The translations under genes were made by a program, and so were the position numbers. Source: Aquilaria yunnanensis (lineage: Eukaryota > Streptophyta > Magnoliopsida > Malvales > Thymelaeaceae). From it: DNA of 64,000 bases. The stretch is from the NCBI GenBank assembly GCA_039654915.1, contig CM077596.1, positions 51,520,501 through 51,584,500 of the forward strand. The letters are read 5' to 3'. Positions 1 through 64,000 of the stretch are shown here, piece after piece. Below the pieces are notes generated by a model. The model was given only the letters and a program-made list of their open reading frames with translations. It did not search any database and was not told the DNA's origin. Each line of letters starts with the position of its first letter. The stretch's first letter is position 1.

Positions 1-261
1 TCGTTTTGCAGCGGTCACCCATTGCTCTGCTGTTCAAGCTTTTCAAAGTTCCACGCCTAAATTCTCCTGTTTCTTTAGCCTTGTCCATCGACGTGCCTCT
101 GTCTCCTTTCTCTGCTCAGCAAGTCTAATGCAACCGAACCAAACCGGAGCTTGTTCGTCGGAGCTCCTTGTCCCACCGCCGATATCTTGTCTCTTGAATC
201 TCGATCTCTTCTCTTTGTTTGAGTGCTTCGAGTCTTTCTGATACATAGGCGGGAGGTAGAG

Positions 262-463
262 GTAAGGGAGGGCACGGGATTAAATCTCCAATCTTCTTGT
301 TAACAAGAACTATATGCCTAACTACCTTTTTTTAACCTGCATTTCATCATCCTTATGGTTTTTTGCGCTAAAGCTGTTGTTTTTTTCGTTAATCTTTAAA
401 AATCAGAAAAAAAAAATCTATTAAGAGCTCTCGATTGCTTCTATTTGGTTGGTTTGCTTGCAG
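262..463 (+). other. possible 5'-leader intron of the NLR relic
   Basis: A good donor (AG|GTAAGG at 261/262) and an acceptor after a T-rich tract (TTGCTTGCAG ending at 463) frame a 202 bp AT-rich segment just upstream of the first ATG at 515. Leader introns are common in plant NLR genes, so this is a plausible 5'-UTR intron. No transcript evidence is available, and other donor/acceptor pairs are possible. Positions 1-261 hold no convincing ORF and may be leader or promoter. Confidence 0.35.
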
Positions 464-514
464 GCTGCAGCAGTTAATTAGCTCTCCCTGAGTTCAGCTT
501 GCGATCGACAAAAA

Positions 515-3500
515 ATGGCAGAAGTTGTAGTCCGTGCTGTTACAAGGGTGATGATATCCGAGGCGAAGAAGGCTGTGTTCGAGCTGGTAAAACTGGGGTG
601 GATTTTCGACAAGAAGCTCAAGGAACTCCAACGCTTCCTGGATATGTTCGAAGCTTTTCTGGACGATGCTGAGACGAGATCAACCGACCCACCTGTTAAG
701 GTGTGGCTCAAGTGGCTTGCTGATGGCGCTTCCCGGGCCCAAGATGTGTTAGCTGAGCTCGCTTATGAAGCCAAGCGGATTGAGCTACGAGTCAACAATC
801 GATGGGGAGGAAGGCTCATTAACACCTTCTCTCCCCACAATCCTACCATTTTCCGCTTGAGGATGGCTTATAAGGTTAAGAGTGTAACCAAGTCGCTGGA
901 CAAGATCTGCCGCAAGGGCACCGGCTTGGGCCTCCAAAACAGACGGCAGCTGGTTTCCGCTCCTGCATCCTCATCAGGGCTCCAGGAGACTCATCCTCTT
1001 CTCGGTGATCCGGAACTAGTTGTCCCAAGAGAGGTAGCTGTTTCTGAAGTTTTAAATAGGTTGATTAGGTCATCAAACACCTCACATCCACTCGGCGTTG
1101 TGTCCATTGTGGGGATGGCCGGCCTTGGAAAGACGACTCTGGCCAAAATGGTTTTGGAAGATGAGCGCGTGAACAGCCTGTTCGACAGGATACAACAGTT
1201 ATGGGTATGTGTTTCCGAGACCTTTGACGTTAAGATGATCCTAAGTGAAATGTTGGAGTGTCTTACCGGTGAAACTATTGCTTCAAGCACGCAGAGCTTA
1301 GTTAAAAGGCTCAAAGAGAAGTTAGAAGAGAAGCCATATCTTCTGGTGCTTGATGATGTGTGGAACAAGGACGCTGAGAAATGGGATGATTTGAGGAAGT
1401 GTTTGGAAGGAATAAATCAGAAAAACAAGACTACCATTCTGGCAACGACTCGAGATATGGAGGTGGCATCAACTATCGTTCTCTCCCGGAATTTATATAT
1501 GAAGTTCCCATATTGGAGGATGATCAGTGTTGGTCTATAATCAAAGCAAAATCATTTGGCATATCATCTGAAAGCCCAAGCAATTTAGAAATCACTGGAA
1601 GAAGTATTGCGGAAAAGTGCAAAGGTGTGGCCTTGGTTGCAAGTGTCATTGGAGGAACCATGCGCAAGGATAGGACAGAACGAGCATGGTCATCAATTCA
1701 AAATAGTAATTTATGGAACTCTTTGGAAAGTAATGAAGATATTCTCCGTATACTACAATTGAGCTATGACCGCTTGGGTTCACCATATTTGAAGCAATGT
1801 TTTGCATACTGCTCCTTATTTCCTGAAGATTCTCTCCTATACAGAGAGGAACTAATTCAGCTCTGGATGGCTGCAGGCTTTCTTCATCCATCTCCAGCAG
1901 ATCATTGTCATACAGCATGGGATACGGGCAACAAGTACTTCAATGACTTAATATCAAATACATTGTTCCAAGATGTGGAAATGGATTTTTATGGCAACAT
2001 CAAGACATGCAAGATGCATGATTTGGTACACAGTCTTGCAAGATCCCTTTCAGGGGCTGCAGTCCTAAAAACGGATACGAATTCTTCTACAGATGTCTCT
2101 TTTATACGTCATCTGAATATTATTGGAGAAAAAAGTAATCTAGCCAGTAGACTAACACAAGTTGATGCTCCAAATCTGCGCTCTCTATTTTCCAGCTGCG
2201 ATGTCTTTGCCAGATGCCGAAGGAGTGCAGAAGGTTGAGAATTTTGAAATTACGCAAAGCTACAGGTGCAGATAAATTGCCAAAGTCAATAAAAAAATTG
2301 AAGCATTTGAAATACTTGGACATTTCAGGGACTAAAATTGAAAGTCTGCCGAGGTCCGTCACTAAACTCTTGAACCTGCAAACTTTAAGAGTCACACAGT
2401 GTGAAAATTTAAAGGAACTTCCACTGTAGATGGAAAACTTGGTCGAATTGTCACATCTTTATATTGACAAAGAGCGGCTCATGCCAATCAACATTGGAAG
2501 ATTAACAAGTTTGCAAACATTGCCATTATTTTTTGTGGGTGAAGAAAGAGGGCTTGGAATTGAAGAGCTAGGAAGCTTAAGTCATCTTCAAGGAAAATTA
2601 GAAATACGCAGGCTTGAGCAGGTGAGACAGAAGGAAGATGCAAGGATGGCAAAACTGCAAGAGAAGAAGGGAATATGCGAGTTGGTATTTATATGGAGCA
2701 AAGGAAGAGTAGACGTGGGGCAAGATGACGATGTGTTGGAGGAGCTACAACCTCACTCAAATTTGAAGGGTTTGTGGATTAGAAACTACAGAGGTGGCTA
2801 TTTCCCATCTTGGCTTCCAATCACAAGTATCAATAACTCCGAATCTTCACTACCAAATTTGATTAGGTTGACATTGGACTCTTGCTGCAAGTGTGTGAAG
2901 CTTCCAAGCCTCGGGCACCTACCCAACCTAACCTATCTTTTTATCAAAGGATTGAGTGGAGTAAAATTGATTGACACTGATTTTTATGGGAATGGAAATT
3001 TTTCGGTTCTAAAAGAATTTAAATTAGAGGACATGATAATCTTGGAAGAGTGGTTTGAAGCAGCAAGAAGGGACTTGTTTCCTTCCCTTGAGAAGCTGAG
3101 TCTCGAGGGCTGTAACGAGTTAAGAAGCATCCAGTTGACAAATGGTCTCCCATGTCTTAAAACACTTAAGTGTAGTTCTTTAGGTGTCATTCACATAGGG
3201 GATGGTCTATTTTCCAGCAAGTGCTTGAGAGAGTTAGAGATATCTAATTGTTGGAAGTTGAAATTGCTCCCGAGCTTTCATGAGCTTTGCTCTCTCACAA
3301 ATTTGAAGCTTAATGATTGTAACGGTTTAATGTGTACTCCAAGTGGACTGCAGCACTGCACTTCTCTACAGAGGTTGGAGCTAACTTGCTGTTTTGAGAT
3401 GTCTTTAGAACTTGAATGTCTCAGAAGTTTGAAGAATTTAGTTGAGTTAGAGATTTTTGGATGCAATGATATTGTATGGTACAAGATTCCTGAGACAAGC

Positions 3501-4238
3501 TTGGGCTGCCTCACTCATTTAAAAAGATTATTGTTGTCTTTCAGCTTCTCAGGAGAGGCAAAAGAGTTGCCTCCATGCTTCACTTCCATCCATCACTTGC
3601 ATGGGTCACTCATCCAGTTGAAGCTTTTTGGAGCACCTAATATAAAGTCTCTGCCACATCAAATGCAGAACCTCACTTCTCTTCGAGAAATAGATCTTAA
3701 TTTCTTTGAGGGATTGGAAACTTTGCCGCAGTGGTTAGGCAACCTTTCTTCCTTAGTGAAACTCCAAGTTTGTGGCTGCACATTGTTGAGGAATTTGTCT
3801 CCTCTAAAGGCAATGCCATCACTAAGGCTTTTAACGTTGAGTGAACTGGGGACGGCTGGCAAGCAAATCCCTCAATACTTTGATTCTATCCACCAAAGCA
3901 TTCCTTCCTCCCTCAAAAGATTGACTCTTTCTGATTATGGGTGCAGCACTCTACCACCTCAAATACAACACTCGACTACTCTTGAAGTCTTGGAGATACA
4001 TCACTTTGATGCAATTGAAGATTTGCCTGAGTGGCTAGGAAACCTCTCCTCTCTCCAACGGCTTGAGATCTTTGATTGTCCAAGTCTGGGTAAGCTGCCA
4101 TCACGGCAATCCATGCTACGTCTCTCCAATCTCAAATCTATTATCGTCAGGTTTTGCCCAAAGGTGTCGCAAACATACGTCAAGGGAAGCACCAAGTGGT
4201 CCGACATTTCCCACATTCCAGACATCAATATTTCGTAA
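515..4238 (+). pseudogene. CC-NB-ARC-LRR (NLR) resistance gene, disrupted by two frameshifts and a stop
   Basis: This is an RGA-type, non-TIR immune receptor relic. The Rx-like coiled coil (from MAEVVVRAV) includes an EDVID-like stretch (AQDVLAELAYEAKR). NB-ARC follows, with P-loop GMAGLGKTT near residue 200, kinase-2 LLVLDDVW near residue 277 and RNBS-B ILATTRD. The frame then shifts near 1480-1505. It continues at 1399-2238 with a GLPL-like segment ([13 protein letters not shown]), RNBS-D ([11 protein letters not shown]) and MHD (MHDLVHSLA). A second shift near 2205-2215 leads to the LRRs, which run to 4238 with one in-frame TAG at 2427-2429 (ELPL*MENLVEL). About 20 leucine-rich repeats can be seen. 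Such proteins normally sense pathogen effectors in the cytosol and use ATP/ADP switching. With three lesions this copy is probably a pseudogene; sequencing errors could mimic the single-base shifts. No intron is needed within the coding region. Confidence 0.9.
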
Positions 4239-5939
4239 TTGCTCATTCCTGTAAGTCTCAGATCATGGAAACTGATTGTCTGTTGACGCACTTTCACTCC
4301 AAACTTATCTTGTGAGGCACTACTTTCTCTGGCTACTCAAACTCAAACCTTGATAATTCAATAAACGAAATTAGCGAAATTCAGAAAATTGTCCTCTTTT
4401 GTTATGTTTCAACTGATGATTGGGACTTGTTGGATCATAAATTAGAGAAAAATTAGCTTTTATGGTGTATAAGCCCTAAAACAGAGGCTCAGCTGCTAAA
4501 ATTTGCAGGAAATCTGTCAAAAATTGAAAGATTTGAAACTTTAAGGAAAAAGGGCTCCAATTAACTTCTAATGGATTGAAAATTTGTAGGAACCCAGTAT
4601 TTGATAAAACAAAACTTGTTGGAAGTGGAAAATTGGATTTAGATTTGTGAGTGAAAAGTTTGACATATCTTAAGTTATCAGTTAGTAAATAAACAGTGTA
4701 TGGGTTTGCTGTTGCAGTTTTGTTTACTCTTGTGTGAAAGATATGTAAAGTCTTAGCTACCTACAATGTTTGTTGCATTTACTGATTTTGCTGTAAAATA
4801 CAGTCCCACTGATGTCCAAATTACTCAGTAATATGCAAAGCTGATGTATCACTGGTGTTATATTGTTTTGTAAGTCACTGAATAATCTAAATTTCATATA
4901 TATAGTCGGTAATCAATGAATGAATTGTCATGGGGTGTAACAAGATTTTTTTTTCTGCTGGAATAGTGGTTATGCAATCAGACTCTGGAGCAGAAGAGGT
5001 GATATTAAGTTTCATGTATGGGGTGCCATTTCTTGATGATATTTTCTTACTTAGCCTTCATTGTGTGAATTTTTAGAAAATTTCTAGTGAAATTGCTTTC
5101 ACTGGAAAACCGAAACATTGATTACCATGTGATCTGAGTCTTCATTTGAGCAACCATCTCATGTTGTGTCTCTCCTTTTGTCTTAAGTTGGTGTGTGTTT
5201 TCATTTGAGGCACATTCTTGTCTATGCGACTGAGTTACTTTCTGCTTATGAGGCTTGTGCTTATCTATGTGATTAGGGTTATTCTATCATCATTGTTTTG
5301 GCATATGTAGACAAGTTTCCTTTCCCAATTTCTGTACAATATTGCTCATAGTTTATGTTCAGTCTATTGAACATTTGACAAACTGTTTTAGGAGCATAGG
5401 AAGCAAACAGAGCATGGAAAAGAAAAGAAGAAGAAAGGCGAATGTATGATATCCGATGAAAGTGTGTAAGACTAAATGTTGTCCTTGACCTTGGAAGGAC
5501 ATGTTGATCAGTGTGGCAAAGTGTGGTTTCCCAGAAGATTACGTGCTTGCATTTGTGCTATAGCATGTTGTTCAAATTTCTAGTGAAATTTCATTTTGTT
5601 GCATTCCAATCTAAGCACTCCCTGAAGATTATATTTTTTACTGGAGAACATAAATGTATCAGCATGAATATACGTTTGGTGTTTTTTGGTGTATTGTATT
5701 TATTGTTTTGTCTGAACAAGGACAGATATTTCCACTGCACCTGAGCCAAAAATCTTGGTTCCGCCACTAAACTTAGAACTTCTTGGTAAAACCTTATCCA
5801 TAACTTTGGTAACAAGTTTGGAGTAGCCTTCGAAAGTTGCTTGCAGAGAGAGGTCAGACTTTACTTGCAAAATAAGAATTTGCTATCAAACCTAGGTCTC
5901 AGCCATGTTCATGCAGAATTTCAGTTTTAGATGTCTATA
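4239..5939. other. intergenic sequence downstream of the NLR relic
   Basis: The first few hundred bases may be the NLR 3' UTR (an AATAAA-like motif lies near 4360). The rest is AT-rich with no convincing coding sequence. Positions ~5796-5944 are clearly similar to ~43097-43245, so the copia element downstream landed in a dispersed repeat or duplicated segment. Confidence 0.5.
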
Positions 5940-5944
5940 AAACA

Positions 5945-6165
5945 TGTCAAATGGTTTCGATGCCCCAAAGGAGGGTTTCATTCTCTTTATATAGAAAATA
6001 GGTACAAAGAATATGGTTGATTTTTAGCCAATTAGAATCAATCTATCACCTAATTACATCAATCTATCTTTCTAAGTATGGTATACATATATACAGAATT
6101 CTAATATACATGTCAAGAGAGAGAATTGAATATCCCATAATCCAAGCTGCCATATATAACTGACA
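5945..6165 (-). repeat. 3' LTR of the degenerate copia element
   Basis: This 221 bp copy has TG...CA ends on the plus strand and is clearly similar to 36782-37024. The TSD AAACA lies immediately to its left at 5940-5944. Confidence 0.93.
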
Positions 6166-6179
6166 TCCCTCCTCAAATT
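6166..6179 (-). other. polypurine tract of the degenerate copia element
   Basis: Read on the minus strand, this is a purine-rich run (TTTGAGGAGGGAT) directly before the 3' LTR. It is the expected primer site for plus-strand DNA synthesis. Confidence 0.8.
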
Positions 6180-6184
6180 GAGGC

Positions 6185-9100
6185 CAGCTGATCAAGAAGC
6201 ATCAATTTATCAATCATTAATTGATGACGGTGACGAGATAGAGCCTTGGTGAAAACATTAGTAGTTTGATGCTCGGTGGATATATGAGGAAGAGTAATCA
6301 CATGTTGATCAAATACTTCACGGATAGAATGACGATCTACTTCAATGTGTTTTGTACACTCGTGAAATACTGGATTGGTAGCAATTTGAATAGCACAAGT
6401 GTTATTGGCATGAAGTGGAGTAAGAGTAAGTTAAGGAATGCCAAGTTCACCTAACAAATCCTAAAGCCACACGATCTTTGACCTCGCGGATGACATTGCA
6501 CGATATTTCGATCCAGTAAAAGACTTTGAGACTCAATCTTACTTCTTACTTTTCCAAGAAATGAGAGTATCATCAAGAAACATACACCAGCCAGTAACTG
6601 AACGACGAGTATCCACACATCCAGCCCAATCAGCATCAGCATAACCCTTTAACTGTAAGGAATTCCTAGTTGGAAAGAATAACCCACAAGCAGAGGTACC
6701 CTTCAAATAGCAAAGAATTCGCCGTACAGCTGCTAAGTGTGAGTTGTGAGGAGCTTGCATAAATTGGCTAACGTGCTACACAACAAATGAAATATCAAAC
6801 CTAGTGATAGGCAGATAGTTCAAACTCCTGACAATTTGTTGATATACAGATGGATCTTTCCTCCTGACTAAGCTTTACATTAATCTCCAAAGAAGTAAGC
6901 ACTGCATTTGCAGACTAAAGACCAGCTAAGTTGAGAAGTTCTTGTGTATATTTGTGCTAATTCAAAAATAGATCATTAGAGTAGGAATGCACCTCTAGAC
7001 CAAGAAAGTACTGTAGAAGACTGAGGTCTTTCATATGAAAGGTGGTTTTGAGGTGCTGTTGGATTTGAGCAATCAATTATGGATCAGATCCTGTGATTAC
7101 AATGTCATCCACATATACCAAAAACACCATAAGTCCAATGCTGGTCCTTTGAAGGAACATAGAAGGGTCGAACCGGCTCTGAGTAAAATGAAAATCAAGA
7201 AGAGTCGTACGAAGCTTCTCAAACCATGCTCGGGGAGCCTACTTTAAACCATATAGTGATCGCTTTAATCGATAAACCTCATTCGTGGAGTGGGTGAACA
7301 TACTAGGAGGAGGAATCATATAGATTTCTTCCTTCAGATCCCTACATAAGAATGCATTCTTCACATCCATCTATTAGAGTGACCATCCTTTAGAAGCAAC
7401 TATTGCCATCACAGTTCGTATTGTAGTCATCTTAGCCACAGGTGTGAATGTCTCCCCATAATCAAGGCCATACTCCTGAAAATTGCCGAGGGCCACTAAA
7501 CGAGCTTTATACCTCTCTATGGTGCCATCAAGCCAAAGTTTGAGCATGTATACCCATTTGCATCCAATGAGCTTGGCTCCATCAGGGCATGGAATGATGT
7601 CCCATGCCTGATTATCCTGAAGTGCCTGAAGTTCTTCTTGCATAGCTTGTTGCCAACAAGCTTGTGTAGAAGCCTGGGAGTAAGATTTAGGCACAGTAGT
7701 ATGAAGTGTAGCCTGATAAGCAGTATGTAAGAATCGATACCTGTTCGGAGGTCGTAAAATCCGAGAAGATCGCCAGGGTTCAATGCTGACAGGATCAGAC
7801 ATTGATTCAATGTCAGGAAGAGGCAGTGGGCACGGTAGAAGACGTCGTTGGTGAACGATTCCTGGCTTAAAACGTTCAATAGGAGAATACATATCAAACG
7901 TAGGAAGTTGAACATAAATTGAATCAGGAATAACACAAGTTTGGAAGAAATATTGGTTTTCGAACATAGGAAGTTGAACAGAAATTGAATCAGGAATAAC
8001 ACAAGTTTGGAAGAAATATTGGTTTTCTTCGAAAACCAAGTGTCGAGAGACACAAATTCTTTTAGCATCTGCATCGTAACACACAAACCCTTTGTTCATA
8101 TTACTATACCCAAGAAATGCACATCGAACAGCTTGGGTAGAAAGTTTATGATGTTCGGTAGAAGGTAGGTGAACAAATCAGACACATCTAAAGACATGAA
8201 GAGAATAATACTCAGCAGCAACACTAAACAAACAATAATAAGAATAATCAAATTTTAGATTTTGAGAGGGGAGACGATTAATAAGATAACAGCTGTAGAT
8301 AAAACATCTACCCAAAATCTAGGAGGAACAAAATATTCAATTAACAGAGTGTGAACAATATCCAACAGATGATGATTCTTACGCTCAACAACCCTATTTT
8401 GTTGAGGAATGTATGGACAAGATCGTTGAGAAAGAATACCCTTTGTTTTGAGAAATTCCTAAAACTTGTTGGATATATATTCCCACCCAAAATCAGAGCG
8501 AAAGATTTTAATGCAAGCAGAAAATTGAGTCTCGACAAAGGCAACAAAAGCTTGAAATGTTGAGAATACATTAGCTTTGGATCGAAGAAAATAGACCCAA
8601 GTAAAACAACTATAATCATCAATAAATGTTATGAAATACTTGTACCGAGTATGAGAGAGTATAGGACTCACCCCCCATATGTCAGTATGAATAATCTCAA
8701 AACAATTGGAAGCTTGGCTGCCATGTGAAGGAAAGGGTAGAGATTTGCTTTTACCGAGTTTAGAAGAAGTACAATCAGAAGACATATAAAAGATTCTTTA
8801 TTGCCCAAATAACCATTGTTTATGAGGTTAGTCAAAACATTAAAATTGGGATGTCCTAATTTCTTATGTCAGACATTACCATCATTAGCAACAGCAGTAC
8901 AAGCAAAGGAATCAAATGTAGACACAGAAAACTATAAAGGAAATAAGTGTCTCACTTTAGGCCCCTTCGTGATCATTTTCCCCAATTCCTGATCTTGCAC
9001 ATAACAACCACTACAATCAAAATGAACTTCACAAGTATCATCTACCAGTTCTCTAACAAAAATCAAGTTTGTGGATAATTCAAGTGACACATAAACATTA

Positions 9101-9350
9101 GTAAAAGTAGGCCTCAAATTGCCAATTGCAGTGATAGCAAGTGTACTGCCATTGGCTATTTGAATATGCTGGTCACCTTTGTATGTATGAACATCATGTA
9201 GAGCCTCTGTACTACCAGTCATATGATTGGAGGCTGCAGAGTCGATCAACCAAGGACAGGTAAGTAATTTTTTCTTACCTTGAAGACCAAGAGCGAATAA
9301 GGCTGAAACGATCATTTGTTGGACCATTTCAGGAGTAAGAGGGGTTCATG
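6185..9350 (-). pseudogene. copia pol relic (protease, integrase, RT, RNase H)
   Basis: Minus-strand fragments occur in copia order. The protease lies at 8932-9327, with LIDSAASNHMTG in place of the usual D-S-G triad context. The integrase core is at 8459-8785 (IHTDIWG, then an altered FRSDFGWEY site). The start of RT is at 7374-8099 (WKW-like [19 protein letters not shown]). A YVDD-type RT active site can be read near 7100-7130 in another frame. RNase H is at 6539-6760 (GYADADWAGCVDTRRS...SWKSKK). Many stops and frameshifts separate the parts. A 66 bp in-frame tandem duplication (about 7901-8032) repeats 22 residues between integrase and RT. No function is expected. Confidence 0.9.
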
Positions 9351-9921
9351 AACTAGGTGAAAATTGTGGTCTTGTAGTAGAAACAGTTGCTGAATTGGCC
9401 TGGACAGTGTTAACACCCAATTTCGTCCGGCCTTTTTTTAAAAAAAAAAAAAAATTTTTTAAAAAAAACTAATTAAAAAAATTATTATTATTATTATTAT
9501 TGCTAAAAGATTTTAATTATGTTAATTAGTTTAAAATATATTTTTATTTTGAGAAGATTTGATTTAAAATAATATATGTGCGAATATGTATGTGTTTGGA
9601 ATAAAAATAAAATTTCAGAAAAAAATGACAAAAAAATTAAAAGTTTGAGGTAAAAATGACAAAATTGAGAAGTTTCGGACAAAATTGACAAATTCTGAAA
9701 GTTTCAGGAGCTTTGGGTAATTTTTCGCGTCAATTTTGGGCCTAAACGGACGTTTCTAGCCCAAATTGACAGAAAACGTTAAAATTGTCAAAATCAGAAG
9801 CTTCTGAGCTTATCCAGAGCTGGTGTAACGTAAAGGACTGAAACTGTCATTTTACCAATTTAAAAGATAAGTTTGATATTTTTTATTAATTTATCCATCC
9901 ACAGTTCAGCTAAGCTCCTTC

Positions 9922-9929
9922 TATAAATA
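9922..9929 (+). promoter_or_regulatory. TATA box of the 5' LTR
   Basis: TATAAATA is followed by a C-run, and the same site is kept in the 3' LTR at 30716-30723. Its place about 515 bp into the LTR would make U3 ~0.5 kb and leave a very long R-U5. The start site itself is inferred. Confidence 0.7.
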
Positions 9930-10629
9930 CCCCCCCAAATTGAGTGCTGAACATATAGAAAATCAGAGAAAAAAGTTCCGAGCTCTGTTTTAAAAAAAGA
10001 GAAAATAGAAGCTTTAGTCCTAGCCTCTCCTCCCTCTGCCAAAACAGTCCCAAAATTATTTTTTCTTACGTTTCGACTACCTTCTTCCTCCGTTTTCTCT
10101 TTCTTTCTTTTTCTGTCGCCGTCCTATCCCGCTGCCATCGCCCTGCCGCCGCCGTCTAGCCGTCGCCATCGCTCTTACGCCGTCGCCGTCGCCGTTGCCG
10201 CCGTCGTTGCCGTTCCGCCGCTGCGCCCAGCAGTCCTGCCGTCTCGCGCCGCCGCACCCAGCCGTCGCCCCGCTCCCTCGCCGCCGTCGTCCCGGCCGCC
10301 GTTGCCCTCGCCGCCGTCGCCCCGCGCTCTTGTCGCCGTCGCCGGCTGCCCTGCGCCCCGCCGCCTCCGCCTGCCCAGCCCCGTCACCCCCCTCCTCCCT
10401 CGCGTCGTCTCTGATTCTTTCTCCATATTCAATTTTAATTTTTAAGGGTAAAACCTCCTTTCAGTCCTTCATCTTTTCAATTTCTTTCTATTAGGTCACT
10501 AACCTTTTTATTTTGTCTTTGCAAAAAATTAATTAACTAACTCATTTATTTTTTTACTTGTTTATTTATTTGTTTATTATTGTTATTATTACTAACCTTT
10601 TTTTTTTGTTATTAGCAACTAACAACTAA

Positions 10630-11090
10630 CTTGCTAATTTTTACTAACCTTTATTATTATTGTTGTTAATAATTAATTAAACTTGGCTAACTTTTATTAT
10701 TGTTGTTAATTAATTAACTTAATTAAACTTGGCTAACTTTTATTTATTGTTGTTAATTAATTAACTTAATTAAACTTGGCTAACTTTTATTATTGTTGTT
10801 AATTAATTAACTTAATTAAACTTGGCTAACTTTTATTATTGTTGTTAATTAATTAACTTAATTAAACTTGGCTAACTTTTATTTATTGTTGTTAATTCAT
10901 TAACTTAATTAAACTTGGCTAACTTTTATTATTGTTGTTAATTAATTAACTTAATTAAACTTGGCTAACTTTTATTTATTGTTGTTAATTAATTAACTTA
11001 ATTAAAGTTGGCTAACTTTTATTTATTGTTTTTAATTAATTAACTTAATTAATTTGGCTAACTTTTATTATTTTTGACTTAATTAACTTT
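10630..11090 (+). repeat. AT-rich tandem repeat in the 5' LTR (~48 bp unit)
   Basis: About nine units share the core CTTGGCTAACTTTTATTATT followed by TTGTTGTTAATTAATTAA. The homologous array in the 3' LTR is at about 31470-31880, with small unit differences between the copies. Confidence 0.85.
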
Positions 11091-12314
11091 CATTATTATT
11101 GTTAATAATTAATTTAATTAAATTTTGATAACATTTATTATTTTTTTTTCAAGTGGATGGCCAAAAAACCCCACTTTATTAATTTTTCTTTATATAATTT
11201 AATTTATTTAATTCACCTTTTACCCATAAATAAAAAAACTAAAAGAAGATTCTTTTGTAATTAATTATTAAGGCTAATAAAAATTTAAAAGCCAATTATT
11301 TTTATTTTGGAATACATTTTTTATTATTTCTTTAAAGATAACAAAGTGAACTTTTTGTTAAAATTAATAAACAAACATGATTAAATCAATTCTTTTTAAA
11401 TATTTTTTTAATAATGATACTTAAAATAAAAATTCAAGAAAAATCCAATTAAAATTAATAACTAATTAAATAATTAAAATTTAACAAAAATTAAAAAATC
11501 CATGACCAAATGATCCGCCAGGATCCATGGCTTGGAAATATTTTTAAATAAAGTATATAAATAAACTTTTCTTTATTAAAAATAAAATTTTGGTACTAAT
11601 ATATTAATTATTTATTAAAATAATAAAATAATTTTATTTTAGTTTTCTTTATTAATAAAAAGAATAAAAAGAATAAAAATTTTGGGTTAATATTTTATTC
11701 AGTAATATTTTATTTATTCCTTTTAAAAAATATAACTTTTTGTTTCCTTTATAAAAATTTTAGTCAAATAATTTCAAAAAAAATAAAAAAATAAATAACA
11801 AAAAAAAATTGAATTTTCTCTTAAATATTTTAGACTTATTAATTAGATATTTTCAGAGATATAAATTAAAAAAAAAAATCTTTCATTAAACAAAAAGAAA
11901 ACAAAAAAAATATAAATATCAAAACTTTTGTTTTAAAATACATATAAATTTTTGGTTAAATAATCTTTTATTCCAAAACAAATTAAATAAATATCAAAAC
12001 TTTTCTTCTTTTGTTTAAAATATACATATAAATTTTTAATTTTCTTAATTAAACAATTACTTTTGGTTAATCTTTTATAAAAAAAAATTTAGTTCATGGT
12101 ATATTGGCTGGAAACTGTCTCGTGCCCGCTTTTGAGCTGCTTCACCTGGTGAAGAGGGTCTGGCTGAGTAACAACGCCCCGTACCATGATCAAAATTTTT
12201 ATTTTTAAACTCTTTAATTCTTTTAAATTAACTTCTTATTAAATAAAAATTAATTATTTTTTTTAATTCTTTTATAAATTGAGTAATCCTTTAAAATAAT
12301 AAATATCTTTCATT

Positions 12315-12790
12315 AAACGAGAAAACAAAGAAAGATAAGAAAGAAAAAAAAGAAAGATAAGAAAAATAAAAGAAAGATAAGAAAGAAAAATAAAAGAAAG
12401 ATAAGAAAGAAAAGAAAGATAGAAAAAAATAAAAGAAAAGATAAGAAAAAGAAAAGAAAGAAAGAAAAGACAAGAAAAATAAAAGAAAGATAAGAAAGAA
12501 AAATAAAAGAAAGATAAGAAAGAAAAGAAAGATAGAAAAAAATAAAAGAAAAGATAAGAAAAAGAAAAGAAAGAAAGAAAAGACAAGAAAAATAAAAGAA
12601 AGATAAGAAAGAAAAATAAAAGAAAGATAAGATAAAGAAAAGAAAGGAAAGATAAGAAAAAGAAAAGAAAGATAAAAGAAAGAAAAAGAAAAGAAAAAAG
12701 AAAGAAAAGAAAAGAAATTAAAAAAAATTAAAAAAAAAAAGTAAAAAAAAGTAAAAAAAGAAGAAAAAGAAAGAAAGTAAAAAAAGAAGT
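12315..12790 (+). repeat. GA/A-rich microsatellite in the 5' LTR
   Basis: This is a run of AAGAAAGATAAGAAA-type units. It is about 100 bp longer than its counterpart at 33125-33470 because a ~105 bp block is duplicated. It explains most of the 166 bp length difference between the two LTRs, together with the ~50 bp duplication near 13050. Confidence 0.85.
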
Positions 12791-13399
12791 AAAAATATAA
12801 AGATAAATTTTTTAGTTAGTATTAAAAATCATTCATAAACAAAAAGAATTACCATTTAAAAATTAATTTCATAATAATAAGAATTAAATAATTACGATAA
12901 ATCAATTTCCATATCCGGATGATCCGGCAGGATCTACGGTTTGGAAAATATCAAACTTTTTAAAATAAATAAATTAAATAAAAAGATAAAAATCCATATT
13001 TTTTTACAATATGGATAAAATTGTTTAAAATTTCACCAAATTCCGTGTCCAAATGACTCGGCAGAGTCCATGGTTCGGAATCAAAATCTTCCGTGTCCAA
13101 ATGACTCGGCAGAGTCCATGGTTCGGAAGTATCAAATTTTATATAAATTAATTTAAAAATCCGCATCCGATTAATTCAGTTAAAATTTCTAGTTTGAAAA
13201 TTAACTGAATATTTTCTAAAAGCAAAGCAAAACAAAATTAAAATCAACTAAGGTGCCAATTTTGGGCGCTATAACAAAGTTGTTTTAGCGTAACCGTACT
13301 CCCGATCCCCGAACTCTCGCAGACCAATTTTAAGGTGTCCAATCGACCTAGGTGAAACAGATTGGTGGCGACTCCCGAAAACCCGACGTTGCCACAGCT

Positions 13400-13418
13400 T
13401 GGCGACTCCACTGGGGAC
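13400..13418 (+). other. primer-binding site
   Basis: TGGCGACTCCACTGGGGAC lies 3 bp after the 5' LTR. It complements a tRNA 3' end of the form ...GGAGTCGCCA. tRNA-Arg is the primer reported for Ogre elements; I did not check a tRNA set. Confidence 0.8.
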
Positions 13419-14020
13419 TCGACGTTAGTGAGTCGAGCCTAAAGTTGATTTGTTTTTATTTACTTTGCTTTACTATTTTGTGGATTTATATATTATATTT
13501 ACTTAAGTAAACATGCATAATGCATTCACAAAATGAAGCTCTATGCCCGAGCTTCCTTAAATCAAACACGATTCTTTCTAAGCGGAATTGGTGTTGCTGT
13601 CCTTGTGAGGCCACGGTCTCCAAGCCTTCACCGGTTTCAAAGTAGCAAAGTAGTGTATTGCCTTCTGAGACGGTTAGTCTCTGCATGGGCCCACGAAAAG
13701 CTACGACTCGAATTAATCCATTCCTTACATAAACCCTAGAGGGTAAGGAATCGGGCCGTCACTATGATTCAGTGACGGGATTCGGGAACTATCCCTTACC
13801 TTTTTGATAAACCACCTTCTGCATGTAGAATTCCTTACTCTACCTTAGAACCAGCCATTAAGAATTTCCCATACCTCGGTTCCCATTTCCATAGGTTTTG
13901 TTTTATCTATATGTTTGTATGATCCTATGTGTTATTTTTTTACTAACTCTATTTTTCCTTATTTTTCCGGCATATACATTTCATCATTAAAGATAAGTAT
14001 TTGGTGAAAGAACTATTATC
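13419..14020 (+). other. untranslated leader between the primer site and ORF1
   Basis: About 600 bp with no convincing ORF. It is expected to hold packaging and dimerisation signals, but I recognise no specific structure. Confidence 0.5.
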
Positions 14021-15715
14021 ATGGATATTCTCGATTATCTTCCCACGGCTGTTACTGGATCATGGAATGACACGGTAATCGAAACTCAGCCTGAAGCTAT
14101 GGAATATTCCGAAACGACTCAAAAGCTTCACGGAGATGCTCTGACATCCCACTCTCACGTACAGCTTAAGGACCAGATATCGGTCCGGATAAATCAGAAC
14201 GACACCACGGAATTATTGCAAGTCTGGAATAGTTGGAATTCTGCTGATCGGGAAGCTTTTACGGCAAAATATGGTCACATCACTTGCCTACTAAAGGTTA
14301 CCGTTGATGCATCACTTGTCCGGGCTCTAATACAATTTTGGGATCCATTTTATCGATGCTTTTCTTTCGATAAGATGGATCTGGTTCCAACCATTGAAGA
14401 ATACAACAGCCTCTTGGGTTGGTCCTCCGACTATCCAATCGAGACTTATCAACATGATAGAAGAACGGAGCCTCATCGAGCCCTAGCAAAATTATTGGAT
14501 ATGCCAGCTTCCAGTCTTCAAACCAAGTTTGCAACAAAAGGATCTCGAAAATTTATCAGTTGGATCGACTTAAAACAATTAAGTCACGTTCTCCCTCAGA
14601 AAAATCAACGACGCAAGCTTTTCGCCTTGGCGATATATGGCCTGATAGTCTTCCCAAGAATCGTCGGATTCATTGAAGGAGACATCATTACACTATTTGA
14701 GCAAATCTGCAATGCTCAAATAAATCCGACCTCAGTAATATTATGTGAAACTATCAGGGCATTAAACTTTTGTCGCCAAAGAGGGGGCAAATTCATAGGA
14801 TGTTCACATCTCCTCAACATTTGGATCAAAAGCCACATTCCTTGTGAGAAGCAACATTTTGGAAATCGCTTTTCAAAGGACTTCATCCCAATCGAAGCCT
14901 TTTTGAAAAGTGAAACCATTCATCACGACAGCAAGGAAGCATGGGTTGATTATTTCAAGAACATCACCGAATTCCAAATTGAATGGAGAGCCCCCTGGTC
15001 TACCTCCACCCGCGTTGTCTACCGTTGCGGCAATTGCCCGTGGGTTCCTCTCTTAGGTATATGGGGAGGAACAAGTTATGCCCCAGCTCAAGTACGAAAA
15101 CAATTTGGGTCCATGCAATTTATACCCATGACGCATAATCTGAGTAAGTTGGAATTTTCACACGAAGATCCAAATTCAAATAAGCTCGCCATGGGTATTT
15201 CAGTTGCATGGAAAAGAATTTTCATATTGAAGTCGGGGCCTATTATTTCTCCCACTGCTTATTATGAATGGAGAAATAACCGGAAGGAAGGAATAGTTCT
15301 ACCTGAAGAGGTCATCAGAAAATTGGCGAAAAGAGAGTTGGAGAAAGAACTAGAGGAAGAAAAGGAGAAGAACAAGAGGATGCTCCTTGACATGCAACAG
15401 CTCGGTCACAAAACACAACTCCTCGAAGAGAAAGTTGAATACCAAAAACAAGTCATCTCCCAATTGGTTGATGAAACCGATCAAAAAGAGATGAGAGTCA
15501 GATACTGGGAAGATCAATACAGATTTTCTCAAGATCAATTGCAAACATTTTTGGTAGAAGTCAGAAAAGTTACAGAACAAGCCCAACTAATGGGCGAAGA
15601 AGCCAAGGAGTTAGAAGAACTGAGCTGTCCTACTCCATCAGTAAATGTTCAAAGAATGATGGAGTTCATATCTAAGGCCAGAAAGCAGTATTGTACTTTG
15701 GGTCGTTTCTTTTAA
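14021..15715 (+). CDS. ORF1 of the Tat/Ogre element (564 aa, extra ORF upstream of gag)
   Basis: A complete 564-codon frame opens at an ATG 600 bp after the primer site. Residues ~60-420 form a globular region with a W-N-S-W start, the phrase DLVPTIEEYNSLLGW near residue 120 and an NCPWVPLLGIWGG stretch near 340. This resembles the plant retroelement-associated domain usually annotated as a domain of unknown function (DUF7745-like) and distant plant-mobile-domain proteins. Residues ~430-540 are rich in E, K, L and Q in heptads and should form a long coiled coil. Ogre elements carry an ORF1 at this place, and its function is unknown. No frame break is present. The family assignment is from memory of sequence features. 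Confidence 0.85.
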   Translation: MDILDYLPTAVTGSWNDTVIETQPEAMEYSETTQKLHGDALTSHSHVQLKDQISVRINQNDTTELLQVWNSWNSADREAFTAKYGHITCLLKVTVDASLVRALIQFWDPFYRCFSFDKMDLVPTIEEYNSLLGWSSDYPIETYQHDRRTEPHRALAKLLDMPASSLQTKFATKGSRKFISWIDLKQLSHVLPQKNQRRKLFALAIYGLIVFPRIVGFIEGDIITLFEQICNAQINPTSVILCETIRALNFCRQRGGKFIGCSHLLNIWIKSHIPCEKQHFGNRFSKDFIPIEAFLKSETIHHDSKEAWVDYFKNITEFQIEWRAPWSTSTRVVYRCGNCPWVPLLGIWGGTSYAPAQVRKQFGSMQFIPMTHNLSKLEFSHEDPNSNKLAMGISVAWKRIFILKSGPIISPTAYYEWRNNRKEGIVLPEEVIRKLAKRELEKELEEEKEKNKRMLLDMQQLGHKTQLLEEKVEYQKQVISQLVDETDQKEMRVRYWEDQYRFSQDQLQTFLVEVRKVTEQAQLMGEEAKELEELSCPTPSVNVQRMMEFISKARKQYCTLGRFF

Positions 15716-15902
15716 ACAAACCTTTGCTGAATGTAATTGAGAAATTCCATTATAGTTCTTCTTTCACCAAGTATTTACAATATTCATGCATGCATCCATC
15801 ACATCAATCATACACACATAGAATCTAATAAAATAAATATTCCTTTAAAGGGGTAAAATTGGACCTCAACACCGATATTCAACTCGACTCCAAACAAGAT
15901 TA

Positions 15903-18900
15903 ATGGCAGAACAAGCCGAAGGACGTCTCATGGAGATGGAGTCCAAGATTGAAAGTATGTCAGAACAGATGAAACAATTGATGGAATTAATCAAAGGGAA
16001 AGCAACTCAAGTCCCCATCAAAGAAGTACAAGATCCCACTTATCCCCCGGGATTTACCCCGCAACGAGTCTCAGTCCAAGAAAACCTGTTTCAAGAATCA
16101 GGACCCTCTGCTAGTGTTCACCTGAAACAAGACACCGTACATGAAGAGAAGAAGATGTTACCAAAAGAAGAAGCAGAATCTCAAAAACTCGAAACAATAG
16201 AAAAGAGACTGCGAGCCATTGAAGGAGGTACTATGTTCGGATCTCTCTCAGTGGATGATCTCTGCTTAGTGCCAGACGTTGAAATCCCTTCGGACTTTAA
16301 GGTGCCAGATTTCGTAAAATACGATGGAACGAGTGATCCCATCACTCACATCACTTTGTTTCTCAGAAGACTACAACCACTTACCAAAGATGAGAAGGTG
16401 TGGATCGCACTTTTTCAGGAAAGTCTCACAAAATCAGCATTACAGTGGTATCTAAGCCAAGGTCCAAGAAACATAAAAACTTGGAATGACCTTGCTCAGG
16501 CCTTCATCGGCAACTATAAACATGTTATGGACTTAGCTCCGGATCGCCAAACTCTCCAAAACATGGAGAAGAAAAAAACAGAAACTTTTAAGGAATACGC
16601 CCAACGATGGAGGGACTTAGCTGCACAAGTACAGCCACCCATGACAGAAAGAGAAATGGTCACTTTGTTTGTCCAGACACTGAAATACCCATATTATGAC
16701 AAACTTATTGGCAATGCGGCAACTAACTTCTCCGACGTAGTCATGTCTGGAGAAAGGATCGAGCATGGTATCAGGACCGGGAAGATTACTGAGTCCTTTA
16801 GTGATCCTATGAAAAGAGGAGGACCATCCAGAAGAAAAGATGAAGAAATACAACAAATCGGACGAGGAAGAGGGATTCCCCTCGTGGGTACCGTGGCTAC
16901 CGGACCTCGCCTATCCTATTCTGCCAACAGGCCCAATTATTATCCTACCAATAGGCCCAATGATTATCCTCCAAATAGGCCCAGTGATTATCTTCCCAAT
17001 AGACCCAACAATTATCCTATCAACAGGCCTAATCAGTTACGGCCACCTGTTCCGACTCCTCCAATGCCTGCACCAAGACCAAGAGAAATTTTCGCACCGA
17101 TTCCCATGACTTATACTGAGTTATATCCAAAACTCATCCAGAGCCAACTCATTCACCCAATTCCCACAAGGCCATTCGAACCCCCATATCCAACATGGTA
17201 TGACCCTAAACTAAATTGCCCATATCATGATGGTGCCGTGGGCCACGGACTCGAAAATTGCATAGCATTGAAGCGTATAGTCCAACAATTAATTGAGTCA
17301 AAGTGGTTGGACTTTTCCGATGAACCAAACGTCACTCATAATCCATTGCCTCCTCATCAAGCCAAACCAGTCAATATGATCGAAGAATACTGGCCGATGA
17401 AGAAAACAGTCAATGATATCATAACCCCTCTTAAGCATGTATATTCATGCCTTGTGAAAGAAGGGATTATCATAGGAAAGTCTTCTGGAAATAAAGAAGT
17501 CGAGCATGAGGAATGGTGCAACTTTCATAACAGTAAGAGTCATTCTATCCAAGAATGCCCAGAATTCCGTAAAAGTCTACAAAGTCTCATGGACTTCTCC
17601 CAAATCATCGTTTTTATGTCAGATAAAGAGGATGACGTGAATGTGATAATTAAAGAACAAGAAGTCAATATCATGCCAAGGCCACTAGTCATTCCAATCT
17701 CAAAATCTGCTCTCAAGCCTTTAAGAATTCAAGTTCCAAAGCCATTCCCGTACAAATCAGACAAAACTGTTCCATGGAACTATGGCTATACTTCTAACAT
17801 CACATCAACTCTGTTAGAAGTTGGGGGCATGACTAGAAGTGGTCGGTGTTATTCTCCCGAGCAAATGAACAAGCTCCAACAAGAGAAGAATGTTACGGAT
17901 CCAGCAAATGGACCTATTAACACATCTAAAGAGCAAGAGATGCCTCGAGCAGTAACAGATGAACAAGCTACTGAGTTTCTCAAACTTATAAAGCAAAGTG
18001 AATACAGCATCGTGGAGCAGTTGAACCGTCTGCCAGCAAAGATCTCCATACTTTCATTGCTCTTAAGTTCTGATGCCCATCGAGAAGCTCTTCTCAAAGT
18101 CCTGAATAAGGCTTATGTTGAACAAGATATCTCCGTGAACAACTTTGACCACCTTGTCAACAACATTACGGCACAAAATCTCATCACATTCACTGACGAT
18201 GAGATACCAGCAGAAGGAAGGGGTCACTCTAAGGCTCTACATATTTCGATTAAATACAAAGATCGGATTATGGCTAGAGTTCTGATCGACAATGGATCAG
18301 CTCTAAATGTAATGCCATTAGAAACTTTACATAAGATCGGTTTAGACCCATCACACCTCAACAACAGTCATATTGTTGTTCGAGCATTTGACGGAACAAA
18401 GAGAGACGTGGTTGGAGAAATAGAGCTACCAATTGGGATTGGTCCCTGTCTTTTCCATATCACATTCCAAGTCATGGACATTTCTCCATCTTATACTTGT
18501 CTACTGGGAAGACCATGGATCCATATGGCTGGAGCAATTCCTTCCTCATTACATCAAAAAATGAAATTCATCATTGAAGGAAAGATAATCACAGTCTTTG
18601 CTGAAGAAGACATTCTGCTATCTAGACCTGCGGATGCTCAATATGTTGAGGTCAATGAAAATATACCTGATTGCTCCTTCAGGTCTTTTGAGATTGTCAA
18701 TGCTGCTTATGTCAGTGAATATGAAGAAGAACCCGTTCCTAACATCTCTAAAACAAGTCGCATGGTCGCCAAACTCATGATAAAAGGAGGATACTCACCG
18801 GGGTTAGGTTTGGGACAAGATTTACAAGGAATCCCAGAGCCATTGAAAATATCCGCAAATGAAAGGAAATACGGCCTAGGCTTCACACCGACAAGACATG

Positions 18901-19214
18901 ATAAAATGAAGGCAATAGCTGAAAAAAGAGAAAAGAGGATTGCACGATTAACAGGGCATCCTCTCCAGGAAAGAAATCTGGATATCCCTGAAATCACTGA
19001 AACGTTCGTGAGTGGTGGTCTCATTCCGAAAAATGACAATGAAGGCAAGCTGACTATCAACATCAACAAGTCTTTTGAAAGTCTTTCTATTCAGGCAATC
19101 ATCAGCGATTCACCTGAAGAGGAGGAGCTCATTCAACCTTGTGGCCCACGGGATGTGCTGAACAATTGGGAGGCGATAGAACTGCCTGTTATAATTGAAA
19201 GCTTTCCAAAGTAA
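15903..19214 (+). CDS. gag-protease ORF with C-terminal G-patch (first coding exon of gag-pol)
   Basis: The 1103-codon frame starts 187 bp after ORF1. An N-terminal coiled coil precedes a gag domain at residues ~125-300 (YDGTSDPITH, WNDLAQAFIGNY, FKEYAQRWRDLAAQVQPPM). At ~340-380 there are five imperfect NRPNxYP repeats. Two Cys/His clusters follow (CPYHDGAVGHGLENC near 440 and CNFHNSKSHSIQEC near 540), probably divergent nucleocapsid knuckles. A retropepsin lies near 793 (VLIDNGSALNVMP, with DNG in place of the common DTG/DSG). At ~950-1020 there is a G-patch (GGYSPGLGLGQDLQGI...YGLGF). The frame ends at TAA 19212-19214. That stop overlaps a splice donor at 19211, so spliced RNA would read on into the RT exon. 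Unspliced RNA would give Gag-Pro alone. Confidence 0.93.
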   Translation: MAEQAEGRLMEMESKIESMSEQMKQLMELIKGKATQVPIKEVQDPTYPPGFTPQRVSVQENLFQESGPSASVHLKQDTVHEEKKMLPKEEAESQKLETIEKRLRAIEGGTMFGSLSVDDLCLVPDVEIPSDFKVPDFVKYDGTSDPITHITLFLRRLQPLTKDEKVWIALFQESLTKSALQWYLSQGPRNIKTWNDLAQAFIGNYKHVMDLAPDRQTLQNMEKKKTETFKEYAQRWRDLAAQVQPPMTEREMVTLFVQTLKYPYYDKLIGNAATNFSDVVMSGERIEHGIRTGKITESFSDPMKRGGPSRRKDEEIQQIGRGRGIPLVGTVATGPRLSYSANRPNYYPTNRPNDYPPNRPSDYLPNRPNNYPINRPNQLRPPVPTPPMPAPRPREIFAPIPMTYTELYPKLIQSQLIHPIPTRPFEPPYPTWYDPKLNCPYHDGAVGHGLENCIALKRIVQQLIESKWLDFSDEPNVTHNPLPPHQAKPVNMIEEYWPMKKTVNDIITPLKHVYSCLVKEGIIIGKSSGNKEVEHEEWCNFHNSKSHSIQECPEFRKSLQSLMDFSQIIVFMSDKEDDVNVIIKEQEVNIMPRPLVIPISKSALKPLRIQVPKPFPYKSDKTVPWNYGYTSNITSTLLEVGGMTRSGRCYSPEQMNKLQQEKNVTDPANGPINTSKEQEMPRAVTDEQATEFLKLIKQSEYSIVEQLNRLPAKISILSLLLSSDAHREALLKVLNKAYVEQDISVNNFDHLVNNITAQNLITFTDDEIPAEGRGHSKALHISIKYKDRIMARVLIDNGSALNVMPLETLHKIGLDPSHLNNSHIVVRAFDGTKRDVVGEIELPIGIGPCLFHITFQVMDISPSYTCLLGRPWIHMAGAIPSSLHQKMKFIIEGKIITVFAEEDILLSRPADAQYVEVNENIPDCSFRSFEIVNAAYVSEYEEEPVPNISKTSRMVAKLMIKGGYSPGLGLGQDLQGIPEPLKISANERKYGLGFTPTRHDKMKAIAEKREKRIARLTGHPLQERNLDIPEITETFVSGGLIPKNDNEGKLTININKSFESLSIQAIISDSPEEEELIQPCGPRDVLNNWEAIELPVIIESFPK

Positions 19215-19412
19215 TCTAATAGTAAAAACCTCCTAAAGAAAGGTTCAATCAATAGGGTGTAGTCTTTGTTTAAGTGAACCTTTTAGTTATTGCTTTTTAT
19301 TCCAATAAAGTTGTGATTTATGCACATTGTAAATAAAGTACCAGTTTGCATCCATCTCATTCGTGCCATTTTTTTTTTTCTCTTCTCTTTCTTTTCTCTC
19401 TGGATAATGCAG
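19211..19412 (+). other. intron between gag-protease and RT exons
   Basis: The donor is CCAAA|GTAATC. A long pyrimidine tract (19369-19400) precedes the acceptor ATGCAG|ACCC. The 202 bp segment contains the gag-pro stop. Exon 1 leaves two bases (AA) of a codon and exon 2 supplies A. The reading frame then passes through CCC AAA ACT CTC without a stop into the RT frame. Ogre elements are known for an intron at this place. Splicing could set the ratio of Gag-Pro to the full polyprotein. Confidence 0.85.
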
Positions 19413-22400
19413 ACCCAAAACTCTCTTTGATGACAATGAAAGAATGAACTTTGATAATCCTGTAAACACTACCGACTCGGATGACGAAGATCTTCAAGTA
19501 TCTCCTGAGCTATTAAAAATGATTGAGCGAGATGAAAAAGAAAGAGCAACAAGTCAAGAACCAACTGAGGTATTCAACCTGGGAGACAGTCAGGATGTAA
19601 AAGAAGTCAAGATTGGCACTTTATTCCCTCCTGAAGAAAAAGAAGAATTAGTCCATTTATTGAAAGAATATGTGGATGTATTTGCTTGGTCATACCAAGA
19701 TATGCCTGGCTTAAGCTCAGACATAGTACTACACAAAATACCTTTGAAGCCTGGGGCGAAGCCTGTCAGACAGAAGTTACGAAGATTAAAGCCGGAGTTA
19801 ATCTTAAGAGTAAAAGACGAGATTCGAAAGCTGTGGGATGCAGGATTTCTTGGGGTCGCTGAATATACAGAATGGGTGGTTAACATTGTCCCAGTCGAAA
19901 AGAAAGAAAGTGGGAAACTAAGAGTTTGTCAGGACTACCGGCCTTTGAACGAAGCCAGTCCTAAAGATAACTTCCCACTTCCTCATATTGATACACTGGT
20001 GGATAATACCGCAGGAAACTCCTACTTTTCCTTCATGGATGGTTTTTCTGGATACAATCAAATCAAACTTGATCCAGATGACATGATAAAAACTGCTTTT
20101 ATTACCCTTTGGGGTACCTTCTACTATAAGGTGATGCCTTTCGGGTTAAAGAATGCTGGTGCTACATATCAAAGAGCCATGGTCACGTTGTTCCATGACA
20201 TGATGCATAAAGAAATTGAAGTATATGTGGACGACATGATCGCCAAAACTTTCACTGCTGGGGGGCATCTAAAAGTGCTAAGAAAACTATTCGATAGACT
20301 TCGCAAATATCAATTGAAGTTGAATCCTGCCAAATGTACTTTTGGAGCCTCTTCAGGAAAGTTATTGGGTTTCATGGTCAGCAAGGACGGGATTCGAGTA
20401 GACCCGAGTAAAGTCAAAGCGATACAAGAAATGCAACCCCCGAAGACTCCAAAACAAGTAAGAAGTTTTCTGGGTAGAATCAACTTCATAGCAAGGTTCA
20501 TATCACAATTGACGTCCAAGTGTGAACCGCTTTTCAAATCACTAAAGAAGAACAATCCGATTGAGTGGAATAACGAATGCCAAGAAGCGTTCGAGAAAAT
20601 CAAACGATATCTATCAAATCCACCAGTCTTGATACCACCTCGGTCCGGAGAACCGTTGATTCTATATTTATCCATACAGGATTCTTCATTAGGATCCGTA
20701 TTGGGTCAACGTGATGAGACAAGCAAGAAGGAGCATGCAATTTACTATTTGAGCAAAAAGCTTACCACATATGAAGCTAAATACTCAATAGTAGAAAAGT
20801 CCTGTTGTGCCCTTGCATGGGTAGCACATCGACTACGACACTACATGCTCAACAACACAACATTGCTGATCTCCAAGACTGATCCCATTAAGTACATTTT
20901 TGAGAAACCCGCTTTATCAGGCAGGATTGCAAAATGGCAAATGCTGTTATCTGAATACGACATACAGTATGTCACCCAAAAGGCCGTAAAAGGAAGTGTG
21001 ATCGCTGAATATCTGGCTGATAGAGCATTGGAGGATTATGAGCCCATGAGAATGGATTTTCCTGATGGAGATATAATGACAATAAAACAGGAAGTCGATG
21101 AAGAAAATGAAACATGGAAAATGGCATTTGATGGAGCATCTAATGCTTTGGGACAAGGGATCGGAGCTATACTCATCTCTCCAAGCGGAGAGCAGTTTCC
21201 CCTCACAGCAAAAATTACATTTCCTTGTACCAACAATATAGTAGAGTATGAAGCATGTGCTATGGGACTCCAAATGGCATTGGATTTGAAAGTGCGAGAT
21301 CTCCGAGTCTATGGGGATTCCGCATTAGTCATATATCAAATCAATGGAGAATGGGAGACAAGAGATTCAAAATTAATCCCTTACCAAAAGCTTATACTAG
21401 ACATGACTCGAAGATTTAACAGTATAAGTTTCCATCATCTTCCAAGGGAAGATAATCAAATCCCAGACGCTTTAGCTACTTTGGCTGCTATGTACAAGAT
21501 AAGCGACCCTGAGCATACTCCTGTGTTCGAGATGAAAATAATAGATTCTCCAGCTTATTGCATGAGCATCGAAGAAGAATTGGATGGAAAGCCTTGGTAT
21601 CATGATATCAAGAAATACCTCCAAGAACGAACATATCCACTAGAAGCATCAGAAAATGACAAGAAATTTCTACGAAGATTGTCAATGGGTTTTCTTTTAA
21701 ACCTAGACATACTCTACAAGAAAACCCCAGACTCGATGCTACTTCGCTGTGTAGATACTCATGAAGCACGAAAGATCATGGAAGAAGTTCATTCTGGAAT
21801 ATGTGGAGCACACACTAGTGGTCATACCATGGCAAGACAAATAATGAGGGCTGGCTACTATTGGCTCACATTGGAAAGTGATTGTATTAATCACGTGAGA
21901 AAATGTCACAAATGTCAAATATATGCCAACAAGATCCAAGCTCCACCCACCCCTCTTAATGTAACAGCAATACCTTGGCCTTTTGCCATGTGGGGAATTG
22001 ACGTCATTGGAGCCATTACCCCTAAAGCTTCCAATGGTCACAAATTCATCCTAGTGGCAATTGACTACTTCACTAAATGGGTAGAAGCTATGTCATATGC
22101 AAGTGTGACTCAAAAGGTGGTATGCCGGTTCATTAAGAAAGAAATCATTTGTCGTTATGGGCCGCCGGAATGTATCATCTCAGACAATGCCACGAACCTG
22201 AACAATGCAATGATGCAGACTTTGTGCCGGCAGTTCAAAATCAAACATCTCAATTCGGCACCTTATCGACCAATGATGAATGGTGCAGTAGAAGCGGCCA
22301 ATAAAAATATCAAGAGAATTGTTGAAAAGATGATCGTCACTTACAAGGACTGGCATGAGATGTTACCTTTTGCACTACATGCTTATAGAACTTCTACCCG

Positions 22401-22842
22401 TACTTCTACTGGAGCAACACCTTTTTCTCTGGTATACGGTATGGAGGCTGTATTGCCCATCGAAGTTGAAATTCCTTCATTAAGGGTACTAATGGATACT
22501 CAATTAAGAGAAGCAGAATGGGTCAAAGCTAGATACGAGCAATTAAATCTAATTGATGAAAGAAGAATGATAGCCCTCTGCCATGGGCAACTTTATCAAA
22601 GAAGGATGATTCGTTCTTACAACAAAAAGGTTCGCCCACGACAATTTCACGAGGGTGACATAGTGCTCAAGAAAATTTTACCCATGCAACATGATTCAAG
22701 AGGAAAATGGACACCAAATTATGACGGGCCATATGTCGTGAAGAAAGCATTTTCAGGAGGGGCACTAATTCTGACAGAAATGGATGGACGAGAATTACCG
22801 AAGCCAGTAAATTCGGATGCAGTAAAGAAATACTTTGCATAA
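19413..22842 (+). CDS. RT-RNase H-second RNase H-integrase ORF (second exon of gag-pol)
   Basis: Numbering is from the internal Met at 19444, but translation probably enters by splicing at 19413. The RT domain covers about 90-340 (CQDYRPLNEASPKDNFPLP, FMDGFSGYNQI, MPFGLKNAGATYQ) with the YVDD active site at about 261. The RT-linked RNase H lies at ~400-520. A second, archaeal-type RNase H lies at ~555-685, with D in FDGAS, E in VEYEA, D in GDSA and D in PDALATL all present. Integrase follows: an HHCC zinc site (GICGAHTSGH...CHKCQ) at ~780-830 and the DDE triad at GIDVIG, ISDNAT and GAVEAANK. The C-terminus contains a plant-gypsy GPYVV...LPKPVNSDAVKKYF end. The dual RNase H is a hallmark of the Tat lineage. 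All catalytic residues I can place are kept, so the element may be active. Confidence 0.95.
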
Positions 22843-24206
22843 TGAAGAAATTTTCAAACAGAAGGGGAGAAGTGGATACAGGGTTACCAAAGTTTATTTG
22901 ATCAAAGTTGTCAAAGAGAGCTTTCTTCTCTTACACTTTCATTATCTATCTGTACCCAAGATTTTCATATTACCCATAAATAAAAAGCCAATTCTCTTTA
23001 GCTTGCCTTTGATTCTCACGTTCAAAATGCTAAAGTCGCTTCTATCCAGTTCTTTTCCTTCAAATCTCACATTCCTACTAGCCTTAAGTGTGCAATAAAT
23101 TGTGACTTTTGAAGGAAGAATAGTAATAATTAAAACTTAAAAAAAAAACAAAAAAAAAACAAAAAAAAAAAAACAAAGACCGTAGATTACTTTGATAAGC
23201 TTTATGAATTAAAACAGATAAGATTAAGGTCCTGCTTTGCGAGCGGCACAGAACACTGGCTAACAAAGAAGAAGGAGTAACAAATCTTTGGGATATAGCC
23301 TTGGTGGTGGCCTGAATGATCGCTTCAAAAGTCTTAACATGTCCATGTCAGCAAGAAAGAATCATACTCACGAATATCTCAACAGGGACAATTATCCAGA
23401 GAGGCATAAAGTACGAGGCGGACATTAAGGAAATTGAAGCCAAAATTTAAGAACAAATCAAGGAAAGAAGATTTTTGAAAAGAGTTAGGCTTTTGAGACA
23501 ATGGACAATAGCTGGAAAGCGAGACAATGAACAACAGCTGGAAAGCGAAACAATGGACAACAGTTGGAAAGCATAAAGAGATTCAACGATAGAAGGCAAT
23601 TACAAAGAGGATCCAGTAAAGCAAAGATATAAAAAAATAAATCCATCAGTTACACATGCTCTGCATTCATGCATTTCACATCATGCATGCATGGCATACA
23701 GAACAAGGATCAAATGGGAAGCGTATCCACCGCACAGTCACAGCAGTATAAGCTGACGTCTCAGTGACATCCGTTTTTACCAATCTACCGCTGGATGCAT
23801 AGCTGATATAGTGGACCCAGCCCCATCAGCAATTCAAGGATAAAGTAGACAATATTGTCAAAATCCTGGTAATCAATTCAATAATCGAGGCTACACCGGG
23901 ATGGACAGAATTGACGTTAGCTTAGCGGTATCCAAGATAAGAAATAGCTATGGTCAAAGATAAGCGCGGATATTGAGAAATATTGTCGTCGGAAGCAGAC
24001 AATGGATTCAATAATCAAGGACTGGATTAATGTCATGCCTGATGAGATATCAAGGATAAGAAATATCTATGATACTAAAATAAAGTAGGATCCACTTTTC
24101 CGGTTAAACGGCGGATACGGTACTCCGTGACTCTCAAGTCGGTTCTCTCAGTTGCCCATAATAACTGATTCATTCACCCCTTCTTTCTTTTACTTCCTCC
24201 TAGAAA
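22843..24206 (+). other. non-coding region between integrase and the cargo genes
   Basis: No convincing ORF. It contains an A-rich low-complexity tract (about 23138-23176). Three direct repeats of ~29 bp (about 23495-23575) share the core ACAATGGACAA(T/C)AGCTGGAAAGC. Partly repeated segments at ~23870-23960 and ~23975-24090 share AATTCAATAATC and GATAAGAAATA. The last ~100 bp before 24207 resembles the leader of the second cargo gene (near 24955-25044), so the duplicated cargo unit begins around 24100. I see no clear TATA box for the first cargo gene. Confidence 0.6.
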
Positions 24207-24755
24207 ATGGATCCTACTTTTTCCGCCTTGCGAAAGTATTTCCCTTCTCTCCCAATGAACATCCTAAAAAAGATCTACCGAGTTCGCTGTGAACGATTAA
24301 GAGCTCTGATGCACAAAGGAATACCTGAAGATGTACGGTGGTTAATCGAAGCCAAGGTTCGTCTGGCAGGTGAAATCCCAGAGACATTTGCATCTTACAT
24401 GCCTGGTGTTGGCAAAAGTTCTTATGCCAGAAAAAGAAGAGCGAAAAGATTACAAGTCTGCCATAAATGTGGTAGGTGGACTTGTAAAACTAGGTGTCAT
24501 TCTTTAGGAATGATCTCCAATAATCGAGAAGATAAAATACGGTTCATCAAGAATGGCTTGAGTAAGGACTCATTGGATGATATCCAATTGACTCTTGAGA
24601 CGCATTCTTGTGGATCTGTGCAACGTGAAATTCTTGATTTATGGAGTATTTTTCATGAAGAACGAGACCGTTACAGTCCCGGGAATCTGACTTTAAACGA
24701 CCCTGTTTGCCGGTTTGTAAGAAAGCTGGATGGGAAGCAGATCCTCGACTCATAG
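24207..24755 (+). CDS. cargo gene A: basic, cysteine-rich protein resembling viral nucleic-acid-binding proteins
   Basis: This is an intact 182-residue ORF, the first of three tandem paralogues. Residues 1-60 look helical (LRKYFPSLPMNILKKIYRVR). At 72-81 there is a strongly basic run (SYARKRRAKR). Next to it is a Cys4 cluster, C85-x2-C88-x4-C93-x3-C97, then EDKIRFIKNGL and a conserved C-terminus (LTLNDPVCRFVRKLD). A basic run beside a short Cys cluster, followed by an F-I-x-x-G segment, recalls the small cysteine-rich nucleic-acid-binding proteins of carlavirus-like plant viruses. Some of those act as silencing suppressors or transcription activators. That similarity is from pattern only and needs a profile search. 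The likely role is nucleic-acid binding in the nucleus. The start is shared with copy B. Confidence 0.8.
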   Translation: MDPTFSALRKYFPSLPMNILKKIYRVRCERLRALMHKGIPEDVRWLIEAKVRLAGEIPETFASYMPGVGKSSYARKRRAKRLQVCHKCGRWTCKTRCHSLGMISNNREDKIRFIKNGLSKDSLDDIQLTLETHSCGSVQREILDLWSIFHEERDRYSPGNLTLNDPVCRFVRKLDGKQILDS

Positions 24756-24917
24756 AAGCCGTTAATGCCGTTACTGGACGTAAAACCAGTGGAAGATGTG
24801 AGCCACAGTCACAATTACTGTACATACAGTTTGTTATATTTGAAAAAATTTGCATTTTCTTTTGACAGATGTACATGCTCCTCTAAGTGTAATCGACACG
24901 TTATCCCTTTTCATCAC

Positions 24918-24924
24918 TATAAAT
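24918..24924 (+). promoter_or_regulatory. TATA box of cargo gene B
   Basis: TATAAAT within CATCACTATAAAT lies 127 bp before the ATG of copy B. The same context, TATCCCTTT(T)CATCACTATAAAT, precedes copy C, so the promoter was duplicated with the gene. Confidence 0.7.
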
Positions 24925-25044
24925 GCGTGTTCTTCCTTCTGATTAAACAACAGATAAGATACCCCGTGACTTCTAAAGTCGGTTATTCCAGTTTCCTGCA
25001 ATAACTTATTCATTTCCCTCTTCTCTCAAATTCTTCTCTCATCA

Positions 25045-25593
25045 ATGGATTCTACTCTTTCTGTACTGCGAAAATACTTTCCTTCCCTCCCACTAAAAGT
25101 CCTTAAAAAGATCTACCTTGCTAGATGTGAAAGAATCAGAGTTTTTACACGCAAAGGCATTCCCGATAATGTGCAGTGGATAATTGAAGCTAAGGTCCGT
25201 TTGGCGGGTGAAGTTCCAGATGCATTTATGCCCCGCATGCCAGGTTTAGGTAAAAGCCGTTATGCCAAAAGGCGAAGAGCAAAGAGACTAGGCGTGTGTT
25301 ATAAATGTGGGCGATGGAATTGTAATACTAAATGTCGCTCTTTAGGATACATCTCCATAAATCGTGAAGATAAAAGAAAATTCATTAAGAATGGCCTGCG
25401 TAAGGAGTCTCTGGAAGATATCCGAGAGACTCTTGAAACGCATTCTTGTGGAAAAGTGCAAGGTGAAATTATCGGTTTATGGAGGACTTACCATAAAGAA
25501 CGAAACCGTTACAGTCTTGGCAATGTGATTTTAAACGACCCTGTTTGTCAGTTTGTAAGAAAACTAGATGGGAAGCAAATCCCCGACTTATAG
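25045..25593 (+). CDS. cargo gene B: second paralogue of the basic Cys4 protein
   Basis: An intact 182-residue ORF that aligns with copy A without gaps. The four cysteines sit at the same positions (85, 88, 93, 97), with the basic run RYAKRRRAKR before them and a conserved second Cys in ETHSCG (~135). By eye roughly two thirds of residues match copy A, and differences are spread along the protein while the cysteines, basic run and LNDPVC motif stay. This pattern suggests selection on the protein after duplication. The gene unit includes the promoter and a 3' flank that also resembles the flanks of A and C (TAGAAG(C/G)(C/A)...TTACTGGAC). Confidence 0.8.
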   Translation: MDSTLSVLRKYFPSLPLKVLKKIYLARCERIRVFTRKGIPDNVQWIIEAKVRLAGEVPDAFMPRMPGLGKSRYAKRRRAKRLGVCYKCGRWNCNTKCRSLGYISINREDKRKFIKNGLRKESLEDIRETLETHSCGKVQGEIIGLWRTYHKERNRYSLGNVILNDPVCQFVRKLDGKQIPDL

Positions 25594-25743
25594 AAGGCAT
25601 TGAAGCCATTACTGGACATGAATCAGTAGAAGATGAGAGTCACGGTCATGATTCCTGTACATATAAGCTGTCATTTGTCTTTTCTTTTGACAATAATGTG
25701 CTTGCTTCTGTAAGTGTAATTAACGCATTATCCCTTTCATCAC

Positions 25744-25750
25744 TATAAAT
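25744..25750 (+). promoter_or_regulatory. TATA box of cargo gene C
   Basis: TATAAAT in the same CATCACTATAAAT context as copy B lies 77 bp before the ATG at 25821. Confidence 0.7.
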
Positions 25751-25820
25751 ATGTGTTAGTTATTTCCGTTTCCTACAATCACTAATTTCCTTCTTTTTCT
25801 CTTAAATGCCTCCTTCATCA

Positions 25821-26369
25821 ATGGAGCCTTCCCTTTCTGCTCTACGAAAATATTTCCCTTCTTTCCCAATAAATGTTCTTAAAAAGGTTTATCAAGCTAG
25901 ATGTGAACGATTCCGACTATTTATGCACAAAGGCATTCCTGATAATGTGCGGTGGCTAATTGAAGCTAAGGTTCGTTCAGCTGGTGAAGTTCCAGAAGCG
26001 TTCTTTCCCCGTATGCCTGGCTTTGGTAAAAGCGCTTATGCCAAAAAAAAAAGAGCAAAGAGGCTAGGCGTTTGTCATAATTGTGGATGGTGGATTTGCG
26101 GCAATAAATGTCGTTCTCCAGGAGTGATCACCAGAAATCGTAATGATAGAATAAAATTCATCAAGAATGGCTTGCGTAAGGAATCTCTGGAAGATATCCG
26201 AGAGGTTCTTGAAGCGCATTCTTGCGGAATAGTGCAATTTGAGGTTGTTGGATTATGGATAATTCTCCAAAAAGAACGAGAACGTTACAGTCTTGGGAAT
26301 CTGACCCTAAACGACCCTGTTTGCCAGTTTGTGAAAAAGCTAGATGAGATGCAAATCACTGATTCATAG
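25821..26369 (+). CDS. cargo gene C: third paralogue of the basic Cys4 protein
   Basis: An intact 182-residue ORF from the ATG at 25821. An in-frame ATG 15 bp upstream (25806) would add five residues. I prefer 25821 because it aligns with the starts of A and B and keeps the shared TCATCAATGGA context. The basic run is AYAKKKRAKR, and the Cys4 cluster (C85, C88, C93, C97) and LNDPVC motif are kept. It is closer to B than to A by eye (for example RKESLEDIRE). Like the others it has no signal peptide or membrane segment. Confidence 0.8.
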   Translation: MEPSLSALRKYFPSFPINVLKKVYQARCERFRLFMHKGIPDNVRWLIEAKVRSAGEVPEAFFPRMPGFGKSAYAKKKRAKRLGVCHNCGWWICGNKCRSPGVITRNRNDRIKFIKNGLRKESLEDIREVLEAHSCGIVQFEVVGLWIILQKERERYSLGNLTLNDPVCQFVKKLDEMQITDS

Positions 26370-26427
26370 AAAGCATTGAAGCCGTTACTGGACGCAAAGC
26401 CAGTAGAAGACGGAACAAGGTCACGAT

Positions 26428-26885
26428 TACTGTACGTGCTAGCTGTCGCTTTTGAAATTTTCCTCCCCCTTTGGTAATAATGTATCCACTCCTGACATGA
26501 ACCAAAGTCACGATTACTGTACGTGCTAGCTGTCGCTTTTGAAATTTTCCTCCTCTTTCAGCAATAATGTATCCACTCTTGACATAAGCCATAGTCACGA
26601 TACTGTACATGCTAGCTGACGCTTTTGAAATTTTCCTCCCATAATGTACCCACTCCTGACATGAGCTATAATTATGACTACTGTATATACCTGCCACTTT
26701 TGAAATTTTCCTTCTCATCCGACAATCATGTACCTACTCCTGACATAAGCTACAGTCGCGACTACTGTACATGCTAGCAGCTATTTTGAAAATTTTCCTC
26801 CTCTTTTAACGATAGTGTACCCATACCTGACCAGAGTCATACCCGTGACTACTATGAATAGCTGGCAATAATGTATCCATTCTTG
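26428..26885 (+). repeat. five to six degenerate ~85 bp tandem repeats upstream of LOG
   Basis: Units share the order GTCACGATTACTGTAC, GTGCTAGCTG, CTTTTGAAATTTTCCTCC, then AATAATGTATCCACTC(C/T)TGACAT. The first unit follows the 3' flank of cargo gene C, so this array seems to have grown from the same intergenic sequence that separates the cargo genes. It leads directly into the LOG core promoter. Confidence 0.8.
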
Positions 26886-26918
26886 AAAAATAAAATTATT
26901 GCCTTATCTCTTCATCTC

Positions 26919-26926
26919 TATAAATA
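26919..26926 (+). promoter_or_regulatory. TATA box of the LOG gene
   Basis: TATAAATA lies 40 bp before the ATG at 26959, in the context TTATCTCTTCATCTCTATAAATA. This is similar to the TTATCCCTTT...CATCACTATAAAT promoters of cargo B and C. The closeness to the ATG implies a very short leader. Confidence 0.7.
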
Positions 26927-26958
26927 TATCCTCTTTTCTCACAAGGGAAAGGATAGGA

Positions 26959-27588
26959 ATGGAGAAAACCCCAACTCGTAAATCCCGAAGTATTTGTGTA
27001 TTTTCTGGGGCTTTTCCTGGAAAAGATGAAGAGTATTTAAAAGCAGCCAACCATTTGGGTAGAGTATTAGCTGAGCGAAAAATACATTTAGTTTATGGAG
27101 GAGGTAGTGTCGGATTAATGGGAGGTGTAGCATCAGCAGCATCTCTAGGAGGAAGTCAAGTTCTGGGCATTATCCCTGAACCTCTGAAATTTATTTCTGG
27201 GGGCACGATTGGAGAAGAATTAGTGGTTAAAAATTTACAAGAGCGTGTGTTACAAATGCTTTTAAATGCTGATGCTTTTATCGCTCTACCAGGTGGTTTT
27301 GGCACATTGGGAGAAGTCTTTCAAATTGCTTCCATGGCCCAACTTAATTTGCATAAGAAACCCATTGGGCTTTTAAATGTTAACAATTTCTTTACAGGTC
27401 TGATAGCTTTTATGGATTATGCTATGCAGAAGAATTTCATATCAAGAGTAGCACGGCGAATCATAATATCCGCAACAACTGCTGAAGAATTGCTAGATAA
27501 AATACAAGCTTTTGTTCCTGAACCAGATCCAACAATGATTCAGATAGACTGGACACGACAGTCTTTCCCGACCAGTTCATTCCCATAA
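26959..27588 (+). CDS. LOG-like: LOG-like cytokinin riboside 5'-monophosphate phosphoribohydrolase carried by the retrotransposon
   Basis: An intact 209-residue ORF of the LOG family. These enzymes hydrolyse cytokinin nucleoside 5'-monophosphates to the active free base plus ribose 5-phosphate in one step, usually in the cytosol and nucleus. Seen here: SICVFSGAFPGKD, the nucleotide-binding stretch YGGGSVGLMGG at 46-56, R96 in the expected position, and the catalytic signature PGGFGTLGE at 111-119 with its glutamate. The GLLNV...FISRVARRIIISA region is also typical. Length matches the family (~210-220). The frame has no intron, whereas plant host LOG genes have several, which suggests capture from mRNA. 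Residues have drifted (SGAFPGK for the usual CGS-type start), so capture is not very recent, yet the frame and active site are kept. I reject an in-frame ATG at 26899 because the TATA box would lie inside the coding region. Confidence 0.93.
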   Translation: MEKTPTRKSRSICVFSGAFPGKDEEYLKAANHLGRVLAERKIHLVYGGGSVGLMGGVASAASLGGSQVLGIIPEPLKFISGGTIGEELVVKNLQERVLQMLLNADAFIALPGGFGTLGEVFQIASMAQLNLHKKPIGLLNVNNFFTGLIAFMDYAMQKNFISRVARRIIISATTAEELLDKIQAFVPEPDPTMIQIDWTRQSFPTSSFP

Positions 27589-28139
27589 TGGTCCTCTACT
27601 CACCCTGTTGAAGTATTGTGGAAGAAGAAGTGATCCGATCCGTTTTGCTTGTCCTTTAGTTTTATTATCAGCATTTTCTTTCGTGTTTTAGTTTTTCTTT
27701 CAAGGAATTTCTTTTTTTTTTATCTTATAAGATAGTTTCGTCCATGCTGATATTAAAACCATAGGACAATGCCTTTAGGTTGGAATGGCTGAGTAAAGAG
27801 TAATTTTTATTGCTCTTGAGACGCATCCTATTAGGTCTACTAGGCATAACATTTTAGGATAGTTAAGCTTCAACCTTATTTGGATGACATATCTCTCAAG
27901 CGAATCTATATTTACTAAAGAAAATATTAGATGAACCTTGGATATTGATTCCAAACATCCGTTCCCTTTACATAATTTGTTAGCAATATTGTTATCATCA
28001 AGATTCACTCATTTTATCGAAGTCTAAAATTTCGCACTCGCCTATTATGCAAATTCACACTTTCGAAGAAAATTATTCCAATTCTAATTGCTTTCATATA
28101 AATTTCGCTCGAGGTTCAAGGAGATTTCCTTAACCTCAT
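27589..28139 (+). other. non-coding region after LOG
   Basis: A T-rich stretch at about 27660-27730 may serve the LOG 3' end. I see no ORF of interest. Confidence 0.5.
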
Positions 28140-30070
28140 TCCATCAATTTTCCTTCAAACGATAGGAGAGTTCCTATCGTCGAGGTTCTCAGGTAAGGCC
28201 CTTAATCTCAAAATCATCAATTTTCATTCAAACGATAGGAGAGTTCCTATCGTCGAGGTTCTAAGGTAGGACCCTTCACCTCATTCAAACAATTTTCCTT
28301 CAAACGATAGGAGAGTTCCTATCGTCGAGGTTCTAAGGTAGGACCCTTAACCTCAAAATCATCAATTTTCCTTCAAACGATAGGAGAGTTCCTATCGTCG
28401 AGGTTCTAAGGTAGGACCCTTAACCTCAAAACAATCAATTTTACTTCAAACGATAGGAGAGTTCCTATCGTCGAGGTTCTAAGGTAGGACCCTTAACCCC
28501 ATTCAAACAATTTTCCTTCAAACGATAGAAGAGTTCCTATCGTCGAGGTTCTAAGGTAGGACCCTTAACCTCAAAACAACAATTTTCCTTCAAACGATAG
28601 AAGAGTTCCTATCGTCGAGGTTCTAAGGTAGGACCCTTAACCTCAAAACAATCAATTTTCCTTCAAACGATAGGAGAGTTCCTATCGTTGAGGTTCTAAG
28701 GTAGGACCCTTAACCTCAAAATCATCAATTTTCCTTCAAACGATAGGAGAGTTCCTATCGTCGAGGTTCTAAGGTAGGACCCTTAACCTCAAAACAATCA
28801 ATTTTCCTTCAAACGATAGGAGAGTTCCTATCGTCGAGGTTCTAAGGTAGGACCCTTAACCTCAAAATCATCAATTTTCCTTCAAACGATAGGAGAGTTT
28901 CTATCGTCGAGGTTCTAAGGTAGGACCCTTAACCTCAAAACAATCAATTTTACTTCAAACGATAGGAGAGTTCCTATCGTCGAGGTTCTAAGGTAGGACC
29001 CTTAACCTCATTCAAACAATTTTACTTCAAACGATAGGAGAGTTCCTATCGTCAAGGTTCTAAGGTAAGACCCTTAACCTCATTCAAACAATTTTCCTTC
29101 AAACGATAGGAGAGTTCCTATCGTCGAGGTTCTAAGGTAGGACCCTTAACCTCAAAATCATCAATTTTCCTTCAAACGATAGGAGAGTTCCTATCGTCGA
29201 GGTTCTAAGGTAGGACCCTTAACCTCAAAATCATCAATTTTCCTTCAAACGATAGAAGAGTTCCTATCGTCGAGGTTCTAAAGTAGGACCCTTAACCTCA
29301 AAACAATCAATTTTACTTCAAACGATAGGAGAGTTCCTATCGTCGAGGTTCTAAGGTAGGACCCTTAACCTCATTCAAACAATTTTCCTTCAAACGATAG
29401 GAGAGTTCCTATCGTCGAGGTTCTAAGGTAGGACCCTTAACCTCAAAACAATCAATTTTACTTCAAACGATAAGAGAGTTCCTATCGTCGAGGTTCTAAG
29501 GTAGGACCCTTAACCTCATTCAAACAATTTTCCTTCAAACGATAGGAGAGTTCCTATCGTCGAGGTTCTAAGGTAGGACCTTTAACCTCAAAATCATCAA
29601 TTTTCCTTCAAACGATAGGAGAGTTCCTATCGTCGAGGTTCTAAGGTAGGACCCTTAACCTCAAAATCATCAATTTTCCTTCAAACGATAGAAGAGTTCC
29701 TATCGTCGAGGTTCTAAGGTAGGACCCTTAACCTCAAAACAATCAATTTTACTTCAAACGATAGGAGAGTTCCTATCGTCGAGGTTCTAAGGTAGGACCC
29801 TTAACCTCATTCAAACAATTTTCCTTCAAACGATAGAAGAGTTCCTATCGTCGAGGTTCTAAGGTAGGACCCTTAACCTCAAAACAATCAATTTTCCTTC
29901 AAACGATAGGAGAGTTCCTATTGTCGAGGTTCTAAGGTAGGACCCTTAACCTCAAAACAACAATTTTCCTTCAAACGATAGGAGAGTTCCTATCGTCGAG
30001 GTTCTAAGGTAGGACCCTTAACCTCAAAATCATCAAATTTTCCCTTCAACGATAGAAGAGTTCTTATCGC
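28140..30070 (+). repeat. ~27-copy, ~73 bp minisatellite with a hairpin in every unit
   Basis: Units contain TTCAAACGATAGGAGAGTTC, CTATCGTCGAGGTTCTAAGG, TAGGACCCTTAACCTCA, then AAATCATCAATTTTCC or variants. Each carries the perfect inverted repeat CGATAGGA-GAGT-TCCTATCG (8 bp stem, 4 nt loop); a few have one mismatch (CGATAGAA). Variants AAATCATC, AAACAATC and ATTCAAAC in the linker recur in a patterned way, which suggests multi-unit (higher-order) amplification. Tandem repeats just before the 3' LTR are known in Tat/Ogre elements and can seed satellite DNA. Confidence 0.95.
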
Positions 30071-30192
30071 AGAGGCTCTAAAAAAATTTTCCTTAACCAC
30101 ATAGTTTAGGCGGCGAGAAGGTTCTCAATGGCTAGCTAAGACGGATGAAATTTGGTAACTACTTTGCATACATCATGTCCCATGAAGCATGC

Positions 30193-30205
30193 AAAGGGGG
30201 GCAGC
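30193..30205 (+). other. polypurine tract of the Tat/Ogre element
   Basis: AAAGGGGGGCAGC directly precedes the 3' LTR start (TGTTAACACCC). It is the expected plus-strand primer site. Confidence 0.9.
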
Positions 30206-33200
30206 TGTTAACACCCAATTTCGTCCGGCCTTTTTTTAAAAAAAAAAAATTTAAAAAAAAAACTAATTAAAAAAATTATTATTATTATTATTATTGCTAA
30301 AAGATTTTAATTATGTTAATTAGTTTAAAATATATTTTTATTTTGAGAAGATTTGATTTAAAATAATATATGTGCGAATATGTATGTGTTTGGAATAAAA
30401 ATAAAATTTCAGAAAAAAATGACAAAAAAATTAAAAGTTTGAGGTAAAAATGACAAAATTGAGAAGTTTCGGACAAAATTGACAAATTCTGAAAGTTTCA
30501 GGAGCTTTGGGTAATTTTTCGCGTCAATTTTGGGCCTAAACGGACGTTTCTAGCCCAAATTGACAGAAAACGTTAAAATTGTCAAAATCAGAAGCTTCTG
30601 AGCTTATCCAGAGCTGGTGTAACGTAAAGGACTGAAACTGTCATTTTACCAATTTAAAAGATAAGTTTGATATTTTTTATTAATTTATCCGTCCACAGTT
30701 CAGCTAAGCTCCTTCTATAAATACCCCCCCAAATTGAGTGCTGAACATATAGAAAATCAGAGAAAAAAGTTCCGAGCTCTGTTTTAAAAAAAGAGAAAAT
30801 AGAAGCTTTAGTCCTAGCCTCTCCTCCCTCTGCCAAAACAGTCCCAAAATTATTTTTTCTTACGTTTCGACTACCTTCTTCCTCCGTTTTCTCTTTCTTT
30901 CTTTTTCTGTCGCCGTCCTATCCCGCTGCCGTCGCCCTGCCGCCGCCGTCTAGCCGTCGCCATCGCTCTTACGCCGTCGCCGTCGCCGTCGCAGCCGTCG
31001 TTGCCGTTCCGCCGCCACGCCCAGCAGTCCTGCCGTCTCGCGCCGCCGCACCCAGCCGTCCTGCCGCCGTCGCCCCGCTCCCTCGCCGCCGTCGTCCCGG
31101 CCGCCGTTGCCCTCGCCGCCGTCGCCCCGCGCTCTTGTCGCCGTCGCCGGCCGCCCTGCGCCCCGCCGCCTCCGCCTGCCCAGCCCCGTCACCCCCCTCC
31201 TCCCTCGCGTCGTCTCTGATTCTTTCTCCAGATTCAATTTTAATTTTTAAGGGTAAAACCTCCTTTCAGTCCTTCATCTTTTCAATTTCTTTCTATTAGG
31301 TCACTAACCTTTTTATTTTGTCTTTGCAGAAAATTAATTAACTAACTCATTTATTTTTTTACTTGTTTATTTATTTGTTTATTATTGTTATTATTACTAA
31401 CCTTTTTTTTTTGTTATTAGCAACTAACAACTAACTTGCTAATTTTTACTAACCTTTATTATTATTGTTGTTAATAATTAATTAAACTTGGCTAACTTTT
31501 ATTATTGTTGTTAATTAATTAACTTAATTAAACTTGGCTAACTTTTATTTATTGTTGTTAATTAATTAACTTAATTAAACTTGGCTAACTTTTATTATTG
31601 TTGTTAATTAATTAACTTAATTAAACTTGGCTAACTTTTATTATTGTTGTTAATTAATTAACTTAATTAAACTTGGCTAACTTTTATTTATTGTTGTTAA
31701 TTCATTAACTTAATTAAACTTGGCTAACTTTTATTATTGTTGTTAATTAATTAACTTAATTAAACTTGGCTAACTTTTATTTATTGTTGTTAATTAATTA
31801 ACTTAATTAAACTTGGCTAACTTTTATTTATTGTTGTTAATTAATTAACTTAATTAATTTGGCTAACTTTTATTATTTTTGACTTAATTAACTTTCATTA
31901 TTATTGTTAATAATTAATTTAATTAAATTTTGATAACATTTATTATTTTTTTTTTCAAGTGGATGGCCAAAATGCCCCACTTTATTAATTTTTCTTTATA
32001 TAATTTAATTTATTTAATTCACCTTTTACCCATAAATAAAAAAACTAAAAGAAGATTCTTTTGTAATTAATTATTAAGGCTAATAAAAATTTAAAAGCCA
32101 ATTATTTTTATTTTGGAATACATTTTTTATTATTTCTTTAAAGATAACAAAGTGAACTTTTTGTTAAAATTAATAAACAAACATGATTAAATCAATTCTT
32201 TTTAAATATTTTTTTAATAATGATACTTAAAATAAAAATTCAAGAAAAATCCAATTAAAATTAATAACTAATTAAATAATTAAAATTTAACAAAAATTAA
32301 AAAATCCATGACCAAATGATCCGCCAGGATCCATGGCTTGGAAATATTTTTAAATAAAGTATATAAATAAACTTTTCTTTATTAAAAATAAAATTTTGGG
32401 ACTAATATATTAATTATTTATTAAAATAATAAAATAATTTTATTTTAGTTTTCTTTATTAATAAAAAGAATAAAAAGAATAAAAATTTTGGGTTAATATT
32501 TTATTCAGTAATATTTTATTTATTCCTTTTAAAAAATATAACTTTTTGTTTCCTTTATAAAAATTTTAGTCAAATAATTTCAAAAAAAAAAAAAATAAAT
32601 AACAAAAAAAAATTGAATTTTCTCTTAAATATTTTAGACTTATTAATTAGATATTTTCAGAGATATAAATTAAAAAAAAAAAATCTTTCATTAAACAAAA
32701 AGAAAACAAAAAAAATATAAATATCAAAACTTTTGTTTTAAAATACATATAAATTTTTGGTTAAATAATCTTTTATTCCAAAAAAAATTAAATAAATATC
32801 AAAACTTTTCTTCTTTTGTTTAAAATATACATATAAATTTTTAATTTTCTTAATTAAACAATTACTTTTGGTTAATCTTTTATAAAAAAAAATTTAGTTC
32901 ATGGTATATTGGCTGGAAACTGTCTCGTGCCCGCTTTTGAGCTGCTTCACCTGGTGAAAAGGGTCTGGCTGAGTAACAACGCCCCGTACCATGATCAAAA
33001 TTTTTATTTTTAAACTCTTTAATTCTTTTAAATTAACTTCTTATTAAATAAAAATTAATTATTTTTTTTAATTCTTTTATAAATTGAGTAATCCTTTAAA
33101 ATAATAAATATCTTTCATTAAACGAGAAAACAAAGAAAGATAAGAAAGAAAAAAAAGAAAGATAAGAAAGAAAAATAAAAGAAAGATAAGAAAGAAAAGA

Positions 33201-34028
33201 AAGATAGAAAAAAATAAAAGAAAAGATAAGAAAAAGAAAAGAAAGAAAGAAAAGACAAGAAAAATAAAAGAAAGATAAGAAAGAAAAATAAAAGAAAGAT
33301 AAGATAAAGAAAAGAAAGGAAAGATAAGAAAAAGAAAAGAAAGATAAAAGAAAGAAAAAGAAAAAGAAAAGAAAAAAGAAAGAAAAGAAAAGAAATTAAA
33401 AAGAAATTAAAAAAAAAAAAGTAAAAATAAGTAAAAAAAGAAGAAAAAGAAAGAAAGTAAAAAAAGAAGTAAAAATATAAAGATAAATTTTTTAGTTAGT
33501 ATTAAAAATCATTCATAAACAAAAAGAATTACCATTTAAAAATTAATTTCATAATAATAAGAATTAAATAATTACGATAAATCAATTTCCATATCCGGAT
33601 GATCCGGCAGGATCTACGGTTTGGAAAATATCAAACTTTTTAAAATAAATAAATTAAATAAAAAGATAAAAATCCATATTTTTTTACAATATGGATAAAA
33701 TTGTTTAAAATTTCACCAAATTCCGTGTCCAAATGACTCGGCAGAGTCCATGGTTCGGAAGTATCAAATTTTGTATAAATTAATTTAAAAATCCGCATCC
33801 GATTAATTCAGTTAAAATTTCTAGTTTGAAAATTAACTGAATATTTTCTAAAAGCAAAGCAAAACAAAATTAAAATCAACTAAGGTGCCAATTTTGGGCG
33901 CTATAACAAAGTTGTTTTAGCGTAACCGTACTCCCGATCCCCGAACTCTCGCAGACCAATTTTAAGGTGTCCAATCGACCTAGGTGAAACAGATTGGTGG
34001 CGACTCCCGAAAACCCGACGTTGCCACA
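30206..34028 (+). repeat. 3' LTR of the Tat/Ogre element (3823 bp)
   Basis: This copy is nearly identical to 9408-13396, with the same TATA box, GC-rich tract, AT-rich repeats, GA-rich microsatellite and GTTGCCACA end. Substitutions are sparse by eye; most differences are repeat-unit number and short indels in homopolymers. The TSD GACAG follows at 34029-34033. Confidence 0.95.
30716..30723 (+). promoter_or_regulatory. TATA box of the 3' LTR
   Basis: TATAAATA matches the site in the 5' LTR. It could drive read-through into the flanking copia relic. Confidence 0.6.
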
Positions 34029-34034
34029 GACAGT

Positions 34035-34830
34035 GGTATGGAATGTTGGAGCTTGTCGATTCTAAGGCTGCACTCTACAGTCCTTAATGATATGACCTTC
34101 CTTCTTGCAATAATTACAGAATTTCTTACTGCAATTTTTCACAATATGTTCAAACTCCCTGCAACTATAGCATTGCGGCTGAGCTTTCTATTTACTTTTC
34201 CCTTGAGCAGTGTTTGCTACATTAACCAGTTCAATCTTTACAATGCCCTAAGTGATGCCAAGTTGTATAGCAATACGCTGCTCTTCACGTAATAATTCTC
34301 CTAAGCAGACATCTAGTGAAGGAAATGGGTTTTGGTTGAGTAAACTCGCCCGTATAATTTCAAATTCTGGTCTCAACTTCATTAGAAATTGATTCTTTTT
34401 TGTATTAGCATGAACAACTTACAGAGATGCTAAAGCTTCTTTGGAAACTTTGAAATAAATTATCCCAGAATATTCACTCCATAGGTTCAAAAATCTAGCA
34501 AAAAATTAATCGATGGAAAGATTACCTTGTTTATAGTAGGCAATTTCTAACTCCAACTGAAACTTTTGTGCAGCATTTTCTTGATGGTAGATCCTCCTGA
34601 GATGATCCCACATCTCCTTAGCAGTAGTGAATGAACAAAGATTGTTCACCATATGTGGTTCAATGGAACTTATTAGCCAAGAGACAATCTTATCATCATT
34701 GCTTTCCCATGTGTAAAGTTCCTTGGAGTCAGTTGGAGCCTTCGAAGACTCATCCAAATGGCCTCACAATTATTTTCCTTTGACAAACATCCTAAATTGG
34801 AATTCCTAACTTCCATAGTTTTTGCCATTA
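34035..34830 (-). pseudogene. copia gag relic with two zinc knuckles
   Basis: The minus-strand frame 34506-34757 has a UBN2/gag-type sequence (ELYTWESNDDKIVSWLISSI, AKEMWDHLRRIYHQEN). Further along, at about 34090-34200, two CCHC knuckles can be read: CYSCREFEHIVKNC (glycine altered) and CNYCKKEGHIIKDC. Frameshifts separate the parts. The Tat/Ogre insertion at 34029/9407 splits this gag from the protease region at 9327. It is the 5' coding part of the element bounded by the LTRs at 5945 and 37024. Confidence 0.85.
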
Positions 34831-35154
34831 AAGTGAATTGAAAAATTTTAACCAGACATGCCTACAGCAACAACAAACAATGTGTCTCACAACTTCAAAA
34901 TCTTAGCAATCACCACTAGCCAAGTGAATCTAAGAACAGAATCTGTCAACAAAGAGAATAATGCCAAGAACAGATTCTTCTGACAAAAAAAAATCTAGAA
35001 ACTCAAAGAAATGAGCAACAAAGAGTTTTGGCGATTCTGGACAGCGTTGGCTACGCTGACTACACCTTGACCACTAGAAGATGCTGGCACCACCTTTGAT
35101 AAGGTTTCTGTCAGCCCAAAACCAAAAGGAACTCTCTCGATCAAAACACTCAAA
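34831..35154 (-). other. copia 5' leader remnant between gag and the Mutator-like insertion
   Basis: No ORF stands out. The sequence is part of the copia leader, interrupted at 35164 by the Mutator-like element and continuing at 36716. Confidence 0.5.
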
Positions 35155-35164
35155 AAATAGAAAA

Positions 35165-36705
35165 GGCGCTTTAGACCTTTTGCCCCCTGAATTTGTGTAA
35201 CTCAGACCTTTTGTCCCCTGAGAGTTGACCAGGGCCGGCACACTCCTTAAACTTTTTAATTTGGGGCCTTTTACTCTCTTAACCCATATAAGTCAGACAT
35301 CGTCACATGTGGGTAGTTTTCTGACAAAAGTGAATTTTTGCATTATGTGAGGACTAAAACACAAAAAAAAAAATAAAAGAAAAAGACTAAGCAGTCATTT
35401 GGCCACTAAACCCAGTTAAATGAATTTAATCGCTGGACGGACGAAACGAACAGAGCAGAAAACCTCCAGACCAGAAGCGTCCGTCTTTGCCGACGATGGG
35501 CTCTGCCTCCACGACTTCGTCAAGGTCGATTGCAACGATGAGGTTTCGCGACGGAGAGCGACCTCTTTTCAGGTGTAATTTGATGACCGGAAGGTGGACG
35601 AGGAAGAAAGGTCAGAACATGGGGCGAAGATTTTACAGTTGCCGAAATTATACTGACGAGGTAACTTATTACAATTTATCTAAACCTCTCTCCTGCAAAA
35701 ATTTAAGAGATAAACGATTGTTGGAGGCCAAAAATTGATCTGAAGTTCTGTTGATTCGATTGTGTAATGCCCTCAAGCCTTCATTCAAAGATTGCTTAAA
35801 TAATTTGGTTAATAATTGTTTAAATTTAAAGTAAAATTTTCTAGATAATTATTTTATTGATATTAAAAATTAGAGTTTGAATTGATAGGAGATGAAAAAT
35901 TTTAGTAAATTCTTTTTTAATAACAAAGAAAATATGCATAAACTCAAAACACATAATTTTTTGTTTCACTGAATTATATTTTGATCATAACTAATATAAT
36001 ATAAAGAAAATCCAACTCAAAATTTAAAAAAAATAAAATTTTAATTAATTAATGTAAATTTATGGGTGAAAATCTTTTAATTACTTATAATAAAAATTTA
36101 TTTTATTATAAAATTTATTAAATTAAGTCCCGCAACAATTTGTGGGTCATCAAAATCTCGTATATACTATATACATTGCCTAAGAGTCAAACTGGATGCT
36201 AAAGACCAAAAAAAAAAAAAAGATTCTTTACGCGATGAAACCAAATTTATATACGAAAATCAGACAAAATCTGATGCAAAAGACAAATTACCTTTACAAT
36301 TCTGAACAAGTGACTTTCAGACAACCATGGAATCTCCAAGCAACTGTCCAACCAAAAGTTTGTGTCACTTGAATGGTCCCAATTGTCTCTATTTTTCTTT
36401 CGATCAACCACGCTTCACTGCCGCCAAAAGTTCGCGTTTCGCATCAGGCTATAACTCGTCAACATTGGGTTTAATTGGGAGAGTGCTCAGTTTGTTCCTT
36501 TTCTACCATTTTCTTTTCGTTTTGCTCCTCACAATTCATTTGGTTCAAAAAAACCCCCACATGACCCATGTGACTAACTTAAATTGCCTGAGGAGGTGCA
36601 AGGTTCCAAATTACAAAGTTTAAGGGGCGAGTTGGCCCAAGTCACGTCCCAGGGGGCAAAGGGTTCGAGTTACCATAATTCAAGGAGCAAAAGGTCTAAA
36701 ACGCC
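35165..36705. mobile_element. Mutator-like element (candidate Pack-MULE) with long terminal inverted repeats
   Basis: The left end GGCGCTTTAGACCTTTTGCC and the right end (reverse complement GGCGTTTTAGACCTTTTGCT) begin an imperfect inverted repeat of about 200 bp. The repeat recurs over 35165-35370 and 36500-36705. Flanks carry AAATAGAAAA on both sides (35155-35164 and 36706-36715), a 9-10 bp TSD typical of Mutator-like elements. At 1541 bp and without a transposase it is non-autonomous. It holds a gene-like exon with a splice donor, so it may be a Pack-MULE. Confidence 0.88.
35496..35660 (+). pseudogene. captured GRF-type zinc-finger exon inside the Mutator-like element
   Basis: From the ATG at 35496 a 55-codon exon ends at a donor (GACGAG|GTAACT). 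It contains a GRF-finger-like end, GRRFYSCRNY, after a cysteine in LFRCNLMTG. The usual CxCG start is eroded, so a full GRF zinc finger is not kept. Only the first exon is seen; 35661 onward is AT-rich with no obvious second exon. It looks like a host gene fragment captured by the element. The identity is moderately sure from the GRRFYxC signature. Confidence 0.6.
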
Positions 36706-36769
36706 AAATAGAAAACCTTTAATCAAAAAGAATACTCAAGGGATTTGAAGAGGAAGTTTTAGAAAGATA

Positions 36770-36781
36770 GCGCTGATACCA
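36770..36781 (-). other. primer-binding site of the degenerate copia element
   Basis: Read on the minus strand, TGGTATCAGCGC directly follows the 5' LTR. It matches the common plant copia primer site for initiator tRNA-Met (usual form TGGTATCAGAGC) with one difference. Confidence 0.9.
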
Positions 36782-37024
36782 TGTCAAATGGTTTCGATGC
36801 CCCCAAAGGGAGGGTTTCACTCTCTTTATATAGAAAATAGGTACGAAGAATATGGCTGATTTTTAGCCAATTAGAATCAATCTATCACCTAATTACATCA
36901 ATCTTTCTACGTATGGTATGCATATATACAGAATTCTAATATATACATAAAGAGAGAATTGAATATCCCATAATCCAAGCGGCCATATGTAACCCATAAT
37001 CCAAGCTACCATATATAACTGACA
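36782..37024 (-). repeat. 5' LTR of the degenerate copia element
   Basis: This 243 bp copy pairs with 5945-6165. It is longer mainly because of a ~26 bp tandem duplication (CCCATAATCCAAGC... twice near 36968-37012). The TSD AAACA follows at 37025-37029. Confidence 0.93.
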
Positions 37025-37029
37025 AAACA

Positions 37030-38619
37030 AACTCCAGCTCGCTGATTCAGAAATGTAGCAAACCAGCGCCATTACCTCTTGTAAGCTTAGCTGCATTATG
37101 GACACAAACTAGCATTTCCTGTAACAATTATACAACACTAGTTCAATCTTTGCAAAAGATAAATCAGATAGTGAGTTTTCATAGAAAATCTAGTAAGAGA
37201 ACAACTAATATACTAGCAAGCACTTCAGTGGCATAAGCTATTGAATTAGACAGATAACAGAAACGATCAGTAGGCCTAAACTAGAGAGATCAGTTCAGAT
37301 ATATCAATCTAGCAAGCAACGCAGGTTGGCCGTAACTTGGGACGATTGTGACAATTTCCCCTCCTTCCAATGTGGTCATCCAAATTTGCTTTCCACTGAA
37401 GTAGTTCAGTTAATCAATCTTCTAGTAGTTTACTTCCATCTTCCAAATTATACTCCAAGTTTGTTTGCAGTAGCTTCTTCAACTGGATCATGTAGAGCCT
37501 AGCTTCCTTTACATTCTTTCTGTTTTTCCTCTGCATCATGCTTGCCGTAATGTCCTTTTTGCGGGCTTTCTACCTTCTTCAGTCTGCTTCCCTTGTATCT
37601 TGCTGAAACATCCTTGTTTGTGCTGCTGACCATCTTGCTTCAAATTCTGCTGCAGCTCCTTTTTGTTACTGTTCAATTCAGATTCATGGTTCAATTCAGG
37701 TTCTGTAACCAGAAATCCACCTGAGGGACTTCAAATTCCATGGTTCAGGACCAAGTTTCAGAATGCAAGCAAGTTTGAAATACCACTTCAGACTTGTATG
37801 CAAAATTTCAGAGCAAACACATAAACCCGGCTAAAGTCAAAGCAACAGTCAAACTTGCAACCTTGAGACTGTGTCTACAGAATTTCAATGCAATTGCTGG
37901 TTTAACAGTTTTAAAATCTAGCAGATGCAGGTCCAGTTCAACAGACACAACCAGATTGAAGTTCAGCAGATTGGAGTTCTTACTATTATCTTGGACCAAC
38001 TGTTGTGACTTCCCTGTAGCCTGAGTTATTTTTCTGTGTTCAGCGTATCAACCTTCAGTCTATACTGTTATATTGATCCTTGTTCATCTTTTCACCATGC
38101 CAATCAGTAATCTTGCAGGCACAGAATACCAGGTTCATCAGATCGGTAACTTTGCAGGTAGGTAAAACCAGGCTCATCAGATCAGCAACCTTGCAAACCA
38201 CTCTTCCCCTGCGCCTATGCTACTGGTGCATGTTATCCTATCAGCCCTGTAGGACTGACTTTTCTGTTCAGTGACTTGAATAATCTCAGTACTTTTACAG
38301 TGCAATGCTTGAATGCACCTTAGCTGTACTCCAATAGATTAGGAACCTTCAATGCCAGTGTCGTCTTCTACACCAATTCCTGGTGAGCAACTGCTGTTTT
38401 CAATTTCAGACATAAGTTAACAATACTCAGGCAATATAGCCTCTAAATTCCACTTGCACTCTTACTGAACAGAATTTAATCTTCAATTTGCAGATTAGAA
38501 ATTTTTCTTATCATGCCTTGAGGCACCACAATCATGCACTAGGAATTTCTAAGGCCGAGAACAGATTCTCAGACAAAAGCAGGTGCTATAAAAGTACTGT
38601 TATCAAAATTTAATTCTTG
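37030..38619. other. non-coding, probably repeat-derived sequence
   Basis: No convincing coding sequence. The first ~60 bp continues the segment duplicated at ~43250-43310. About 37760-37860 resembles ~43480-43545 (CAGACTTGTAT...AAAGTCAAA). A purine-rich minus-strand run near 37355-37370 could be an old polypurine tract, but no matching LTR pair was found. Confidence 0.4.
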
Positions 38620-38624
38620 ACATG

Positions 38625-39479
38625 TGATGCCCTGAGACATCTTCACTGGAAGGCATGGTGACTTTCGGGAGGACTTCCTGTGAGGGAGAGCGTCTGGAGT
38701 TGAGGTTTCTCAAGGAAGTGTGCCTGAAAAGCTCAGAGAAGAGGGTTAGGAGGTCCCCGGGGTGCTTTTCCGGGGAGGAGCCTCCGACGCCCAAGTCAGT
38801 TTCCTGAGAAGGTAAGGGGGAAGCACTAGAGTTTTTAGTGGGCTTGCCTGTATTTTCTCAAGGAGGAGGAGTCGAACCCTTTGCCAGGATCTGTTCCCTA
38901 GTATTTATAGAGAAGCCCAGCCCGTTCAGATGACGACACGTGTTCGGTCGGATGTTCTCTGAGTTTCTGGGCGTAGGGGGCAGTAGCCGGTGACAGGCTC
39001 CTTGAGTCTTGAACCGAGACAGGTCGTGACAAGACCTGAACGGCGTCGGCGTGTCAAATCGCCGTTTGAGGTGACATGTAGCGTCTGTGGCCGGCATGTC
39101 AGAGGCTCCTTAAATGCTCATGCCGTACTCCCGAGGTCCTCTGGGCGAGGTCGTTCTTTGACACGGTCGCCCTTCTTCGGGAGTTATGCTCGTGCTTTTT
39201 TGGGGGGTTCCCTTGTTCAAAGGTTCCACCTTCGGGGAGATTCCCTTCTATTTGCGATAGCTAATTCTCTGCATCCGAAGGCGATCCGTTCGGTCCCCCG
39301 AGGGAGCCGGCACCATCTTTGCGATCCCTGGCGTTCTTGCCGAAGTTCCAAGTTCGGGGTGCTTGGCTTCGTTCCTTCCGAGGTCAGTGATGGTGTCTCT
39401 TTCGGGTGACGCCAGGCTTCCTGATCATATTTTTGGCAGGAAGTACGCACTGGGAGAGGAGATAGTCCTTCGGCTATCA
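38625..39479 (-). repeat. solo LTR (855 bp) of the Tat/Retand-type family
   Basis: The sequence has TGATGCCC...CGGCTATCA ends and is flanked by the TSD ACATG (38620-38624 and 39480-39484). It shares blocks with the LTR at 43756-48965, for example GGGGAGGAGCCTCCGACGCC and the CTTCGGCTATCA end. No internal region is present, so recombination between two LTRs probably removed the rest. ORFs inside it are not genes. Confidence 0.9.
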
Positions 39480-39484
39480 ACATG

Positions 39485-42400
39485 AAATCTCAGTTTGAGC
39501 ATTTAAACAGATTTGAGATTTGTAATAATACTTGCTTGGCAGACTCAGCTGATTCTTCCAGTTGGAAGTCAACATACCAGTGAAACTTCAGCAAAAACTG
39601 TTTCAGATTCAGCAGACATAACTTTCACTGTTTTTCTGAAACTACTGATGTACTTTTTTTTGTTACTAATTTCAGATGGTTAATTGAGATTTTATTGTGG
39701 AAGAAAAGAATGAATTAGTAAAAGGCTGTCAATTGCAATTAAAGGAGAGATTTTGAATAAGGAAAATCTTGAGGGACCTGTTCGAAAATTTAGGAAGAGG
39801 AACTGAGGGCTAATTTGTAATGCATAAGAAGCTTAGGTTACTGGCAAAATCAGCTTAAGATCAAAGCTGGTTCTTATTTGTGTAGGCTGTAATTAAGAGG
39901 TTTAGAGAAAGGTTAAGCAAAAAAAATTACAAGGAAATTGAGGAGTGAGTTTGAGGAATGCTAGAGTGAGAAAGAGGCTTACTTGCTCGAGAGGAAGCCT
40001 TGTCTGCAAATCAGATTTCAGAGTTTGTTTTGCAACCCAGAGAAGGAACAGGTAAGGGAACTTTGGACTTCTGGAATATTTATGCATTATACTAGTGTTT
40101 GTGCTTGATTTTGAAGTGCTAGTGGAAGACTTGTGATGTATGTTCAAGGACCCAGTGAACAGATATGAAAATCAGTGCAATTTGGGTGCTAAATGTTCCA
40201 GATTGTGAATAGTGCGTGTGCAACTTGATTCCTGGTCAGAATCAAGTCAGTGTTGTTTGGCAAGCATGTAAAACCTTGTGTTTTCTAGAGCACTGTGGCT
40301 GATCAGTTGCACGGTGAAGGTTTTAGAGCTTTTGTGAACTGTGAAAATGTGATTTATTTGCATTTTAATTAATGAGTGTTTGCTGTTGTATTAGTGCCTT
40401 AGGTTCTTTTCCTGAGTTCGTTAGAACTCACCCTTTAGTTGACCAACTTTTTCTGGGAAAGAGCAATAGCAGTAGCTTTGTTAAGTGTTGTGGTTTTATA
40501 TTTTGAGAAGGTAGGGTGACTACTTTGTTTATTGTTGTTAATGCATCACTGGTCTGCAGGATCTTTGAACTGAATTTTTAAGTTTTGTGGGTGTAGTGAA
40601 ACCTGTTGTGAAGTGCTAGTAGCTGACAAGGTTGTGGCACTGTTACCAGAAGAACGACAGAGCTAGAATGAGCCTCTGACCATAATAAAGAGTGCTAAAG
40701 TGGCTTCTCTGGTTTTGTTAGCAGATTAGACTGCAGAATCTGTCATACCTAGTGTGTAATGTGTGTTTTGTGTGATTATGTGTATAAAGTGCAGTTGGAA
40801 AGTCTTGAGACCCTGTAAATGTACGACTGTTTCCTAGGTGCTCCTGTAATGAGCAGGTAGTTCAGACCTTTGAAATAGTAATGCTATGCATGGTTTGCTT
40901 ATAAACATACGATCTTGTACTTCTCAAGCTAGCTTGGTTTTATATGAATACTTTAAATTGTTGTGCTATTCTTACCAATTGAATATTCCAGCAAACTTCT
41001 ATCAGAATTTGGTTTGTAAAGGGATTCCATCTTTGAAATACCATAGTTTGACTGTAGTTTGACTTTTGGCTTGGGAACTTGTTTTGATCTTTAATTTTGG
41101 GAGTGTGTTTTAGTTCATAGTTGTGATCTGTTGGTATCAATTGTGCTGCAAAAGAAGGGTTTTACATGTGAAAAAGCATTATTTCAGTCTCCTGCAGAAA
41201 CAAGTTCACTATGGGATAGTTTGACTTCCCCTTTGACTTTTTTATTGAGATTTCATTTGGGGCTGAAACTTTATGGTATTGTTACTGAACATATATGTTT
41301 GTGTTTGAAGTGCTTTTGCTGCCATAGAGCCGGTTTATGAGGAGAAATTCAGCATTTTTTTTAGCTGCAGTTTTTTTACAGAAGTTGTGGTTTTGGGTGT
41401 CCAAAATGATTTTATGATCTGAGTTCCTATTTTTAAACAAATTAGCAAGTTTGTTTCGGTATTACACTTACGATTGCAAGGCTCGAAAGTGCTAAGAAAA
41501 GATGGTGTAAATTTTTCCTCTTCAAACCTGAACCACTAGTTTTAATTTGCCTGTATAAATTTATCAGATTTTGGTTTCGGTGGTCAAATTCTATTCCATG
41601 GAAGTTGGACTCGTTTCTTTGCTTTACATAGCATCTTTTTCTGGTTTTGTGATTTGTTGGCCATGTTTTCCAGTTAGAATAGTGAGATTATGTATGAAAA
41701 TACCATGGACTTCAGTCCACTACATCAGATATAGATTGCAAACCACTCGTTGCTTTAACAATGCACAAGACAACATTTCAGAAAACTTGGGAAAGCAGCC
41801 CAACATTTTTAAAACCAGTAGGCCAAAAACAAATAACTCAGTTCCAAAATCTGATTTTATGGCTTGAGCAAGTCCATAATTTGAAAACATACATGTCCGC
41901 AAAAGTTCTACTTCAAAGCCCTTTCCAAAGTCAAAGTCAACTCCAAATTCAATGTTTGCAAACCAAAGCTAGTATTCAAACTTTTCCAGCATTTTGCAAA
42001 CTTAACAGACAAACTCAGACATACAAACCTTGCAGACCATAATTCTTGAACCAATTGGTGCGTAATTTCACCTGAGTTTTCCTGGAACTCAAAAACGTTC
42101 CTGGCTAAAACAGTTTATCTATTCAGAAATTCTGAACTTCAGTATTTGAAACATCACAATGCACCAGTAGGTTCAGTAGTTTGTAAACCAGTTTAAACCA
42201 GACTAGTTATTCTACTGCACGGTCTTCATTAACAAGTTACAAACACCATTTTCAATCTTTTTGACCTGAAAACAGAAGCAACATTTTAGAGAAATAGGGG
42301 CTGGTTTCCAAACCTATAATCTGTCCATTTCTGCATGTCACAGTAACTTTGAAAACTTGAGTTTGAAGGGTAATTTTAAGTTCCAGCACAAACTTTCAAA

Positions 42401-43755
42401 CCAAACTTAGTCACCATGCTTGGTTTATGAAATAAAACTTGTCTAAACCTTAAAACCTCAGTTTAAAAGCGCAGAACAGAATCATCCCTCAAACTCCACA
42501 AAACCAGTCTCAAACATGCAGAAGTTGGTTTCAGTAGTACTTTGCTCTCAAACCAGAAAATTTTCACACCAAAAGCATTCAATCAAGTTCCAATTAACTT
42601 AGAAAACATGCATGTAAAAGCTCAGCCCAAGAAAATTTCTCTAGTTAAAAGTCAACTTTCAGGTCGAACCTTGTGAGGCTGTAAACCTCTGCCCTAGGAT
42701 TCAGTTAAACTCTGTCCAAAACAGATTTAGCACACAACAAGTTCAAAACATATTTCTGTAATACCTTTCAGTTTGTAAAATCACAGAATAAGCCATACCA
42801 CTTATGCAAAACAGAATCTGGTAAACTTCCAGACTGATGCTCTTCCAGAAAAGAGCACAGAACCGTTCACACTCTGCAGTTTCAACACTGAGTTTAGAAT
42901 TCCATCATCTGTAGTACTTAGTCACTTACAGATCCTCACTACATTCACGAATGTAGCTTTTTGGCACTCTCGGAGAAACCTGCTCGGATACCAAATTGGC
43001 ACACCCTACCACTGTACACACACTTTACACTACATGAGCTCATTAGGATCAGTAATTATCATATTATTCTTGTTGATTCTAGCCTGTGTCGGTGCGTCCA
43101 TAACTTTGGAAACAAGTTTGGAATAGTAATTGAAAGTTGCTTTCAGGGAGAGATCAATATTTACTTGCAAGAAAGAAATTTTGCTATCATACCTGAGACT
43201 CAGCCATGTTCCTGCAGAATTTCAGTTTCGGATGTCTATAAAACCAACTCCAGTTCACTGATTCAGAATTATAGCATTCCAGGGCCATTACCCCTTGTAA
43301 ATGTGCACTTCCTATGTTTAAAACAGATCAGAAAGGTATTATCAAAACTACAGCAAGTGCACATTTAAAGCATAGTTAACTGGTTCTACTTATAAAACTA
43401 CAGATTAGAGGTTGAGTAGCAAAAATACACACTTTGGCTTCAAAACCAGTTTTAAAGGTACTGAAACATATAACATGTAGTTTCAGACTTGTATACCAAC
43501 TTTCATAATAAAACAAGTCCTCTTGCATAAAGTCAAACATTAAGTCAAAGTTGTAGCGTTTCATTTTTTGGGTATGTTTCTTGGCAGATAAGTTACTGTT
43601 GTTTCACGCATGATACTAGTGGCTGAGATGCTTTGACGAAATGGGCTTATACCTTGATGTGCCACTAGAGTTTCTGGAATTGGATAGGCATAAGCACCTT
43701 ATATGCGATGACATTAGTTGACATAATGCAAGTATTCTTTGTTTCAGGGAAGTCA
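39485..43755. other. non-coding, unassigned sequence
   Basis: About 4.3 kb with no credible ORF, RNA gene or element boundary. It is rich in CAG-, AAAC- and TTTG-containing words. About 43097-43310 is an insertion-free relative of the site hit by the copia element (5796-5944 joined to 37030). A GCTCGGATACCA motif at 42980-42991 resembles a primer site but has no supporting LTR. Confidence 0.4.
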
Positions 43756-46700
43756 TGACCATCCCTTATGTCAAGTGGTGCCCGGTGGCAGTCTCGTCAT
43801 GCGACATGGCGAGAGCGAGGGGGACTTCCGACGGAGGAGGGCACCTGAGGAGGAGGTTTCCCAGGAGAGGGTACCTGCAAGGTTTGGAAGACAGAGGTTA
43901 AGAGGTTCTCGGAGTGTGTTTCTGGGGAGGAGCCTCCGACGCCCAAGTCAGTACTTAGAAGATATGGAGGTGATGGAGAGTGGAGAAGTGTGGTCTCTTG
44001 TATTCAAACTGACCTCTCTCTTTACTTGGGGTGTTTACCGAGTTTTATAGAGGAGCGAACAGTAGCTCTCCTTATGTGGCCGTCCCAGATTGTGACACGT
44101 GTTCAGTGGGATGCAATCCACGTCTTTGGGGAACGAGGGGACACCCATCCGATCATAGGCTGCCTGTCACGCCCCAAACTGCCCCTGGCCCACCTGGGCC
44201 CAATTATCAGAGTAATGCAGCGGAAGTTACTTAAACAGAAGGGCTTAATTAAATATTATGAGCACCTACGGCGTGACTCTAGGATCTATTCTAGTACTAG
44301 CTTGTTACTTAAATACTTTCAATATGTTGTCAGGGTGCTATTAAGGAACGAGCTAATACCTATGTGGAATTCTAGTGTTCCATTTCTGGACTTAACCCCT
44401 TTTGCCAGTTACACACATAAGTCTCTAGATGCCATCTCAACAACTAGGCAACAATATCCATGCATATCCAGATTCACTGGAAATCTTTCCTTAGATGCAC
44501 ATACTCAACTAATTACACTTGTAATACAAGTAAAGCATACACTTAATCCATTAAGTGTACAAAATGTGTGTCCATCAAGTGTACTAATCCAATGCATGGC
44601 AACCAAGAAGCTCATCTCATTACAAGTTTGAAAACCACATTTATATGTCCATGAGTATCAGCCAAGTCTAGTACACATAACCTGGATATCCATCATGGCA
44701 TTCCATCTGCATAAAACCATGCAAACATGGCATATAATCATCCAAGGCTAATCACGATCATAATGGCAACAATAAAGCATCACCTACTTGGAAAAGAAAA
44801 TGTACCAAGGATGCTATATGTCTCTAATTGGCCAGGTTCAGGTTTTACAGACCACACTCTCATACTACCCAAACCTCGACTCATAATAACCTGGAACACA
44901 TTCCAGCTTAATAGACCTTGTTCCCACGACTTCTATACTCCATAAGCCCAACCCTTTAGCACATTGTAACGAGTACTCTAGTATTCTACGCTTGATCTAT
45001 CAAGCCATCCATTTCCTGAAAAGGTATAACAGGGCGGGTGAGTTATAAAACTCAGTAAGAATCCCGACGGCATCCAATGCCTAGTGAGGTAATTAACTCA
45101 TGACTTTCAAAGTCATCATATGGCTTCCAAAGCCTAAACTTGTGTCAAGAATGTAATGGCAATTAATCCATATTCCTGCAAAGGAAAACACTAAAACAAA
45201 GAAGATACAGATATAGCACATAACAATAACAATAGTAATATGGGTCAGCATGCACAAACAATTTCAGAGAAGCACACAACTCAACACACACAACACTGTC
45301 CTCGCACATCATGTTCCATGTCATCGTGGCATCGCAAGCATTAGCATAATCCATACCATTAATCCCGATATGCCATTTATAACCTACTGAGCGCTCCTTA
45401 GCTTGGGAATTGAGTTGGCCAAACTCAATTCCTAGCCCTAAATGCTTGCTAATTACTCATGAGTAAACCATAACCATAGTCGCCAAAGCATCACTACTTC
45501 ATCCATTATGCACTTATGTGCCCAATTATTCAACTAAGAAAGTATCATGAGTCCTCACAAAAAGTAACAACCACAGCCCTGTCATGCACACCTATGGTCA
45601 TTTGGTTCTTTGACCATCACATAGGGGTACTAATACTCACAATGAAAGGTCATGGAAAATATACCATGCAAAGAGTGAGTATAGGGATTCTTACCACCAT
45701 TTGTGTAACCTTTGCTCATTGTCTTTGCCTTGCTTTGCTTTGTTTGTTGTTGGAACTTTGCCATTTCCTTAATAGACCTATAAAGCCCAAAATACTAACA
45801 AGTTATTTAATTGCTTTCTATTAAACAAGAAAACCATAATTTACCAAGCATACTTGATTTAACTTACTCAACCTCTACTTAAAGAGGTAAGGCCCAAATT
45901 AGCCTTTTCTGTGAACTGAGGCCCAATCTTCTGTGAACTCAGGCCTACATTGGCCTTTTCTTGGAAATCCAGGCCCAATTTGCACTTTTCTGGAGTTCAG
46001 GCCCACTTGGCCTTTTCTGGAATTCTGGCCCACTTGGCCTTTTCTGGAATTCAGGCCCAACTGGCCTTCTTTGGAACTCAGGCCCACTTGGCCTTTTAAG
46101 TTCTCTCAGGCCCACTTGGCCTTTTAATTTATTTTCTGGACTCGGCCTAACTTAGCATTTAGGCCCAATTTTCACCTTTCCAGGATTTTAGCCCAATTTA
46201 GTCTTTAGGCCCAATTTTATCTTTTCAGGATTTAGCCCATTTGCCAATATTGCCATTATGGCCCAAATAGCCCATTTAAGAGTTTCTGGGCCAAGAACAC
46301 TTGGTTTTCAATTTGGGCCTTCAAATTTATCTCTTGGCCGAATTTGTCCCATTATTTCCTTCTTTTTCTCAATTGAGTCCCACAAGTTTTCTAAGGACCA
46401 TTTATGCCAAGAACACTTGGCTAACACCAATTTTTCACCAACTTGTCCTTACGGCCGAATCTATCATCATACTTTCTTCAACATTTTGGCTTCACTTTTT
46501 ACTAGGAACACCTAGATACCATGAACACATGGATCACACACACAACCACCAAAAATTGGCACTAAGGCTAAATTTCTCTTTATTTCTTTCTTTAACATCT
46601 TGGCTCCACATGCATCCAACAACTCAAAAGTACTAAGAACACCTTGGCTAACATGCCAAGTCACAAACACCTCGGCTAACATGCCAAGTCACAAAATCAC

Positions 46701-48965
46701 AACATGGCCGAAACCATCATTTCTCCCTTAGCTTACAAAATCTTCTCTTTTTACATCAAGACTTTGGCCAACACCTTGCATGTTCAAAAGAACACTTGTA
46801 CTACCATGAAGACATGGTTTAAACATCATGCATGCCAAGATTACCACTTGGCCGAAACTTCAAGTGCTTCCATAGCCCACAAAATTCCTCTTTTTGCCTC
46901 CAACTTTTGACCATTGTCTTATAGACTCACAAGTTCTTCAAGGATACCAAGAACACTTGGAAAAATGCACATGCATGCCAAGATATCAACTTGGCCGAAT
47001 CTACTCTTTGCTTTTTCTTCCATCCTTTGCTTGTTTTCTTCCTTGGAATGGCCATAAAATCATCAAGACACCAAGAACACTTGGTTAAACATCCATAAAA
47101 CTCATGATACAAACATGGCCGAAAATCCAAGAGAAAATGTAAGCTAAAACTTACACATGGGTTTTTCTTCAATCTTTGCTTGATTTCTTCCTTTTCACGG
47201 CTTAAAAGTGCCATGCATGCCTTGAACTCTTAAGCGGAGTCCAAGAACACCAAGATCCTTCCATGGCCGAAAATCCAACTTGATTTCCTTGCAAAAATCC
47301 AACATAACCAAGTCATTAGAGAGTAGCATCTAGCTCAAAACACATGAAATTACCAAGAAAAACTTGGTTCACTTACAACCTTGAACATGGGCGAATCTTG
47401 AGCTTGTTCTTCCTTGATGTTCTCCTTGTTTTTCTTGCTCCTCATGGCCTTGAAATGCCATGTATACTAATGAGCTCAAGAGTGAAGCTCAGCTCAAGAA
47501 CACCAACATCTTCTCAAGGCCGAAACTTCATAGCCATTTCTTCATGGGTTTTCTTTGATTTCTCACTTGGTTCTTGGTTTAGATGTGTTTAGGAGTACGA
47601 AATCACTACGAAATCGTGTTTGCATGTGGAAAAGGAGTTGGTTTGCTCATGGCCCAATCTTAGAAGCAAGGAAGAAGATGATGAACTTGGAAGAACGCCA
47701 TGGCTGGTTTTTAGAGAGAAGGGAGAGCAAAGTGAGCTAGAGAGAAAGTGAGGCAAGTGTTGAAATGATTTTGGGAGTGTATGGCCGGATGTATGCTTTG
47801 CAAAATGGAGGAGAAATGCACCAAAATGCATACTAAATGCACATTTAGGAGGAGGGCCGGCCATGTAATTCAAAGTGGGAGGAGATTTAGTCAAATGCAA
47901 TAATTCTTGGACAAAAGAAGGTGGTGTCCCATCAAGAAAAGAAAACCCAATAAACAAATCCATTTGCTTCCTCCAAGGCGTCATTTTGTTTAATTTTTGT
48001 GGTATGGCCGAATTTTTGATTCAAATGGATGGGAGAATAGTCAAATGTTCATTAAAGAATTGATTTGACAAGTGATGGTGATGAGAAATAAAATAATGTA
48101 AAGTAGGAGACAAAGACTAGTAAAAAATGGTGGGCAAAATATTTGTTTATGGTGATGGTGGGGTCAAATTCATGTGGGCAATTTAAATAATGTGGGTGGA
48201 GGCTTATGTGGCCATTTTAAATAGCAAAATTCATGTGATGGCCGGCCATGGCACAATTTTCCATGAAAATTGGCCAAATCTCACCTTTAGTCCTCCATCT
48301 TTCTTCAATTCTTCAATTGAGTCCCTCAACTTCATAATTTGCCATTTTCATCACCAAAACTCTTGGCCTAAGCCAAGCAAAATTCCTAGAGTGTCCAACA
48401 CTCATTATGCCCATTTCATAATTAATTTAAGATCTCCCGAGCTTACCAAGCTCAATTCCCAATTAGGGAAAAAATTTCCATGTCTCCTCAATTTAATTGC
48501 TAAGTTTCCAAATTAGGAAACTTTTTTATTTCCACTAATCCTCTTAACCCGGGACTTAGTCATTTAACCCTTTCTGGGTGTAACACTGCCAGGCTAGGAG
48601 CCTAAGCAACCCGAGAGTGGCGTGCTAGGGTGTCCCTGCAAGCGGCATGTCAGAACGTGTCTGGGGGCGACATTTTGGGGATGTGTTAGAGGCTTTTTAA
48701 TTGCTCCTATCATACTTTCCGAGGTTACTCTAGTATCACGGGAGTATGTTTCCCGAGGGTAGTCCTCCTCAGGGATACCTCCACTTCTGAGGATGGCTTA
48801 ATCGTCCCCCTGAGGTTGGCACTATCGTTTCCTGGAACGGAGGATTGCCGAGGTCGGACTAGGGAGGTCGTACATCCTTCTTTCCGTGGCAAGTAGTTTC
48901 CCGGCCGAGGTTGGTACTTTGGCCAAGTCTAGGGGCCCAGAAGGTGATGGGCACTTCGGCTATCA
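43756..48965 (-). repeat. 3' LTR of the decayed Tat/Retand-type element, split by an insertion
   Basis: Two parts, 43756-44164 and 48591-48965, together make about 784 bp. This compares with 855 bp for the related solo LTR at 38625. The right end CTTCGGCTATCA abuts the polypurine tract. The left end (TGACCATCCC) is placed by comparison with the solo LTR; its TSD partner is outside the window. Confidence 0.82.
44165..48585. repeat. 4.4 kb solo LTR or LTR-like insertion
   Basis: It starts TGTCACGCCC and ends GGGTGTAACA, giving imperfect inverted ends, and is flanked by the TSD CTGCC (44160-44164 and 48586-48590). No gag or pol motif lies inside. A pyrimidine-rich tandem repeat of GGCCCACTTGGCCTTTTCTG-type units is at 45890-46130. 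A loose family of (C)CAAGAACACTTGG(C) words recurs over about 46390-47100. A long LTR of a Ty3/gypsy chromovirus is the likeliest origin. I could not assign a family or strand. Confidence 0.8.
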
Positions 48966-48980
48966 CATGCCCCCTCCTGG
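48966..48980 (-). other. polypurine tract of the decayed Tat/Retand-type element
   Basis: On the minus strand AGGAGGGGGCATG directly precedes the 3' LTR start TGATAGCC. Confidence 0.85.
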
Positions 48981-49409
48981 GAAGTTGAAGCGGAGACTTC
49001 GGCTTTACGCTCTTGGGAAGGCTTTTTTGTCAAATTCGCAATCGAAACTCCACTCAAGGAATTGCTCTTCTCCAGAAGGCGTTCCTTCTTAGTCGAGGCA
49101 CCCTTCCCTAGTTCCCTCGGTGACCTTGGGACGTGTGCCACTCCTGTTTTTACTTTTTCTGCTGCGGGCTTGTGAATCGTCGTATCCTTTGGTCAGACGT
49201 GTCAGTTATGGATAAGCGTGCCTGGGTTTTCGCGATGTCAGAGGGACGTGCCCTAATTCTTCGCACTGGTTGACACGTGGCCACTGGTGGATGGCGAAAT
49301 AGTTGCGCCGGTCACGCTAACTGCATCTCTTTGCCTTCGAGAACTAATAATGAGGCCGTTGTGTCTTCGAGGGGCAATAACGACGACGTTTCGCTTGGCC
49401 TCTTCGGTC

Positions 49410-49417
49410 TATATAAG
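49410..49417 (+). promoter_or_regulatory. TATA box upstream of the antisense ORF
   Basis: TATATAAG lies about 210 bp before the ATG at 49621. It is on the strand opposite to gag-pol, so the extra ORF appears to have its own promoter. Confidence 0.6.
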
Positions 49418-49620
49418 CCCTCTCGTCTCATTTTTGCCTCACTCTTTGCTTTAGCTCTCATCTGCTCTAGAGCCATTTCCTTTTTCCGGCAGCGTTTTCT
49501 ATGGCGGAGTGTTTTCCTGCATCTTGTACGACGACGTCCAGGAACCCTGACCTCGGCAAAGCTTTTGGTGGGTGTCCCTTTTGTAATTCTTTTTCTTTTT
49601 TCCTCATTTTCCTTTGAAAA

Positions 49621-51960
49621 ATGTCGAATCCGACCCCGTTGATGACTGTCCGGCCTCTTCCTGAAAGCTTTCTTCCTCTTGAATCTCACCCTTGTTCCAC
49701 CACTTCAGAAAAGATGACGAAGTGGATGGCCAAATATTACCTTCCTTCGTACGTCGTCCCGAGGTTACCTATGCCCGGTTCGTACGGTTATTCAGCCTCT
49801 TCAGGTGAGGATACCGTTTACCGAGCTCAGCTGAAGGCTGGTCTTTAGTATCCTCCCCATCAGGTGATATGCGAGTTTTGTAAATTCCACGGGATTGTCG
49901 TGAATCAACTCCCTCCAAATTCTTATTCTTACTTCAACTCTTTCCTCTGCATGTGCGGGGTTTTCAAGATAAACCCCCACTTTCTCTTCTTCATACAGTA
50001 CTACAAACTCCACCCGGTCCTGAAGGGCGGCTTTTACTTCCTGCTTCCCCGAGGGTCCGGGAGTAAGAAGTTTACTTTTACCTACGACAACAAGGATAGC
50101 TGGCGAGGGTGGCAGGGGAAGTTCTTCTTTTTCCGAGTCCCCGAGTTTTGGAACAACGTGTTGATTAGATGGGCTTCGGGGACCCTGAAGATTGACGTCG
50201 TCAATCCCCGGAAGCTCCTAACTCCAGTGTTATTTGCCGAGTTCGACAAGTTCGATAGGCTTATTCGGGCTGTGGCAGATTGGGATCCCGAGGTCCCTCC
50301 GCGTTCATTTTACCCTTTTCCCATCAAGTGGGACCTCATGAGTGAGGAGGTCCTTCGGGAACTGGGAGTGGTGAATGCGCACAAGCGTGACCTTGGTATG
50401 CCCGTGCTTGTTTTTCCGGGGAAGAAGGCTTGGATAGTCATGCTCCTTCAGGGTGAAATTTCGTATGAGGCCTTTGCCGAGAGTAAGTCACTTTTCAGGG
50501 TTTGATATCTGTTTTCATTTTAGACTTACACTGATATTTCATCTTTTCGCAGAGATGGGCGATCAATTCGCTAACTTCTACAAGTCACTCTTCCTCAGGC
50601 AGGCCGAGGGGGGGAGCAAGCGAACAAGAAGGCGCCTGCCAAGAGGAAGAAGACGGCCGACGGTCCTTCTAAGTCCAAGAAGGCTAAGGCTACCACTCCT
50701 CCTCCCCCTGAAGATGTGGTTGAGGTGGAAGATTGGTCCCCCACCCAACCTCCGACCCCCGTGGATCCTCCTTCAGATCTCGCCCTCCTCGGGGCAGCTT
50801 TAAGCCCCGTTCTTACTGCCGAGACTTTGGTCGAGTAGAGGTCGGCTCAGGAGCTCGAAGAGAGCAGAAGAAGGAAAGGGGAAGAATATTCTTGGTGAAG
50901 TCCAGGAGGGAGAGTCTGAAGATGACATCGCCGAAGTTCCACCAGGTTGGTTCCTTAGCCATTCCTCTACAAATCTCAGTATTTTTCGCATCTACGATTT
51001 TTTGGATGAATGGCTAAGGGATGATGTTTTGACGGAACTTCAATGCGGTATTGCAAAGGACATGCCTGCCGCTCCATGGATGGAGACTCACGCTCGCCGG
51101 AGGACTCTTCGGGACAGGAGGATCCCACAAGATAAGGTGCCAAGGGAGCCCTTCTGGACGTTCACAGAGGACATGAATTTGTTCTCTGAGGATAGTCAGC
51201 TGATGGCTCTACAGATGGCGACGGGGGTGATGACCAATGCCACCTTCCAGTTGCTTGTCACCGAGTGCCCCAATGAAGAGATCCTCACGGCGAGGATGAC
51301 CGAGCATGCCGCTCAGGTGGTTCTTCCTTCTTTTTTACTTCAAAAATTTTCTTCTAAGTTTTTATCTCCTTCTGATGCGTATTCGGGGCCCTTTTTTCCT
51401 GCAGCTTTTGGCATACAGCGAATACTTCCGTGCCTGGGCGGCAAAGCAAATGGAGTCCTGTTCTCGGTCCGAAAATTCTCTGCGCAAGAAAAGGAGTTCT
51501 GTGCCAGATATGTCCTCAAATATGGCGAGTTGAACAAGATTACGAAGGAGGACATCGTCAATCTTCGAGCTGAGCTCACGGCTAGCAAGCAAGACTTCTT
51601 CTTGATTTCTCAGCCAAGGTCAAAGACCTCGGCCCAAAGTATGCCACTCTCTCCTTGGAGAATGAGGCCCTTTGGAAGGAGAACGCTGAAGATAGTGAGA
51701 ATCTTACGAAGGCGCTCGCTTTGAATGCCGAGCTCGAAGCCAAGGTTGATTCATTGAAGAAGAAAGAGACTAAGAGCAAAAAGAAGAAGAACTGGAGGAG
51801 AAGATTGATGTGCTTAAGGCCAAGCTGGCGGCTCTTAGTACGGAGAAGGATTAGACCGAGCAGATGTCGAAGGTGTCTTACCAAGATGGCTTCTGCTTGG
51901 CACGCTACTAGGTCCTTGCTCGGCACCCTTGGCTTGACCTCTCTTACCTGTCTGCCCTAG
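49621..51960 (+). pseudogene. antisense extra ORF of the Tat-type element (plant 'putative gypsy-type transposon' family)
   Basis: It is on the strand opposite to gag-pol, between integrase and the 3' LTR, a known place for extra ORFs in Tat elements. The frame from 49621 has one in-frame TAG at 49846-49848. It continues to ~50487 with the phrases ICEFCKFHGI, QLPPNSYSYF, YKLHPVLKGGFYFLLPR and WDPEVPPRSFYPFPIKWD. A donor (GAGA|GTAAGT, 50487) and an acceptor (TTTCGCAG, near 50552) mark a small intron. The next exon shifts frame near a run of seven G (~50608), then reads a basic KK-rich and proline-rich stretch. Another exon (about 51005-51320, then from ~51404) has an ACR-rich helical region and a KKK coiled coil. 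A likely poly(A) signal AATAAA is at 52156. Function is unknown. Confidence 0.75.
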
Positions 51961-52432
51961 ATTTCCCCAAAGAGCCTAGGTATGCATGGTCTAAAATCGA
52001 GTTTCTCAATCTTCCTCCGGTTGGGCCTGTGCCTCCGACTGAGCCACTTGCAGATGATAATGTCGAAGAGACACTGGATGTCCCTGCTCAGCCGTAGGCT
52101 TCTTCTTTCTTTTTTGTACTATTGTTGCTTTGTACGTTTTTGCCTTAAGATCTTTAATAAAGATTCTTTCTTCATTCTCCATTCTTTCTTCTGAATGCGA
52201 GTCATCAGAAGTTAGTGTAACTCCAAGTATGCATCTTCGGCGGACGCCCGCGCCTACATTTTCGGAAAGAGTCTTTTCCGTATTCTGCCGAGTTTTTAGT
52301 CTCTGGCAAAGAAGTTTGTTCCAAAAGGAAAACCATTAAGGAACATTTCTTCAGTAACGCGGCCATATTGGGCATGTATTTTGATTGACAACTTCGTTGA
52401 GGAGTAGTTACAAATTTTCTTTGAAAAAATGT

Positions 52433-54493
52433 CTAAGTATAGAATCTTTTCAGAGAGTCTGAATGCCAAGTATTTTTCAGCTCTACTCCCTCGGTGTCAC
52501 CCAATTTATAAACCCCTGGGCGAACTTTGTCGAGGACCAAATAGGGTCCACTCCAGTTTGCCCGAAATACCCCTTCTGACGGCCTTCGTGGCTCGAATTT
52601 GGCATTTCGGAGAACAGGGTCTCCTCTTTTGATTTCTTTTCTTCTTATGTGTAAGTTAGCAGCGTAAGCTATTCTTTGTTGGAAAACCTTCCTTCTTAGT
52701 TCGGCCATTTCGCGGTGCTCCTCGGCAAGGTCCAGTTTTGTCCTTAAGCCGAGATCATTTCCTCCCTCGTTGAACACTTGTATTCTTATCGAAGGCTATA
52801 TGACCTCAATGGGGATAATGGCCTCCGTTGCGTACACGAGCGAGAAGGGAGTTTCCCCCATAACTCTTCGGGGAGTCGTACGGTAGCTCCACATCACACT
52901 CGGGAGCTCTTCTGGCCATTTTCCTTTTGTCTCCTTTAGTCTTTTCTTCAAGCCATCCTTTATTGTCCTGTTGGATACTTCGACTTGCCCGTTACTCTGA
53001 GGGTGGGCTACTGGAACAAAATGCATTTTTATGCCGAGGTCAGCCATGAATTCTTGGAACCCTCTGTCCATAAACTGAGTTCCATTATCGGCTACTATTA
53101 CCCTCGGTATGCCAAATCGGCATATGATGTTCTTCCATACAAACTTTTGGGTGTCCTTTGACGAAATTGATGCCAGTGGTTCTGCTTCTATCCACTTAGT
53201 GAAGTAGTCCACCACGACTATGCAGAATTTTACCCTAATGGGAGCATTTGGGAGAGGTCCGATGAGATCAATACCCCATACGGCAAAGGGGCAAGGATAA
53301 TCTACTGAGTTTATTCTTTCCGAAGGTAGCTTTTGGATGTTGGTGTGCCTTTGGCAATTGTCACATCTTCGGACAAACTGCCTTGCATCTTTCCTCAAGG
53401 TAGGCCAAAAGTATCCTCGGTGGAATAGTACCCCGGCGAGGGCGTCCGTTCCTATATGGGAGCCACATGCTCCCTCGTGGATCTCTTCAAGTATTGTTTT
53501 AACATCCTCTTCGCCTACACATTTTTGCAGGGGGCTCGCATATCCTTGCCTGTATAGTTCTTCTCCAATGAGGAAGTACTTTCCCGAGCACTTCCGTACT
53601 TTTGCGGCCTCTTTAGGGTCCTCAAGGAGTTCCGAGGTTACTAGATATTTCCTAATGGGATCCTGCCATCCTTCCCCCGAGGTCCCTATGCACATTAATT
53701 CTGTGCTGGGTTGCTTCAGCACTTCGGTGGGTTCCTTGGATTTGGCCAAGGCGTTGGCTTGGGCATTATCACTTTGGGGCATGTCCTTTATGTGTACTGA
53801 CTCAAAATATCCAATGAGTTTTTGGACAAGGTCATGATATTTTGCTAAGGTTGGGTCTTTTGCCGCGTATTCTCCCTTCGTCTGCCAGACTATTAACTGT
53901 GAATCACTGTGGGCCACAAGGTTTTTTATGCCGACTTTTCTGGCCATCTTTAGTCCGACTATGAGGGCCTCATACTCGGCGATGTTATTGGTAACATTAA
54001 AGTCAAACTTGATTGCTTTAGATGCTTTCATACCTTCAGGGCCTCGGAGGACTATTCCAGCTTCTTGATGCTCTGCGCCTGACGTTCCATCGACAAAGAG
54101 CTTCCATTTTGGATCAGCCTCTGTTCGATCTTCTGCGACGACTTCAGCATTTTCGATCTCAGGGATTTCGGCAATGAAGTCTGCCAGTGCCTGGGCCTTT
54201 ATTGCCCTTATAGGTTCGTAAGTAATGTCGTATTCTCCGAGTTCAATGCACCATTTTGATAATCTTCCCGAATGCTCCACTTTTCTCGTCACATCGCGTA
54301 GGGGCAGACTACTTCGGGCGGTGATGGCGTGTCCTTGAAAGTAGGGTCGCAATCTTCTGCCTGCGAGTACTAAGGCGTAGATAGCCTTCTGGAGCAATGG
54401 GTATCTAGTCTCGGCACCATGTAAGGACTTGCTTACGTAATATACTGGCCATTGCCTCCCACCTTCTTCTTTTACTAAAACCGAACTTACCAC
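52433..54493 (-). pseudogene. RNase H, second RNase H and integrase part of the decayed Tat/Retand-type element
   Basis: In the minus-strand frame the RT-linked RNase H end (PVYYVSKSLHGAETRYPLLQK) comes first. The second RNase H follows (KLFVDGTSG, AEYEALIVGL, SDSQL, AQANALAKS, where the last Asp of the usual DALA is replaced by N). Integrase has an HHCC site (GACGSHIGTDALAG...CDNCQ) and a DDE core (WGIDLIGP, VADNGTQF, GQVEVSNR). An in-frame TAG near 52794 precedes the C-terminal part ending NTWHSDSLKRFY. The region is joined to RT through a frameshifted gap at ~54494-54748. Confidence 0.9.
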
Positions 54494-54748
54494 TTTTTCA
54501 GTGATCGCGAGGTAGAAGATGAGAGGCTCTCCCTCCTAAGGTTGCCGAAGTGTTGGCAGGTGAGTCAGGTAGCTTTTAAGCTCTTCCTAAGCTTTCTGGC
54601 ATTCTGTGTTCCATGGATGCTCCTGGGTCCTAGGGGTGTCGTCGCCCTTGGGGACTTTAGTGAGTACTTTAAAAAATGGACGACATCGGTCGCCGTACCT
54701 GGAGATGAATCTGCTAAGGGAGGTGATTCTTCCGGTAAGCCTTTGTAT

Positions 54749-55617
54749 CTACTTAATGGATGTAGGTGTTTGGGAATTTAGCAGGGCTTTGAATTTTTCC
54801 GGGTTAGCATCTATTCCCCTTTCTGATACCATAAACCCGAGAAACTTTCCTGCACTTACTCCAAACACACATTTTTTGGGATTAAGGCGTATGCCGAACT
54901 CTCGAAGCCGCTGGAAGGTTTCGGCTAGGTCGGTGATATGATTACCAGGCATTTTGCTCTTGACTATCATATCATCAATGTATACTTCCATACTTCTCCC
55001 AATCTGTGAATCGAATACCTTGTTCATTAGCCTTTGATAGGTGGCCCCTGCGTTTTTAAGCCCGAAGGGCATTCTGACATAGCAGTAGGTGCCCATTTCT
55101 GTGATGAATGCTGTTTTTTCTTCGTCCTCGGGGTTCATCCGAATCTGATGATATCCGCTAAAGGCATTGAGAAAGTTGAGAAGCCCGTATTCAGCGGTTG
55201 CATCTACCAGCTGGTCTATGGCTGGCAAAGGGTAGGAATCCTATGGGCAGGCATCATTCAGGTTTCGGAAGTCGATGCACATTCGGAGCTTTTCGCTTCC
55301 GTCTTTCGTGGCAATAACCATATTACTGAGCCATTCGGGGATTTTACCTCTTTTAATACCCCGGCCTCGATGAGGGGATTAACTTCGTCTCTAACAAAGG
55401 AATTCTTGTGAGCCGATAGAGTCCGTTTTTTCTGCCGAATTGGTCTGGCATTTGGCTGCACTCTAAGATTATGGTGGATTATGCTGGGGTCAACCCCAGG
55501 CATATCCTTCAGCGAGTAGGCAAATAGGTCTTTGTTCATATATAAAAAGGATACAAGCCCCTTTTTGTCTTCCTTGGCCAGTTTTTTCCCGATTCGGGTG
55601 TTTCGGCCAGGTATCAA
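54749..55617 (-). pseudogene. reverse transcriptase part of the decayed Tat/Retand-type element
   Basis: Two frames, 55258-55617 (RPIRQKKRTLSAHKNSFVRD, VIWLLPRKTEAKSSECAS) and 54749-55228, together cover the RT fingers and palm. The second frame has FSGYHQIRM, MPFGLKNAGATYQ and the active site YIDD. A frameshift and stop near 55230-55257 separate them. The catalytic motif survives but the frame is broken. Confidence 0.9.
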
Positions 55618-55643
55618 TTCTATATCCTCTGTTTCTATTTTTT

Positions 55644-56318
55644 CTAGGCTTTTCTTTGTCTGGCCCTTGTGAAGACTTTTCTGACTTCGGTTTGGTCAAT
55701 GAGGATCTCTGCGTCTCCGTCTCTAATAGCAAAGGTGATCGTTAAGTACTTCACGTCTGGGCGGATGTGGAAGTTGCACTGAGTCTGCCTTCTGAGGATG
55801 GCATTGTAGGGTGATGACACATCAATGACTGTGAATCTCGTCCTACCGGAAGCAATTAACTCTTCCTGACTATGGGGTGAGACCCCTTTCAGCATCAAAG
55901 GCAGGTCGATATATCCGAGGACTGGAAGTTCGGCAGGTCCGACGACGAAGGTGGAGGAGCTGACTGGGCTGAGGTCGCTTTTTGGAATGCCTAATTTAGT
56001 GAGCAGATGAGAAAAGATGACGTTGGTGTTTGAGCCATCGTCGAGGAGTACCCTTTTGACATCCCAGTTTCCTATCCTTGCCATGACAAGGAGCGGATCG
56101 TCGTGGAGGAACTTTACTGTAGACCCATCTCTACGAGTAAGTTTAGTCGGGGAGTTCCCGTACTCCATCACGAAGATTTCTCTTATCTTCCTCTTTCTCT
56201 CAGCCGAGGGCATCCTAATAGTGATAGTTTGGATAACCCCTACTGATGGTGGCAGATGTTTCCAAGGACTTTTGTCCCAACGTCTGTCCGAGTCATATTC
56301 TTCATCATCCCCCCTCAT
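55644..56318 (-). pseudogene. protease part of the decayed Tat/Retand-type element
   Basis: This minus-strand frame of 224 residues has a retropepsin core VLLDDGSNTNVIFSHLL (DDG at the catalytic place), YIDLPLML and the YNAILRRQTQ strand. A plant Tat-type protease normally has DxGSS here. It overlaps the end of gag by a few bases in another frame. Confidence 0.85.
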
Positions 56319-57846
56319 TTGTTCTTCATTTGTTCTTCATTTCTTCCTTTTGGGGAAGGCATCCGCAAGTACCGACGGAGCTGACCTTGTTTGATTATGG
56401 ACTCGATATATTTCTTCAGCTGGAAACAATCTTCGGTCTCGTGGCCATGGTCTTGGTGAAACTGACATAATTTCTTCATGTTTCTTTTGGTTTCCGAGGT
56501 CATGGCCTTTGGTCTTGGGACTGCGGTCCCCTGCCTTTCTAGTGCCATGAGGATGCTAGCTCTTGCGGTGTTCAGGGGGTGAATGTCATGGGCCTTTTCC
56601 CCCTCTGCTTCCGGGGCCTTTCTCCCTCGTTCTGATGTCGAGGCTGATGGCTGGGCTCTTCGGTGCGGGGGTGTTCTCTTTTGGGTCCTTCCATCCTGAG
56701 CTCTTCGGCCATCATATGCTGTTCGGCCCTCTTATAGAATTCCCCAAGAGTTTTCGGGGGGTCTTTGGAAAACTCATAGAACAGTTGGGAGCCACTCCGA
56801 AGTCCTCTGACCATCGCGAGGATGCGAATTTCTGGTTGATAGTCAGGCACACTCAGCGCTTCCTGGTTAAACCTCTCAACATAGTCGCATATGGTCTCCC
56901 CCCCTCGCTGCGCTATATCAAACATTTGTACTGGCATTTTGAGCCTACTACCAATGAATTGCTGAGTGAAGGCAGTGGATAGCTCTTGAAAGCTTAACAA
57001 GTTTCCATGGGACAGAGAGTTATACCATGCCGTTGCTGGTCCCGAAAGTGTTACTTCGAAGCACTTACAGAACGTAGCGTCATCTGCGCCATGAAGCACC
57101 ATGCTCGGCTTGTACTTCGTCAGGTGCGCCTGAAGGTCACTTTGTCCGTCATACATTTCTAGGCGAGGTACCCTGAAATCGCTGGGCATGGGTGCTTCCA
57201 CCACTTCGCGCATGAAAGGTGACTCTTCTCCGGTGTAAGAGTCAGACAACCTGGACCATACCGGTTTTTGGGAGATCTGTCTGTCGACCTTCTCTAGTCT
57301 TCCCAGGATTTTTTCCATAAGGACAGTCGTGTTTACTTCTCCCTGCTGCTGCGTGTTTGCTGGTAATGGCGAATTCCTCCTTCTCCTTGGAGAGCGACTT
57401 CGGCGGGGAGGAGATGGGGACCTCCGGTAAGGGGACGCACTCCGTTGGCAGGAGGCCCTAGTCTCTTTTGGGGCTCCCCTCCTGGTAGGCCGTACCTCAA
57501 TGGGTTCATTTTCTGTCGAGGAAGTATCAAGGGAGTCCTCACTCCCTGAACTTCGGTGGGTGGACCTCGAACTCTTTTCCTAGCGAGCAACCGGGGGTGA
57601 GGCCCTTCGGACTAGAGGAGGTTGAGGCAACCTCTGATCAAGCTATTGAGTTATTTCGGTGATGATGGAGCGTTGGAAGTCTCATAGGAAGCCCATCGTC
57701 ACCGTTACAGGGCGGTCATCCTCCAACACAGAAGTCTCTGCTACAAGCGGAGTGGTCGCCAACTGAGCCTCAGTCACAGGGGGGGATCTTGGAATCCCTT
57801 CGTCTTTTGAGCGCCGAGTCTCTACAACGGTGACATGGGAAAGAGT
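56315..57846 (-). pseudogene. gag part of the decayed Tat/Retand-type element
   Basis: The gag core is in frame 56572-57318 (FRVPRLEMYDGQSDLQAHL, ATAWYNSL, FTQQFIGSR, DYVERFNQEAL). It continues in 56315-56548 with CQFHQDHGHETEDC, the typical Tat nucleocapsid Cys/His motif. Upstream, 57333-57590 has an arginine/serine-rich segment. Several stops interrupt the N-terminal part, which is cut by the copia LTR at 57847. Confidence 0.88.
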
Positions 57847-59262
57847 TGTTGGGTTTCGGGAGCCAAACAGCGCAGCGGAATTTAACCGAAATCCTCCAGG
57901 ATCCAAGTGAAACGGGGTAAACCGGGTGTTCGAAAATTTTCATACCTAATTTTCGGTTGAGATCTCTCACTCAACTGTAGAGTCGAATCACAAAACCTGA
58001 ACAGTTGACGTGTTCAAGCTCTCTATGGTATCCACACGAGCCTCTCGGGATCACCACGCTTCCACCAGGTCCCGGCAGATGTGTTTCTCTTGCACTCGCA
58101 GTGCTAGCTTGCGTCCTCCAAGGAATTGCAAGAGAAGAGTGTGGCTGTCCTTTTTGGAGGCTAGGGCAAGGAGACTTACGAATTTCTCACTTAAAAGTTG
58201 TATTTATAGTGAGACTCAACTTCCAGGCCTAATGGGTTTTAAAGCCCTAATCCAATTAGGATTTAATTTCGGGCTTAATAATGGCTCAACTCTTGGGCCC
58301 ATTATTAATACGAAATTAAAGTGAAACCATAACCCAAATAATTAGCCCATGCACTCTAATGATCCAAATAGCTCTATGTGTGCGATCCAATAGGCTCTTA
58401 TCACGTTAGCAATAATCATAAATCACATTTATAATCATAAGCAATGAGCGGTGTCTAGCAACACATCATTGCTACCCAAGTGACAAGATTGTCGATGATT
58501 CGACTATACCTTTATGATTATAACCGATATATATCATTGTCCCTTTGTCCAAGATATCAAGACTAAGCACGAGACATGGAATGTGTCACTCTCGTATAGC
58601 CCAATCTTTGGTTTCTTGATTACCAAGTAGACTAACTTAAACTGATGACATTGATATCACATATCAACTCATCCGAGCATGGCCATACATTTTCTAAGTC
58701 TCACTCTATCAAGGGGCCCGAAGATATCACTCCCGTTACATAGGAGGGACAAATCCCATCTTGATCATACAAATCCCTCCGCATGATATGTGACATACCC
58801 AATGACCTTCTTCAAGTTCACTCAGTTATGAGCAACAAAGGAAAGTATCAAAGTATGTGACTCATATGTAGGGAACCTTGATGATCTTAGGTCGAATGAC
58901 TACATATACCCTGATCGTTATGAGAATCACTTATGACACTCATATAACGATCCATGTAGTGTTCTCATGGTGGGTCGGTCCAGTACATAAGTTCTCCAAC
59001 TTGTACCCATATGTAGACTACATATCTCATATTAGTCTCCACATATGCTAGTCGTTATGTATTATTGCAACCCGCTCCACAATAATACTAGACTAGGGAC
59101 TTTTAAGAATATCATTATTCTAGGGTTACAATTATGTTTGTTAAGTTACGCAGGAACAAAACAACAAACATAATTGATGGATTAATGCCTTAATAAAATA
59201 TCATGACTCAATGTGCAAAAATACAATCATCTCATGATTGGCTTTTGGGCACAACACTAACA
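57847..59262 (-). repeat. 3' LTR of the right-hand copia element (1416 bp)
   Basis: On the plus strand it starts TGTTGGGTTTCGGG and ends CACTAACA, then meets a minus-strand polypurine tract. Its short ORFs are not genes. The second LTR is outside the window, so its length rests on the PPT and the TG/CA ends. Confidence 0.85.
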
Positions 59263-59275
59263 ATCTCCCACTTGC
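59263..59275 (-). other. polypurine tract of the right-hand copia element
   Basis: On the minus strand GCAAGTGGGAGAT directly precedes the 3' LTR start TGTTAGTG. Confidence 0.85.
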
Positions 59276-59276
59276 A

Positions 59277-62200
59277 CTAAAGCCAATCATCCATGTATCT
59301 AATACCGATGGACCTAGAATGGCTATCATGCTTTTGCTGCGTAAGGGGCTTTGTCAGTGGATCAGCAATGTTGTTATCAGTCGAAGTCCTGCATATCCTT
59401 ACATCACCCCTCTCGATGATCTCCCTGATGAGATGATAGCGTCGGAGTATATGTTTGGATCGCTGGTGAGATCGAGGTTCCTTAGCCTGTGCGATTGCTC
59501 CATTATTGTCACAATAGAGCTCTATCGAGCCGACAATGCTTGGAACCACTCCAAGTTCAGTGATGAACTTCTTGATCCAAACTGCCTCCTTCGCAGCATC
59601 AGAAGCGGCAATGTACTCAGATTCTGTTGTAGAGTCAGCTACTGTCTCTTACTTTGAACTCTTCCAGCTCACAGCACCACCACCAATACAAAACACATAA
59701 CCAGATTGCGATCTAAAATCATCCTTATCGGATTGGAAGCTTGCATCGGTGTAACCCCTTACAACGAGCTCATCTTCACCTCCAAAGACCAAGAATGCAT
59801 CCTTAGTCCTTCGTAAGTACTTAAGGATGTTCTTAACAGCTGTCCAATGACTCTCACCGGGGTTCGATTGGTACCTACTCGTCATGCTCAAAGCATATGA
59901 GACATCGGGACGAGTACATATCATGGCATACATGATAGATCCAATTGCTGAGGCATATGGAATCTTACTCATGCGCTCTCTCTCCTCGGTTGTACTCAGA
60001 CACTGAGATCTAGAAAGAGTGATACCATGTGACATGGGCAAGAATCCTTTCTTGGAATCTTGCATGCTAAACCTCTTTAGCACCTTGTCAATATATGTAC
60101 TTTGAGTTAGGCCAAGAAGATTTCTAGATCTATCTCTATAAATCCTGATGCCTAACACATAGGCTGCTTCACCCAAGTCCTTCATAGAGAAACATTTCCC
60201 TAGCCAAGTCTTCACAGACTGTAGCTCAGGAATGTCATTCCCGATGAGTAGTATGTCATCTACATACAACACCAAGAAGACAATAGCGCTCCTACTAACC
60301 TTCTTGTAGACACAAGCTTCATCTTCATTTTTTATAAAACCAAACTCTTTGATTGCATCATCAAAACGAAGATTCCAACTTCGAGAAGCTTGCTTCAGTC
60401 CATAAATGGACCTTTGTAACTTGCACACTTTATTGGCATTCTCAGGAGTGACAAAACCCTCAGGTTGTGTCATGTACGCATCCTCAAGTAGCTTTCCATT
60501 TAGGAATGCAGTTTTGACAACCATTTGCCATATCTCATAATCATAGTGTGCAGCAATAGCGAACAAAATTCAGATGGATTTAAGCATAGCAACTGGTGAA
60601 AAAGTTTCATCATAGTCAATACCATAAATTTGCTTGAAACATTTTGCAACAAATCGTCCCTTAAAGGTAATCACATTACCATCCATGTCAGTTTTCTTCT
60701 TGAAAACCCATTTGCACCCTATGGGTTTTACCCCTTCAGGTGGGTCAACCAAAGTCCATACTTGGTTTTCATACATGGATTCCATCTCGGATTTCATGGC
60801 CACTAGCCACTTCTCAGAGTCAGGCCCCGACATAGCTTGTTGGTAGGTTGTGGGCTCATCCTGATCCATGAGCATCACATCACCAGTGTGAGTTACGAGA
60901 AATCCATATCTCTCGGGCTCATGCCGAATCCTACCAGACCTATGCGGGCTCTGTGCTACAGGAACAGACTCTTGAACAACATCTTGTGGTGTCTGTTCAG
61001 GTTCCATTTCAGGTTCGATGTCTCCTTGTTGTTCTTGAATTTCTTCAAGTTCTACTTTCCTCCCACTAGTTCCTTTAGAGATAAACTCTTTCTCCAAAAA
61101 GACACCAGCTCGAGCAACAAACACTTTTTGCTCAGAAGGATTGTAGAAATAGTAACCTTTTGTTTCTTTGGGATACCCAACAAAAAGGCATTTTTGAGAT
61201 TTGGGCCCTAGTTTGTCAGAGGATTGACGTTTCACATAAGCGTCACAGCCCTAAATCTTCATAAAAGACAAATTGGGACGCCTCTCACTTCATATCTCAT
61301 ATGGTGTCTTTTGAACCGATTTAGATGGAACTCGGTTTAGTGTAAAAGCGGCTGTCTTTAGAGCATGTCCCCAGAAGGAGTTTGGAAGGTCAGCTTGACT
61401 CATCATAGAGCGAACCATGTTTAACAGAGTTCGATTTCTCCTTTCAGAAACACCATTCCATTGAGGTGTACCTGGTGGAGTGAGTTGTGATACTATACCA
61501 CACTCCTTCATATAGTCAAGAAATTCTCGATCCAAGTACTCTCCACCTCGATCTGATCGAAGCACTTTAATACTTTTCCCGAGTTGATTCTCTACTTCAT
61601 TCTTGAATTCTTTGAACTTTGCAAAGGATTCTGACTTATGTCTCATGAGATACACATAGCCATATCTGCTGAAGTCATCAGTGAAAGTAATGAAGTATTG
61701 GAAACCTCCTCTAGCTTGTGTAGATATAGGGCCACATACATCACTATGTACGAGTCCTAGTAAGTCATTAGCCCTTTCACTTTGCCCTGTGAATGGGGCT
61801 TTGGTCATCTTGCCCAACAAACATGACTCACATGTCTCATATGATTCAAAATCAAATGAGTCCAAGAGTCCATCCTTATGGAGCTTGGATATACTGGTCT
61901 CATTTATATGGCCCAAGCGATAGTGCCAGAGATAGGTCGGGTTTGAATCATTTAATTTGACCTTCTTGGTATTCACATTATAGATTGGATCTTCGAGGTC
62001 TAGAACATACAACCCATTGCTAAGTTGAGCACTACCATAAAAGATTTCATTCAAATAAATAGAACAACATTTGTCCTTTATTATAAATGAAAAACCTTTC
62101 TTGTCCAAACAAGAAATAGAAATCAAATTTCTAGTAATAGTAGGCACAAAATAGCAGTTGTCTAATTCTAAAACTAATCCACTAGGTAAAGTGAGAACAT

Positions 62201-62732
62201 AAGTCCCTACGGCTAAAGCAGCAACCCTTGCTCCATTTCCAACACATAGGTCCACTTCACCTCGGGCCAATCTTCTACTTCTACTTAGATCCTGCACATT
62301 TGCACAAATGTGAGATCCACATCCAGTATCCAATACCCAAGATGAGGAAGTAGAAAAATTAGCCTCTATAACAAGAATACCTGAAGTGAAAGTCTTACTT
62401 CCTTTTTCCTTAGCAAGTTCTTCAAGATAGAGCTTGCAGTTGCGCTTCCAGTGTCCAGGTTGATTACAATGGAAGCACTCCCCTTCCTTTGCCACACCAC
62501 CCTTTGGTTTCAGTGCAGCTGAAGAAGAACTAGCATTGGATTTTCCATTAGCTTTATCCTTCTTCTTGTTGGCTTTTCCTTTTCCCTTGCCCTTTTCAAC
62601 CATCAAAATGGGCTTAGCCTTCTTAAGATTTTGCTCAGCAGTTCTCAACATGTTGAGCAATTCAGGGAGGGACTTGTCAAGGTCGTTCATGTTATAGTTC
62701 ATGATGAACTGACTGTAGCTTTCAGGCAATGA
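59277..62732 (-). pseudogene. copia pol (zinc knuckle, protease, integrase, RT, RNase H) with single-codon stops
   Basis: From the gag stop the frame gives CCHC knuckle CFHCNQPGHWKRNC, protease WVLDTGCGSH, integrase HHCC (HYRLGH...CESCLLGK) and DDE (VHSDVCGP, RSDRGGEY, WNGVSERRN). A stop follows at 61290, then stops at 61236-61238 and 60567-60572. RT then has FLVLYVDDILLIGND. The first catalytic Asp is changed (QMVVKTAFLNG where copia RTs have QMDVKTAFLNG). RNase H has GYTDASFQSD and then, after a stop near 59649, DNNGAIAQAKEPRSHQRSKH. The five nonsense codons in gag-pol are each one C-to-T or G-to-A step from the expected codon. The missing RT Asp makes the enzyme inactive even without the stops. 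Confidence 0.92.
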
Positions 62733-63224
62733 TTACAAGACTACATCGATAGCCAACTCTTTATGAAGAGCAAATCCCAAATTCTCAAGATTCTCAATGT
62801 ACCCAATCATCTTGAGCACATGAGGACCCACGGGACTTCCCTCAGACATCTTGCACTGAAACAATGCCTTAGAGGTCTTAAACCTCTCATGCCTAGCTTG
62901 CTCTTGGAAAAGCATTTTGAGATGTTCGATCATATCGAACGCCCCCATGTTCTCATCTTGCTTCTGAAGCTCAGATTCCATGGTAATAAGCATGAGGCAT
63001 GCAACATCCAAAGCGTCATCAGAATGCCTCTTGTGAGCATCCCTTTCAGCTTTTAGAGCAGTGGCAGCAGGCTCATTCGGAATGGGCTGCTCTAGGACAT
63101 AAGCCTTTCTCTCTTGTTTGAGGACTATCCTCAAGTTTCGGTACCATTTGAGAAAGTTGGTCCCATTAAGTTTTTCCTTCTCAAGGATCGATCGCAATGA
63201 AAGTGTCGATGTGTTTTGTGCCAT
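62733..63224 (-). pseudogene. copia gag with premature stop
   Basis: The minus-strand frame starts MAQNTSTLSLRSILEKEKLNG, the usual copia gag opening, with the gag-polypeptide core LNGTNFLKWYRNLRIVLKQERKAYVLE. It ends at a TAA (62733-62735). The same frame continues directly with SLPESYSQFIMNYNMNDLDKS, a well-known gag segment, so the stop is a nonsense change and not the natural end. Confidence 0.9.
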
Positions 63225-64000
63225 GGTTATCTACAACAGTAAATATGCAATGTAAGGGTCATGTATTTTAATTCATTTAATAAGGACTTTTATTAAACGA
63301 TACTCCCACTATTTTCCTCAAAATAATAACCCTCGATATTATTTCGGAACACCTTGGCGCTAAGGTATTCTAGTGGGCCAAGATCCATATTTAACCACAA
63401 CCTGAGTCAGCTTTGGCTTTTCTCTCAAGTTACAGCTATTTAGGTAGGCAACTCCTTGCCAATTGCATCTTATGCAACTCTTGGATAGTTGGGTAAACAA
63501 CACTTGTCCAAGCTCATCTCATGAACTTAAGCCCAACTCTATGCCTCTAAGTCCCTAATCCTATTAGGATGACTTAGTTAAGTCGAACCCAAAGTTAGCA
63601 GTTTGGATATCACTATTATCCCATCGCGCCTTACCAAGATGAACATAGGTGCTTTGCTTTGGCAAACCCACCTAATGTTGATCAAAGTCTTGACGAGTGC
63701 CAACATTTGGAAGGCATCACATTTAATGACTTAATATTTGTTTGAGGGATTTTATCTTTTGATCTCACCAATTTGTTACCTCCGGTTGTTTTATACATGC
63801 ATCACATACAAATATAAATCATGCATCTCATGCTTACAAGAAATAAACGTGACATGGTTATAGCCCAAACTATGCGATATTCTCAAGCCAATGAGAATAT
63901 CATAAAAGCCTAAGAAAAGAAAAGAGTCTTCACAAGCTCCTTCTCTTCCTTTCTTGGCTGCCATTTTGTTGTCACCTCATTGGACATACCTCCTTGCATG
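63225..64000 (-). other. copia leader upstream of gag
   Basis: About 780 bp with no ORF. I found no tRNA-Met primer site, so the leader probably runs beyond the window. Confidence 0.5.

Follow-up and report, generated by a model that had tools for sequence, protein, structure and literature searches.

LOGL4-like open reading frames (ORFs) were reportedly found by Steinbauerova et al. in 2011 in two Athila-like elements. LOG in plant LTR elements is also on record in the available part of PMC9289625, which cites Steinbauerova 2011. As far as the available text of PMC6317226 goes, Tat elements carry a second RNase H (aRH) in pol, and Ogre elements encode gag-pro and pol in two ORFs with a mean gap of 274 bp and have a PMD-type ORF1 in 57% of cases. 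On the viral side, silencing- and/or transcription-related functions are described for the CRPs of carlaviruses and mandariviruses (PMC3689765, PMC12172455, PMC8839810, each in its available part), and the same sources give the spacing of the viral NABP finger as C-X2-C-X9-C-X4-C or C-X2-C-X12-C-X4-C (PMC3689765, PMC8839810). CVB p12 is presented as a transcription factor that induces hyperplasia; one study reports no suppression of locally induced silencing by it, another weak suppressor activity (PMC3689765, PMC12172455, available parts). Literature listings on carlavirus-type proteins together with retrotransposons or plant genomes, mainly of openly accessible papers, point to no NABP in an LTR element; the available part of PMC3136472 names Carlavirus once, in another context. 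LOG as cargo of LTR elements is known, and NABP cargo was not found in print.

The window analyzed here, a stretch of 64,000 nucleotides from Aquilaria yunnanensis that is free of Ns, contains a young, intact LTR retrotransposon of the Ogre/Tat type. Its parts are as follows, the PBS and PPT being read from the sequence itself.

9403..9407, no strand: left TSD of the element, GACAG
9408..13396, + strand: 5' LTR, 3989 nt, TG...CA ends
13400..13418, + strand: putative PBS, TGGCGACTCC...
14021..15715, + strand: ORF1, DUF7745 / plant mobile domain-like (Pfam PF24924, E 9.7e-56)
15903..19214, + strand: gag-protease with G-patch (Pfam PF03732 and PF01585, with a weak match to protease at E 0.013)
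19444..22842, + strand: pol with RT, RNase H, second RNase H (aRH, RVT_3) and integrase (Pfam)
30190..30205, + strand: putative PPT, a G-rich tract directly 5' of the 3' LTR
30206..34028, + strand: 3' LTR, 3823 nt, TG...CA ends
34029..34033, no strand: right TSD of the element, GACAG

The two LTRs differ by ~0.6% (K2P 0.0058 over 3802 aligned sites, MAFFT). The Tat/Ogre assignment made in an earlier note on this DNA stands: RVT_3, the second RNase H that marks Tat, is found at pol 570-680 (E 5.5e-20), and gag-pro and pol are two ORFs ~230 bp apart, as in Ogre. ORF1 scores 34.1 bits against PMD, whose cut-off is 34.9, and DUF7745 matches much the same stretch well above its own cut-off. The gag-pro ORF shows, by eye, C/H-rich stretches of its own.

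Between the integrase and the 3' LTR lie four further intact ORFs, all on the + strand, in each of which the terminal stop is the sole stop.

24207..24755, + strand: cargo A, NABP-like, 182 aa (PF01623 E 1.3e-6, PF05515 E 5.4e-6)
25045..25593, + strand: cargo B, NABP-like, 182 aa (PF05515 E 5.8e-8, PF01623 E 2.1e-5)
25806..26369, + strand: cargo C, NABP-like, 187 aa, or 182 from the ATG at 25821 (PF05515 E 1.8e-5)
26959..27588, + strand: LOG (cytokinin riboside 5'-monophosphate phosphoribohydrolase-like), 209 aa (PF03641 E 7.3e-31; PDB 2a33 E 3.8e-52)

The earlier note had placed this block inside the element, at the position of a retroviral env, and both claims hold: A, B, C and LOG are enclosed by the GACAG TSDs and the TG...CA LTRs, precede the PPT, and follow pol on the sense strand. 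Pfam recognizes no env family among them, the matches being to NABP and LOG families, and there is no ORF of at least 80 aa wholly within 23099-24206. With a probability of roughly 0.55, we read the cargo as accessory genes for the element's own life cycle, in which NABPs that target silencing or transcription and a cytokinin-raising LOG would keep the host cell permissive. Selection at the level of the element would maintain the block, comparable to retroviral accessory genes.

The description of A, B and C as three paralogues of a virus-like Cys4 protein is borne out. They are mutually 66-71% identical, and all three pass the cut-off of Viral_NABP (PF05515); that of Carla_C4 (PF01623), 20.9 bits, is passed by two of the three, A with 28.7 and B with 24.8, C lying narrowly under it with 20.3. 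The start of C may be at 25821, matching that of its paralogues. A basic NLS-like patch stands directly N-terminal to the Cys4 motif in all three, and a simple pattern for the two together is matched by 91/120 NABP relatives among the matches listed. The finger is spaced C-x2-C-x4-C-x3-C in A, B and C, as in 105 of the 120 relatives among the matches listed, and does not have the viral spacing C-X2-C-X9/12-C-X4-C, so the function of these NABPs may differ from that of their viral homologues. By sequence, no NABP relative of solved structure was convincing (two matches, E 0.93 and 0.95), and the structure prediction, with a mean pLDDT of 52.0 for 20 sequences and 66.5 for 86, is too weak to rely on.

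Purifying selection has acted on the NABP paralogues since before the insertion. Their omega values are 0.247, 0.248 and 0.317, and in none of 1000 bootstraps does omega reach 1; their dS is 0.54-0.86, against an LTR divergence of 0.0058; constraint of this kind at such a dS is far older than the insertion. A profile search returned 422 NABP relatives, and scans of viral contigs gave no relative; among 86 aligned members, 79 match Viral_NABP and 72 match Carla_C4 at E ≤ 1e-3. In the tree, the partner of A is P0002 (96/87) and that of C is P0001 (100/99), two different foreign sequences, so these paralogues predate this copy; P0071 is the nearest row to B by path only and forms no pair with it.

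A second locus, L001, consists of plant-like DNA within a bacterial MAG. In it, an NABP immediately follows an integrase that is distant and apparently of the Athila-like type. Its NABP compared with A gives an omega of 0.158. The similarity extends beyond the coding sequence into two flanks of A.

24096..24206, + strand: leader of A, homologous to the L001 leader
24753..24841, + strand: stop codon of A and conserved 3' flank, with 83% identity to L001, or 87% over the first 62 nt

No LOG was found in L001. Since its NABP follows another integrase with a homologous leader and 3' flank, an NABP cassette was likely exchanged between element lineages. That the block is an assembly mis-join, or an unrelated gene cluster nested by insertion, is highly improbable because the NABP also stands behind integrase in L001; the element is, moreover, continuous between its TSDs and LTRs in a window without Ns. 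The earlier note had named such a mis-join and two further findings as speaking against the cargo block. One of these two, cargo confined to a single copy, is contradicted by relatives outside the host genome; the other, neutral cargo, is contradicted for the NABPs by the omega of the paralogues and of L001 versus A. LTR elements are known to transduce genes (PMC7264820, available part) and the LOG of the window is divergent, as would suit captured passenger genes of no benefit to the element; this is nevertheless improbable, and for the NABPs it is disfavored by purifying selection, by the 422 relatives and by the recurrence behind another integrase.

The conserved noncoding flanks could be RNA targets, which would suit NABPs that serve as structural or replication helpers, that is, a second nucleocapsid or an RNA chaperone that packages or protects the element RNA, with LOG as a moonlighting passenger. 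The basic patch with its Cys4 knuckle fits such a role, as does the gag-pro ORF, in which Pfam gives no zf-CCHC match at E ≤ 1. However, a conserved RNA fold in the NABP flanks is no better than in shuffles (z -1.77 to 0.43, seven stretches). A hairpin 3' of the NABP stop has 96.4% of its cells paired, versus at most 67.9% when slid, but it contains one covarying pair, and 122/500 shuffles perform equally well, so the structure is not established. The C/H-rich stretches of gag-pro also weigh against helper NABPs, and both LOG and the triplication of the NABP would be left unexplained; we consider this explanation rather unlikely.

Each cargo ORF is preceded by a candidate expression signal, splice-acceptor-like for A and TATA-type for B, C and LOG, and two tandem arrays flank the LOG gene.

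24183..24203, + strand: splice-acceptor-like site rich in pyrimidines, its end 3 nt upstream of A's ATG
24911..24924, + strand: TATA-type box TCATCACTATAAAT before B
25737..25750, + strand: TATA-type box TCATCACTATAAAT before C
26416..26831, + strand: tandem array of an 87-bp unit in 4.9 copies, 5' of LOG, with partial similarity to the 3' flank of A
26912..26925, + strand: TATA-type box TCATCTCTATAAAT before LOG
28128..30081, + strand: 73-bp tandem repeat array between LOG and the 3' LTR

By a crude pyrimidine count, no other site in the internal region is as strong as that at 24183..24203. In the same region, CTATAAAT is confined to positions upstream of B, C and LOG. A 35-column stretch around the LOG box resembles that before C. 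Two observations count against the main reading: a longer 24-nt TATA module, with three mismatches allowed, is matched before B only, and the LOG leader after its box would be just ~10 nt. An origin of the promoter in the LTR or in the spacer between pol and A was rejected, the similarity not exceeding that of shuffles.

If the cargo is accessory, A would be made from spliced genomic RNA, in the manner of env, and B, C and LOG would be transcribed from internal TATA promoters. The NABPs may enter the nucleus via the basic patch, bind nucleic acid via the Cys4 knuckle, and weaken RNA silencing and/or change transcription, as is described for carlavirus and mandarivirus CRPs. LOG would locally increase active cytokinin, and the two together would hold the host cell in a permissive, proliferating state, allowing new copies to reach dividing, germline-forming cells. 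We infer host manipulation or counter-silencing because the viral homologues have published functions of that kind.

The fourth ORF had been called a LOG, and the PF03641 domain (scanned from the listed start, a TTG at 26899; the first ATG is at 26959) and an intact PGGxGTxxE confirm it; the motif is kept by 111/120 LOG relatives among the matches listed. The RK pair that precedes it in solved LOGs is absent from the window LOG, which keeps the R and has V for K; of the 120 relatives among the matches listed, 107 show M, I or L after the R, 4 have RK and 9 have neither. The window LOG may be degenerating: it shares a long branch (0.57) with P0121, has G at the first E of GTLEE, as does P0121, where the other 18 alignment rows have E, and is without a C-terminal LxLxL tail. 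A bacterial origin was rejected, as all 136 plasmid records match at <60% identity and the tree groups the clade with Arabidopsis LOGs and not with two bacterial LOGs (100/97).

LxLxL occurs in the last 14 residues of 101/120 LOG relatives among the matches listed, often after a KKRK-like basic run. The tail would be an EAR motif, and Arabidopsis LOGs are not known to carry it. Together with the hyperplasia-inducing transcription factor CVB p12 (PMC3689765, PMC12172455, available parts), the tail raises the possibility that the cargo mainly reprograms nuclear transcription, with the NABP as a transcription factor and a nuclear LOG that recruits a corepressor through LxLxL. We judge this unlikely: the window LOG itself does not have the tail, and few LOG relatives have a known genomic context.

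Outside the window, NABP is tied to LOG indirectly. Among 85 NABP and 49 LOG relatives, five candidate co-located pairs share source and sequence size, versus a null mean of 0.64 (2/5000 as high as five); gene model P0094 has both domains, and Populus is named among the relatives of both. Returning to accessory cargo, a wider version of that reading is tentative, at somewhat under even odds: a mobile cassette homologous to silencing-suppressor/NABP proteins of positive-strand RNA viruses, often with a specialized LOG, may have moved among retrotransposons of Athila-like and Ogre-like type across the eudicots as a counter-defense and host-reprogramming module. Each gene would have its own signal, a splice acceptor for the first NABP and internal TATA promoters for the others, and the LOG branch would have gained a nuclear corepressor-docking tail that was lost again in the window element.

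If true, RNA viruses of plants and LTR retrotransposons would have shared in gene traffic, and plant retroelements would have an accessory gene set comparable to that of retroviruses. Counter-defense by a plant retrotransposon, and with it a reason for the extra ORFs of Ogre- and Athila-type elements, is testable now by a standard silencing-suppression assay.

Among described systems, and within the available parts of the sources, Ogre (PMC6317226) shares with the window element the aRH, the two-ORF gag-pro/pol layout, a 5-bp TSD, a long internal region and perhaps a PMD-type ORF1, whereas the window element adds four sense ORFs between pol and the 3' LTR. Retand with TRP28 ORFs (PMC11963269) likewise has a long region from pol to the 3' LTR, extra ORFs and, in about half of Retand, tandem repeats, but its ORFs are antisense and TRP28 is, by name, another domain. 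The orchid Gypsy with a 2-ODD (RNA demethylase) ORF (PMC9289625) is also a giant plant Gypsy that has kept an extra gene of a type found in flexiviruses; the protein and the hosts are different. Consensus Gypsy elements from Citrus and Populus (PMC9289625) similarly carry a LOG/YgdH domain, without the NABP that the window element has. Finally, the NABPs (CRPs) of carlaviruses, allexiviruses and mandariviruses have the same basic patch abutting a Cys4 knuckle, with PF01623/PF05515 matches over cut-off, whereas those of the window are triplicated proteins of 182 aa, with another Cys spacing, encoded in an integrated retroelement.

The four-gene cargo that the earlier note had placed inside an LTR retrotransposon is real: the element is bounded by LTRs and a target-site duplication, and Pfam recognizes three NABPs (A, B and C) and one LOG. 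The features of the window are as follows.

9408-34028: one full-length LTR element, flanked by the 5-bp duplication GACAG
24207-24755, 25045-25593 and 25806-26369 (+): NABP genes A, B and C
24753-24841, 25591-25660 and 26367-26440: conserved stretches right 3' of the A, B and C stop codons
26416-26831: 87-bp tandem array, upstream of LOG
26959-27588 (+): LOG, first ATG at 26959 (PF03641, E 7.3e-31, scanned from an upstream TTG)
515-4238: fragmented CC-NBS-LRR resistance-type gene lying some 5 kb to the left of the LTR element, with Rx_N and NB-ARC at 515-1537 and R13L1/DRL21 LRRs at 2430-4235
52799-57318 (-): second Tat-like element remnant, with gag and a pol carrying RVT_3 and integrase
59652-62729 (-): Copia-type element remnant
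7377-8099 (-): further RVT_2 fragment

The LTRs of the element measure 3989 and 3823 nt. MAFFT gives 22 substitutions over 3802 aligned sites (208 gap columns; K2P 0.0058) and BLAST 39 mismatches over a main piece of 3330 columns; because the two programs treat a low-complexity stretch differently, the divergence is placed at about 0.6-1.2%. At rates of 1.3e-8 and 7e-9, the K2P value corresponds to an age of 0.2-0.4 million years. Pfam orders the ORFs as ORF1 (DUF7745/plant-mobile-domain-like), gag-pro with a G-patch, and pol with RT, RNase H, a second RNase H and integrase, gag-pro and pol being two ORFs about 230 bp apart. As far as PMC6317226 is available, a second RNase H, a two-ORF gag-pro/pol layout and a PMD-type ORF1 are Tat/Ogre features. 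The element has the first two, and its ORF1 is a candidate for the third, with a PMD score slightly below the Pfam cut-off.

A and B have 182 residues, as does C, or 187 counted from its first ATG. All three pass the Viral_NABP cut-off (E 5.4e-6, 5.8e-8 and 1.8e-5); the Carla_C4 cut-off of 20.9 bits is exceeded by A (28.7) and B (24.8) and narrowly missed by C (20.3). With B as query, 146 of 200 candidates were relatives, with Carla_C4 precomputed in each of the best 120; plant sources named among these matches (best 120 of 146) are Xanthoceras, Acer, Rhamnella and Orobanche. Searching with a profile built from 86 sequences retrieved 422 relatives among 2795 candidates and added Populus (best 120 of 422), one cluster representing 566 sequences; these counts describe sequences in the databases searched, not copy number in the host genome. 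At E<=1e-3, 79 of the 86 aligned members match Viral_NABP and 72 match Carla_C4.

In a tree of 37 NABP rows, A, B, C and the relatives P0002, P0001 and P0071 form one clade (100/98). P0002 is the partner of A (96/87) and P0001 that of C (100/99); the split between at least two of the paralogues therefore predates this element copy. The row nearest to B is P0071, yet the tree attaches P0071 to the C pair, with weak support (88/43). The three paralogue pairs have NG86 dS of 0.76, 0.86 and 0.54 and omega of 0.247, 0.248 and 0.317, with bootstrap limits between 0.15 and 0.49 and omega >=1 in 0/1000 bootstraps for each pair. Since dS exceeds LTR divergence roughly 50-150-fold, the paralogues have been under purifying constraint over many rounds of copying.

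A second NABP locus, L001, was the one relative among 111 pattern matches in a single scan of bacterial and archaeal genome contigs. This 3330-bp contig is filed under a Candidatus Nomurabacteria MAG, where it is probably contamination, because its content (L001:1-3330) is a plant-type retroelement. An integrase with H2C2 and core domains is followed by an NABP in the env position (Viral_NABP E 3.3e-8, over the cut-off; Carla_C4 19.8 bits, under it; against A, dN 0.184, dS 1.165, omega 0.158). The C-terminus of this integrase is, by its signature, presumably Athila-like. By eye, an NABP is fused to apparently Athila-type protease and integrase sequence in two gene models, P0082 from Rhamnella and P0114 from Orobanche minor. 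The L001 integrase ORF yielded no second RNase H; this is no more than suggestive, because the contig begins, by eye, within the region of RNase H and, in the available part of PMC6317226, Tat branches differ in where aRH lies. L001 1665-2435 and window 24096-24841 share 74% identity, which starts and stops outside the gene. The integrases share just 32-43% in tblastx pieces versus 70% between the NABPs of A and L001; exchange of the NABP between element lineages therefore fits better than common descent. LOG was not found in the 3330 bp of L001, and is thus absent there or lies outside the contig.

The conserved post-stop stretch recurs at L001:2345-2430. Counted from the stop codon, the first 62 aligned positions are 87% identical between A and L001, though the two genes differ at 59% of synonymous sites; B and C reach 72% against L001 over this stretch. 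In frame past the UAG, all four NABPs have a similar peptide with PLLD. Changes at codon positions 1, 2 and 3 number 3, 13 and 25 (six pairs summed, 27 to 63 nt each), a pattern that may point to readthrough or to an extension since lost. A and L001 compared by themselves have 1, 5 and 3, without a third-position excess. RNA folds of these stretches were not significant. The stretch may serve UAG readthrough or be a regulatory element.

Candidate expression signals precede all four genes. The + strand of the internal region has three copies of CTATAAAT, one each before B, C and LOG and none before A (6 on + and 2 on - in the whole window). With <=1 mismatch, TCATCWCTATAAAT has three matches against 0.09 expected, a number reached in 0/100 shuffles; a 24-nt version, 3 mismatches allowed, matches before B only. 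The boxes of B and C are not independent, because these genes are paralogues. The LOG upstream stretch scores 38 against that of C (shuffle maximum 27) and 27 against that of B (maximum 31; 1/500 shuffles as high). Ranked by a crude pyrimidine count, the top acceptor-like site within the internal region has its last base at 24203, three nucleotides 5' of the A ATG, and is one of seven of that strength in the window, both strands together. In L001, a weaker site precedes the NABP and ends at 1661. The 3' flank of A is similar to part of the 87-bp array (score 38, 0/500 shuffles as high).

The closest solved relative of LOG is Arabidopsis At2g37210 (E 3.8e-52), and its PGGxGTxxE motif is complete. 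Of 8000 candidates scored, 7829 passed; motifs were counted in the best 120 and hold for these nearest relatives only. PGGxGTxxE is kept in 111; the RK position of solved LOGs reads R plus M, I or L in 107, RK in four and neither in nine; and LxLxL, a form of the EAR repression motif, lies within the last 14 residues in 101, often behind a basic run. In a 41-row tree whose only plant references are two Arabidopsis LOGs, the window LOG and 36 picked relatives form one clade (100/92) separate from both references. Within it, the window LOG is paired with P0121; neither has the LxLxL tail, and the stem common to the two is long (0.57), which argues against the window LOG being fully functional. 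In the Xanthoceras gene models P0122, P0123 and P0176, the LOG domain is repeated, whole or partly, with the cellular-type RK motif.

Co-occurrence of NABP and LOG outside the window is indicated indirectly. Gene model P0094 (Rhamnella) contains both domains. Among 85 NABP and 49 LOG relatives on contigs >=1200 nt, paired by longest-contig size and source label alone (one label being assigned where there were several), five pairs agree: 8723, 4511, 2425, 2128 and 1386. A jittered-size null gave a mean of 0.64 pairs, with 2/5000 trials as high; the 1386 pair may be chance. Both families are named in Populus among the matches listed (NABP best 120 of 422; LOG best 120 of 7829) and also in Xanthoceras; the LOGs listed for Xanthoceras, however, carry the RK motif of cellular LOGs.

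By homology with viral CRPs, the element NABPs might weaken silencing or reprogramme the nucleus, and LOG would activate cytokinin, together favouring dividing cells. The available portions of PMC3689765, PMC12172455 and PMC8839810 attribute silencing suppression and increased pathogenicity to carlavirus CRPs, describe CVB p12 as a transcription factor that induces hyperplasia and suppresses silencing weakly or not at all, and report that NLS and finger motifs of mandarivirus CRPs matter for symptoms. The finger spacing of viral CRPs differs from that of the element NABPs, so direct carry-over of viral function is doubtful. A literature search, mostly of records without full texts, found no report of an NABP in an LTR element. 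Steinbauerova 2011 is reportedly in line with LOG domains in plant Gypsy elements. LOG (YgdH) domains occur in Citrus Gypsy consensuses and, once a filter is lifted, in Populus (PMC9289625, in part). Compared with other elements bearing extra ORFs, the present one is unusual in its cargo, whose role we infer.
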